Of a stretch of DNA of 64,000 nt, positions 1-64,000 are shown in pieces. Numbering within the stretch: position 1 is the stretch's first letter; the number at the start of each line of letters is the position of its first letter. Under the pieces are notes generated by a model, which worked only from the letters and a program-made list of their open reading frames with translations, made no database searches and was not told the origin of the DNA. This DNA comes from Lutjanus erythropterus (lineage: Eukaryota > Chordata > Actinopteri > Lutjaniformes > Lutjanidae), in contig CM034613.1 in the NCBI GenBank assembly GCA_020091685.1, forward strand, positions 23,670,856 to 23,734,855. Direction: 5' to 3'. A program made the position numbers and the translations under genes.

Positions 1-2380
1 GTTTCCACGTCTCTTAACGTGCCCTTGAACACGACACCAGTCAAAGTTACTCTGACCTCTCTGTGGAACCGATAAATGTTGGATGCGGTGGAGCTTTGAC
101 CACATGTACTTCAAGTTGTTGGTGCAGCTCTCTGCTCAACAGAGCAACGTCAAACCTTTATTCTTAAGTTTTCCCTTATTTTGATTCACTTCAGGTTGAA
201 TTTTTTGGTTTCAGAGTCAGATTCATATTGTGAATTTCACTCTGAAAGAAGCATAAACAGACTTTGATTCAAGTGTTTATCCTTCACGTAACTCAATAAA
301 AGAGTATCTGTGCTGTTAAAAATGTATACTGCTCAATATGAACTCTTTATGATTTATTAGAAATATCTACACATTTTCTGTGGCCTTTCAAGCTCCAAAC
401 CTTGATATGAAGTCCTTGATCTTGAACTGTTTTTTTTTTTCATTGAGTTGATGTCAGCTGTTTGATCTCTGGCTGTGAAAACAGCAGTTTTCGGTGAAAG
501 CTTGACAGGGAGTTCGGGATGCTTTTCCCCAAAAGGCTGCGTGTTAGATCAGCATTTTATCTTCCTTCCTCTGAGCCACTGCTGAAAAATAAAGCTGAAT
601 GGAAATAAATAAATATGCTGAAACTGGGCTGGAGAGAAAACTAACAGCTCTAGTTTGGGCTTTTACTTTGTATTTTCATATATTTTCAACTTGTTTATTC
701 CTTTCACAAGCAATTTGAATCCTAGGATTGCCTCAAAAAAAAAATTCTCTTCATTTTAAAACACATTCGGGAAGTAAACAAGAGAAGGTAACTGGAGGAG
801 CTGGAGGAGTTTTATTACTCAAGTTTATTGCCAGAGGAAAAATGGGATGATGAAAAACTCTACAGTGGAAATTCAGGTGATGCTGTCATACATACAATTT
901 ATAATTAATATTAAAATACCCTCTGCTCCTGGTGAGTGGGCAGACTGCTCAGCTAGACTCTGCAGGTAAAAAGCAGGTGTTTTATGGCGGACCATTTGTT
1001 TTCACAGTAAAAACTTCACTTACACGATCACTAACCCGTTGATTCTGCTGTGTTTCAGAGGCGTCTCAGCAGCGGAGTGTTACATTTTTGGGTTATTTGT
1101 AGTAAGTTAATTTACTGATTTTGTTTTTCTTATTAAGCTGTGCAGTTTACTGTGTACATGATATACTTCAGTATAATAATTTCACAACATTATTATGGAC
1201 TTGCAGAATTATGTTTACTATTATAAATGGTGTTTTGTTGACTCTGCTGTGAAAACCAAAGAGTGAAGTTGGGTGTACTGTGATGTCAGGGCGCTTTGGT
1301 TCAGATTAAGTACACAAGGAGAAGTTGTAGCAGTTTACTACGAAGAAAAGAGGGTTACAGACTGGTGGCAGCGGTGTTTTCTCTTCGTCTTTGGATTAAT
1401 TAGTCGAGGCATTCAACTAGTTTGCGCCCGCCAGGACTTAAATGGAATTTCACGGACAGTTTCCTAAATCACTGTGGTCTCAGTGGAAGACATTGAGGAC
1501 AGCGAGTCTCTCGCTGATAATGACGGCACGACCAAGAAAAGAGGCAAACGCCTTGAACTTACTCTTCTCAAGATTTACTGATAAGGTGTATTTTGAATTG
1601 GGTTGTTTTTAAAAAGTAGGTCCCAAGAAAACAAAGTTTGGGAAACACCGTTCTGGAGCACATATATAACAAAAAGTCTCACCACAATACAAGCCAGTTC
1701 CTCCCATCTGTTCCCCAGAAATCAATGTTTAGTAGTTTACTTTATGTAGCAATGAATAACACTTGACTGATATCAGATTACACGTTTGATTAAGCCCAGC
1801 TTGTGATACAGTATCTGCCCACACATCTTCATTCAGCTGCAAATATCTCAATTACACAAGCAACATGCTCTAAGAAGTCATTAAATTCTCCTGTGACCTG
1901 GTTTCGCGCTGTGTACTGTTCACGCTGATCTAAAAATATGATTTTCTCTCTTAGCTGATGACAATTCCTTCAGACAACCATGAAGATGAAAACGTTTTTT
2001 ATCTGACAGCGGCTCAACCTTTTGCATCCTCAGAGAGCGACGTGATTGAGACGAGTGACACTGTTGTGTCAAGGCGGTCGATAGCCTTCCTCCTTCCCTC
2101 CAGCGGCTCAGCAATTAACCAGCAGCAGCAGATGAAGACAAAAGATCATTACGGAGGCTAAGCCCTAACGATCAGCTCTGTGCGTGTGTGTGTGTGTGTG
2201 TGTTTGTTTGCCGTCTGTGTTTGTGTATCTCTTCCTATGTCAGTAAATGCGTAGGTTGTGCTGCCATCGACACAGGAAATCATTAGACCCTGCTGCGCTT
2301 CTTAAACTCCAGATCCTATACGCTCCATACCTGCTCTCCCTCTTAATGCAAACTGAGAGATTCAGTCAAAGCGTGGCAAA
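1..2380. other. Non-coding DNA with a faint coding-like fragment
   Basis: No gene was recognised. Most of the stretch is AT-rich with stops in all frames. Around 1480-1585 a plus-strand reading frame (VEDIEDSESLADND, then a Lys/Arg-rich end and two stops) follows a CAG and has protein-like composition, but I cannot assign it. A purine-rich GGTGGCAGCGG motif lies near 1364. The two might come from a decayed mobile element, but no terminal repeats were found. A short (TG)n lies at 2181-2202. Confidence 0.4.
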
Positions 2381-2744
2381 TTAAAGGGACAGTTCCCCCT
2401 AAAATAAAGGCACTCGGCTTGTGGTGTGCCAAAAAAATACATTTGAAAAATTCAAAACCAGTGTCTTTTTCCAAACATCATGACCCAGATACTCAGTATA
2501 ATCCACAGACCTTGTTGTGAGCAGTTTCATGTAGGAACTACTTTCTGAACTCTGGTTTTGAGTGTTTCAAATGTATATTTTTGGTGCTTTGAGTGTAATT
2601 TAATCCCATTATATTGGAGAGAAGGCAAACATCTCTATGGACAATATCTCCCAAGACTCTGCAAATCACACTAGATGCATAAATCACACTACAGGCCAGG
2701 GGGAGAATATGTAGTGTTGATCTTGTGTTGAACTTTCCCTTTAA
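2381..2744. mobile_element. TTAA-flanked MITE
   Basis: The left end reads TTAAAGGGACAGTT and the right end reads GAACTTTCCCTTTAA, its imperfect inverted complement. A TTAA tetranucleotide borders both ends of a 364-bp interval with no coding capacity. TTAA target duplication is typical of piggyBac-like non-autonomous elements. The internal block (CCCATTATATTGGAGAGAAGGC) and the end block (ACTACAGGCCAGGGGG) recur at about 48.2-48.8 kb, so this is a dispersed family. Assignment to piggyBac is inferred from the ends only. Confidence 0.7.
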
Positions 2745-3704
2745 GTGTAATATTTAATGACTCAATTTAAGACTGGAGTAGAAAAGCAAGGTTGAGTTAT
2801 TTCGCATGGTAACCCGAGGATCCGTTCCATTGCATTTTAATGTAGTAGGAAATTGCTTATTTCTGTCTTTTCAACACCTCTGGGATGCAGCTTCGGCACA
2901 ATCTGTCAGCCTGTCTGCCTCTTCCTCTGTCCATCCGTTCAGATGATGTCTTTACTGTCAATGTCGTTTCTGTTCCCGACAAACCAGCGCTGACCCGCAC
3001 CGCGAAGCCCACAGCAGCTGCTCGTCTCTGGGGGTCACAGGCCCGGACTTACCCCCTCAAATCCAGTTGGCCTCTGTTAAATGAGGAGCACAAGAAGTGG
3101 AGGAGGATGGATTAGTGGTGTCAGCGTGAGAGTTACAAGAACCACAAAAAAAAAAAAAAAACCCTTTCAATTTGTTGCCTCGGTTTACGTCCGTGCAGAC
3201 TGAGGACTTCTATCTAAATGGGCTGATTAACCTCAGGGCGCCCATTTCGTGCCTCAGCTGCTGGAGATGAAAGTTTGAAAGTGCAAGAAACAGCTCACTT
3301 CGAATTTTATGCAAATGAAGTTGTGTCACAAACAGCCTCTTCACCGATTGCAGTAGCACGTCTCAGCTGCTAATCTACTGAGCCCGGCACCCTTGAACTC
3401 AAGAGAGCCGCTTATAACTGAAGAGGTCTCTGACCTGATCTCAGCTCCACATTGTCACCCGATGGTCATCAGTCATGACAGCTGGGCTGGTATTGTTTTC
3501 GCCTTGCGAAGTCTGTGTGTATCATCATGGCAAAATGTGGTCCTGGAGACGCCATAGTGTCACAACAGTGCAAGACACAGTCATGAAACTCCAGAGGTGT
3601 GTAGTTGAGCTCAAATGAAAGCCAAGTTTGAAGATGGGTGTGGACCAACGCATGGATAATGAGTGCTCATAATTTAGTAATAACTACTGAGAGCTCATGA
3701 GTCA
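2745..3704. other. Intergenic, nothing recognised
   Basis: A short open frame at 2885-3115 has no recognisable domain and no splice context. A poly(A) run lies near 3145-3162. No gene is supported here. Confidence 0.5.
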
Positions 3705-3845
3705 GATCGTGGCATTGTCTCGCTGAAAATAAGCAGGGACGTCTCTGAAAAAGACAGTCTGGATGCCTCACTGCAGGTACAGACTGCGGCGCTACGTTGC
3801 GTCTGTTTACCCAAAGTGTCTGCTGGTTGTGTCTGGAAGGGAACC
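3705..3845. mobile_element. Decayed DNA-transposon fragment
   Basis: The segment GAAAATAAGCAGGGACGTCT followed by CTGAAAAAGACA is nearly the same as GTGAAATAAGCAGGGACGTC in the element at 62166-62479. This marks it as an internal fragment of the same dispersed DNA-transposon family. No terminal repeat is kept, so the boundaries are approximate. Confidence 0.5.
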
Positions 3846-6800
3846 CCAAATCTGTGTGTGACCCCAAACAATTAATTTCTAATTGTCTTTGTGCTGTATT
3901 CAATTGAATTGAAGTTGAAAATTATTTGCAAATAATTGCTTTCTGTGTTTGTTTACATTTTACATAGAAATGCCTTTTTTGGAATCAGAGTCAGGGTTTA
4001 GAACAGAATTTGAAAGAGGTTTGGGGTCGAGGTGCTGCAGCTTTGGCCAGTATGAGAAAAATAATGTGTGTAGTGGAAAAACAAAAATGAAACTAACTTA
4101 ATGTGGGCACTTCAACACATCTGGAGAAATGTGTGACCGTGGACTGGGAAGCAAAATGAAAAGCCGGATTTGTTTCTCAGATTGAACAGCCAGTCTGGCA
4201 GACCTTCATCATCTTCATCGGCTCGTATTTCCACAGCTGCCTGCAGCAGAGACCGGGCTGAAGGTGCGGCTAATGGTCTGCGGAGAGGAAGGCAGAGGAG
4301 GAAGATCAAAAGCGCAAACCGAATCCGAACATGGAGGATTGTGCGAGCGCGTGAGATTGGTGCGAATTTCACGTGTCGTTAACAGACGTCTCGCAGCCCG
4401 AGGCGACAGATGAAGGGAGCGAAAAACTTCCTTTTGATCTCCCCCATTCCGCCTCCCTCCCTCCCTCCCTCCCTTTCTGTTTCAGTGTTTCTCCACTTTT
4501 ATTTATGGCTCCCGTTCAAACCGCTCTCCCCCCTTCTGCGCAGACGTCCCAGAACATCCTGTCTTCTTGCTCGTCGCGTCATCTTTCAGATGCAGCTCTT
4601 GTTACCAGCAATCCACCCTTCTCACCACATCTCCTGTGGTCAGCAGGGGCCTGCCATGGAGAGACATCACTCACACACACTCACACACACACACACCCTT
4701 GATCTCTGACCCTGCTCTCCTTCCCACCACCGTCAGCTCCTGCCATGTTGCAAAACCACAGAGTTTGTATTGATTGCCACTCACTTCTCATCCGTCTTTC
4801 CCCTGTCAGTCTTTTCAAAAACATACAATGCAGTGTGAGATTCCTTTATTTTCACCCAGGGGGAAAAAAAACAAGAATATAAAGAAGTACTGGCAACACT
4901 GACGTTAGACGCACATGATTCACCTACTGAGACGTTGCACTGCATGACAATACATGGACGTGAACACACACAATCTCTGTCGTCAAAAATGACCTTAAAA
5001 AGGAAACAGAATACGTAACCACTTACGGCAATCATGCAGCGTCTAACACACACACACACACACACACTGCTCATATGAAATTCCGACCATGTTTAAGTCT
5101 AAGCTCAGTGTAATCAGCAGTTTAACCTTTTGCTGACTCCCTATCACTCTTTCTCAGTGTGTGTGTGTGTGTGTGTGTGTGTGTTCAGCTGTGAATAATT
5201 GCGTGTTTTCAATCTGCAATTTTCCATGGAAAAAAAAAGAAAAAGAAATAATCTGCTGTGAGTCTGTTTGATAATATATCACAGTTTAAGCAGAAATACT
5301 TTCCCCGCCGACTGTGCTGCAGATCAAAGAGTCATAAAAGTTCACTGAACAGTTAATTAATGCTTCTTCCATCAGTGTCAGCAGTGATATAACATCACAG
5401 GAAAAACTTTATTGATTTTGATCGTTGAAGCTTCTTACTGTAAAGCACTGTATCAGATTTACAGGGCAGAATAAGTGTGTTTTTATTAGTGTATAATCAC
5501 CTGAAAATAAAAATCATTGCACTTTTTGTTACCTTGAAATGAGACAATTATCGGAATTGCATCCTCATCCAGACGCCGTTTGCTGCTATCGGACACTTTC
5601 GCCTCAAAACCAGTTGCTGCTTGTTTACAGTGAGGAAACACGGGCGTCTGAAAAGAAAATACCTTTTTTGTGACTTTCATGGTCACCGAAGGTTCAGGAT
5701 GAGACGAGGTGGTCGCAATCTGCAAGCTCACCACTCGATGCCACTAAATCTTACACGCTAGTCCTTTAATGGTCACTTTTATTTACATTACAGATCATAT
5801 AATTTCACTGACACTGAAACAGTGACACTCATTTGCATGTATTACTTTTACAGTATTTCATTTTTAAAAATAAGTATTGTTTAGTGAGAACATGTTGTCT
5901 ATAAACATTTGAGGTGACTGTGAAGTTACAACTGATTTATAGTCCTTCGTAAATGCTTTTTAAAACTGTGGAATGCATCTATTAATATTATTTGGGTGTC
6001 TATTTGTGATTTGGCACTATGCAAATAAAACTGAACTGAAATACAATTGTAAAACTTCAAATTTACATTACATTACATTAGGTGTCATATATTCTGTTCT
6101 GAAGAGAAGCCAGACAATTACTCAGAGTAAAAATCAGGCCAAACTCCAAGGAGTGCTTCAAGAAATCGAAGCATGTAGTTAGAGAACCTCGCTTTAGTCT
6201 GGCTGACGAAATGAAACGAGTCAATAACGCAGCCTGAGGCTAACAATGATTCTGGTGCCTGCAGGAAAACCCTGAGTTTTAGGAAAATTATTACTATTGA
6301 GGGATGCTAAAAAAAGGCAGGTATTGAGAATAATAGAAGGATTGTGAGAGTCTGCAGTGTAAATGTTGTAAGACAGTCCTTCTTTAAGTTAGGCTGAGGA
6401 AAGACATGATGGATTGTTCTCATGCAGCTTGTCTATAACAAACACAATTTTTCACTCTCAAACGAGTGTTATTAATCTGCAGAAACATACTGCGCCATGA
6501 ACACGCTGACGTGTGCGACTGAGTCTGCCGGTTGGTGTGACTGTTTCTGCATTTCTCTGACTTTAAAGAGTTTGGGAACCTCTGAGCTGTCTTCCTGGCC
6601 TGTGATTGGCCAGGTCACAATATTTCTAAGGCCTGAAAACCGAGCCTTGCCTGACAGAAGACTTAACTGTAAAGTCATTTCCATATTCAGTTTCACTGAT
6701 TTCCCTGAGGGACGGGGGATTTGATTTTCCCCTGACCAGTGACTAAAGACCAGTGATGTGTTTGCATATCATAGCTGCAGGCAGAACTGTACAATAGAAG

Positions 6801-9790
6801 GTGTTAAATATTCTGGGTCTGTGTTGTTCTGTAAAAACAAAGGTTGGACCTTCAGAACTGAATCATGTTTGAAAAGTGAAAACTTATCAGTTTTTCCTTT
6901 CATGCCCATTATCTTATGCTGTCCACTTCTTCTGCCTCCTCGGGGGCTGACAGAGCGAGACCGCTCGGGCTGGCTGAGGTATCCGCCCCCTCGGTCTCTC
7001 CTTCCCACTTCTGTTTCCTTTCTGCTCCGTCAGTCTCCTGCCTCCTGCCCGACATTCCTCCTCCATCTCTCCCTCCATTTGTTATCCTCTCTCTCCATCT
7101 CTCCTCGCTCGACGCCACCACCCCCACCACCCTCCCAACTTGGAGCCACTACAGCGCTCTGTTGCCATGACAGCGAAGGTAATGTCAAGGCGAGAGATCA
7201 GCGAACCTGTTTTTAACCTTTTGTTTGTGTGCCTAAATGGCACACACACACACACACACACACACAGACTCACAGACACACACACACTCCAGTCCCCAGG
7301 TGGCTGCATCTTTATAGGCTCCCTCTCGTAAACCCAACAGGATCTTGTTGCCTATCTTGTTTGCTGCCGCTCTCAAGGATAGGCACCTGTGGCTTTCATA
7401 CCGTTACTATGGCAACTTATATGGATCCTTTACTTGATCCTCCATTGGCTGAAGCAGGTTGGGTCTCTGATTGTTGGAGGGTACAGTTCATTAACAACAT
7501 ATTTTTTTGGCTGGATTCTGTCTGAAACCATTGAGGGAAAGAATCATCATCAGCTTTGTTAACAGCAGGGTTTAATCCCGGGGAAATCTAATCAAGAGCA
7601 TTTCAAATACATGACGGGAAAAAGGAAAAGTTTTTTCATTTTTATCTTTGTTAAACACAGAACATATTAAAATATCACAATCAATCACAAATGTCTCATT
7701 AGTTTTCGGTGGCTGGTCTCTTTTGTCTGCAGGCCAGGAACAAATCTGTCAAGAAAACTCACTGAAAATCTTTTATGAATGATAAAATGATATATGATAT
7801 GATAAATAATCAGATTCTGATACATGATGAAATATGCGTCCCATGCTTGCCGGTCCTTTTGATCTGCCTGCCTTTGGTCTTCAACTCCCCACATGATGAA
7901 ATTTCAAACTTTATCCCTTCCACCATATTTATCAGAAATAGTATCACTGCCACCCAAGTGCCCAGAGCAGTTATCTCAACACCCTCCACCTTTAGTGACA
8001 CTGTCAGGTCAGACTTTTCTTGCATAACTAAGAATTGCCAAAACGTAAACTTCAGGGTTCCTCGATATCCTCATTTAGGCTCCATTCAAGATGAACTGAT
8101 TTATTAAAAATATATGGTAGACTGGGTGAACAGACGACAAGTTGTAAACCTAAAAACAAACCGTTTTGCATGATGGATTGCTGAGGATGAATGGAAAAGA
8201 AGAAGCTGCTCTTTTTGCAGCCATACAGAAGAGATGGATTTTGTGCATGAATGGATGGTTGATAGAAGAATATTCTAACATCGTGTAGAAGGTATGGCCA
8301 ACCATGTGGCCTGTGCCACTCAGAATCTATAGATTTTCATTTCCGCCAGACACAAAAGCAGCTGATTAGTTTGTCCTTGCGGGGCCGTTCATCAATGCGA
8401 CCGCTTGCAGACTTTGAGCCTCTCACAACACACGGCTGCCTCCTCCAGATTAGCTATATATTCAAATGAAGCAAGTTCTATTCAGGGGTCATCGCATTCA
8501 CTAATTAAATGTCGCAGAATTTCAAAAACAGTCGAAGAAACAGTCTAAAACTAACCTTTTAATGCGCAGCGACATCACATGTCACATGTTCAGCCGCTGT
8601 AACGGCCCCAAAGCGATTGTTTGCTCTCATTAACCCATGCTAGTCTTTTTTTTTCTCTCTCTAATGGCTTCAACCTCGAACTAATCTATTTCTCTGTGCT
8701 CTCGCAACCTGACTAATAGGCAGCCCTCAGTCCCCATTAAAACGAGGTAATTAGTGTGTGTGTTTATGCATGTTTATGTGCGTAAGCTCCAGGATTGAGG
8801 CACTCTAGAGTTGTGGTAGTAAAATTGTGTGTGAGTGCAGAGATATTCGTGCAGTAAATGCTGAATGCTCCTGTGTGCCAAATGTAGGGGTGTCAGTGAA
8901 ACTTGTTTAATTGTCTGTCGTGAAGGTCGTTTGCACAATGACTCATCCCCTCCATGCAACAGTGCACCAGGGACATATTTCTCCAGACAGACAGACAGAC
9001 AGATGGTTTTAAAGAGGAGCACGCAGTGAGTGTAGAACGGCTCTGAAGGACAAAACAATGATTGTGACTCAGAGTGGGTTCTTTAATCTTACAGTGCAGG
9101 TGGCTGAGCTCAGGATAAAACAAGTAAATCATTATTAGTGAGCAGAAAGCAGCGTTTATACACTATTACCACGTCTCTACTGTGCCTCCAGTAATTTTAA
9201 AATGGAGGGATCAATTGGAAGTTATTGAGGTTTGTCACAGAGGAAGACTTTGGCGATTAGACTCCATAGATATCAAGCTTCTTCAACAAGCGTGGGCCCA
9301 ACTTGAAGATATGAGACAGGACAGCATCTACCCGGAGTCTAGACGCCGGCGGTGATGGAGTAAACTCTCAAATGAACAACCTGGAGCTCACGGTGGTGAT
9401 GCAACAGAACCGACTGGCTCGAGGCCGAAAGATCATTGGTCAGATACGGTGATGTCAGAATTATGAATGTCAGAGAATCTGACATTGAGGGAAAGGAGAA
9501 GTGACAGAAGAGACCAGAGCCGAATAAAAAGAAATATCAGAAATTCAACCATAGAGGAACAAAGACAAAAGCTTAATTTGAAATAAATATATTAAGATAT
9601 TAAAACACAAGAGTGGGCAATTTGGAAGTAGAAAATGATGAATACCTGTATATTATTATCATGGATTAGTGTTGGTATCAGAGTCACAAAACACAAAGCT
9701 ACTCTCGACCCAGGTTGTCAAATACACACGCTGCTTTGTTGGCATCTCTTGGCGTCTCACGATGATGGACGAGGTTTGCTTTAGTTTTGC
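3846..9790. other. Intergenic with microsatellites and a pyrimidine tract
   Basis: No exon could be supported. There are (CA)n/(TG)n tracts near 4669-4697, 5047-5066, 5157-5184 and 7240-7290, a TTACA run near 6063-6080 and an AGAC run near 8985-9002. A strongly C+T-biased stretch lies at about 6915-7135. The longer open frames here (4112-4709, 6758-7216) lie on both strands over low-complexity CT or CA sequence and look like chance. A somewhat CpG-richer patch around 4230-4400 could be regulatory but has no identifiable motif. Confidence 0.45.
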
Positions 9791-9791
9791 T

Positions 9792-10120
9792 AATCACCAT
9801 CATGGTTTGGGTTAAAATATGTGCGTTCCTTTCCATTCGGTTTCTTTGCGTTTCATGGCATTGCTTTACGTTAAGTTTTGTTATGCAAGTCTCATCACGA
9901 TAGAACAACAAGAAGGCAAGACACATGATGCACATCGTTATGTAGCTTAAAAAAATCAAATAATGTTTTGGTTTCATTCATGAATCTTAGCCTACTGGGT
10001 GGAAGACATTTATGGAGTCGAATCGCAATCTTGGTTTGGGTTAAAATAAGTACGTTCCATTTCATTTCATTGCATTTCGCTCATGATGATGGAACTGAAA
10101 TAAGTCACATAATGCACGAC
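9792..10120. repeat. Degenerate local duplication
   Basis: Two diverged copies of one block lie in direct orientation about 230 bp apart. Both begin with TGGTTTGGGTTAAAATA (from about 9803 and 10032), run through GTTCCTTTCC or GTTCCATTTC, and continue to CATGATGCAC or CATAATGCAC. The frames over it are short and not protein-like. It is either an old tandem duplication or two partial copies of a dispersed repeat. Confidence 0.5.
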
Positions 10121-12660
10121 ACGAACAGGTTTAAATTTATCCTGCTCACCTATTCCCTCTTTATTCTGTTATATCTTACTTGAAATCCCAGCGCGTCTCA
10201 TACCGGCACTAAAGAGTACTTTGCGTGATATATAATATAGAAGATGCAGAGGGGTGTGACAAAACGTCAGTATTTGATGATGTGGGACTGAAAACGGTCC
10301 AAAAACACAATATGATATTATGTTTGTGAAAACATTATCAAAGCTATAATCTTTCTGCTGCAGTGTTCTTCCACTTGAATTCCTGCAGAATTCCAGCTCT
10401 TACAGATCACATTATGCACAGGGATCGCAGTGGTCAGCATTTCTGCCTCACGGAGAGAATATTCTAGGTGTGAGTTTGCATATTGTTCTTGCGTCTGCGT
10501 GGATTTCTTCCAGTTCTTGTAGTGCTCTGGTTTTCCTCCAAACACAAACCTGTCCAGGGTAAAACCCTCACACTTTCTTTTAGTGTTACTTTGATTTCGG
10601 TTTCCTGATTTTGAGCAAACACAGCTACATGTGGTCAGTATTATGTGTTTCTGTTAGTGTTGAAGTGAAGTGATATTACTGTATATTCAGTTATATCTCA
10701 CATAACACCCCCTTCAGCTCTGGGTGTGTGTGTGTGTGATTAATGATCACTTGAGTCCAGTGTTTAGCTGCATACAAGGCGGCAAACAGTTTCTAATATG
10801 GAGTCTTATGTAAGGGTGTTGCCTCCATTAATAATTCATTGTCCTCTTTTAAAATTTTGTCACCACACATACAGTAAGCCCTCTGCCTTATCTCTCTCGG
10901 TCTCTGCTGCTCTTTCTCTGCTGTGTGTCGTCTCTGTGTGCTGGTACACTGCGCCCCTGGTAGAGATACAACATTGATAACAGATTATATAAATATTACC
11001 CTTCTCGTCAGCGTCAGTCGCGCCTTTTTGTTTCAGCTCTGCCGGCATCACAATAGAACAACCTTGAGAGGAAGTCTGACATGAAGTGCATTCTCTGAAA
11101 TCTGAAAAATTCAACAGACCATGTTTTTTTTTTTTTTAATTATATCTTGCATAACTAAGATGCTTTGTTGGCAAAATGAAAGACGCTCACCTCAGTATCT
11201 TAGCAGCAAAAGGAGAAACAGATGGGAAAATGTTTTTGGTAGCAGATGTTTATGTAGCATAAGGAAATGTGGAAACACATCATTATCATTATTGCTAGAC
11301 AATAAAAGAATCTTAAATATGGAGAATTTATTATCTTATGTAAGACATAATAAAGATAAATTATAAGAAAGAGTCTGTTGTTTTACTGGGTTTTTAAATG
11401 TTTGTATTAAGGCAAAAAATTGTCATCTCCACCAGGGGAAAGCGTAGAGGGGAGTGTCCCTAACTAACTCTTCCCCTGCTCGTCCTCCTCACTTCAGTCC
11501 CCCTTGCTTCTACCTCATATCTCCACATGGCGCTATGTCATCCCTCTCCACACCTCCCTCCATTCCTGTCAGGCTGTGTGTGACTCTTGTCTCACCTCAT
11601 CCTCCCTCTGGCCATTTATCTGCCTCCTCCTCCTCCTCCTCTTCTGCAGTCTCACTTTCAAACTTTCCTCTCCTGGTTCACTCACTTCCACTCTGCAGAT
11701 TGATCTTTTTGAGGAGTGCTTCAGAGGAATGGGCCTATCTTGCACACTTAGCACTTCAAGCCCCGGGTCTGGCTGACAATCTGTTTTATGGTGCATTTCA
11801 GAGAGTCTTATGTTCAAGTAAGGTCAAACCTTGCTCAGTTATATGAGGATATTCACAAATGGTAAAAAAAAAAAGAAAAGAAAGACCCAGTTACTGCCAG
11901 GTGTAACTGTTTAGCTAACTGAGCTACCTGAGCAAACATTAGCTTGTTAATATGTGACCTGTTTGGATTGAAGAGTAAAAGAAGTGCTATGAGTTATAGC
12001 TGATATATCTCACCTGAAACAAAGTGCTGTTGCATGCAAAGTTTTTATGATTTTAAGTTAAAATTCACAAAAAACACACCTAAACCTCAAAGTATAAAAG
12101 TCTGAAAACTGTAAATGATCCTCCTGTGCGTATTTGACTGCATGTGAATGAGACTTGTAAATTAGCATAGTCAAGACGCCAATAATACCATATATGGCTG
12201 CGCTTCCTGCTCCATATGTCAGGAAGTGTTCATTCATGAAAATGGCATCAAAGAGAAAAGTTTGACGTCCTGCTTTCAGATCCATAAAGGAAAATCTGTC
12301 ACGTTAACAGCGACAGCAGTCGAGTTAAAAGAGCCGCTGAAGCAAAGAAACTGGAAAAGCGAGTGCTGTTAATGCCGTGTTACCCGAGGGTCAGACTGTC
12401 ACTGAAATAAAGAGGACACGTCTCGATATGAAAATGACTTCAGTGGAAGAAAAAAAACGACTCGTCACAGCCACAGTAAGGGCCGATCGATAACTGCAGG
12501 GAGAGGAGAGAGTCGGGGGAAGTTTAGGACAATAAGTGAGGATGTTCGCCTGGACAGAGACTCCATTAACCTGCATGTGCAGATATATGACCAATTTTGA
12601 GGTTCTTTTCTTCATCATTTGGTCAAACAAGGACATTTCTTCACCTTTCACTGACCTCTT
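10121..12660. other. Intergenic, nothing coding recognised
   Basis: The stretch is AT-rich, with a CT-rich segment at about 11454-11690 that contains a (TCC)n run near 11620-11643. Overlapping open frames occur on both strands over that segment (11454-11846 and 11569-11817), as expected for low-complexity sequence rather than a gene. Confidence 0.45.
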
Positions 12661-12664
12661 CTCT

Positions 12665-12805
12665 TCTGAGAGAAGTGGACTGAAGGTGGCATACTATCAT
12701 GCTTTCTGCAAAATATGCCACACAGATTTGAGTGTATCACATGGGGAGAAAAGTGATGTGAGCCAGCATGACAAATCCACTAAGTATAAGCGTGTCCAGG
12801 GTACT
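12665..12805 (+). pseudogene. Transposase-type zinc-finger remnant
   Basis: The plus frame ending at 12808 reads FCKICHTDLSVSHGEKSDVS followed by QHDKSTKYK. This resembles the BED-like finger at the N-terminus of fish hAT-type transposases and related P50-like proteins: Cys-x2-Cys, nine residues, HG(G), D, then His. The last expected His is replaced by Tyr, and no downstream transposase domain follows before the stop. I read it as a decayed domesticated or dead transposon fragment. Identification rests on motif spacing alone. Confidence 0.45.
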
Positions 12806-12809
12806 TAAG

Positions 12810-14366
12810 GTAGGAACTAGCAATGTTTGTTGCAGTGGTAATTTAAAGCAAGTGGTTGCCTTGTGGTGATTTTAGGATTTACTGTGTGACGGGTATGTGG
12901 ACGGTGGAATGGAAAATTTCCCTTCTTTTCAAATCCCAGTATTTACAGGTATGTAATTCACTAGTGATCTGGCCTATTTCTGCTTTTTTTTGGTAATTAA
13001 CAGTGATGCCGCTTGTTATTTTTAACCATCAAAACATGAGAAAAGCAGCGTGAAAATAACCAGATGATTTAGAGCGAGAGGGACGTTGCTCAACCATGGT
13101 GACGAGAGGCGTTAATAAGAACGGAGATGCCTAATTTGGCTTATGTGTGCTCCTTGAAGTTCCCTAATTAGGACAAATTTCTCTCTTGTACACAATTAAA
13201 TGCACACACACACACACTGGCATCCTGCTCTGTATTCCAGGCAGACAGATGCACTCTGCTGTAAATGATTTGATTTCTGTACCTGTCTCTCTGAATCAGA
13301 TTGACTTGACAGGTTATATATTGATGTACACGAGGGCATGTGTTTTCTCTGTGCGTGCGTGTGTGTGTGTGTCAACAATATTAAGTATTACGATTGTATT
13401 GAGCAGAGCAAGGTTCAGGTTCTGCATCACAGAAGGTGCTCTTTGATGAGATCCTCAGGGACTCACTGCTTCAGTAACTGCTGGACTGGGCGCACTGTCG
13501 ATGCACAGACACAACCGTGCACTTAGCATGCTAAGTATGTTGTTCGTCCACTTACATAAGTCTCTGCAGCTGAATCAGTTTCTCTATGAAGTGACTGTGA
13601 AATCTGAAGGACATTTCATCTGCGGGTCTGGCTGTGTGTGTGTGTGTGTGTGTTTGCGGGTGTGTGTGTTTTTACGTGTGAAAATGCCATTAAAGCAGCA
13701 GAGTGGTTTATAAAGGCTGATGGTGGTGGTTGCCCTTGCACTGGCTGTCAGACTTTTAAATCAATGTGGGGGAAAAAAAGCACAGAAAAAATTACGCCCT
13801 GCTCCGCCGAATGGTCTGAACAGTCGGTGGGCATAATGAAACTGACATTTGCTATCAAATGTGCCGCTATTATTATTTTTCATATTTGGTCTGAGGGAGA
13901 TATTGCTGTTCTTCATTGATTTGAGCGTTTTTTTTTTTCTTTTCATCCTTCACTCTTTTATTGTGTTTTGTTGCCTAGTTCTCACAACATAAAAAGGGCA
14001 TCAATGATTATAGGCTTGGTGGAAGAAGAAGACGGGCGGACAGAGGCAGTCGTAAAAGAAAAATTTGGCGTCTTCTTCGACAAATGCTCCGGAGAAATTT
14101 TTTACAGGTCAATAAGTCTGAACAAATTTTTCGATTTCCGATTTTAGTCGTACAAATGTAATTTTCTGGAGCATAAATATGAATGTCATATTATAATCTG
14201 AAGTATTAACACCTGCATAAAATGTTTTTTGGTCACTTGCGGCAGTACAACAAGCACTTATCACACAGCTTATCACCTTATAAAGTTGATATGTTGAATC
14301 TACTTGCAAACTGTTGCCTATTTATGCGTTAAGCAGACATAAAGCAACATTAGCATTTATATGATT
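12810..14366. other. Intergenic with short CA/TG tracts
   Basis: Microsatellite tracts lie near 13203-13218, 13355-13372 and 13632-13665. Open frames here mostly read through those tracts (Thr-His or Cys-Val repeats). Nothing codes for a recognisable domain. Confidence 0.45.
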
Positions 14367-14367
14367 T

Positions 14368-14715
14368 CATGTTTTTGTCCTCCTGACTAATGCAAGTAAA
14401 ATGTCCACTCTACTTTTAGCTCTATTTTGGTCCCCTCCAACTCCTGAGAGAAATATGTTGCTCTTTATCAGCAAAATGTTCACTAGTTGGTTGCTAACTT
14501 TGTCTACTCTAAGTTCTTTGCCAGGTAGTGACCAGTTAAGTTTATCAGAGGGTTTTTTGCTGCAAACAGTTTGCCTAGTCTTGCTGGAAATGAAGACTGA
14601 ATCAATAAAAGTTTGTTGTTTTGTGTGCACAACCAACACAAGTAGCTCAAAGTCTGGTTTTAATCCTGACAGGCTTGATAAAATGATTGGTGCACCTTTA
14701 AACAAATGCTGCATG
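14368..14715. repeat. Probable dispersed repeat copy
   Basis: Open frames of about 110 codons lie on both strands over the same interval (14401-14736 plus, 14367-14714 minus), with no domain. The minus-strand text (ending CATTAGTCAGGAGGACAAAAAC) resembles an interspersed sequence I know as common in percomorph genomes. I therefore treat the frames as a by-product of the repeat. Family and borders are uncertain. Confidence 0.4.
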
Positions 14716-16480
14716 GCTCATTTAGGTTCAACATGACCAGGAAGTTCAATTTCTGCCTTCAGAGATGAGAGATCACCTTTCTTATCTGCTAATTATAAAG
14801 TCCCAGATTGCAATCACTGACACAGTTGTCCTTGAACACTGTACCTCTACAGGACAGTAAGTCTTTGAGCATCAACATTTTAGCTCATAGCTCACTTAAT
14901 TGTAATTGCTTAGCCAGGGGAGGCGAGGAGTATGGGGGATGGTAGTGATGCTGCACATTGCACAGGTCTTTTATATCGCTTCAAAGATGACAGCAGAGGT
15001 TTAAAATAGAAACGAGTCTCAGCGAGCGACCTCACGGGTCAGAATCACAGAGGAAGAGTAGAGTGACAGAACATCCTGCTCCTCCGGAGACTCCACGACC
15101 AAACACATGATGTAACTCAGTGTAAGATTAGACACTGGAGAGAAGAGGGAAAGAGGGAGGACAGAGGCAAATCACAGAGGAAGATTATAAAGATAGGTGT
15201 CTCAGTTTTATCTGTACAGAAAGAAAGAAAGAAAAATGGTGGTGGGTTGGGCGTGCTGAGCCAGCTGTCCTTCACTGAACCACTTAGCTGATATTAAATT
15301 CAGACATGATGACTTCATCCTGGAGCACTTAACCACTCAGCACTTATTACATCATCACACTTGGAAAGAAGCCCGATGATGTCATCCCCAGGGTCCGGGA
15401 GGCGAGGACACACACACGCGTCAATGCACAGTTGTATAGTAGTATTATAATTACGAAAGAGGCTTTTACCTTGTATAGAACGAATGTGGAATGGAACCAC
15501 TGGATGTTATGATATATTTTTAAAAAAATCCATCAACCATGTAAACGCTAAAATGCTTCTGATGGTCAGACATTGGCACAGATACAAGTAATTTATAATT
15601 TGAAAATACCACAATATATTCTATATTACATTCAGCAGCCTCAAAATGGCTCTGACATTAAAGATACTATGTTGAGAAATTGACCCCTGCTGTGCCCCAC
15701 CCCTTTTGCTCTGTGCTCCAATAACAGCTGACCAAACTTGGTGCCTCAGTCAACTTTCTCCTTTTCCTGTAAAACTTGAATATGACTTTGTCTATCAACA
15801 TGATTTCTGCCTGAGTCATGTCAGATTTTCATCAACTAGAAACCCCTAGTGGCAGAATTTACTTCCATTTTGTTACAAATTACGTCGTGTTTTTCTCAAA
15901 TTACCAAACACTATGAATAATACGTATATTCAACACATCTAGTTGAAATACTGCCCATCTCTGCATGTGGTAATAATTGACCTCTGAATAGACACACACA
16001 TTTGACTTCACATACTCGTGAAATAAAGACTACAAACTCAAATTTTTTTTCTCAGAACTTGCCATATTTTATAGTAAGGTACATACATTTAAACTTCAGC
16101 TGTCTTTGTGCTCACAGTAAGGGGGACAAAACACCTACAGTAAACAGTATGTGGCTCACATCTCTTCAGAGCTGACACACACACACACACGTCGTGCACC
16201 CATACGCACACACAGTCGCCGCAGCAAAAGCGCTCTCATATCGAAACTCGCACACACATAAATGCATCCACAGTTAACTGTCCCCAATGCACACAGGTCT
16301 GTTCCAGTCTTTTCTCAAACCACCTAATTTAGGCTTTCTTGTACTCAAGTAATGATATATGAAATACCACTTATACTTACAAAACATGTCCAACAAATCA
16401 ACTATAAGAGTACAAAACAAAAACATAAATAAAAACATTCTACATCTTTATGAAGAGAACATTGTCGTTATAAAATAAAC
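14716..16480. other. Intergenic downstream of syt4
   Basis: No exon was recognised. CA-rich patches lie near 16180-16230. On the minus strand an ATTAAA hexamer (plus-strand TTTAAT at 16482-16487) is the nearest plausible polyadenylation signal for syt4, about 540 bp past its stop. Confidence 0.4.
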
Positions 16481-16559
16481 TTTAATAATCCACATTTTTT
16501 ACAGCATTGTCAGATGTGGTTCATTCTGGTTTTCATATGACGGACTAGGTTACTATTTA

Positions 16560-16623
16560 TAGGAGGAAGAGCTGAAGAAAGAGAAGAAGAAGAAGAAGGA
16601 GCAGAGGAAGAAAAGAAGAAGAG
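16560..16623 (-). repeat. GAA-rich purine tract in the presumed syt4 3'UTR
   Basis: The plus strand is almost pure purine (runs of GAAGAAGAAGAAG), so the presumed syt4 mRNA would carry a CUU-rich pyrimidine tract about 400 nt after the stop codon. Such tracts can bind PTB-type proteins, but no function is shown here. Confidence 0.5.
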
Positions 16624-17023
16624 TAATAGCGACATTTAAGACATTCTGCACTGCACACGGTTACAGTGACAATTGGTTGTTGCCATGGAGATGATTTTGC
16701 ATGTTACCAGGTGATTTTCGGTGACAGTCTTTGGGATCATTTAAAGCTATGGGGTTCCCTTTGTCATGCCCCGCCCTCCCCGCTGAACCCCAATAACTTC
16801 AAAGATAAGTGATTGAATGATTGATTGAATGATGACATCACTTCAAACAACCCTCCCCACAACATCAAAGTCCCCTCCCCCTCGTTTCCCACCCGCCCTC
16901 GCTGAAAGTCCAATGGGTACTGGCTAGCGGGACGTTAAGCCCCGCCCATCCTCATCCCATCCCTCTCGTGGTTGAACCAAGATCGGACATGGACGACAGA
17001 TTCCCGCCAAACACCCCGGCGTT

Positions 17024-20000
17024 CTAATCCTCCGACATAGCGTGCCACTTGGCGATCTGGCGACGCGGGTGGTCGCAGATCTCCCTCCAGTGCTCGCCGG
17101 GGGTGCCCGCCGCCGCCGTGCCCAGCACCAGGCGCCCGAGGATGGTGTTGGGGTCTGAGTCCATCAGCAGCAGCTCCACGCTGGTGTCCCTCAGGCCCTC
17201 GTCGGAGGGCAGATCGAAGACAAAGAGCTCGTTGAAGACCGGGTTCGGGGAGCATTTCTTCACATGGGTCTTCTTCTTGCACACGCGCTTCTTCCCGTGG
17301 TACATGTTCACCTTGACGTATGGATCTAGAGATGAAGAATGACAACAGAACAAGTATGAAGTAAGGACAAAGGCGATAAAAAACGATATGGTGAATTTCT
17401 ATCCCTGCAGCGGCCGCAGAGAGGCATATTATTCCTAAGCCAGATCAATGCAGCAATCGATGGAGCGGAAATGATGGATGTTAGTGATGAGGACAAAAGA
17501 GGCTGGCTGTGTAAACACTTTGTGTGTGTGTGTGTGTGTGTATGTGTGTGTGCTTGTCACTAAAGTGCTCTGTATCACATCCTGATCAGATTACTTTAGT
17601 GCAGTAGCGGTGTCATTATGGCAACTATCACAGCATCCAAAGTAGTCTGGGCTGCGTGGCAGGAAGAGCAAAGTGATTTTTTGTCTCATCTGTTTATGGT
17701 TATATGAGGGAAGTTCATGCATTTGTGTCTGTCTGCGTAAGCAGCGATGGCACGGTTCAGCCGACAGAGCACAGACCTGTAGGTCCGTTGTTCTCGGTCT
17801 TGGGCAGGTGGCGAGCTTTGAGGACGACCACGGTCAGAGTGTTGGTGGTGGACTGGTAACACAGGGACAGCAATAACTCGCCTCGGCCGGAGGACTTCTG
17901 TGGAGAGAGACGGGGGTGGATGGGCGAAACCGAGCGAGGTGGTGGGGGACAGAGTAAGGGTGTGAAAATAAAACAAAAAGGTGATGTAAAAAGAGATGGC
18001 AGGTGTGAAAGGAGACAGAGAAGAAGAGACTTTCAGACATGTTCATCAGCTTCCAAACCAGACACTAAATTACACCATATTACTAAACTGTTTTCAGAAT
18101 TATGTTGTGTTGACAACATAATTCCGGCCTGGATTATGTTTACAGACAACATTTCTTTGAAACAATGCATCTATGCAACACACTGGATTTGCAAGACGGC
18201 GGCTAGGTTTGTCTTGCAATTCGAAAGCTTGCTGGTTACTGATTGTCTGGGCTTTTCTAAATGCAAAATCATTGCTTGAACGGCAGCAAAAACAGCCACT
18301 AACAAGCCTGTGCCCCTTCCATTTAAGGACATGCCTTACTAGTCAAGATGCTCTCCCCCGTTTCTCCTCAGGGGTAGACACACGACATCACCATGTCACT
18401 GCCTCAATATGATGGGCTGCCCTAAACATTTGGTTCTGCAATGCAGTTTTTGAAAACTCTTTAACTGTGTCTTTAGTAATGCTGCAGGCACAAGGACTAG
18501 ATGGTGAAGTTACAAGCCTATTTTGGGGAAAACACATGAAATACATTGTAGGTGAACATTCAGTATCTACATTTTTGCGACTTGCCAGGCATGTTAATTA
18601 ATAACATTTCTTCATTATGCCAATAGAATACATATTTTGGTGTCTCCACTTCCTCTAACATGAAATCAAAATATTCCAGATACGAGTGCTCACATCTTGT
18701 GCTGGTGTCATCATTTGCACAATAGTGACCAACATTGGAGTAGTGCTGACGAATACAGACCAAATCTGACAAAATCACAGGCAGAGCTCAGCTGTCATTA
18801 AGGATGTGAACCTCCCTTTTTTATAGAATCAAATAACTAATTAAAACCAAACTGGTTAGAAAAATGAACACTTGAGCAAACATTAGCGTGATAAGAACTA
18901 CCTAAAAAGACAGAGACCATCCTTGGGAAAACTTTATTTTACTTGTGCTTTGATGTTTTAGTTTGATCCCTGTCCTGTCTAGTAAATTGGAGGGGGCTGG
19001 GTTTTTGACCTATACTGCAGCCAGCCACCAGGGGGCGAGTCAGATGGTCTGTCTTCACTTTTGGGGAGCTGTCATGTTGTCTGTCTGTCAATTGGTTGCA
19101 CCCACACATATTTAAGACAAATAAACAAACATGTGTTTATCACTTTTAAAGCACACCTTCCATTTAACCTGATCATGTTTATTGCCACAGAGGCTGTATG
19201 CAAAGAAAACCTCTGTCCTAATAAATTGTAACGCATTGTAAATATATTATCATTGCATTTTACTGTATTTTCCTCAAGCTTTAGTGGGTAAAAATATATT
19301 TTAAAAAAGAATACATTCAGTAGTACTTAATAGGGTGTGGCAATTGGCAAATTGGCAAATATGTAATAATAAATAACTTAGCAAATAATTAGCTATTATC
19401 AACAATGCTGAGGTGAATCCTGCAGTAAATGGTGTCAGTCCCGACTTTTAAATGGCTGTTGACTAAACAATCAACACCTGCTCATGGGGTGTGTTCTCAT
19501 GTCTTAACCAGCACAAATGTGTAACTGAGAGCCTCTGCATCTGCTCTGCATTAGTGCTTTCACTGTGTCGCTCCTCTGCAATTTGAGCTTCACACACACA
19601 TCCGTGTCGGCGTCCACACCCAAGAGAGTTGACGCCTCGGATGCTGTGATCACACCTAACGGGATGTCATGCCGAGGATCATGGTTGCCATGGCAATGAG
19701 AGGTGCTGTAGCAGGCAGGCAACTTCTACCCCTGACCTTAATGGTGAGGTCTCCGAAAATAAGGATGTGAGTTTGCAGCTGATGTTTTATTTTCCATAGC
19801 ATTTCTCTAGATATAAAAATGTGAAGGATAAGTAACCACACAAATATTCTACTCTATTCTATTGTTTTTGTTGTCTTCCAGGGTGAAAACGGGGCGATGG
19901 CTATGCTGCTTGCGACATGCTGTATCGACTCCATGAACTGCAGCGTGCTCACACGCACACGCACACACACACACATGCATACAGTCACACACACATTCCC

Positions 20001-23000
20001 ATACAAGGCGGTGAGACAAAATCTATGCCAGCAGACAAAGAGAGCCACCACCCTGTTACCAAAAGAGATGCTTCTAATCAGAGGGATCGATGTACGCAGC
20101 TCATAGTGAGAGAATTCAGCCAAAAATCATCTTAAAACAAATGCATGTCATACACATAACCACATGAAGATATTAAATACTGGGTGAAATAAAACTATTC
20201 TGTTTAATCAGCTGTTTTTGGCATTATGTAAATTAATGAAAAATGGCTGTTTACACATATTTTTTTTTTTTTTACATAAAGTGATCATAAGAACTAGTGG
20301 CATTATATCCTCTATAAATAAAGGAAACACTTTGAACAAGTGCACAGCAAATAACTACAGTAAAAGAAGCCAAACCTTTTTCTCTTTGCACCAGCCAGCA
20401 TCCAATTCAACAAAAGAATCCCACTGCAAAGCAATAACCATACCATAGATTCTAGCATTAACTTTCCACTGACTGCCCAAGAAAGCATTCAGAAGCACAG
20501 CAGACTCCTCCCTACAGCAGAGCTTTATGAGAGTTGTCTCTCCTGGGACCACAGTGAGGAATAGAACTGTGGTTAGTGTCAGTGTGGAGCGAGCCAGCAG
20601 ACTATTATCCTCTTGATGATCAAAAAAATAAATAAAAATACAGAGCTAGCTCTGCTGAGAGAGAACAATCGTTTTATATTTCTCAGAATCTAAGTCGCAT
20701 TTCTCAGCACATCTCTGGAGTACTATATCGTATCAGAGATCTTTTAAGATATTACAGATAGCTCACATTCCTCCTGGGAGCGTAGAAATGTGTGCGAGTA
20801 TATCCGCTCCCACCTGGTAGGCACAGTGCTTCCATTTTCGCAGAGCACAACACTAACCCACAAATCTATTATTACATTGATATCATCTCACATTCCACCT
20901 GCAAATGGCTCACGTAGAGTCAGACCATCTCGTACCAATCTTAAGAGCTGCTGTATACGACAACACCACAGAGCTATGATAAAGATAGAGATATCATCTT
21001 ACACCCCGTTCTTTAAATTTACCAACACGCTTAATGTAATGTTGCCAGTCCTACTTCTGGCACAGCAGTCCAGTGCATTTTCAGGATATAAACAGTACTG
21101 AGTGCTGCAGGAATGAGTGCTAAAACCCGGAAATGAGTTGGCATTTTTTCATCTTTGTTTATTTCAACTTGAAGTCAGTGGGTTTTGTGTAGATGCCTGA
21201 AATAAGGTAAGTGGTTAATGCTTTAAAGCTTATGAGATATTCATGTTTTCTTCTATGGCATGAAATATATCTCCTAAAAAGGCACCACAGAACTTATTTT
21301 CTCCTTCAACATTTGTATTATTTTCTGCACTAATCCAATCACAGTACTGCAGCAAGTTACATCATCCTACGTCTCCACAACTGGTGCTGATACTACTGTA
21401 CATGACATTCATCCAAAAGGAAAAATGTCCTACTGGAAATGAGCTACAGCTAGCATCTGTGGTCCTTACAGTTGCCAGGAACAGTCGGTCAGGAGAAGAA
21501 GTCTATTGACCACCAGCCCACAGATCCATAATGGTGTGGTGTGGATATCACTCAATGTACTACTGGGAATGTAAAAACATCCACATGGTGGTCTCTTCCC
21601 TTTCAAACTTATTGTCCCTGCATTGCTGTTTTTTTTATTTATCTGATGCTGTTTGGATATAAAGATCTTCACTAAATTATAGACAAATTCATTCAGATTA
21701 TTCAGAAGTCTAGGCCTCATTTGCTAAGTGGCATATATTTTGAGAGGAAACATGTCATATGTCATATTTATCACATAAATGACATATCTTCGGGATTTCA
21801 TAATAATTGACTCTTCATTAATTTGTTACATTTAGTAAAATAGGATACTGAACAGAAGTAAAAACTGACAAAACAAATAAAAAGAAACAGCAAAGGCTTT
21901 CATGTATCCATTTAAGAACAACACCAGACCTCAGTATCAGCTTACAAATCCATTAATGGTGTCTCCATAGAGCAAAACACTTCCTATCTGCTTTTTATCA
22001 TTGGTTTTTAATCAACAGGAACACGTTACCACCCAACTAGAGATAGATGCAATGAAAGTGAGTTGATTCAATGCATTTGACCTCGCATTAAAACTTAAAT
22101 TCAAGATGCAGATTATGTCATTAAATTAACACTTGAAAGCAGTATGACAGATTTATGTGTGATTTCAAGGAACATAATATGATGTATTTGCATCTAGGTG
22201 AGTTAGAGAAAGCTCAATGATTTAAATATCATTACATTTTAATAAGAAAATGGATCTCAGGATGATTATGCACTGATCGATGTTCTGATTAATACTGTAA
22301 TGGTGGAAGCACTTTGTTGCAGTGCTTTTAGGGATGATGCCAGCACTAGTGTCATAAATGATGAGTCATTACTGGAGCAGTTTTGTACCAAAAAAGGCCT
22401 GTTTCTTGAATTGGTTCCTTTCAAGATTCTTGGAACCTTGGTGTTATCTAGAAAACTATCCCCATCACCAACACAGGCGTTAAACAATGCACAGCCCAAA
22501 TGTATAATATGACACAACCACTTTGGTTCCCATGGAAAACCGGCTATTTTTTGGTTCCATTTGGTAACCACTTCTCAAGTTCTAATTACTTTTTGGTGGA
22601 AATGCTCCGAATGGTTCAGAGTTAGGTGGAAAAGCCCTATGTATGTGTCTGTGATTGCATCTAAAGGTAACTGATAACAAAGAACAAATAAAAAATAGTG
22701 AATTCAAAAGGTTGAAACACTAAAATTGTTCCAGATCTTACCTTGACATTCTTCTTGATGATCTCTCGGCTCATTAGGACACGCCCCTCCGATAAGTCGA
22801 TCCCGGACAAAGGTACAAGGGTTTCTCCGATGACCTCATCACGGGAGAACCTATCAAAGCTCAGCACCATGAAGTGAAGGGCCAGCTCCGACACTCGGGC
22901 CAGCGGGATCCCGTAGAAGCTGAAGGTCTCGTCGAAGGCGGGGTCCAGGGTCTTTCTCAGGACTCTGGTCTTCACGCGGTGCTTTTTCTCCGGCAGCAGG

Positions 23001-26000
23001 GTCAGCTTGATGTAAGGGTCAGAGGTCAGCGACTGCTCATCGGTCGGGGACAGGCCATGGGCTTCCTGGATCAAAAAGTCAAGTCAATCAATTAATCAAT
23101 CTTTATTTAGATTTCCATCAAAAAAGCCGATTGTAAAGACACACATCTAAACATCAGGCTAAACATGTACAGTACCTTGATGTGGACGATGAACGCCTTC
23201 CTCTCTGGCTGGTACTCCAGAGAGAAGTGGAGAGTCCCTAGCCCACCCTCCCTCTCCTCTCCCTGTGGCTTGTCCACAGCCGGGGTGGCCACCTGGCTGG
23301 AGAGGGTGCTGGATGGTGAAGGGAGGTCACGGCGGTCCATTGCCCCAGGTTGGGTAAACCCTGCGTGGGGTGAGGGCAGCTCCAGGTCCGGGGAGCTCCG
23401 CACCTTCTGGTGGTGGTGATGAAATGGTTTGGTGGTGAAGTTTCCATTCAGATCCCGTTTCTCCAGATCCAGATGCAGAGCCGGTCTAGAATCATTTGGA
23501 CTTGACGCCTGTTTACCGGTGCCGGTCGGACTCATTAGCGACGTAGTGTGGCAGTTTCCATTAACGTCAGTTTTACTGGCGTCGCTAGATGTCGTGGTGG
23601 CAGGTGCAGCGAACTTCTTCTTGCCGCTGAGGCTCTCTGGGTAGATGTCGACCCCTTTGAGCATGTGCACGAACTTGTAGGGAGGTGTCTTCTGGGATTT
23701 GGTGTTTTTACGCTGGCAACAGATCCATGCAAAAGCTGACACAGTGAAGACGAGGCCAAAGACGCTCACCACCGCAACACCAACTGGCACTGCCACTATG
23801 GAGGAGGACAGAGAAGAGTGGGGATATTAAATTTGTATCACAGTGTTGGAGTGTGTAGTCAGAATTTATAACTAAACAACACATATATCAGTTAATGCTT
23901 TTTAAGTCCCGCCGCTGTCTGAACCTCTGGAATTTCTTCTTTCCTGTTTCCTGATTTGAGACAGGCTATGTGCTAGGCTCATCTGTGTTGAAAAGAAAAC
24001 CAAATTCTGATTAAAACATGTTGCTACTGTTAGCAAAGCGCTAGCGAGTGAGCTACTCTAATCTACATCAGTCATTAGTTAGCTAGTGATTTGCTCTGTA
24101 GCTGAAAACTAGCTAACTACCAAGCTAATCCACGTCCATAGTTAGCTCTAGTTAGTATGAGTTTTGCTAACATTAGTTAACTGTCACCCAGCAAGGTCTT
24201 TTACCATCTTTAAACCATTTTTTCCCCTTTTTTGTTTTTTTCTTAACAAAAAAAGAGAAATTTGACCAAGGTTTGCTGGGTACCAAGCTTGCTCAACTGT
24301 TATTAGAGCACAGAGCAAAAAGGGGCAGGACTTCAGAAGGGTCAGTTGTGCAGCTTGCACAACCTGCACAGATTTAATTGTTGCACTGAGGCAACTGAAT
24401 CCATTTTGTGTGTCTGACTGACGCAGGCTGCAGTCTTGACTCAGAGAGAGAGGAAAACAAGGCAATCTGTTCAACTCTGACGAAGTATCATCAGTGCTGT
24501 GCTCATATTCCAAACATGGCTTCAGTAAATCAACAGGAAGCAGCTGGTGTAAGTAATGAACTGCTGGGAAAACGACAGAACGCCATTATGCGACTGGTTG
24601 ATTTCTTGATGGCAGGTTTAGAAATGGCTGAACTCAGACGAAGCAGAACGTAAAAAAGTAACAAGACCTTGCAACAACACAAATTGAGAAAAATGCACTC
24701 TATTTTTCTGTTTCCTGGTTTCACAACAATCATTACGGTCACAGTGTCAGTCGATGATAACAGACCTACAATGTAAACAGGTTAGGGATGATTTTTTGAC
24801 GAATGACCAGGCTTTCAAGAGGAAACATCAGGAACATTCTGGTCAATACAGAGAACAAACACCAATTTATATAACACAGCAAAACAAGTCCTCGTGGATT
24901 ATATATCATTTGTTTTGTACAAAGCTTGTATCCTTGATATTCCATCTCCAAGAATGGCATAATAGCTCAGAAATGTGTGATAGGCCCTGTGATATATCCA
25001 TTTATATTCCTCTTACAGTAGCAATGGAAGAAGATTTGCTCAAATAACAAGACGTATTACAGGGATATTTGCCACTGAATGCTTCGGCTCTTTGTTTCGT
25101 GGTGTTGAACTGTGACTCAGCAGCAATCACACTGCCTTCTCATGCAGTCAGAGTTAATAGGTCTATTCCAATGGAGGAAACACAGACCATTTCCTGCAGT
25201 TAAGAGGGCGGCCCAGTGGAAAAGCACTCAGGTTAATACCCATACAAAGACTGGGGTGGGGTGGGGGTAATAACTCATGTGCTTGTCTTACGGTTCTAAA
25301 TTTTTGATCGCTCATTTACATTTATCTTTATTTGGGTGATTCTGGTGCTGAAAGTGTCATGTTGACACAGCAAATAATACATGTAAACAAAATATATTAT
25401 CCTACTTATTTTACTGCAACTGACATATAGAACATTACAGGTAATCTGTGACATTTCATACCAGTTTTACTCGCAATATCTGCAATATCTGATGTGTAAT
25501 TCACATTTCTTATGGTGTTATTCAAGAGGTTATAAAGCCTATATATTCGTTGCAAGTGCATGCTCTAAGATAGCTTTGCTGTGATAGCTGTAGGCATTTA
25601 AAATGTACCACGAATCTGAAGGGACTGCCTCTCATTCAGACCTCTCTGTGGGTGAGCGATAAGATAGTAAGTAAGATTATTTCAATTTTACATCACAGCA
25701 CTTGTACATACTGTTTTCTCCCTTTTCTCTGTATTAATATTTCAGGCTCACGCCCTGGGTGGAGTGGTTTTCCAAGGCAACAACAACAGACAGATGGATG
25801 TGGCAACGGGAGGGCGGTGAGGGAGCTGCTGAACCGAGAGGAGAGAAAGAAAAACAAACAGGTGCTTCCCAGGCTTCACCTGTGCTATAGTAACACCTAC
25901 TCAATTCCCTTATCATAGTGAATATATACAATGCCTGGAAATGGCAAAAACAGCGCAAAAGCAGATCAGTACATTCAAAATGGCTGACATCCTTTTGGGT

Positions 26001-27231
26001 TTCAGGTTTGTTCGTTTGGGTATGATACATGTGCCTACTGATTTTTCACAGAAGTGAAATGTTAGAGGAGGACTGCTTTGTTGAAATTTTGTAGGTGGCG
26101 CTGTCCAGCTTTTTAGCGCCCACATGTAAGACCCATATCAGATGTAAATTTCCACCACTTCTGACAGAGCTAAGTTTCATGAGTATTTGAGTATGTTCAG
26201 CCCCTGAAAATGTATTTATTTTGTTTTTGAATAACCATATCCTTAAATTTCAGTATCTTGAAGAAGTACTGGAATCATTTCACCAAGTCTTATATTGAAA
26301 ACCTCTCAACAATTTAAATTGACATCATGTCCTTTACAATGTTTTTATTGCTGCTCTCCTGCTTTCTAGGAAACTGTTGCTAATTTATTTTGATGCTAGG
26401 CAATATTCACCATCGTCTGGTGGTTTAGCGCAGTTTAACGTGAAAGCGATCCCCACCTTGCTGGTTAGTTATCTGAATAATTAGCCTCACCTTTAAGCTA
26501 GCTGCAAATGGCGGCTGGAGGCCCAACCCCTTGGTTGGGCAAAACACTGAACAAGGCCATTAACCTTCACTTGAGTATTTCTTAATATAATAGGCTCCAA
26601 TTTACCTGCAATGTCATTGTTAAAAAAAAGCCAAAATTAACATAAACTAGAAATTCGCAGCGCTAATAATGGCTAACGCCAAGATGACAAATGTGTTGTT
26701 TGGCCCTCAACACAGAGGATTAAAGAAACATGAAATGTTAACATTTGAGAACTAAATTTTAGACATTTTTTCCTAAAAAATATCTCAAATAGTAATAAAC
26801 TACTTAACTAACAAGACGCGCATGGTCACACCTGCTTCTTCCGTAATGAACAGTCCTTTTGACGGCCGCCATATTGATATGAAATAATGGGGTAAACACA
26901 GGTGTTACCAGTCATTCTAATTAAGGTCCCGTTTTTTTAGTGCAGAGCCTTACCACGGGCCTTAATTAACCTTAATTATCACTGCTAACACCTGTGTTTA
27001 CTGTTTCACGTCAAAATGGCCGCGGGTATAAAAGGTGTATTGAACAGATTTCGGACTTAGGCGTAACGGTGCATGCGGCCATGAGTTCATTCCCGCCTGT
27101 GGCGCTTTCGTATTTTCTCCCCATTTCCTGTCTAACGATGTCCTGTCAATGTAGGCTAAAAGCCAAAATTAAATTAAATTGAATTAAATAAAAAGGAGTT
27201 CCGGCTCACCGAGCTGAGCTCCTTCCTCCAT
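17024..27231 (-). CDS. syt4: Synaptotagmin-4-like vesicle C2 protein
   Basis: Five coding exons join in frame (463 codons with stop): 27210-27231, 23176-23795, 22742-23065, 17777-17897 and 17024-17325, all with GT-AG borders. The 462-aa product has a short N-terminus, one membrane segment (about residues 8-30) followed by WICCQRK, the TPPYKFVHMLKGVDIYPESL block, a long linker containing LHLDLEKRDLNGNF, then C2A (about 190-322) and C2B (323-462). The linker motif and the HPRRQIAKWH ending point to Syt4 rather than Syt11. C2A carries Ser283 (SFDRFS) where Ca-binding synaptotagmins have Asp, the known Syt4/11 substitution. C2B keeps a KKKTHVKK polybasic patch and a WHxL-like end (WHAM). Synaptotagmin 4 acts on dense-core and other vesicles in neurons and endocrine cells. 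The C2B Ca loops look unusual (see findings). The exon 1 choice is fixed by phase: only the ATG at 27231 joins exon 2 in frame. Confidence 0.93.
17898..22741 (-). other. syt4: syt4 intron between C2A and C2B exons
   Basis: This 4.8-kb intron is bounded by GTAAGA (donor) and CACAG (acceptor) on the minus strand. It holds a (CA)n tract near 19945-19995, the dispersed repeat at 19008-19083 and poly(T/A) runs. The stretch at 22400-22640 contains GGTTCC/GGAACC-like words and may be another dispersed element. No other exon is visible. Confidence 0.7.
19008..19083. repeat. Dispersed teleost repeat fragment
   Basis: CAGCCACCAGGGGGCGAGTC followed by AGATGGTCTGTCTTCACTTT matches a short interspersed sequence I recognise from many percomorph introns. 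Only this fragment is visible; class unknown. Confidence 0.45.
24025..24185. repeat. TTAGCTAG-rich repeat block
   Basis: Repeated words TTAGCTA, AACTAGCTAACTA and AACATTAGTTAAC fill about 160 bp. This composition is typical of degenerate fish interspersed repeats. It lies within syt4 intron 1; no boundaries or coding content are evident. Confidence 0.45.
25960..26215. repeat. Dispersed teleost repeat in syt4 intron 1
   Basis: The core GTAGGTGGCGCTGTCCAGCT, followed by GTAAGACCCATATCAGA and the ending TGAGTATGTTCAGCCCCTGA, resembles a dispersed sequence I know from percomorph genomes. Borders are approximate and the class is not established. Confidence 0.45.
26852..27024. mobile_element. Palindromic MITE-like element in syt4 intron 1
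   Basis: The left arm (GGCCGCCATATTGATATGAAAT, GTAAACACAGGTGTTACCAG, CTAATTAAGG) is repeated in inverted orientation on the right (CCTTAATTATCACTG, CTAACACCTGTGTTTAC, TTTCACGTCAAAATGGCCGC). The two arms cover nearly the whole ~170 bp, so either strand could form a long hairpin. There is no coding capacity. This looks like a fold-back MITE. It begins about 185 bp inside the intron from the first coding exon of syt4. Confidence 0.7.
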
Positions 27232-27239
27232 GGAGCCAT
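27210..27239 (-). other. Upstream out-of-frame AUG (uORF start) of syt4
   Basis: Eight bases before the syt4 ATG is another ATG (27239-27237) in a stronger context (ACCATGG; the main one has TCCATGG). Through the same splice it reads MAPWRKELSS, then 9 more codons, and stops at TGA 23768-23766 inside exon 2, overlapping the main frame. It would make a 19-aa peptide. Scanning ribosomes would meet it first, so syt4 translation may rely on leaky scanning. It is also possible that transcription starts below it. Confidence 0.6.
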
Positions 27240-27240
27240 G

Positions 27241-27261
27241 GTCGCTGTCCGAGGTGCTGTA
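27241..27261 (-). promoter_or_regulatory. RE1/NRSE (REST-binding) site
   Basis: On the minus strand this 21-mer reads TACAGCACCTCGGACAGCGAC, one base short of the 21-base RE1 consensus length limit for quoting in full. It agrees with the established RE1 consensus (TTCAGCACCACGGACAGCGCC) at 18 of 21 positions, including both half sites AGCACC and GGACAGCG. It lies 10 bp upstream of the syt4 start codon. REST silences neuronal genes outside neurons, so a site here fits a neuronal synaptotagmin. The match is seen directly; binding is inferred. Confidence 0.75.
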
Positions 27262-27769
27262 CCGCTCCGTGTGCTGTCACGCCGAGCTCTCTTCTCTGGT
27301 CAGCCCGCTCTCCTGGCGTCGACGTGCGGTTTAATCTCCGCAGTGATTGTGTTGAATAATTCACGGTCTTGTGTAGAGCTTCAATAATTTAAAAAAAAGC
27401 CTTGTTTTGTTTTTGGTTTTCCCAGGAGAAAGATGTAGGGATGCTCTGTGTCCTCGCCCTGCTGCTGATGCTGCTGATACTCTGTGATGCGTGAGTGTGT
27501 CTCAGAGGCGGCAACACCCGTTTCTTCTCCTCTCTCTTTTCCTCGCTGCCCAGTTGTTTTCTATGTCTCTCTCCCAGCCTCTGTTCACCGGCTCCTCCTC
27601 CTCCTCCCGCCCTTCCTCCCTCCGCCGGTACCGCTGAGCTCATCAGCGCTGACGCAGTGGTGACGGAGGCTGGCTGTGAAATCAGGACCCCCAGTGTAGC
27701 AGCACAACCGGGCTGCCAATTCTACTGATTAATCGTTAGAGAATGAACGGCCTTTAGTCTGTATCTCCA

Positions 27770-27772
<3 letters not shown>
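27262..27772 (-). promoter_or_regulatory. Probable syt4 5'UTR/promoter region
   Basis: GC- and CpG-richer DNA than its surroundings, with a CT-rich stretch (about 27515-27630) on the plus strand. No TATA box or exact start site can be fixed. The open frame at 27389-27643 is low complexity (Gly/Ala/Glu/Arg) and not a gene. Confidence 0.45.

Positions 27773-27824
<52 letters not shown>
27773..27824. repeat. (TG)n microsatellite
   Basis: About 26 uninterrupted TG units, some 540 bp upstream of the syt4 start codon. Such tracts are often polymorphic and may adopt Z-DNA. Confidence 0.95.
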
Positions 27825-27826
<2 letters not shown>

Positions 27827-28041
27827 TTTTCCGATAAGACTCGTGAATAGATGTGTTATAATCCTATCATTCATTAAAGTAAGTGGTCATTTGGCTGATA
27901 GGTCTGGATGCAGCGATGCTTTCCTCTGATATAGGTTGGTAGCAATTAGAATAACAGGTTTACTACCAATTAATTTAATAGTCTATAGTGTGTTTAATAT
28001 ACTATACACTGTTTATAGAAGGAGACCAGGAGTGTTATAAC

Positions 28042-28740
28042 CCGGGGTGGAAGTAACTACTAAAAACACTCAAATTACTGTAATTAAGTAGTTCTTTTGG
28101 TGCTTGTACTTTTAGGAGTGGATTTTCAAGTCTGTACTTTTACTCACATGTAATGTAATCTATTTAGTTACTTTTAAACCCATAGTTGAGTATAAGTACG
28201 ATTCAATTAATATCCCAACCATCTCTCTGCATTTTAGTAACCGGTAAGGTTCTCTGATCACAAATGGTCCAATTAAAACAATGACTACAATTTTATTTTG
28301 ACATTGTTTTGTAAACCATTTGTTCAATAAGGAAAATAAAACTTGGACTTAAAATTAGGAAAAATTAAAAGAAAAAGAAAAATTGAAAATGAGGAGGGCA
28401 AAATGTGTTATATCTTTTGAATCATTAACGATTATTTGATTGTTAGCTTTTTTAACTATTGGTGAAGGAAAATGCACAAAAATTGCAACCTAGTTTGGAG
28501 AAGTGACAGTAACATCAACGGTTAAAAGTAACTGATACTCTGAGTAGTTTTGAGATGAATACTTTATACTTTTACTTTGCAAACTCGAGTTCAGTTCAGA
28601 GCCCAAATATAAAGTGTTTTTGTCTGCATTTTTCTGCATCAGCACAAGGCCGCTAACAAGGTACAAAGTAGTATAGGAAAGAAAGAGTAATGTAAAGGAG
28701 TAATGGTTAAAAAGTAACTTATTACTCATCCTAGGTAATT
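28042..28740. repeat. AAGTA-rich dispersed repeat
   Basis: Words such as GTAATTAAGTAGTT, CTGTACTTTTACTC, GAATACTTTATACTTTTAC and AAAGGAGTAATGG are characteristic of an abundant non-coding element family in fish. Similar text recurs at 52518-52620 and about 63255-63790. Exact borders and terminal repeats could not be fixed. Confidence 0.5.
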
Positions 28741-29574
28741 TGCCCAACATGAGTGTACATACAGTCATCTACCAATGATGTTAAAGTAGGGCAGCTTACA
28801 TCATTTGTCAGTCTTTGTCATTGGTAGATAGGTTTATGGATGGAGTCATCTGGGTCTTTTTGTTGTATCACCACGCCACTTTTGTAATCTGTAATGTCAT
28901 TTCAATTCATGTAACTGTAATTAAATGGTCAAACTCTGTGCAGGTAACACAGTCAGCTGTATTGTCCTAACAGATGAAAACATGTGGAATACAGTAACAG
29001 CGTGTCCTCCACTGCCGACAGCTTAACATTTGGAAATAATCAAATACTGACCCCTGGTGTTCACAGTAAAGAATGCATTTTCTCTGGAAACAAGAGGCCA
29101 AAGAAGTTAAACAGAAAAGAGGAAGAAATTAAAAGCATGTACACATCCTCTAAACCAAACACATTTCAGACAGTGAGAGTTGGAACCAATCAAGATTTGA
29201 AAACCATATCAAAAGTCAGCGATATGAGGACAAAAACACACCTTTTCCTTTAGTCAATTTACTGACTGTTGAACTGAGTGAACATGGTCTTTGAAATAAG
29301 TAACCTTCATGGATCATGACTGTAAATATGATGAAAATTCTATATCTTTTAAATCATGCATATTTTTCAACTCATTAAATGGTAACAAATCCCCATCCTT
29401 CACAATCTGCCCCAGTTCCATACCTCTACAGTATGTATTTATATATGTGTGTTTTAAATGGATATTTCATAGATTATGTTTTCTAGTTTTGGTTTGAAGA
29501 AGGCTGCACAAAAGTACAAAAGTATCAAAAGCAAAAGCTTGAATTATACTTAATTGTTATCAATTAATCTAATA

Positions 29575-29665
29575 TGCATGTCTTTGGACTGTGGGAGAAA
29601 GCCAGAGTACCCGGAGAGAACCCACACAGTCACAAGGAGAACATGCAGACTCGGCAGAACGGTCA
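29575..29665. repeat. Dispersed repeat (CTTTGGACTGTGGGAG motif)
   Basis: TCTTTGGACTGTGGGAGAAA, CCGGAGAGAACCCACACAGT and GGAGAACATGCAGACTC are close to a sequence dispersed very widely in fish and amphibian genomes. Only a fragment is present. Confidence 0.65.
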
Positions 29666-30539
29666 CCCCCGCCCCCAGCCGTGATGAGTTTGGGGGCGTA
29701 GCCATGTTGTGGCATGCAGTTTTTGTGCTTTGAAACATGACATCACTTGGCCGGCGCCTCCTGTGTCGGCTGACGTCTGACGGGCGTCCGACCTCCCAGG
29801 AGGTGTTTCAGGAACGTAGGAACTAAAACAATTCAACCCAACACTTTATGTAGACTACACCATTTTATTGGCAGTGAAAAAGTGATGTCAGTGACAAACT
29901 TCCATTTGCACGGCATGCACGAATATCCTGCACGGCTAAATCTGTTTTCATTTCCTCTGTAAGGCTAAAACTGCTAATATGTCACTTTATATAAGTTTTA
30001 TGTTCTTTAATACGTGGTAAGTTTATCCAAGTATCGCCTTTTGAAATTTACTCCGACGTTTTCGGAGATGTGAGATGTAAGCTGTTTTAGACAGTACTGA
30101 GGACCAACTGCAGAAGCGGAGGGATAAATTATGACAGATTGTGAACTTCAACAGACACACTCATGCACCTACTTCCATTAGCACTGTGAGCGCAACTCAG
30201 GCGTTAAGTCTGACTGGTGAAGGCAGAGTCTGCTGTAACTGATCTAAAGAGGCTCCTCTGTGTACAATCAATTTACAAAATGTAACATTGATCCACCCGA
30301 TAACTCTTGACATATTCCTGACCCAGAGTCCCACAGTGAGACCAAACTGAGACGAGAGGAAGAGTTGTTGTCCAGCCTGTGAGACAAGCTGCAGAAAGAA
30401 GGAGGAGCTTTTATATCAGACAAACTAAAAGTCAAATTGGAGAGGACAGGGGCGGGCAGCAGGCAGAGTACAACAACAAGTGTTATAGAGAACCACCATT
30501 ATTCAGACCACTGTTGATACCGATTCTGCATAAGTGTTT

Positions 30540-33144
30540 TTTTCCCGAAGCTTATGAAGATGTATTTTCATGAGGCATCGTTGAAAAGATCGAGAGGATC
30601 TGCTGCTGCAATCTGACATCTGTGAGACTTCTGACAACTTTTACTAAAACGCTCGTTTCGTCAGTTTCGCTCTGGTCGTCAGAATACTGAGTCAGGAGAA
30701 CACCGTCGTGTTGTGTCGCTTTTTAGTCCTCATTTGACTGAAGACACACAGGTAATGTGTTCATGTGCAGTTTCATTCTTATTTCTATATGCAGGCGGTA
30801 TTTATATTCCAAATTTACCGCTATGAAACGTTTTATGAAATTTGTTTTGTTTCTTCCAAAACACAACATGTGGGCAGGTCTTAGAGCACAACAGAGAGGC
30901 GGGTACATTAAACGTCACAGCAGGAGGGTCACTCTTTCGAGGCCTCGATCCTCTCTTCTCTTGTGAAACCTGCTGACAGCTAAAACTGTAGTTTGTCTCT
31001 GACTCCTGGAGTTTATTCCAACAAGGGTGATAAATAAATCTGCTCTTAACTGAAAAAGCCTGACCTGAATTAACTAGTCTCCACTCAATGTTTAAACTGT
31101 TCACTAAGACAACAGCCTGGTGTGGAGGACTCTAACTAAAGTCAGGATAAAACGAGCTGAACTCTGTTTTATTACATTTGTTAATAAATGTCTAACCTGC
31201 TGCAGGGTTCAAATCCATAACTGTTCATATTGATATGACCAACTACATAACAATCTGCTCAATAAGACGTTTTCTTATTCACAGGGTGTCCATTTGATTT
31301 ACAGGCATCATCTGCTCATTGGCATTCCAAGTCAAAAACTGGACATGAAGCAGAAAAATGTAGAAATTATAAGTTGAAGTAGGAAATAGAGAAGTGGAGA
31401 AGTATGAAACTAAACAGAGCAGAAAGACATGTTTTGGACTTTAGTGTTTTTGTTTTCACAGCTTCAACAAATGAGTGAATGAATGAAACTTTGCACACCT
31501 TTTTCTAAAATTATAAATTCAGACAGGTTCAAATAATCTGTCAGCCTGTGAAGACAATAGAGTTGTAAGATGTGATTTTCTGTCTGTAATAATTACAAGT
31601 GATTTCAATGCATATTATTATATTATTTTAAATGTTTGCTGTAATTTTTGACAGCTTCAGGAGAACAGACTTCTTGTTGCTGTGGTTCACCTGTGTCTCA
31701 GATGATCTGCAGGATCCTGCTGCTCATCAAGCTGACCTCCTGTGTCTGTGGTTAGTTTACACCTTCACTTTATTATCCATCAAGACAAAAGACACTTTGA
31801 CACTTGAGTCTTTAAATGTGTGAGGAGGAAGGTCTCTACAGCACTGAGAGCATCACTAAACTCTCCACACAAACATCTCTAGATGGAGTTTAAAGTTGTC
31901 AGTTTGTCTGCTCCTCACTTTCCCTCTCTGTCTCCTCAACAGGAACATTTGTAGTGAATGTGACACAGACCTCCTATCAGGCAGAGAGAACCACAACATC
32001 ACACTGGAATGGACGTTCACAACCACAACTGACACGTCCCTTGATTCTGTTTCAATCTACTGAAATTGAATGATCAATGATTCTCTCAAGAACCCAGGAG
32101 TGTTTCATCTACATGAAGGTGTTGAGGTCTCAGAGTCTCAGGATGAACAGTTTGGGGCGAGTCCAGTGTGACAAAGACGTCCTCAGAGAAGGACGAGTCA
32201 GACTTCATGTGTCCAGACTCAGGACTGAAGACTCGGGCCTGTATGTCTGTGAAGTGAAAACAAGTGACAGTTGGGGCTCTAACAGATGTCGTCTCAATGT
32301 CACTGGTGAGTTGATTCAGTAGTTTAGTAAACCAGATTTCCATCTTAGAGCCGTGCTGCTAGTGTTGCTAAACTGTCGTCATAATGACGTGAGTCCAACA
32401 GTCGTCCTCCTAGAACCTTCAAACTGCTTGTTTTGTCCACCAACAGTCCAAACACTTGAATCCATTTTCTGTCCTTTACAGCAGCTGCTGGTGAGTCCAA
32501 ACCTCAGAGACAAACAGTGAGTCCACAACCAGAGTCGGGAAGGACGGGCCTCTATGCTGGACTGGGACTGACAGCAGCAGCAGCAGTAGCTCTACTGAGC
32601 TTGTCCATGTTTGGTTTAAGTGGCAGAAAACAACTGCAATATGAACTGTATATTTTTCTGTGTTAAATGATCTTCATGTTCCTGTGAGTTTGACTTTAAA
32701 TGAAGTTCTTACAGCAGAAATAATTCATGTCAATATTAAAAATGCTTCCATTGTCTCAGATTGTCCACGTTTGATATCAGACTGTTACCATCAGCTCAGA
32801 AGTGTAAAAACAGACTGTAGCTGCCTCGACTCCATTCAACATCCTCCACTGTCACGTCTCTAAAATGTCCCGGTTGTCTCAGTTTTCACTGTATGAAGAG
32901 TTTTTCAGAGGAATCATTCAGATTTATCTGTAAGTTGCTTCAGTCATTGATCACTCTGTTCTGCAGCAGCTCTTATCAATCATCAGTCTGACAAAATGTG
33001 TCTGGAACCAACAAGACAACAGAATTATAAGAGAACTGCACCTTTAATTATTATATTTGAATGTAATGTCCACTGATGGATTGATGGATGTTGTTACACT
33101 GTATGTTATTTCCTACTGTTTATAATGTACATATTGTAAATAAA
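30540..33144 (+). pseudogene. Ig V-set gene, array unit 1 (disrupted)
   Basis: Exons: 5'UTR to 30751 (donor GTAATG), signal peptide 31702-31750 (MICRILLLIKLTSCVC), Ig exon 31943-32305, membrane exon 32482-32666, AATAAA at 33139. The Ig exon would encode a V domain like the intact gene at 46-47 kb. Compared with unit 4 it lacks a G in the GAG-GAG pair (near 31985), a TG after ATCTAC (near 32061) and bases in the GCAGGACGA codons (near 32153), so the frame is lost. Its membrane exon is the only one of the four with an open frame through the membrane segment (GLYAGLGLTAAAAVALL) to TAA. It is either a pseudogene or a gene with assembly errors; V-set identity is firm. Confidence 0.75.
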
Positions 33145-33713
33145 TTACTGTTTATATGAGAGAAGTTGTTCTGTCTCTTCTGTGTCTTTTGATATCAGAC
33201 AGACAGAAGCTGTCAAGTTGTTATCAGCATCAGATAGTAAGAATAAACTTTATTAGCACTCTTAACAGTTACAAACTGATGTGTTTATGTCAAAAATCAT
33301 ATAATGAATAAAAGACAAAATAAACAAAACAAGGAAAACAGAAAAAGTTTTGCTTCTCTTTATCCCAAATTGATATATTAGAACTTCAAGAAATTGACAT
33401 TTTTGTAAGTAGCACAAGGAGAACTAAAGCTAACAAGTCATTATTCAACCTGTATTGTAAAATGAAGTATATTAAACGCAAGCAACGCAACTGATACTCC
33501 ACATTGGTCCGTCATTGGACAGTTAGCCAGTCATACTTTAGGACAATGGGGTGGCCTGTTGAAACGCTCTTCAGTTTTCTGCCTGTATTAAAGTTTTCCT
33601 CGTCACAGTCACCTCACTGGTTGCTCTTGATGGCTTGAATTGGCTTTATAAAAACTACATTTTAGACGTACTCTAATGCAAAGTGCCCACAGATAACTTT
33701 GTTATGGTTTGAG

Positions 33714-33766
33714 GCTGTTTAAGACACACTGTGGGTGTGTCACACTGTGAGTGTGTCTTAAACAGC
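33714..33766. repeat. Hairpin upstream of array unit 2
   Basis: Inverted arms GCTGTTTAAGACACACT (33714-33730) and AGTGTGTCTTAAACAGC (33750-33766) are perfectly complementary over 17 bp with a 19-base spacer. It lies in the 5' flank of unit 2, about 350-400 bp before its 5'UTR donor. Confidence 0.85.
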
Positions 33767-33889
33767 AGTCGTTTTGCAGTCCGGTGAACGGCTGATTCTT
33801 TTTGACACTTGACATCAGACGGAGAAAACTTCCCATCAAAAAGCTTCTCAGTGATAACCATTCACCACCGGTGACACCGGCGATACTGC

Positions 33890-36800
33890 AGAAGTGTTTT
33901 TCCGAAGCTTATGAAGATGTAGTTTCATGAGACATCGTTGAAAAGATCGAGAAGGATCTGCTGCTGCAATCTGACATCTGTGAGGCTTCTGACATCTTTT
34001 ACTAAAACGCTCGTTTCGTCAGTTTCGCTCTCTGGTCGTCAGAATAATTCAGTCAGGACTGAGAATACTGTCGTGTTGTGTCGCTTTTGGTCCTCATTTG
34101 ACTGAAGACACACAGGTAATGTGTTCATGTGCAGTTTCATTCTTATTTCTATATGCAGGCGGTATTTATATTCCAAATTTACCGCTATGAAACGTTTTAT
34201 GAAAATTAGTTTTGTTTCTATCATTCATTTGATAATAAAATAAAATACATTGTTCTATCTAACTTAGTTTTAAAGACGCTGTGAAAAACACAATATAAAA
34301 CTTCTGTGAGGTAATAAACTGTTGTGTGGGCAGTGTGTCACAGACCCTGCTAGGGGACCAAAGATCGGATAGTTCATGTCGCATGAGTGCGGCTTAACGG
34401 GTTTTCAGCTTAGACTAAAGCAGAGAGGCGGGTACATTAAACGTCACAGCAGGAGGGAGGCTCACTCTTAAGGTGGCTCCTCTCTTCTCTTGTGAAACCT
34501 GCTGACAGCTAAAACTGTAGATTGTCTCTGACTCCTGGAGGTTGTTCCAACAAGGTTGATAAATAAATCTGCTCTTAACTGAAAAGCCTGACCTGAATTA
34601 ACTTCAGTCTCCACTCAATGTTTAAACCGTTCCACTAAGACAACTTAGCCTGGTGTGGAGGACTCTAACTAAAGTCAGGATAAAACGAGCTGAACTCTGT
34701 TTTATTTACATTTGTTAATAAATGTCTAACCTGCTGCATGGTTCAAATCCATAACTGTTCATATTGATATGACCAACTACATAACAATCTGCTCAATAAG
34801 ACATTTTCTTATTCACAGGGTGTCCATTTGATTTACAGGCATCATCTGCTCATTGGCATTCCAAGTCAAAAACTGGACATGAAGCAGAAAAATGTAGAAA
34901 TTATAAGTTGAAGTAGAAATAGAGAAACTGGAAGTATGAAGCTAAACAGAGCAGAAAGACATGTTTGGACTTTAGTGTTTTTTGTTTTACAGCTTCAACA
35001 AACGAGTGAATGAATGAAACTTTGGCACACCTTTTCTAAAATTATAAATTCAAACAGGTTCAAATAATCTGTCAGCCTGTGAAGACAATAAGAGTTGTAA
35101 GATGTGATTTTCTTAACTTTTTTTTTTTAGTTAATATGTTTTTTGAGCTTAATTAAACACGCAAATTCATACTTGACCACAAGAAAAGGTCTGAACTTGT
35201 GTTCCTATATGGACAGAAGTGATGAGAACACAAAGACACTTGATGGGATTCTCTATTTTCCATTTTACTGTTGGGGACAATAAAGAAAAACTTGTCAAGA
35301 GTAATTCCTGAAGGAGACACCAAAGGTTCTGCTCATAGTTCTGTTGTATTAATGTATATATCAGGAAACTTTATTACTTCTGTATACTGGATAGTTTAAA
35401 GGGCTGCAGCAGCAGGTTTTAAATAATGATATTAATAGTAATAATAATAATATCAATATAAGAGAAAGGTTATTGTCTTATTTCAGTGTTTCTGAACTTA
35501 AAACACATTGTTCTGTGTCTGTAATTAAGTGATTTCAATGCATATTATTATATTATTTTAAATGTTTGCTATAATTTTTGACAGCTTCAGGAGAACAGAC
35601 TTCTTGTTGCTGTGGTTCACCTGTGTCTCCTCTGACAGGAGAAGATGATCTGCAGGATCCTGCTGCTCATCAAGCTGACCTCCTGTGTCTGTGGTTAGTT
35701 TACACCTTCACTTTATTATCCATCAAGACAAAAGACAACACACTTTGACACTAGTCTTTAAATGTGTGAGGAGGAAGGTCTCTACAGCACTGAGAGCATC
35801 ACTAAACTCTCACACAAACATCTCTAGATGGAGTTTAAAGTTGTCAGTTTGTCTGCTCCTCACTTTCCCTCTCTGTCTCCTCAACAGGAACATTTGTAGT
35901 GAATGTGACACAGACCTCCTATCAGGCAGAGGAGAACCACAACATCACACTGGAATGGGCACGTTCACAACAACGGACAGGTCCTTGTTGTCCGTTATAT
36001 CTACTGTGAGATGATGATAGATCCTCTCAAGTGTCTGTTTTATCTACATGAAGGTGTTGAGGTCTCAGAGTCTCAGGATGAACAGTTTGCAGGACGAGTC
36101 CAGTGTGACAAAGGCGTCCTCAGAGAAGGGCGAATCAGACTTCATGTGTCCAGACTCAGGACTGAAGACTCGGGCCTGTATGTCTGTAAAGTGAACACAA
36201 TCTATGGTTTGGGCTCTAACAGAAGTCGTCTCAGTGTCACTGGTGAGTTGATTCAGTAGTTTAGTAAAACCAGATTTCCATCTTAGAGCCGTGCTGCTAG
36301 TGTTGCTAAAACTGTCCATCATAATGACGTAGAGTCCAACAGTCGTCCTCCTAGAACCTTCAAACTGCTTGTTTTGTCCCACCAACAGTCCAAAACACTT
36401 GAGTCCATTTTCTGTCCTTTACAGCAGCTGCTGGTGAGTCCAAACCTCAGAGACAAACAGTGAGTCCACAACCAGAGAGTCGGGAAGGACAGGCCTCTAT
36501 GTTGGACTGGGACTGACAGCAGCAGCAGCAGTAGCTCTACTGAGCTTGTCCATGTTTGGTTTAAGTGGCAGAAAACAACTGGCAATATGAACTGTATATT
36601 TTTCTGTTAAATGATCTTCATGTTCCTGTGAGTTTGACTTTAAATGAAGTTCTTACAGCAGAAATAATTCATGTCAATATTAAAAATGCTTCCATTGTGT
36701 CAGATTTTCCACGTTTGATATCAGACTGTTACCATCAGCTCAGAAGTGTAAAACAGACTGTAGCTGCCTCGACTCCATTCAACATCCTCCTGTCCGTCTC

Positions 36801-37080
36801 TAAAATGTCCGGTTGTTTTAGTTTTCACTGTATGAAGAGTTTTTCAGAGGAATCATTCAGATTTATCTGTAAGTTGCTTGAGTCATTGATCACTCTGTTC
36901 TGCAGCTCTTATCAATCATCAGTCTGACAAAATGTATCTGGAACCAACAAGACAACACAATTATAAGAGAACTGCACCTTTAATTATTATATTTGAATAT
37001 AATGTCCACTGGTGGACTGATGGATGTTGTTACACTGTATGTTATTTCCTACTGTTTATAATGAACATATTATAAATAAA
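33890..37080 (+). pseudogene. Ig V-set gene, array unit 2 (disrupted)
   Basis: Exons: 5'UTR ending 34115, signal peptide 35645-35693, Ig exon 35888-36242, membrane exon from 36425, AATAAA at 37075. The Ig exon is 355 nt where a multiple of three is needed. Changes cluster at 35955-35995: TGGGCACG for TGGACG, and a shortened GTCCTTGTTGTCC. The second half of the domain is intact in its own frame (RVQCDKGVLREG, EDSGLYVCKV). The membrane exon, read in the expected phase, runs PESREGQASMLDWD and stops at TGA 36514-36516 before the membrane segment, which lies in another frame. V-domain membrane protein in origin; present coding status doubtful. Confidence 0.75.
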
Positions 37081-37964
37081 TTCCTGTTTATATGAGAGAA
37101 GTTGTTCTGTCTCTCTGTCTTTTGATATCAGACAGACAAAAGCTGTCAAGTTGTTATCAGCATCAGATAGTAAGAATAAACTTTATTAGCACTCTTAACA
37201 GTTACAAACTGATGTGTTTATGTCAAAAATCATATAGTGAATAAAAAGACAAATAAACAAAACAAGGAAAACAGAAAAAGTTTGCTTCTCTTTATCCCAA
37301 ATTGACATATTAGAACTTCAAAGAAATTGACATTTTTGTAAGTAACAAGGAGAACTAAAGCTAACAAGTCATTATTCAACCTGTATTGTAAAATGAAGTA
37401 TATTAAACTTGTAAAAAAAAAAAAAAAAAACGCAACAACTGATACTCCACATTAAAGTCCGTCTCTCATTGGACAGTTAGCCAGTCATACTTTAGAGACA
37501 ATGGGGTGGCCCCTGTTGAAACTCTTCAGTTTTCTGCCTGTATAAAAGTTTTCCTCGTCACAGTCACGTCACTGGTTTGCTCTTGATGGCAGAATTGGCT
37601 TTATAAAAACTACATTTTAGACGTCTCTGATGCAAAGTGCCCACAGATAACTTTGTTTGGTGAAATTTACAATAATATTGAATACATACGACTATTAGTA
37701 CTTCTATGATAATCTATGGTAATAACAATGACAAGTGATAATAATATCTGCAAATTCTTTTAACTTTGTTTATATGCGTTGTGTCTCTTTTTGACAACTG
37801 AATTAAACTCAAAATTTTAAGTCTGACTACAGCAGGAGGTGGAGACAGTCTCTTGAGCTCAGGCTCCTCTGTGTACAATCAATGTAACACTAGTCGAGAT
37901 TAACTCCGCCTCGCCTGGAGAGTAGACGAGATGAGGAAGCGCTGTTTGTCTCCTGGTACACACA

Positions 37965-38033
37965 CTCACAGCACTGCTGTTTAAGACACACCCACAGTGC
38001 TGTTGGGTGTGTCTTAAACAGCACTGCTGTGAG
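37965..38033. repeat. Long near-perfect hairpin upstream of array unit 3
   Basis: Arms 37965-37994 and 38004-38033 are complementary at 29 of 30 positions, with the loop CAGTGCTGT. The inner 19 bp (GCTGTTTAAGACACACCCA and its complement) are perfect. It lies about 100-150 bp before the presumed 5'UTR exon of unit 3. The same motif is present in units 2 (33714-33766) and, degraded, 4 (about 42075-42110). Confidence 0.9.
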
Positions 38034-38139
38034 TCTTACAGCACATTGTGCAGGACTAGCTGCGCTGGTTGACACTTGACGTCAGACGGGAAAACTCCAT
38101 CGAAAAAGCTTCTGTGTGTATTCACCACCAGTGACACCG

Positions 38140-41100
38140 GCGATTCTGCGAAGTGTTTTTCAGAAGCTCATGAAGATGTATTTTCACGAGGATCGTTGAA
38201 AAGATCGAGAGGATCTGCTGCTGCAATCTGACATCTGTGAGACTTCTGACAACTTTTACTAAGCTCGTTTCGTCTGTTTGGCTCTCTGGTCGTCAGAATA
38301 ATTCAGTCAGAAGAAACTCCGTCCTGTTGTTTCGCTTTTTTGTCCTCATTTGACTGAAGACACACAGGTAATGTGTTCATGTGCAGTTTCATTCTTATTT
38401 CTATATGCAGGCGGTATTTATATTCCAAATTTACCGCTGTGAAATGTTTTCTGAAATTTGTTTTGTTTCTAGCATTAATTTGATAATAAAATAAAATACA
38501 TTTTCACAGAGTCTTTAAAACTAAGTTAGGTAGAACAACACAATATAAAACTTCTGTGAGGTAATAAACTGTTGTGTGGTCAGTGTGTCACAGACCCTGG
38601 ATCAACTATAGGACCAAAGATCGGATAGATACTCAGACATGTTGTTCATGTCGCATGAGTTAAATTAGCAGTCATGTTGTACGTCTTCTCAGTACAGCAG
38701 AGAGGCGGGTACTGAAACGTCACAGCAGGAGTGAGACTCTTAAGGTGGCTCCTCTCTTCTCTTGTGAAACCTGCTGACAGCTAAAACTGTAGATTGTCTC
38801 TGACTCCTGGAGGTTGTTCCAACAAGGTGATAAATAAATCTGTTCTTAACTGAAAAAGCCTGACCTGAATTAACTTCAGTCTCCACTCAATGTTTAAACT
38901 GTTCCACTAAGACAACTTAGCCTGGTGTGGAGGACTCTAACTAAAGTCAGGATAAAACGAGCTGCACTGTGTTTTATTTGCATTTGTTAATAAATGTCTA
39001 ACCTGCTGCAGGACACAAGTCCATAACTGTTTATATTGATATGACCAACTACATAACAATCTGCTCAATAAGACGTTTTCTTATTCACAGGGTGTCCATT
39101 TGATTTACAGGCATCATCTGCTCATTGGCATTCCAAGTCAAAACTGGACATGAAGCAGAAAAATGTAGAAATTATAAGTTGAAGTGGGAAATAGAGAAAC
39201 TGGAAAGTATGAAGCTAAACAGAGCAGAAAGACATGTTTGGACTTTAGTGTTTTTTGTTTTGCTAACAAACGAGTGAATGAAACTTTGCACACCTTTTTC
39301 TAAAATTATAAATTCAAACAGGTTCAAATAACCTGTCAGCCTGAAGACAATAAGAGTTATAAGATGTGATTTTCTTAACTTTTTTTAGTTAATATGTTTT
39401 TTGGAGCTAAATTTAACACGCAAATTCATACTTGACCACAAGAAAAGTCTGAACTTGTGTTCCTATATGGACAGAAGTGATGAGAACACAAAAGACACTT
39501 GATGGGATTCTCTGTTTTCCATTTTACTGTTGGGGACAATAAAGAAAAACTTGTCAAGAGTAATTCTGAAGGAGACACCAAAGGTTCTGCTCATAGTTCT
39601 GTTGTATTAATGTATATATCAGGAAACTTTATTACTTCTGTATACTGGATAGTTTAAAGGGCTGCAGCAGCAGGGTTTAAATAATGATATTAATAGTAAT
39701 AATAATAATGTATCAATATAAGAGAAAGGTTATTGTCTTATTTCAGTGTTTCTGAACTTAAAAACACATTGTTCTGTGTCTGTAATTAAGTGATTTCAAT
39801 GCATATTATTATATTATTTTAAATGTTTGCTGTAATTTTTGACAGCTTCAGGAGAACAGACTTCTTGTTGCTGTGGTTCACCTGTGTCTCCTCTGACAGG
39901 GAGAAGATGATCTGCAGGATCCTGCTGCTCATCAAGCTGACCTCCTGTGTCTGTGGTTAGTTTACACCTTCACTTTATTATCCATCAAGACAAAAGACAA
40001 CACACACTTTGACACTTGAGTCTTTAAATGTGTGAGGAGGAAGGTCTCTACAGCACTGAGAGCATCACTAAACTCTCCACACAAACATCTCTAGATGGAG
40101 TTTAAAGTTGTCAGTTTGTCTGCTCCTCACTTTCCTCTCTGTCTCCTCAACAGGAACATTTGTAGTGAATGTGACACAGACCTCCTATCAGGCAGAGGAG
40201 AACCACAACATCACACTGGAATGGACGTTCAACCACAATGGACAGGTCCCTTGTCCTCCGTTATATCTACTGTGAGATGATAAATGATCCTCTCAAGTGT
40301 CTGTTTCATCTACATGAAGGTGTTGAGGTCTCAGAGTCTCAGGATGAACAGTTTGCAGGACGAGTCCAGTGTGAAAAAGACGTCCTCAGAGAAGGACAAC
40401 TCAGACTTCATGTGTCCAGACTCAGGACTGAAGACTCGGGCCTGTACGTGTGTAAAGTGAAAACAATCTATGGTTTGGGCTCCAACAGAAGTCGCTCTCA
40501 ATGTCACTGGTGAGTTGATTCAGTAGTTTAGTAAAACCAGATTTCCATCTTAGAGCCGTGCTGCTAGTGTTGCTAAAACTGTCCATCATAATGACGTAGA
40601 GTCCAACAGTCGTCCTCCTAGAACCTTCAAACTGCTTGTTTTGTCCCACCAACAGTCCAAAAGACTTGAGTCCATTTTCTGTCTTTTACAGCAGCTGCTG
40701 ATGAGTCCAAACCTCAGAGACCAACAGTGAGTCCACAACCAGAGAGTCGGGAAGGACGGTCCTCTATGTTGGACTGGGACTGACAGCAGTTCTACTGTCT
40801 GTCTGTGTAGGACTCTGCTGTGTCTTCATCTTTGTTTGACTAAATCTGCTGAGAAGAAAAGAAACGTCTCTGCAGTCGTATAGATGTTGAGTTTCTCGAG
40901 AAGCGACCATCAGACTAACAGGACTCTGTCTGTCATCTGTTCTAAGTGTCAGAAACTACTGCTGTTAAATGATCTTCATGTTCCTGTGAGTTTGACTTTA
41001 AATGAAGTTCTTACAGCAGAAATAATTCATGTCAATATTAAAAATGCTTCCATTGTCTCAGATTGTCCACGTTTGATATCAGACTGTTACCATCAGCTCA

Positions 41101-41441
41101 GAAGTGTAAAAACAGACTGTAGCTGCCTCGACTCCATTCAACATCCTCCACTGTCACGTCTCTAAAATGTCGGTTGTTTCAGTTTTCACTGTATGAAGAG
41201 TTTTTCAGAGAATCATTCAGATTTATCTGTAAGTTGCTTCAGTCATTGATCACTCTGTTCTCCAGCAGCTCTTATCAATCATCAGTCTGACAAAATGTGT
41301 CTGGAACCAACAAGACAACACAATTATAAGAGAACTGCACCTTTAATTATTATATTTGAATGTAATGTCCACTGGTGGACTGATGGATGATTACACTGTA
41401 TGTTATTTCCTATTGTTTATAATGTACATATTATAAATAAA
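38140..41441 (+). pseudogene. Ig V-set gene, array unit 3 (disrupted)
   Basis: Exons: 5'UTR ending 38367, signal peptide 39907-39955, Ig exon 40154-40509, membrane exon from 40692, AATAAA at 41436. The Ig exon (356 nt) has lost two bases at TTCAACCACAATGG (near 40230) and gained one at GTCGCTCTCAATG (near 40494), so neither half joins cleanly. The F-strand motif EDSGLYVCKV is kept. The expected phase of the membrane exon stops at TGA 40781-40783. The other frame encodes a distinct membrane segment (LYVGLGLTAVLLSVCVGLCC) ending FIFV. That tail differs from units 1, 2 and 4. Confidence 0.75.
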
Positions 41442-42234
41442 TTCCTGTTTATATGAGAGAAGTTGTTCTGTCTCTTCTGTGTGTCTTTTGATATCAGACA
41501 GACAGAAGCTGTCAAGTTGTTATCATCAGATAGTAAGAATAAACTTTATTAGCACTCTTAACAGTTACAAACTGATGTGTTTATGTCAAAATCATATAAT
41601 GAATAAAAAGACAAAATAAACAAAACAAGGAAAACAGAAAAAGTTTTGCTTCTCTTTATCCCAAATTGACATATTAGAACAAGAAATTGACATTTTGTAA
41701 GTAGCACAAGGAGAACTAAAGCTAACAAGTCATTATTCAACCCTGTATTGTAAAATGATATATTAAACGCAAAGCAACGCAACTGATACTCCACATTGGT
41801 CGTCTCTCTGTTGGACAGTTAGCCAGTCATACTTTAGGACAATGGGGTGGCCCTGTTGAAACGCTCTTCAGTTTTCTGCCTGTATTAAGTTTTTCCTCAT
41901 CACAGTCACCTCACTGGTTGCTCTTGATGGCTTGAATTGGCTTTATAAAAACTACATTTAGACGTACTCTAATGCAAGTGCCCACAGATAACTTTGTTAT
42001 GGTTTGGGTTTGTCCCACAGTGCTGTGTGTCACAGCAGCACCGTGTGCTTTCTCATTACACACACTCACAGCACAACTGTAAGACACACTGTGGGTGTGT
42101 CTTAAACAGCAGTCATTGTGCAGTCAGTGAACGGCTGATTCTTTTGACACTTGACATCAGACGGAGAAAACTTCCCATCAAAAAAGCTTCTCAGTGATAA
42201 CCATTCACCACCGGTGACACCGGCGATACTGCAA

Positions 42235-44892
42235 AGTGTTTTCCCGAAGTTCATGAAGATGTATTTTCATGGGGATCGTTAAAAGATCGAGAGGATCTGC
42301 TGCTGCAATCTGACATCTGTGAGGCTTCTGACATCTTTTACTAAAACGCTCGTTTCGTCTGTTTCGCTCTCTGGTCGTCAGAATAATTCAGTCAGGACTG
42401 AGAATACTGTCGTGTTGGTCGCTTTTGGTCCTCATTTGACTGAAGACACACAGTAATGTGTTCATGTGCAGTTTCATTCTTATTTCTATATGCAGGCAGT
42501 ATTTATATTCCAAATTTACCGCTATGAAACGTTTATGAAATTTGTTTTGTTTCTATCATTCATTTGATAATAAAATAAAATACATTTTCACAGCGTCTTT
42601 AAAACTAAGTTAGATAGAACAACACAATATAAAACTTCTGTGATAATAAACTGTTGTGTGGGCAGTGTGTCACAGACCTGGATCAACTATGGGACCAAAG
42701 ATCGGATAGTTCATGTCTTTTGGGTTTTCAGCTTAGACTAAAGCAGAGAGGCGCGTACATTAAACGTCACAGCAGGAGGAGGCTCACTCTTAAGGTGGCT
42801 CCTCTCTTCTCTTGTGAAACCTGCTGACAGCTAAAACTGTAGATGTCTCTGACTCTGGAGGTTGTTCCAACAAGGTGATAAATAAATCTGTTCTTTACTG
42901 AAAAAGCCTGACCTGAATTAACTTCAGTCTCCACTCAATGTTTAAACCGTTCCACTAAGACAACTTAGCCTGGTGGGAGGACTCTAACTAAAGTCAGGAT
43001 AAAACAGCTGCACTGTGTTTTATTTGCATTTGTTAATAAATGTCTAACCTGCTGCAGTTCAAATCCATAACTGTTCATATTGATATGACCAACTACATAA
43101 CAATCTGCTCAATAAGACGTTTTCTTATTCACAGGGTGTCCATTTGATTTACAGGCATCAAGACATGTTTTGGACTTTAGTGTTTTTGTTTTCACAGCTT
43201 CAACAAACGAGTGAATGAATGAAACTTGGCACACCTTTTTCTAAAATTATAAATTCAGACAGGTTCAAATAATCTGTCAGCCTGTGAAGACAATAAGAGT
43301 TGTAAGATGTGATTTTCTGTCTGTAATTAACAAAGTGATTTCAATGCATATTTTTAGATTATTTAAAATGTTTGCTGTAATTTTGACAGCTTCAGGAGAA
43401 CAGACTTCTTGTTGCTTCTTGTTACCTGTGTCTCAGATGATCTGCAGGATCCTGCTGCTCATCAAGCTGACCTCCTGTGTCTGTGGTTAGTTTACACCTT
43501 CACTTTATTATCCATCAAGAAAAAGACAACACACACTTTGACACTTGAGTCTTTAAATGTGTGAGGAGGAAGGTCTCTACAGCACTGAGAGCATCACTAA
43601 ACTCTCCACACAAACATCTCTAGATGGAGTTTAAAGTTGTCAGTTTGTCTGCTCTCACTTTCCCTCTCTGTCTCCTCAACAGGAACATTTGTAGTGAATG
43701 TGACACAGACCTCCTATCAGGCAGAGGAGAACCACAACATCACACTGGAATGGACGTTCACAACCACAACTGACATGTCCCTCGATTCTGTTTCAATCTA
43801 CTGTGAAATTGAAATGATAAATGATCCTCTCAAGTGTCTGTTTCATCTTCATGAAGGTGTTGAAGTCTCAGAGTCTCAGGATGAACGGTTTGCAGGACGA
43901 GTCCAGTGTGACAAAGACGTCCTCAGAGAAGGACGACTCAGACTTCATGTGTCCAGACTCAGGACTGAAGACTGGGCCTGTATGTCTGTGAAGTGAAAAC
44001 AAATGATGGTGTGAAGCTCCGTGGATGTCGTCTCAATGTCACTGGTGAGTTGATTCAGTAGTTTAGTAAAACCAGATTTCCATCTTAGAGCCGTGCTGCT
44101 AGTGTTGCTAAAACTGTCCATCATAATGACGTAGAGTCCAACAGTCGTCCTCCTAGAACCTTCAAACTGCTTGTTTTGTCCTACCAACAGTCCAAAAGAC
44201 TTGAGTCCATTTTCTGTCCTTTACAGCAGCTGATGATGAGTCCAAACCTCAGAGACCAACAGTGAGTCCACAACCAGAGAGTCGGGAAGGACAGTCCTCT
44301 ATGCTGGACTGGGACTGACAGCAGCAGCAGTTGTTGCTCTATTGATTGTCTTTGCAGTCATCAGAGTTTGCATTAACACCAGAATCATAAAACCAACAGA
44401 CAGACTGTCCAATGCTACAGGTGATATGAACTGTATATTTCATATTTATTTATTTTAAATGAATTTCTTGCAGAAATAATTCATGTCAATATTAAAAATG
44501 CTTCCATTGTCTCAGATTTTCCACGTTTGATATCAGACTGTTACCATCAGCTCAGAAGTGTAAAAACAGACTGTAGCTGCCTCGACTCCATTCAACATCC
44601 TCCACTGTCACGTCTCTAAAATGTCCCGGTTGTCTCAGTTTTCACTGTATGAAGAGTTTTTCAGAGGAATCATTCAGATTTATCTGTAAGTTGCTTCAGT
44701 CATTGATCACTCTGTTCTCCAGCAGCTCTTATCAATCATCAGTCTGACAAAATGTGTCTGGAACCAACAAGACAACAGAATTATAAGAGAACTGCACCTT
44801 TAATTATTATATTTGAATATAATGTCCACTGATCAATGTCGTTACACTGTATGTTATTTCCTATTGTTTATAATGTACATATTATAAATAAA
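42235..44892 (+). pseudogene. Ig V-set gene, array unit 4 (one frameshift in the Ig exon)
   Basis: Exons: 5'UTR ending near 42452 (a base is missing at the donor: ACACAGTAATG for ACACAGGTAATG), signal peptide 43437-43485, Ig exon 43683-44044, membrane exon from 44227, AATAAA at 44887. The Ig exon is intact apart from one missing base in the D-S-G-L-Y motif (GAAGACTGGGCC near 43972). The domain shows NITLEW, SVSIYCEIE and RVQCDKDVLREGR. The membrane exon stops at TGA 44316-44318 in the expected phase. The alternative frame codes LYAGLGLTAAAVVALLIVFA and a basic tail (RVCINTRIIKPTD). This is the least damaged unit. Confidence 0.75.
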
Positions 44893-45307
44893 TTCCTGTT
44901 TATATGAGAGAAGTTGTTCTGTCTCTTCTGTGTGTCTTTTGATATCAGACAGACAGAAGCTGTCAAGTTGTTATCAGCATCAGATAATAAGAATAAACTT
45001 TATTAGCACTCAACAGTTACAAACGTGTTTATGTCAAAAATCATAGAATGAATAAAAAGACAAAATAATGTTATGACAAAAAGGAAACACAAAAGTTTTG
45101 CTTCTCTTTATCCGAAATTGACATATTAGAACTTCAAGAAATACAAAAAAAAAAAAAAAAAATCATGAGAAGAAATGAATAAAAGAGGATCAATTAAAAC
45201 TGTCACTCATGAAAGCTATAGATTTTTTGTGACAAAATCCATATTTTTGTGTTTCTTGTCTTTATCTAGTGATCCACTGATGGAAAAACTGAGGAAACAG
45301 AAGGACA

Positions 45308-45358
45308 TATATATATATATTTATATATATATTACATATATATAATATATATGTAAAC
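45308..45358. repeat. (AT)n-rich microsatellite
   Basis: Runs of ATATAT interrupted by TTTATAT, TACATA and TAATATATATG, just beyond the end of array similarity. It is a common context for rearrangement ends, which is inference only. Confidence 0.85.
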
Positions 45359-45988
45359 ATATATAAAAGTCTACAGATATATAAATGAAATTAGTTAGTC
45401 TCCACCACTGGCTGTATGTTACTATTGTGTAGCTTAAAAAAAAACAGTCTGATGCAGTTTTTCAGAGTTTTTCTACACTGTGGTGTTGCTACTTTTACTA
45501 CAGTTAATGATGTCAGTTATTGTCATTAGTTATCTTTTAGTATTACAGCACATCTGATGTGTAATTCAACACCAGTGAATGTAAAACAAGAGATGATGAA
45601 AAATACAACCAGCACCTGCAGAAGACATCCAGTTTAACATGAAGATAATATCCTGTCCAACCCATCACTGCCATGAAAACAGCTGATCTGAACTCTGAGT
45701 GGACACTCTGGAGCTCATTTTGACTCAATCAGCAGTCAGTTTAGAGCGATCACTGCTGCTGACTCGGTCTGTTACAACAGGAAGGAAGAAAACCACCACA
45801 AATCTCAGCTGTACTGTTCTTTGTCTGATTTCTGTCCATCACTTGTAAACGTTCCAGCCCGGCAGTGTTCTCCAACTGAAGAACTGAAGTTCTGCCTTCA
45901 GGCATCAGTCTGGTGTGTTTCACTTCAGACCAGCAGGGGGCAGCAGAGCCTGAAGAAAGCTGAAATCATGCAGTTAACTTGTTTCCCT

Positions 45989-46853
45989 TCAGGTAGAGTG
46001 GAGTGCAGGAGGCCGACATGAGCGACAGACAGTCAGTACAGCTGCTGCTGCTGCTGCTGCTGCTGCTGACAGTCCCAGTGCAACACAGAGGCCCAGTCTC
46101 CCACGGATCACCACTGCTGGTTTTGGTGTGGGTTTGACAACGGCTGCTGGAAAAAACAATAAAAGTGTACTTGTCATTTATCTGAGGAGAACATTTTATA
46201 GAAACCTTCCTGTGGGCTAAATCACAACGAGTAAGTTGATTATTTACATCAAACATCAGTCAAACTGTTCCACATGTGAGCAGGTTCATGTGACGACCTT
46301 GAGTGGACTCACCAGTGATTTTCAGTGAGAACTGTTTGACCTTCCTGCCAAACTCAGTGGCCATCCTGCAGAGGTACAGGCCCGAGTCATCAGTCCTCAC
46401 TCTGGACACATCAAGTCTGACGCGTCCTCTTCTGAGAGCGTCTTTGTCACACTGCACCCGTCGTGCAAACTGCTTGTCCACAGGCTCGTCGACGCTGTCG
46501 TCCAGATGATAGAAGACCTTTATCTCAGGTACAGACACACAGTGGATCTTCAGTGAGGAGATCAAGATGTCGGCTTTGGAGGAGAAGCTCCATTCCACTG
46601 TGATGTTACTGTTCTCCTCTGCCTGATACTTTAGATTCATGTTGTGAGGCTCAAATGTTCCTGAAAGGACGAGACAGACAGAGATTAAAGATCACTGATG
46701 CCCCCCTCTTGAAACAGCCCTCAGGTTTCTGCTTGTTAAAAGGAAGCGTTTCTCTAAAGTCTGTATAATAACAACCCCACCCCCCAGTGAAGGTGTAAAC
46801 TAACCACAGACACAGGAGGTCAGCTCGATGAGCAGCAGGATCCTGCAGATCAT
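45989..46853 (-). CDS. Single V-set Ig membrane protein (intact relative of array genes)
   Basis: Coding exons 46805-46853 (signal peptide MICRILLLIELTSCVC), 46313-46660 (Ig domain) and 45989-46146 (stalk, membrane, tail) join to 185 codons (184 aa plus stop), with phase-1 introns and GT-AG borders. The V-like domain has an N-glycosylation site (NIT), SVDEPVDKQFARRVQCDKDA, RLDVSRVRTDD and the F-strand DSGLYLC motif. Trp occupies the usual B-strand Cys position (NITVEW) and Cys the usual C-strand Trp position (LKIHC). Next come a Pro-rich stalk, a membrane segment with an Ala run, and a 12-aa tail (CRSCRPPALHST) without ITIM, ITAM or charged membrane residue. It resembles fish B7/butyrophilin-like or other immune-type surface proteins; the exact family and ligand are unknown. 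It faces the array tail to tail. Confidence 0.85.
46041..46069. repeat. (CTG)n/(CAG)n trinucleotide repeat in coding sequence
   Basis: About nine CTG units on the plus strand, read as GCA/GCT Ala codons within the membrane segment of the minus-strand Ig gene. The array copies have shorter versions (GCAGCAGCAGCAGTAGC in unit 1). Confidence 0.85.
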
Positions 46854-47578
46854 CTTCTCCCTGTCAGAGGAGACACAGGTGAAGAGTCAAAGTTCAGTCC
46901 TGGTTCGGTTCCATAAATCAGATTCAGAGAATGGAAGTACCAAAAAGTGAGGGGGGGTGTTTGTATTTACTCGCGGGAGGCAACGCAGGAACAATAAAAC
47001 ATGGGGGAGTTGCAGGGAATTTACTCTGAGAACTCACATCCTGCCTCCTGCAGTCAGGTCTGTTATGTGCAGTTTTGGATAAAAGGCGCTGATTGGTGGG
47101 TTCACACAATTAAATAAATGATTAAAGCATGTATTGCTCTTTGTTTCTTTACCTTAATGCTGACTGATAAAGTCAAATTTCTTAATTAAAACATCTGACA
47201 AAACTGCCAAAAAAGTTTGGTTACAATGTGATACCACAAACAAAATCAAATTAATTGAATTATTTAAGTGGAAATCCTTCAGTTTTGTGAAATACTGTGT
47301 TAAATTATGAACAAACTACATCAGTAAATCTGGAATTTAGGCCTAAATATTGCCTGAAAATAAACTTTTAGCTTAACTGAATTAATTTACCCTAAAAAAA
47401 TCAACAGTGGGGTCCATTATATGACATATAATATAAAAAAGTAAACACATACAAATTATGTTGTGGTCAAATCTCACAATAAAATGCATCATATTTTACA
47501 GGCTCATCTGTGAGGTTTTCATCTTCATCTCAGAGTTTGTCATCAGTTAATCTGTGAAATAAAGGATAGAAACATTAC
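46854..47578 (-). other. Intron 1 of the minus-strand Ig gene
   Basis: Bounded by donor GTAATG (after 47579) and acceptor CTCTGACAG before GGAGAAGATG. It is short, AT-rich and contains no exon. The array units have a much longer (1-1.5 kb) intron at the same place. Confidence 0.65.
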
Positions 47579-47645
47579 CTTGTGTGTCTTCAGTCATATG
47601 AGGACCAACCAGACAAGAAGACAAGTGTTGTTCTGTCTCATAAAG
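47579..47645 (-). other. 5'UTR exon of the minus-strand Ig gene
   Basis: Minus-strand text CTCATATGACTGAAGACACA, then CAAG and the donor GTAATG, closely matches the 5'UTR exon ends of the four array units (CATTTGACTGAAGACACACAG, then GTAATG). This shared non-coding exon supports both gene models. The upstream end is placed about 27 bp below the TATA box. Confidence 0.65.
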
Positions 47646-47671
47646 ATACGTCCAGCGGAACGAGGGAGGAC

Positions 47672-47679
47672 TTTTATAT
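47672..47679 (-). promoter_or_regulatory. TATA box of the minus-strand Ig gene
   Basis: Minus strand reads CATATAAAAGTCC (plus-strand TTTTATAT). It sits about 95 bp above the 5'UTR donor, a suitable distance for a short first exon. Confidence 0.6.
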
Positions 47680-47689
47680 GACTGAGGAG

Positions 47690-48134
47690 GTGCCTGAGGG
47701 CATTTAACGTTCAACAAACAACACGGGGCCTTTTGAAGAGATTATGAAGTGTCATTTCAAATTGTTTGTTTATAGGGGATGCAGTTGTGGTCACTATGGA
47801 TGCCACATGAAAAACATGGGCCGTGATTTTTCTTTTCTTTGGTATGCTATCCCGTCCGACTGAGAGAGCACCCTACCGCAGCCACTGACACTGGTGACAA
47901 AGACAGGTGTGTGTGCAGTGTTTTGAGACGGTTTCCAGGTTACACCGCATGTTTCCTCAATAAGCCTGCAGGCTCTCATCTGATGGGTGGAGGTGGAGCC
48001 CTGCCAGCAGTAACCTGTCTACACACAGGTGTTTATAAACAGGTCTTGGTACACAAGAATGTATCCAGCCAAGGGGGTTACCGAGTTCCGCAGACGTAGA
48101 TGCCCATATTTGGGAGTTCAGCTGTTACCTTGGC
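47690..48134. other. Intergenic, nothing recognised
   Basis: Open frames 47794-47979 and 47839-48099 overlap on opposite strands and carry no recognisable domain. Confidence 0.4.
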
Positions 48135-48832
48135 GACTCAGGTAGTTCCTACATGAAAATGTTCACAGGAAGGTCTGCAGATAATCTTGAATAACCGGGT
48201 CAAATGTGTTTTGAGCACTGCAGACTGAGTGCCATTTAGTCCCATTATATTGGAGAGAAGGCAGACGTCTCTACAGCAGGTAAATCCAAATTCACACCAA
48301 AACTGTCTAGATGGATAAATAACAGCACTATCACACTGGGGCCAACAAAGGAGGACTCAGATGCAGGACTCAAACACAAGGTCTTTAATGGAAAAGGGGG
48401 TCGGTACACAAAAGATCAGTCCAAACTTAAGCAGAGGTATCAAAAGGGGAGCAGGCAAAAAAAAAAAAAAATAGGATCAAAAATGCAAACACTGGTCCAA
48501 AGTAGGAGCTCTCTAGAAAACTGGCTGGAACACTCTCACAAACAAGGAGACGAACTGGCACAGACAAAGGGTGGCACAAGGACTAAATAATGAGGGACAG
48601 GTGAAACCAATCAGGGTGGGGCAGGTAATCACACAGGAGGGAAACACACAGGGGCAGGAAGTGAAGTGCCTGAAATGAGTGACAAGGGTGAGTACCAAAA
48701 TAAAACAGGAAAAATGTGACAAAAACTGAAAACAAGGAAAACATGACCTTAAAAGAACCTCAGGATGTAACAAGCACTACAGGCCAGGGGGAAAATATGT
48801 GTTTTTAATTTTGGGGTCAACTGTCACTTTAA
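48135..48832. mobile_element. Second copy of the TTAA MITE, interrupted by another element
   Basis: CCCATTATATTGGAGAGAAGGC (about 48240) and CTACAGGCCAGGGGGAAAAT (about 48777) with the right end CAACTGTCACTTTAA match the element at 2381-2744. An internal block (TAGTTCCTACATGAAAATG to ACCGGGTCA) is inverted relative to that copy. The left terminus is not clear. The copy is split by the insertion at 48331-48772. Confidence 0.65.
48331..48772. mobile_element. Non-autonomous element nested in the MITE
   Basis: A 442-bp insertion flanked by the direct repeat AGCACTA (48324-48330 and 48773-48779), splitting a block (CACTACAGGCC) that is continuous in the copy near 2690. Its ends TCACACTGG and GGATGTAACA are weakly inverted. 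There is no coding capacity. A 7-8 bp duplication would fit a hAT-type non-autonomous element. The inside (GGTCTTTAATGG, GGACAGGTGAAACCAATCAG) resembles a dispersed fish repeat. Confidence 0.7.
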
Positions 48833-49297
48833 GCTCTAAACGTGTAAAACGTGCTTTTTACTTTTTTTTTTTTAAGCTATTTTCTTTACCATCACTTATT
48901 ACCTATTTGTGTCCTTTAATGTTTTGGTATTATGTATTGTTAGTTTGAGGGAAAATCATTTGAAGAAACAAACAAAAAAGGCTGGTTGTCTGATCTCACA
49001 GGATACGTTTATTTTCCTTCAGCATGAGGTACTTTATTTTAGTTACTGATGTCATTTTTATTTGTGTATGAACACAACAAAGACAAAAAACAAAAAACAA
49101 TTAAAAATCAGTATTTACAATGATGCACAGAGCTTGATTAACAACACAAAAATGTCAAAAAATCTGATAGAAATGAAAAAGTCAGAATTTTTTGTTGGAG
49201 TTTACAAAAAATACAACCCAACTTAACAAATCATTTAAAAGCAAATCACAACTATTTTTAAGACTGCGTAAGCTGCTTAAAATAGGCTGGCACACAG
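48833..49297 (-). other. Presumed 3'UTR of the minus-strand GPCR gene
   Basis: AT-rich sequence following the TGA at 49298-49300. Minus-strand AATAAA hexamers (plus TTTATT) occur near 49007, 49034 and 49056, making an end near 49.0 kb likely. Confidence 0.45.
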
Positions 49298-50986
49298 TCA
49301 CAGCTGTGAGCTGTCATTGGTTGGAGGAGATGCTGGCGGTTGGGTGACTGCAGGTACATTTGCTGCTGTGTGCAGATTTACTGTGGGATGCAGAAACCAC
49401 AGCGGGTTGCGCAATCCACAGCGTCCCTGCTGCTCAAAGTATTCTTGCTCACATTTTTCCTTCTGTTTTCTCTCCGTCTCTCTGCAGCTGACTGTGAGAA
49501 AATCAGTCTTACTGTCTGAATCGCACACAGTGGCCAAATGCTCGTCTGTGGTCCTTTTCCTCATGAAAACATACAGAACCACGTCTGCAAGAGGACTCAA
49601 CTCAATAAGCATGAAAGACACTTTGTTGAAGGTGTTGCCATATGTGTCTCCGTTAGTCAGGAGCCAAACGGCTCTGGGCAGGAAGAGCAGTGAGTAAATC
49701 AGCAGCTCCGGGACCAAAACTCTCGCGATTCTGCGTTTTTCGGCCGAGGGAACAGAGCTGGAGGCAGCCAGGGCTTTGACGATCCCATCCAGGAAGAACA
49801 TGAGCGGGGGGAGGGGAAGCAGGAGGAAGACGGAGTAGACTATCAATAAAACCTCAAAATCAACCAAGAAATAAAAAGAGAGGACAGAGACAGCGGGCAA
49901 GGCCCAGACCAGGACACAGACAGCGACAGTCTTCTTGATGTTTCGTTCAGACTGGTACCTCAGCGGGTGACTGATGATCAAATACCTGCAACACAAGATG
50001 GACACGCTTCAGCATCACGCAGGAACATGACGGCGAGACGCGGAAGCAGCTACACGCATACCGGTTAGACAGACAGCTTACCTCTCCAGGGCGGCACACA
50101 GCATGAAGCTGACACGGACCGCCACGGCAAAATCAAAAATAAAAGACAGAATTAGCCTGATCCTCCATTCTGTAAATATCTCCATCGCAGCCATGGAGCA
50201 GAGCTGAAAGAGGTCGGCGATGAGCAGATTGACGTAGAACGGAGCAACACGATCATTTCGTCCCTGCGGGGAAACATCAGTAAGAGTGAATAAGGGTCGA
50301 TGACAAATAAAGAGTCTTTTCAAAACAACAAGTCTTATATGTTAAACAGCATTTTCAAGCATTCAAAATCAATTTTTGACTTTTTAACTTCATCACACAA
50401 AAAATGTCAGGTGGCACAATGTAATATGTGCAAAACTAAGTTAAATCTTTGGCAAGTGTCCCTTACAGTGTTCTCAGTGTCTGACATGTTATTATTTTGT
50501 GCTCTCTAAAAAAAAAGAAAAAAAAAAAAGTTGACACAACTTAAAATTTCAAGGCAACACACCGTAATAGATTTTCCACCAGCTGGAAACAGTTTTAACT
50601 TTTATAATGTAAAACCCCAGCCAAAATTAAAATCCTAGCACCGTGCGTGAAGTAAACAACTTAAAATTATATATAACACTAGAGTTTCTAGATATTTTAA
50701 TGTGGAAATGTTATATATTATAGCTTTAAAAGAAAGCTGGAATGGAGCCACAATGGCAAACTGCACATATAATCAACTTTATGTGAATTTTAACTATGAA
50801 ATCAATTATTTCTTTAAACGTTTAGGTCATTACAAGACTTCATCCCAGCCCAGATCCTGTACAGACAGACTGTACATAAACACATCTCAGTCGTAATGTA
50901 CATACCTGAGAAATACAAACAGCATTGATGGCCAAGAGGTTCAAGGGAAGGCTGGTAATACGGATCGCCCAAGGTATCAGATCCAT
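49298..50986 (-). CDS. Rhodopsin-class GPCR, fish expanded family (copy 1)
   Basis: Three coding exons, 50906-50986, 50082-50263 and 49298-49985, join to 317 codons (316 aa) with introns in phase 0 and phase 2; the second splits the Arg codon of E/DRY. Seven membrane segments are visible: TM1 about 5-25 (LPLNLLAINAV), TM2 with NLLIADLFQ (Asp44 = 2.50), TM3 ending LERY (87-90), TM4 with VLVWALP, TM5 with LLPLPPLMFF, TM6 with LLFLP, TM7 with SPLADVVLYVF (Ser at the NPxxY Asn). The C-tail is long (about 80 aa), hydrophilic, ending SSQL. It resembles fish receptors annotated as GPR4-like or orphan class A; the ligand is unknown. The N-terminus before TM1 is only a few residues, with an in-frame TGA 24 bases upstream of ATG. 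Confidence 0.85.
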
Positions 50987-51686
50987 GACGAACTCAACTT
51001 CTGTTCTTCAGAGTGAAACCTGCTGTTTGAGAGATCAGATTATTTAAGGAGGGGCAGGGTTTGTTTTTTTTAATAAACACTGTACTCACAATCACATTAA
51101 ATCAAAAACTGCTGTGGGTGCAGTCAATGCAACCTGTATGCAGCCTGCATGGTTCACTTTAAAACGTCAAGTTTTTGGACATTGCCAACAAAATATTAGC
51201 TCACAATTCATCACATAGCAATTCAGAAACAGCGGCCAACATGAGAAGCGCCCTAAATTAAACACTTCTGACCTTTCTATTATTAGAGATTTGGCCATTA
51301 TTAAGACCGTATATCATTTTTGTCCGGCCCACAGCAGCCTGATCAGTCAGTGTGTCCTTACCAACACAGGATCTTATTGCTGTTTCACTGATTTCTATTT
51401 GCAAAAGTAGAGACAGGTAAGAATTGCAATATCTGTCATAAAAAGCAACATATTTTTCTGCGTGCATGGAAAAAATTGACATAAAGGTTGCTGTTCAGTA
51501 TTTGCAATAATATACAAATCCTGATGAAAATACATTTGAAGATCTTAAAATTTTATAGAAAGCAAGAAAGAAAAAAATTCATAGAGGCTGATTTTTGCGT
51601 TAAAATGCCCATATATTCATATAAATTTTGATTAGTTTTAACGACTGCAGTTCTTATCGTCTGCACATATAAGAAAAAAGTTTTAC

Positions 51687-51780
51687 CTTCGAAAGGTGGG
51701 AGACGAAACCTAAAATGAGTTTCCTTCAGCAAAAGTCTGGTGTGCTGCATCCAAACCGTCTGGACGGTAAGTGATCACAC
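51687..51780 (-). other. Candidate 5'UTR exon of GPCR copy 1
   Basis: Minus strand ends CACCTTTCGAAG, then donor GTAAAACTTTTTT. The plus-strand GPCR has CAGCTCTGAAAG, then GTAAAACTTTTTT at 55033/55034. Sequence upstream of both donors is also alike (GGAAACTCA, and an A/G-rich stretch after TCTCACTTCC or TCTCATTTCT). Conservation of a non-coding exon in the inverted copy supports it. The 5' limit is approximate. Confidence 0.5.
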
Positions 51781-51789
51781 GCGGTGGGT

Positions 51790-53759
51790 TCCTGTTTATC
51801 TACAGCTCCACTTTAAGGAAGTGAGAGAAAAGAAGCCAGACATGAATATGCAAAGGCGCGGCCTGAGACTTTGGGCTCCATGAAAAGATGTCACAATGTG
51901 CCCCAACGCCACGCTAACACGGTGTTATCACTGTTCATACATTAATATATCCTATAATACAGGGGGAGCTCTGAAACATTGTTCATTCACAGTGTTACAG
52001 ATTATATTTTCTTTTCATATATTTTCTTATTTTACCCTGTGATGTGTAATTCTTGGAGGGATGTGAATGAGTAGTGGCGTGCACCGCAAAACAGGGCTCC
52101 CCAAAAGCCACTGTGTGATTCGAACTTTGCTCAGTCAGCATCAAGGTGTTGTTACAGTATTATTTTATCATTGTCTGTCACTCAGACTCAAGTCACTGAA
52201 TGCTTCAAACTGTTCAGCATCCAGTACAGACTATAAGCTGTTTTCGTTTCAAATAACAATCATTGTGTGGAAATAACAAATTAAATTCAATGTAACTGGT
52301 CTCCAGTTTGCTACTCTTTCCTTTGACAGGAACACGGCTCACGCTGTTTTCCCTGAGAAACTATCTCAGAAAAGTAGTTCCCCATACACACGATTTGTTT
52401 GGAAACTTTATGTGATGTGTCAGCAAAAGCTGCTGTGTGAGTTCTGGGTACAGCTGACAATAACACGATGACGTTTTCAAACAGACACTGGAACTATTTT
52501 CTGGGAAGCGGTGCTGTAAGTACAGAGGTGGTAAGTAGCTAAGTACAAAAACTTCATTGCTGTACTTAAGTACAGTTTTCAGGAAAATACTTCACTCAGA
52601 AAGCAGTTAAATTTTAGCAGAATTAATTAATTTATAATGTCCTAAAAAAAAAAATACTGTGTTTTTTTTCTCAGCACACAAATGCAAATTGTCCTGTAAC
52701 TCATTAATAGGTAAGGCCAGGGCCATCTGTTTTAATTATTACTCATTCAGTTCTGATAAATAAAGACCACATAGACCAAACCACAATCGGGCTGCATGTG
52801 GCATGCCATCATATAAACAGTGCTGTCATTAACAGACCTGGCCCACATCCGGTTGATATACCACTTACCATGGAAGCAGTCCGCCAGCGGTGCCAGCTTG
52901 ACTCCAGATCTGGCCCAGACCTGTTTGCTATGTGGGTCAGTAATCAGTTAATTTCCACCAGAACTGATTGTATCACCCAGTTTATATACGTCAACACTTG
53001 CTTTTATCATAATCAGTCGCACTGATAAACTTAACTTTACGTCTGAGGTAACAGTTTGTCTTTGTGAAATGTTAATATCTCTCTGTTCCAACTTTTTACT
53101 TTTCTGTTCATTTATATTTTCAATTCAATCTCCAACTCCTTCAGTTTTAATTTAATTTATTTCCTGACTTCTGACACAGATGGATGGATCCACCCAAAGG
53201 GGTTGGTGGAGGTGAAGGTACCACTTCCTGCGCCTGACTTACAGTACAGGTAACCTGTTGGCAATCAAGGGAAAGTGTAACCACAAATCACGTGGGCTCT
53301 TGCATCATCAAGTGGGCCGCTGCAGTTCATAAGAATCAAGAACACAGTCATCAGTCAGTATCTTCATCCTGTCCTCTGTCCTGCTGATGTGATTCACTGC
53401 CTGTGGGAACAGAAGCGGATCTTTGAGTCAACCAACATTCGTGGAAAACTTCAGTTCTCTATTAGCCAAGCTAATGAGCTGTGCTTCTGTAGAACAGCGG
53501 TGGATGACAGACTCCATCTGTTTACATCTTAACGCTTGTTAATCAGATGTATTGATAAAGTACTGGCTTTTTACTTGCGAGGGTTTTATTGCACTTAATT
53601 ACGACGACCAGCGTAGATGTTATCGAGTAATCTTAGAGTTACGTCACCTGTTAAATTTCACTCACATCTCACATCTCAACTTTCCCGTGCACTGATCTTG
53701 CTCCGTGTGTTTTCATTTTCATCCATGGCGTCCTGCTTGTGAAATAAAAGGGGGTCGGA
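51790..53759. other. Space between the divergent GPCR genes, left part
   Basis: Holds the AAGTA-type repeat at 52518-52620 and otherwise AT-rich DNA. Frames such as 52067-52276 and 52798-53025 carry no domain. The first 100 bp probably include the copy 1 promoter (TATGCAAAG octamer-like word near 51849). Confidence 0.4.
52518..52620. repeat. AAGTA-rich dispersed repeat fragment
   Basis: GTACAGAGGTGGTAAGTAGC, TAAGTACAAAAACTTCATTG and CTGTACTTAAGTACAGTTTT match the same abundant fish repeat type seen at 28042 and 63255. Confidence 0.6.
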
Positions 53760-54010
53760 GGAAATCCAAGGCACCATAAACCCATCAAAACCTTTTGGCT
53801 GTTCCTCAGACCAGACTCAAAACTAAGGGTGATCGTGCATTTTCAGTGACGGCCCCTCGGCTCTGGAACAGCCTTCCCTTCAGCGCATTTAAGCTCCTTA
53901 TTCTATTTAACGGGGTGGGATTTTGTGGGTCTATGATTTTTTAATTCTTGTTCTGTAAATCTTTGTACTTAAGCTTGAAAAGTGCTGTACAAATAAAATA
54001 AATGATTATG
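53760..54010 (+). mobile_element. LINE (L2/Maui type) 3' end, truncated
   Basis: The plus frame reads GDRAFSVTAPRLWNSLPFSA, a typical C-terminal signature of the L2/Maui-group reverse-transcriptase polyprotein in fish. It is followed by an A-rich 3' tail (GTACAAATAAAATAAATGAT). The rest of the element is missing, as is usual for 5'-truncated LINE copies. Confidence 0.75.
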
Positions 54011-54900
54011 AATTAATATAATGGTTTCCTATGATTTGTTTTTCTGCATGTCTCCAGGGAGAGCGTGAAACAGACTAGCAAACAGCGTGACTTGGCTGAG
54101 AAAAAACTTTAAATGCGTTGCATGTTTGGAGATGGAGCATGATAAAACAATCTTCCTGTCATGGCGGATCATTCTAATTCTCGGCCACACCCATTCCTCA
54201 AACTGCAACTTTTGCTGACACATCACATAATAAAGCAAAGTTAACAAAGAAAATTCTGGGGAACTTTCAGTACTTTGAGTAATTCTCTGAAATACTGTTT
54301 TCTCAGACTTTAGTTTCATTTTTACAATGGCGTGATGACCTTGGCAGATGTCATTCAGAGGTCGTAGCAGGGAGATCTGAAAAATTTCAGTGTCCAAAAA
54401 AATGCACTTTTTGATTAAGATCCTTCAAAGTTACAGGTCGATATAGAGTTAAGTTCCATATTAAATTCCTTCAAAGCCTTCACTAGATACATTATACAAG
54501 TCTGGACAGGTTTTAAACTGTAACTTGACTGGTTGGTGAAGTCATATAACATCACTTCTTAAGTGATCAACAGCTGCTTCAGTTTGAAATGTGTGGTGGC
54601 ATTGCAGTAGGTGCTTCACCATGTGTTGCTTTGTGTGGATCTGCACTCTACTGAGTGACCTCTTCTGGCAGCCTGAACACAAACTTTTTTATAAAGTTTA
54701 AGCAAATTATGATGTTTATTACATGTCATGTAATTACATCATATCACACACACTGTAATTAAGCTCAGGACACCCAGCAGCCCAGTTCCTCAAGCAGAAT
54801 AATGCATTCATAAGCACTTGAGCAGGAACTTAAAAAACTGTTTATCAGGGATCATTTCAAAACTTTGGTCATTAAGGGGCGGGACCTTTATGCATGTGAA
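54011..54900. other. Space between the divergent GPCR genes, right part
   Basis: The 122-aa frame at 54029-54397 (minus) has no recognisable domain and no supporting context. Nothing else is seen. Confidence 0.4.
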
Positions 54901-54954
54901 TTATTAATGCATGCGTCTGTTACTTTTTTCTCATTTCTTTAGAAGAGGAGGTGT

Positions 54955-55033
54955 AAAATAACAGAAACCTCCTGTGACACATCAGTCGCTGGTGTAGGAA
55001 ACTCAGTCAGGTGTGGTCTTGCAGCTCTGAAAG
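54955..55033 (+). other. Candidate 5'UTR exon of GPCR copy 2
   Basis: Ends TGCAGCTCTGAAAG at a GTAAAAC donor, paired by similarity with the exon at 51687-51780 on the other strand. The region just upstream (TTTATGCATGTGAATTATT, TTTCTCATTTCTTTAGAAG) is likewise similar to the copy 1 flank, suggesting both promoters were duplicated with the genes. Confidence 0.45.
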
Positions 55034-55587
55034 GTAAAACTTTTTTTTATATGTAAAGATGATGAGAACTGCAAACAGTCATGAAAATTAATATTTAATC
55101 ACTCATTCTTGAGAACTGGGACAAAACTGTATTTTGAGGCGGTTTTAATTTCTAGTTGATGTGTCATGGACTTTACAAAATGTTAAGGTTTTTTTTTTTA
55201 TAATGATAATGTATAATATTTCTATAACTACTGTATGTTATCAGTATTATTCATTTTTTGACATATTTTTAATTGTTTGAAATTGTGAATTCCTAGCAAG
55301 GTTGTTTTGTGCCACAGAGCAAGTTTAGAAATTTTTAAAAAATTAAAGCAAATATATTTGATATATAAAACCTTAAAGAATACACTTAGACTTTCACTTG
55401 TTTTTTGTATGGGACATGATTTGTCCCATTTCTCAAGAATGAGTGTTATATGAATATATAAACACCAGTTTTTGTTTTGATATGATTGTGAGTATAGTTA
55501 CACTGAACAATGATGTTAGGTAGATGTTAATAAACTCACTGACTTTATATAAACTCGTCTGTCAAACAGCAGATTTCACTCTCAACA

Positions 55588-58567
55588 ATGAGCCTTCAGT
55601 ACATCATGTATGTGTCGACATGGGTGATCATTTGTATCAGCCTTCCTGCGACCGTCGTGGCCATCTTTGCTGTTTGTTTTCAGGTACGTACCTAATGACT
55701 GAGATGTATTTATTTACAGTCTGTGTGATTGTGTGAACCTTTGTAGATTTCTTTTGTTCATCCACTGACTTTTCCTTTTGCCCACCCTGATTTTTTTTTT
55801 ACTGAAATATATCCATAACTTTATTAAATGACTTGCCATAAAAATAGAATAGAATAGAGACAAGCATGACAAGAGCTTGAACAGTAGTGTTTGTTTCTGA
55901 CATTTTCTGCGCCATCATCAGGTCAAACATTTTAATTTTTCCAGCTTTCTGGTTTATAACCAAACCTGCAACTAATGAATTTCCCATCAGCCTCAGCTCT
56001 GCTTTATGTTTGGTGCAAATTAGCAGATTCTTAGCATGCTAACATACTAAACTATAACACATCTTTTCAAATATCTGTTTCTGATTGAACTGCTGTGGAC
56101 GGCAGTGCAATTATAGACTCTAGAGGAGTGGTAATAACATTTTTAAAGGAATTAAATAATTTTAAAAACTGATGAGTCTGTCCTATTTATCACTGATAAT
56201 TATCAATCAGTAAAATTCATTTCACTTTGATTTGGACAAAAACTAAAGTGATTTCCACGTGTCCTTCATCATGGGACAGTGTCAGACCAACAGTATCATT
56301 TTTAATTACTGTTAATTGTGCAGTTGTCAGGTTAGAAATAAATGGCACACACTAAGTTAATTAGAAATTTGTTGCTTTTTGCCGTAATATATTTTTAATA
56401 TTCTCTACCCCTCTCCATTATAACGTCCTGTATGTCTTAGCTGAAGTGGGTGGCCAGTGTTTGCTCTACTTCGGGCGGAAGCAAAATCAAGTGATGCACC
56501 AAACGCCCCTTTTTAGTCAGAGGAAGAAAGTCTAAGTGGACAAATAAACAATTAACAACCACCATCATGTTACCCGGACCTCGGTGTTAGGTTTTGTTGA
56601 GGCAGCTCATACAAGGAAAGTGTTGAGTTTCATTGAAAATGTGTGGCGCGTGAAGCACAAATGTGCCTGAGCACCTGAAGTCATGCATCAGGCAAGAATG
56701 AGAAAAAACTCCAACAATTAGTGTCCTCAGTCTCTAAACACTTACTGACTGTGGTTAAAAGAAAAGGTGATGTGATACGGTGGTAAATGTGCCACTGTCC
56801 CAACTTTTTTGGAGACGTATTTGGGAGGAGGTGGAGTTCAGACATGTTTACAACTTCTTTACTGTTACCAATGTTTTCCTGCAGGTGCGAAAGGATAATG
56901 TTGGTCTGATCTACATCATAAACCTTCTCATTTCGGACCTGATTCAGCTCTGCTGCAGGCTCATAATGCTGACAGTATGGGATTGGGACATCTTCCGAAT
57001 AGCATCTCTTATCCACGATTATAGTGTGGGGGTCAGTGTCGGCTTCATGGTGTGTGTCGCCCTGGAGAGGTAGGTATCTTGGGCTGAGGGGGATGATTGC
57101 AGTTTGTGTTTTTACTATGAGGCAAAAAAAATAGAAAATAGGTTGGTTGTATGCTGTTATTATGTAGTACTGCAGGGATGACATGTTTGCAGACCAACAT
57201 GAACGTTGGCGTTGCCCTGGTTCCCTCCACAAAAAGCCAATGGGATTTTGCCAGTGGGGTTTGGATTGGTGCAGAAAATACACTCCATGGGGAATAAAAG
57301 GTTATGATACTTACAGGTTTGGTCCAGGAAGAAGATCTTCACAAATGAACACAACTTTTATGAGATTTTAAGTGTTTAGTGTGTTGCCAGGAGTAAAAGC
57401 TAATGTTTTTAGTAAACTACACCATGGTTGTGTGACCAACGTCACCCGCACTAAATAAACCTGCTAAAAATAGCCCATTGACCCCTTTTCTGTTGAGTTT
57501 TTTCTGATGTGTGCTGGAAAGCAAAGGCATTTTTTTAAAAGTGTGTGTATTCAGCTCTCAGTACTTTTGTAGCTTTTAACTGAATCTCTGTGGTTTGAAG
57601 TGTAGTTTCTCTCCTGTGTCGCTGTTTGTTCTTTCAGGCATCTGCTTTATTTCTGCTGTTTCATGGTCGCTTTCAGTCGAAAATGGTCATGTTGTCACAT
57701 GTCATTCCCTCCACTGCCTCTCTCCTTTTCCTGTCATATCTTCAGCTGTCAGATCGATTAAAGGCGTAAAAATACCTGCGTCTACTGCAGAGTCATTTGA
57801 CCAGGGAATAAATGGTGATTGCACCCTTTACCACTGTAAAAAAAAAAACAGATGTTAGCAGTTGTTATTGAGTTTTTTTGTCCAGTGTAAAGGGGGTTTA
57901 AAGTTTCTTTTTTTCTGTTTTTATGATAGCAGGAGGATGGATGGATAATTTATTTCAAAATAACTTGAGAGAATGGGTGGGATCTGTGCGCAAATGTGTC
58001 TCACCATTATATTCCTGTATAATGCTTGACTATGTGTCCATCTTGTGTTACAGGTATTTGCTCATCGCCCACTCGCTGTGGTACCGCTTCAAACGAACCA
58101 TAAAGATCCTTGTGCTGGTCTGTGTCCTGGTCTGGAGCCTTCCCCTTGCCTTTTTCCTCACTGCCTATGATCAGCTTGATTATAAGACTTTGGAAACCAT
58201 CTACTGTGCTTTCTTCCTGCTTCCACTCCCCCTGTTCATATTCTTCCTTGGTGGGACCCTCAAAACCCTGTCTACCACTGCCTCGGTTCCCTCTGACGAA
58301 AAACGACGAATCGTGGGAATGTTGGTCCTGGTCCTGCTTATTTACTCACTGCTGTTCCTGCCCAGAATCTTTTTTTTCCTGACTCTCAGAGACAACGTGA
58401 CCTTCGACTACCTGTCTTTCATGTTCATTCTGCTGAATCCCCTTGCAGATGTGGCTCTGTATGGTTTCATGAGGAAAGGGGCCATAGACAAGCTTTTGGC
58501 CACTGTGTGTTGTTGTAAAATGGACAGCAGTGATGTGAGCAGTGATGTGAGCAGCTCAGCGGTTTGA
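55588..58567 (+). CDS. Rhodopsin-class GPCR, fish expanded family (copy 2)
   Basis: Exons 55588-55683, 56885-57069 and 58054-58567 join to 265 codons (264 aa), with the same phase 0 and phase 2 introns as copy 1 at 49.3-51.0 kb. Seven membrane segments: TM1 about 7-29 (Thr in LPATVVAI where Asn1.50 is usual), TM2 NLLISDLIQLC (Asp50 = 2.50), TM3 ending ALERY (94 is Arg3.50), TM4 VLVWSLPLAFF, TM5 FFLLPLPLFIFFL, TM6 LLFLP, TM7 NPLADVALY. The loop SVPSDEKRRIVG and MRKGAIDKLLATVCCC link it closely to copy 1. The tail is short, with a Cys cluster (possible palmitoylation), a SSDVSSDVSS repeat and SSAV at the end. Ligand unknown; a GPR4-like label is only a guess. Confidence 0.87.
56683..56820 (+). 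mobile_element. DNA-transposon remnant in GPCR copy 2 intron
   Basis: The segment from ATGCATCAGGCAAGAATGAG through GTTAAAAGAAAAGGTGATGT to CTGTCCCAACTTTTTTGGAG is a decayed terminal part of a DNA transposon I recognise as abundant in fish. The other end of the same family is represented at 62166-62479. It ends about 60 bp before the exon 2 acceptor of the GPCR gene. Confidence 0.6.
57070..58053 (+). other. GPCR copy 2 intron 2
   Basis: A 984-bp intron between donor GTAGGT and acceptor TTGTGTTACAG. No further exon is supported; the frames in it lack domains. Confidence 0.7.
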
Positions 58568-58693
58568 ATTCACACAGTCAGCTTCAGAAAGAGGGACAAA
58601 AAGACAGGAGAACGGGAGACAGGAAAAAGGATGCCGTCCTCTGAAATGTTTTGTTAAACCTGTTCATGTTCACTGATGGCTTCAACAAATGTA

Positions 58694-58699
58694 AATAAA
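58694..58699 (+). terminator. Polyadenylation signal of GPCR copy 2
   Basis: AATAAA lies 127 bp after the TGA stop. A second candidate lies near 59021. Confidence 0.55.
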
Positions 58700-59655
58700 A
58701 TATGTAGTAAAATATGTCTATTAGTTTGTTAGCTGCAGAGGGATTTCTATCAGTTTTATCCTTTAATCACAGAGGCAACCATTTTTCTTTATTGGTCTCA
58801 GATACACATTTTAGTTGCTTATTACATTATAACTAATGTATAAAACTGTATTTATTTTTGTATTTCTTTTGTTAATATAACTTTTATTTTTGGTGTTTTA
58901 GTAGTAGGCATGGTATGTTTTTAGACTGTGATGCAGAGCAGCTGTTTGAAACTTTGTAAAATGAATGAAATCTTATAAGACATGATGATTTGATATGATA
59001 TGATTTAAGTTCTGGAAATTCAAATAAAAATGAATGAAATGAAATAGTCGAATCTCAAAGCGTGATGTGTAGTGTTTATTCATTTATTTACTGTTGAACA
59101 GTCATTACTGTAATCACATTTCCCTCCTCACAGGATCAATGAAATTATTCAGCAGTAACATTACATCCATCGCGTGGACAGATTTGATTTGACACGATCA
59201 TTCACTGCACACAAAGCTGCTGGGAAGATCACAAAAGGAAATTATCACATTATTCCGATATGTTAATCATCAGAACATCTGATTCGTCTGACAGTCCACC
59301 ATCATTTTATCACCATTTCAGCAGGAAACACGATGTTTAAAGAACAACGGAGCTCTAACCGATGTTTGGTTTGATGCAGTTTGACCTTAGTTTTTATTTC
59401 TACATTTCTTAGAGGCCCTGACAGGAAGAAATGATCTGCCTGGTTGATTTAAATCTCAGTGGGTGGAGTGGAGAACCTCGGTTTGTCTGGCTAATGTCTT
59501 GGTCACACAACAGGACCTTCAGTGTTGTAAGATCGCTGTACTTTTCATGCTACACAACTTTCTGTTTTGTAATCTGGAATCTTAAAGTTTGTTTTGGTTT
59601 GTGATGTTTCTGAAGTGTCTGTGGAAGGTGGAGCTTGTTTCAACTGCTTCTTTTT
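58700..59655. other. Intergenic, nothing recognised
   Basis: AT-rich DNA after the GPCR polyadenylation signal with no gene-like feature. Confidence 0.5.
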
Positions 59656-59882
59656 ACCTCCACTAAAGAGGTTATGTTTTTGGTGGTGTTTGTCTGTCTG
59701 TCAGCAGGACTACAGAAAAACTACTGGCCTGATTTCTGTGAAACTTTGTGGAGGGGTCAAGCATGGGCCAAGGAAGGACCTGAATGTTGCATATCCAATG
59801 AATGGAGCAAATACACAAATAATTTTTCAGCTTGTCTATTGGCCTTGGCAAAGGTCTGTGTTGTCCGAGTGCCCGACTAGTT
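59656..59882. repeat. Dispersed repeat with complementary ends
   Basis: Begins CCTCCACTAAAGAGGTTATG, continues GTCAGCAGGACTACAGAAAA and GTGAAACTTTGTGGAGGGGTC, and ends GGCCTTGGCAAAGGTCTGTG. This is a close match to an interspersed repeat I know in many fish genomes. The open frames over it (59594-60007) are a consequence of the repeat and not a gene. Confidence 0.6.
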
Positions 59883-61733
59883 GCTCATTATTTTGGGCTG
59901 TTCTGGCTCCAGTTTCTCCTTCTTGTTTCGCTCGGTGCATGGCTCCCCGACACGTCCAGATATTAAGCCTGCTTGATATCTTTCGGGCATCTGCAAAACA
60001 TTGGTGAACTCTTGGCAAACGCTTGGATCATGTCTATGAACGATTCACACACAGAAATTGCGCGACGTCCAAAAACTGTTGGGAAGCGGGAAATTGGGGC
60101 TACAATCCTGTAGTGTGAATTTGGGATTGGTGAAGCTGGATTAATTGTTTGTGTGATCTAATAATAGGTGTTTTTGGACCGGAGGAACTTTTGTCATGAT
60201 TATACAGACAACTAAAGGTTCCCCCCATCTTTTTATTTTATTTCCTGCACTACAAGACTGATCATTGTTCTTAGAATGCCGTTTTGAGCTCCTACTTGTA
60301 GGGCTGGATATTGTTTAAAAAACTGCAATACAAGTACCAACACCAGTACCCTTAAAGTGATACCGGTACCTTTTTTTGAAGGTTCCTATTTATGAAGAAT
60401 ACTTGAAATGACTGGCTGCAAGCAAAACCATAAAAATAGTCTTTCTTTTTCTAGATCTGCGTAGCAAAAGGACTGACTGGAGAAGCTTTGATACTGCTTG
60501 GCACTGGGTTATTTCAATCGATACCTTAACACCCTCCTGTCTTCAGGGTAGATAAGAGAAAACTTGAATGATGTAAGTGTGCATTGATTGGTTGAACACA
60601 TGACTCGATGTAGCATCATCAAATGCTATCTTTGAAAACCTGTGTGAAAAATTTGATGTGTGAACAACAGCTCATTTTGGTAGCCAGTGTTAATTTTGAC
60701 AAGAATTTTTATTTTAGTTTCGGTCTTAGTCGCTCACTGAAAATTTTAGCAGGTTTTAGTCCAATTTAGTCTTTTGTTTTTGTTTTTAATCAAGAGTTAG
60801 TCAGTGGAACTTTAAGGTTAGTCAAAATTTTAGCCAATGCTTTAGTCTCTATTTTGAATAGACTCTATTCAAAATGTTTTATTCTTCACCCTTAAGCAAA
60901 TTTCTTTCATAAACTGGACAGTGTGGATCTTAAATCGGCAAATTACCAGATTATCCTTTAGAAGGAGCAGATGTTTTACTGTCAACACAGCTCTGTTAAA
61001 TTTAAAGGTGCACTGCTGGAGCACAACAATGCGCCCTCAATCCACAAAGAATTTCAGCTATGCTAAAATTAGCCTACTTTTAGTTCTGAAAGGGAATTAA
61101 CACATGTAATCGAAACAATCAATTTATGGAACAGAAATCGTTGGAACAGTGTGTTCAGGTGGCTTTGGCGCACTTTTCCAGATTTTTTGCCAGATTGCGA
61201 TGCTGATGTCTGTGATCTAATTAGATCCACCTAAAACAGAGCCAACTAGTCCATCTCGTCTATTTTATTTGACATTTAATCACAAAATAAAAGGACATCA
61301 ATGAATACTTGTGGTAAAGATTTTTGTTGACAAAATCAACACTGGTGCTCGCCTTAAAAAAAATGGAGCAAAACCCAAACAAATGGACCAGTGATGTATG
61401 TGCAGAAGTGACGTCTGTCGTGACATTATACCGATCTCCAGCTGGTTTATGTCACTCCAGCATTTCTGTTGGCTGCGTGGATGCAAACAGAAAAGGTTTG
61501 CAGTTCTTGGGGAGCTCCCTAGTGGGCAGTTCCTGTCAGGGAGTTCCCAGAACTCACCTTATATGTTGATGAAGAACCATGTGAACCATATGATGGATAA
61601 ACCTTTTGTTTTTCTTTCCACTCACGCTGATTGACATTTTCTATAAACTTTGAAAAAACTCTCTCCACAGAAGACAAGGTCAGCTGAGCAGGAGCCTTTC
61701 AGGATGTAGAGAAATTCTTAGAGAGTAAAAGGA
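59883..61733. other. Intergenic, repeat-like patches
   Basis: A GGGCTGGATATTG and GATACCGGTACC-containing patch (about 60300-60540) looks like another decayed dispersed repeat, as does a TTTTAGTC-rich patch at about 60690-60870. No exon is recognised. Open frames 61324-61634 have no domain. Confidence 0.4.
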
Positions 61734-61739
61734 TTTATT
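61734..61739 (-). terminator. Candidate polyadenylation signal for gab1
   Basis: Plus-strand TTTATT gives AATAAA on the minus strand, 80 bp after the gab1 stop codon. It is the closest candidate; longer 3'UTRs are equally possible. Confidence 0.4.
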
Positions 61740-61818
61740 ACTTTAAAGCAAAGTAATTAAGTAACCAGTGCTGATCAAGAAGCTTCTTCAAACTGTATGT
61801 CTGTGTGCTTGTGTGTTT

Positions 61819-62730
61819 CTAGCATTTCTCCTTCTCCGTGGACATCCTCCCATCATGCCATGCTTCTCTGGTGTTCCTCAGGGCCTTGGTCCTTTTCGGA
61901 TCCACCACCACGTAGTCCACACGTGTGCGTCCGACCCGTGCTAGCTCTTCGCCTGCTCCAGCCTGCTCGCCGCTTCCACCTTCTGCCGTGCAGCGTTTCT
62001 GGTGACGGTAAAAATGTACTTTTATCATTTTACCTCGCAGAACACGTGAGTTGGTTGCAAAGCAAAATACTACTGTAAGTATTTAATATTTAAACACATG
62101 AAGAAAGTGCTGGCATGGCGCCCTCTGGTGGCTGACCTTTCATCAGACAGGGTCATTTCTATCTGCAACCCCAATCCCAATAAAGTTGTGTAAAGCATAA
62201 ATAAAAACAGACTGCAATGACATGAAGGCCAGTCTAGTACCTGAGCTCTTTAATACAAAGCCACGCTGTTAGAACACGTGCACAATGTTTCTTGGCATCG
62301 TCTTGGTGAAATAAGCAGGGACGTCCCTGAAAAAGACCATCACAGCTGCTGTCTTTTGAAGTTAGCGTTGGTAACAATCTGTATGGTCCTTTTCCTCTTT
62401 ATCCCGGAGGACTAAAGGCAGTTATTGCATTCTGTTTTTATTTAAGTTTTACACAACGTTCCCACTTTTTTGGAATTGGAATTTTTGGAATTTCTATCCG
62501 CTATTTAAAAATACTACTAAATACAATAACAATATACCAAAATAAACATTATTAAATACATGACAGAGAGAAAGAGAGGACGTTTTTACCTGTCTTGTTG
62601 GTGTCGATCGCCCAGTGTGGAGGTCGAGGTCCAGGTACTCCACCTGTTTGTCACCTCTGGCTCGCCGTAGCAACGGGCTGCTGACTCCACCCTCTGATGC
62701 CCGGTGCAGCATGAGCCTCAGAGACTGTAT

Positions 62731-62817
<87 letters not shown>

Positions 62818-64000
62818 GTTTAGTTAAGTGTGCAAAGAAGAAAGAGAAAGAAAGGAAAGAAGGAAAAAAGACTTGGATAAGGAGAGAGGAGGATTTAAGT
62901 GGAATGACAGAAGGAAATTAGGGAGAAAATTTTAGGGAGAAAGTGTGGATGAGATCCATGTGGATGAGATCTGATAGGCCAAACGACGTAGAGAAGGAAG
63001 GACAGAGGACACAAAGCAAACAGAGCAAGGATGGGAGGAAAACTGGATGTATGAGTGTTTTACCGATTCCCCAGCGCTGAAACTGAGGTTGGAGGTCGTC
63101 ATGGCGACGTAGCTTTCGTCAGGGTCATCAGAATCAGAGGAGGGGGACGAGCTGTGAGCAGAAGTCGGCCTGACCGACCGACGACTGGACGGACTGACAC
63201 ACACACACACAGACACACAAACAATTAATCATTCCAGCAAAAACTTTCATCCGTTGGTCAGAGGTTTTGTAATTACTTAAATAAAAGTACCAATATGACA
63301 GTGTAAAAATATTCTGATAAAAGTAATATAAGTAAAAGTATTCATTTTGCAGTAAACTATTATTACACATGACATTATTTGATTGTTGATCTTTCAAATA
63401 CATTATGCACAGTTCTGTAGTTTAGTCTAGTGGCTACCAACCAAGGGGACGAGCCCCTCCAAAGGGTTAATGGATAAATCTGTGGGATTGTGACATTATT
63501 AACATAAAATAAAATAAAATAAAATAAAATAAAATAAAATAAAATAAAATAAAATCCTCGGAAACACAAGAGCTCTAATATTTGTAAACTTTTCCCTACT
63601 TAAAAAAAATGAAATATTACAATATACAGCATGCAATTTTCCCTCTGAAATGTAATGGAATAAAGCTACAGTATAAAGTGTTCCCCAAAATTGTACTGAA
63701 GAACAGTGAAGTAATAATTTAATTGTAAATTTACTGGGGTAAATATACTTTGTCTGTTACTTCCTGCTCATGTTAACAGTAATAAGCTGCAGTACACTGT
63801 CATCGCCACAGGGGGGCAGCAGAGAGCAGCACAGCTGAATGTACCTGCTCTGTTATTTACACTTTATACCTCTCTGCCTCTGTGTGTAATGGACATTAAA
63901 TATTGATGTGTTTTGTAGTTTTTTTTGTTGATGCAGCAGAGCCAGTGCTACACACACACACACGCACACACACACTTACTCTCGTGTGAAGGTTCTAGTG
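61819..64000 (-). CDS. gab1: GAB1-like adaptor protein, C-terminal exons (partial)
   Basis: Four consecutive 3' exons, running off the right edge: 63980-64000 (partial, TRTFTR plus two bases of an Asp codon), 63064-63193, 62590-62724 and 61819-61998, all GT-AG and in frame to TAG. The protein reads PSSRRSVRPTSAHSSSPSSD, DESYVAM, then KQVEYLDLDLHTGRSTP, then RVDYVVVDPKRTKAL and NTREAW. This follows human GAB1 in order and spacing (ENYVPM, QVEYLDLDL, VDYVVVD, TREAW). GAB1 is a docking protein downstream of receptor tyrosine kinases. The YVAM tyrosine is a PI3K p85-type site, and the last two tyrosines are the bipartite SHP2-binding motif. GAB2 and GAB3 have different C-termini (VDYVQVD), which argues for gab1. 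The PH domain and most of the protein lie outside. Confidence 0.93.
62166..62479. mobile_element. Non-autonomous DNA transposon in gab1 intron
   Basis: The left end CAACCCCAATCCCAATAAAG followed by TTGTGTAAAGC is the imperfect inverted complement of the right end TTACACAACGTTCCCACTTT followed by TTTGGAATTGG. The interior carries GGTGAAATAAGCAGGGACGT, shared with 3705-3845. It is an internally deleted, decayed copy about 314 bp long, lying in the last gab1 intron. Confidence 0.75.
62732..62815. repeat. (CA)n microsatellite abutting a gab1 splice acceptor
   Basis: About 42 uninterrupted CA units. On the minus (gab1) strand this is (TG)n, ending 5 bases before the acceptor AG of the exon 62590-62724, with only CATAC between. 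Confidence 0.95.
63255..63790. repeat. AAGTA-rich dispersed repeat with (TTTTA)n
   Basis: ACTTAAATAAAAGTACC, AAAAGTAATATAAGTAAAAG and GTGAAGTAATAATTT are of the same type as the 28042 and 52518 repeats. A pentanucleotide tract (AAAAT, about ten units, 63504-63554) lies inside it. All of it is within a gab1 intron. Confidence 0.55.

Follow-up and report, generated by a model that had tools for sequence, protein, structure and literature searches.

Gene content of the window

The window analysed here, a 64-kb stretch of DNA from Lutjanus erythropterus, carries on its minus strand a gene whose five exons join into an uninterrupted reading frame of 462 codons and a stop codon, with GT...AG at the ends of every intron. 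Judged from the reading frame, the coding part of exon 1 would occupy positions 27210-27231 (minus strand), encoding MEEGAQL and ending with one base of the eighth codon, and it is followed by the donor GTGAGC at 27209. Exon 2 (23176-23795, minus strand) encodes a transmembrane segment, recognized by eye, and a linker, and its frame has no Pfam match. The C2A domain lies in exon 3 (22742-23065, minus strand), which matches Pfam C2 and whose top match among solved structures is 1ugk, synaptotagmin IV (E 6.8e-52). Exon 4 (17777-17897, minus strand) is a short frame without a Pfam match, while exon 5 (17024-17325, minus strand) encodes the C2B domain and the stop codon, again matches Pfam C2 and finds 1w15, also synaptotagmin IV, as its best structural match (E 8.5e-42).

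An N-terminal transmembrane segment (by eye) followed by two C2 domains that are closest to Syt4 is the arrangement by which synaptotagmin 4 was recognized, and from its sequence we identify the gene as syt4, apparently intact. Syt11 is described as the nearest paralogue of Syt4 (PMC2823689). It is absent among the PDB matches listed for the C2A and C2B exons. We therefore take the gene to be syt4 rather than syt11 from the strong match to Syt4 together with general background on the two paralogues.

On the 5' side of syt4 lies a series of similar immunoglobulin-like frames, at 35909-36256 and 43601-43993 on the plus strand and at 46263-46691 on the minus strand, with further similar frames near 32074 and 40175 (plus strand). 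When three immunoglobulin-like frames were scanned against Pfam, the frame at 46263-46691 passed the cut-off (I-set); one of the remaining two gave sub-threshold V-set and ig matches and the other gave none. Two receptor-like frames, at 49301-50008 (minus strand) and 57902-58564 (plus strand), have sub-threshold matches to Pfam 7tm_1, the rhodopsin family.

An RE1/NRSE match beside exon 1 of syt4

A candidate RE1/NRSE site, TACAGCACCTCGGACAGCGAC, lies at 27241-27261 on the minus strand. An earlier note on this DNA had described it as agreeing with the consensus at 18 of 21 positions, with both half-sites correct and at canonical spacing. Alignment to the canonical NRSE TTCAGCACCACGGACAGCGCC, the reference form taken from PMC3529185, bears out the count of 18 identical positions out of 21. 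The three differences are an A in place of T at position 2, one within the spacer at position 10, and an A in place of C at position 20. RE1 also has an alternative canonical form with ATGG in the middle, to which the site is identical at 17 of 21 positions. Both inner half-sites, CAGCACC and GGACAGCG, are intact, in canonical order and separated by the canonical 2-base spacer, as had been claimed; the description of both halves as correct holds for these inner parts, whereas each half has a mismatch in its outer part, at position 2 and position 20 respectively.

How much the change at position 2 matters depends on the pattern used. This position is classed as core in PMC1794552, and none of the 15 printed sites behind our matrix (see below) carries an A there. 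Within the 14 fixed bases of the core TCAGCACCnnGGACAG, the T-to-A change at position 2 is the only mismatch, and the site would thus be admitted, with exactly the one mismatch allowed, by the zebrafish screen that returned 1102 sites with this core (PMC3531662); the same rule passes 10 of the 15 printed NRSEs. Because of the A at position 2, and at that position only, the strict 17-base pattern NTYAGMRCCNNRGMSAG of a frog screen (PMC4430910) does not match the site. This pattern served there as a search filter and not as a definition of RE1, and 9 of the 15 printed NRSEs fail it as well.

Scoring with a position weight matrix was the check proposed for the site, and a high score was indeed obtained: 25.2, against 16.4 for the runner-up in the window. 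The matrix is a small, home-made one and not a published one, built from 15 printed sites (14 of them predicted human NRSEs near microRNAs, taken from one table), and by itself it is weak evidence. Leave-one-out scores of the 15 sites range from 8.9 to 35.0, and the score of TACAGCACCTCGGACAGCGAC lies above six of them and below nine. The position of the site below these nine would suit a variant of the functional reading, and one compatible with it, in which the change at position 2 weakens REST binding and leaves syt4 with no more than partial silencing in this species. We consider such a weakening unlikely, given that the score still exceeds those of six printed sites and that both inner half-sites are intact.

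Rarity of the match

Allowing up to three mismatches to the 21-mer, with the spacer left free, the window contains TACAGCACCTCGGACAGCGAC and no other RE1. No match at this threshold appeared in 100 dinucleotide-preserving shuffles. Against a third-order Markov background modelled on the window and run over 39.6 million positions, no sequence came within two mismatches, and a single position reached the matrix score of the site, or about 0.003 such positions per 64 kb with both strands counted. The next best match to the core TCAGCACCnnGGACAG in the window, at 52214, has two mismatches, and when all exact copies of CAGCACC and GGACAGCG were listed on both strands of the window, the two occurred together at 27241-27261 only.

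These figures bear on whether the segment might resemble an RE1 by chance and not bind REST at all. The mismatch in the core at position 2 and the further mismatch at position 20 leave some room for this view, as does a looser measure of rarity: about 0.05 cores that differ at one of the 14 fixed bases are expected by chance in 64 kb, and many windows and motifs had been scanned at the first stage. Set against this are the far lower expectation for a score this high, the empty shuffles and the position of the site next to the start codon of syt4, which in mammals is a known target of REST. From the shuffles, the Markov background and the gene context together, we judge a chance match to be very unlikely.

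Other partial likenesses to RE1 occur in the window. Intron 1 of syt4 contains a lone perfect right half-site, GGACAGCGCC, at 26097-26106 (minus strand) and, about 750 bases past it, a lone perfect left half-site, TTCAGCACC, at 25344-25352 (minus strand); the two are too far apart for the spacing of a known RE1. Near-identical 21-mers (TTCACCACCRGTGACACCGGC), each four mismatches from RE1, are found at 33861, 38121 and 42204 on the plus strand, at intervals of 4260 and 4083 bases. They sit in the immunoglobulin-like region and are probably copies of a longer repeat rather than REST sites.

The start codon and an out-of-frame upstream ATG

The placement of the RE1 relative to the gene depends on the choice of exon 1. 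Exon 2 (first base 23795) requires a preceding exon whose last base is the first of a codon, which makes the ATG at 27231 suitable, as it joins exon 2 in frame through the donor at 27209. Nine bases separate the RE1 from this downstream, frame-compatible ATG, in agreement with the distance of 10 bp given in the earlier note. Between 31000 and exon 2 there are seven ATG-to-donor first exons of the right phase, and the one starting at 27231 adjoins the RE1. Its ATG has a G at +4 and no purine at -3; among the other six, four have neither feature, two have the purine only and none has both. We infer exon 1 at 27231 from its phase and its position at the RE1; a first exon without coding sequence may lie farther upstream. 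On this reading frame, the RE1 would lie within the 5'UTR. No match to TATAWA was found on the minus strand between 27241 and 27800. Some 420 to 435 bases upstream of the syt4 start, in a G+C-rich stretch, two CRE-like CGTCA half-sites lie at 27650-27665 (minus strand); they are consensus matches only.

There is also a second ATG, at 27237-27239 (minus strand), which is out of frame with syt4 and stands in a strong Kozak context (GACCATGG). A single base separates it from the RE1, and the syt4 ATG starts 8 bases further on. The reading frame that the out-of-frame ATG opens has 19 codons, begins with MAP and stops in exon 2. Human SYT4 also begins with MAP, and for this reason the ATG at 27239 may mark the ancestral start. 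It may thus be an ancestral start followed by a later change of frame, it may reflect a splice or an assembly or gene-model difference, or it may open a true uORF.

The last of these options raises another role for the segment, in the mRNA instead of the DNA, in which the surroundings of the two ATGs would govern how syt4 is translated, by way of an overlapping uORF. The strong context of the out-of-frame ATG, its closeness to the syt4 start and its 19-codon frame fit such a role, which would account for the ATG but not for the adjoining 21-base match to RE1; as the main explanation of the segment we find it highly improbable, and it could coexist with an RE1. A combination, in which one short segment holds two controls of syt4, with REST silencing the DNA and the overlapping out-of-frame uORF limiting translation of mRNA that leaks through, is an idea to which we give very little credence.

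Probable REST control of syt4

Published work establishes SYT4/Syt4 as a standard REST target. In human, SYT4 is reported among 15 known REST targets, each of which REST occupies in at least 14 of 16 cell types (PMC4055426). The mouse Syt4 promoter is described as RE1-bearing, with REST enrichment in ES cells confined to the surroundings of the RE1, and dominant-negative REST induces the gene (PMC2573930). Syt4 is also reported to rise after birth in the Rest-deleted lens (PMC5025245), and a review names it as one of the genes that a functional RE1 controls in beta cells (PMC5323410). A comparison of human, mouse and frog gives 111 genes with NRSEs in all three, 57 of which have ChIP support, syt4 included (PMC4430910). 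As described there, an NRSE in the frog screen could lie as much as 100 kb from the gene to which it was assigned, and among 85 homologous frog and human regions only 12 had NRSEs in both species; a common target gene therefore does not prove a common site. Under hyperactivity, cultured neurons given a REST decoy are reported to have shown an attenuated rise of Syt4 mRNA and an unaffected rise of the protein (PMC8639147), and REST is thus not simply repressive on Syt4 in every setting. The main texts of three papers on REST or on presynaptic genes (PMC1794552, PMC2728526 and PMC2687797) do not name syt4. In the passages of article text covered by our literature search, no sequence of a fish syt4 RE1 was found.

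In zebrafish, NRSEs are reported to silence reporters outside the nervous system, and knockdown of rest to relieve the silencing (PMC3531662, PMC3529185). According to one of these reports, the knockdown changed only 3 of 10 NRSE lines, and the UAS-E1b promoter was not silenced by NRSEs (PMC3531662).

We propose, with a probability of roughly 0.86, that the segment at 27241-27261 is a functional RE1/NRSE at the 5' end of syt4, which would recruit REST and its corepressors and silence syt4 outside neurons. This proposal is drawn from the match itself, its rarity and its position beside exon 1 of an intact syt4, all of which are seen in the window, and from the published work on REST and SYT4 and on NRSEs in zebrafish; binding, repression and the effect of cell type would follow by analogy with the mammal, frog and zebrafish publications. 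In non-neuronal cells and neural progenitors, REST would occupy the RE1 at syt4 and bring in its corepressor complexes, mSin3/HDAC and CoREST/LSD1/HDAC. These complexes would modify the chromatin of the promoter and keep syt4 off, and in neurons, where REST falls, syt4 would be released.

The earlier note had proposed that the site would explain neuron-restricted expression and that REST, once bound, would stop the promoter-proximal transcript. As regards the first part, a contribution of the site to this expression is well supported by the match, the identity of the gene as syt4 and the link between REST and SYT4 in human, mouse and frog. The second part, in which bound REST physically obstructs RNA polymerase in exon 1, draws on the location of the site just upstream of the start codon and inside the presumed first exon. 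It finds no support in the published work, since NRSEs placed upstream of promoters are reported to silence in zebrafish as well (PMC3529185, PMC3531662), which means that a physical block of the transcript is not needed, and since REST is described as a recruiter of histone-modifying enzymes (PMC2687797). We consider such an obstruction extremely unlikely and favour silencing through recruited corepressors.

Mammalian SYT4 has a known RE1, to which the segment at 27241-27261 probably corresponds. The two have in common the gene and a promoter-proximal RE1, for which REST occupancy has been published in mammals; the fish site has A at positions 2 and 20, and the two would be orthologous in position. 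With the canonical zebrafish NRSE (TTCAGCACCACGGACAGCGCC, core TCAGCACCnnGGACAG) it shares the 18 positions, the spacing and the inner half-sites. It differs in its one core mismatch and in its location within the presumed 5'UTR, whereas the zebrafish NRSE stood upstream of the reporter promoter.

Based on the sequence of the site and on these parallels, we consider the RE1 of syt4 an ordinary further instance of a known regulatory link, and very likely a functional one. It alters no existing picture. Rather, human, mouse and frog (the last by motif), in which syt4 was already known as a target of REST, are joined by a fish with a well-placed RE1 at this gene, and, if the site proves to be conserved, it would support an old vertebrate origin of the control of syt4 by REST.
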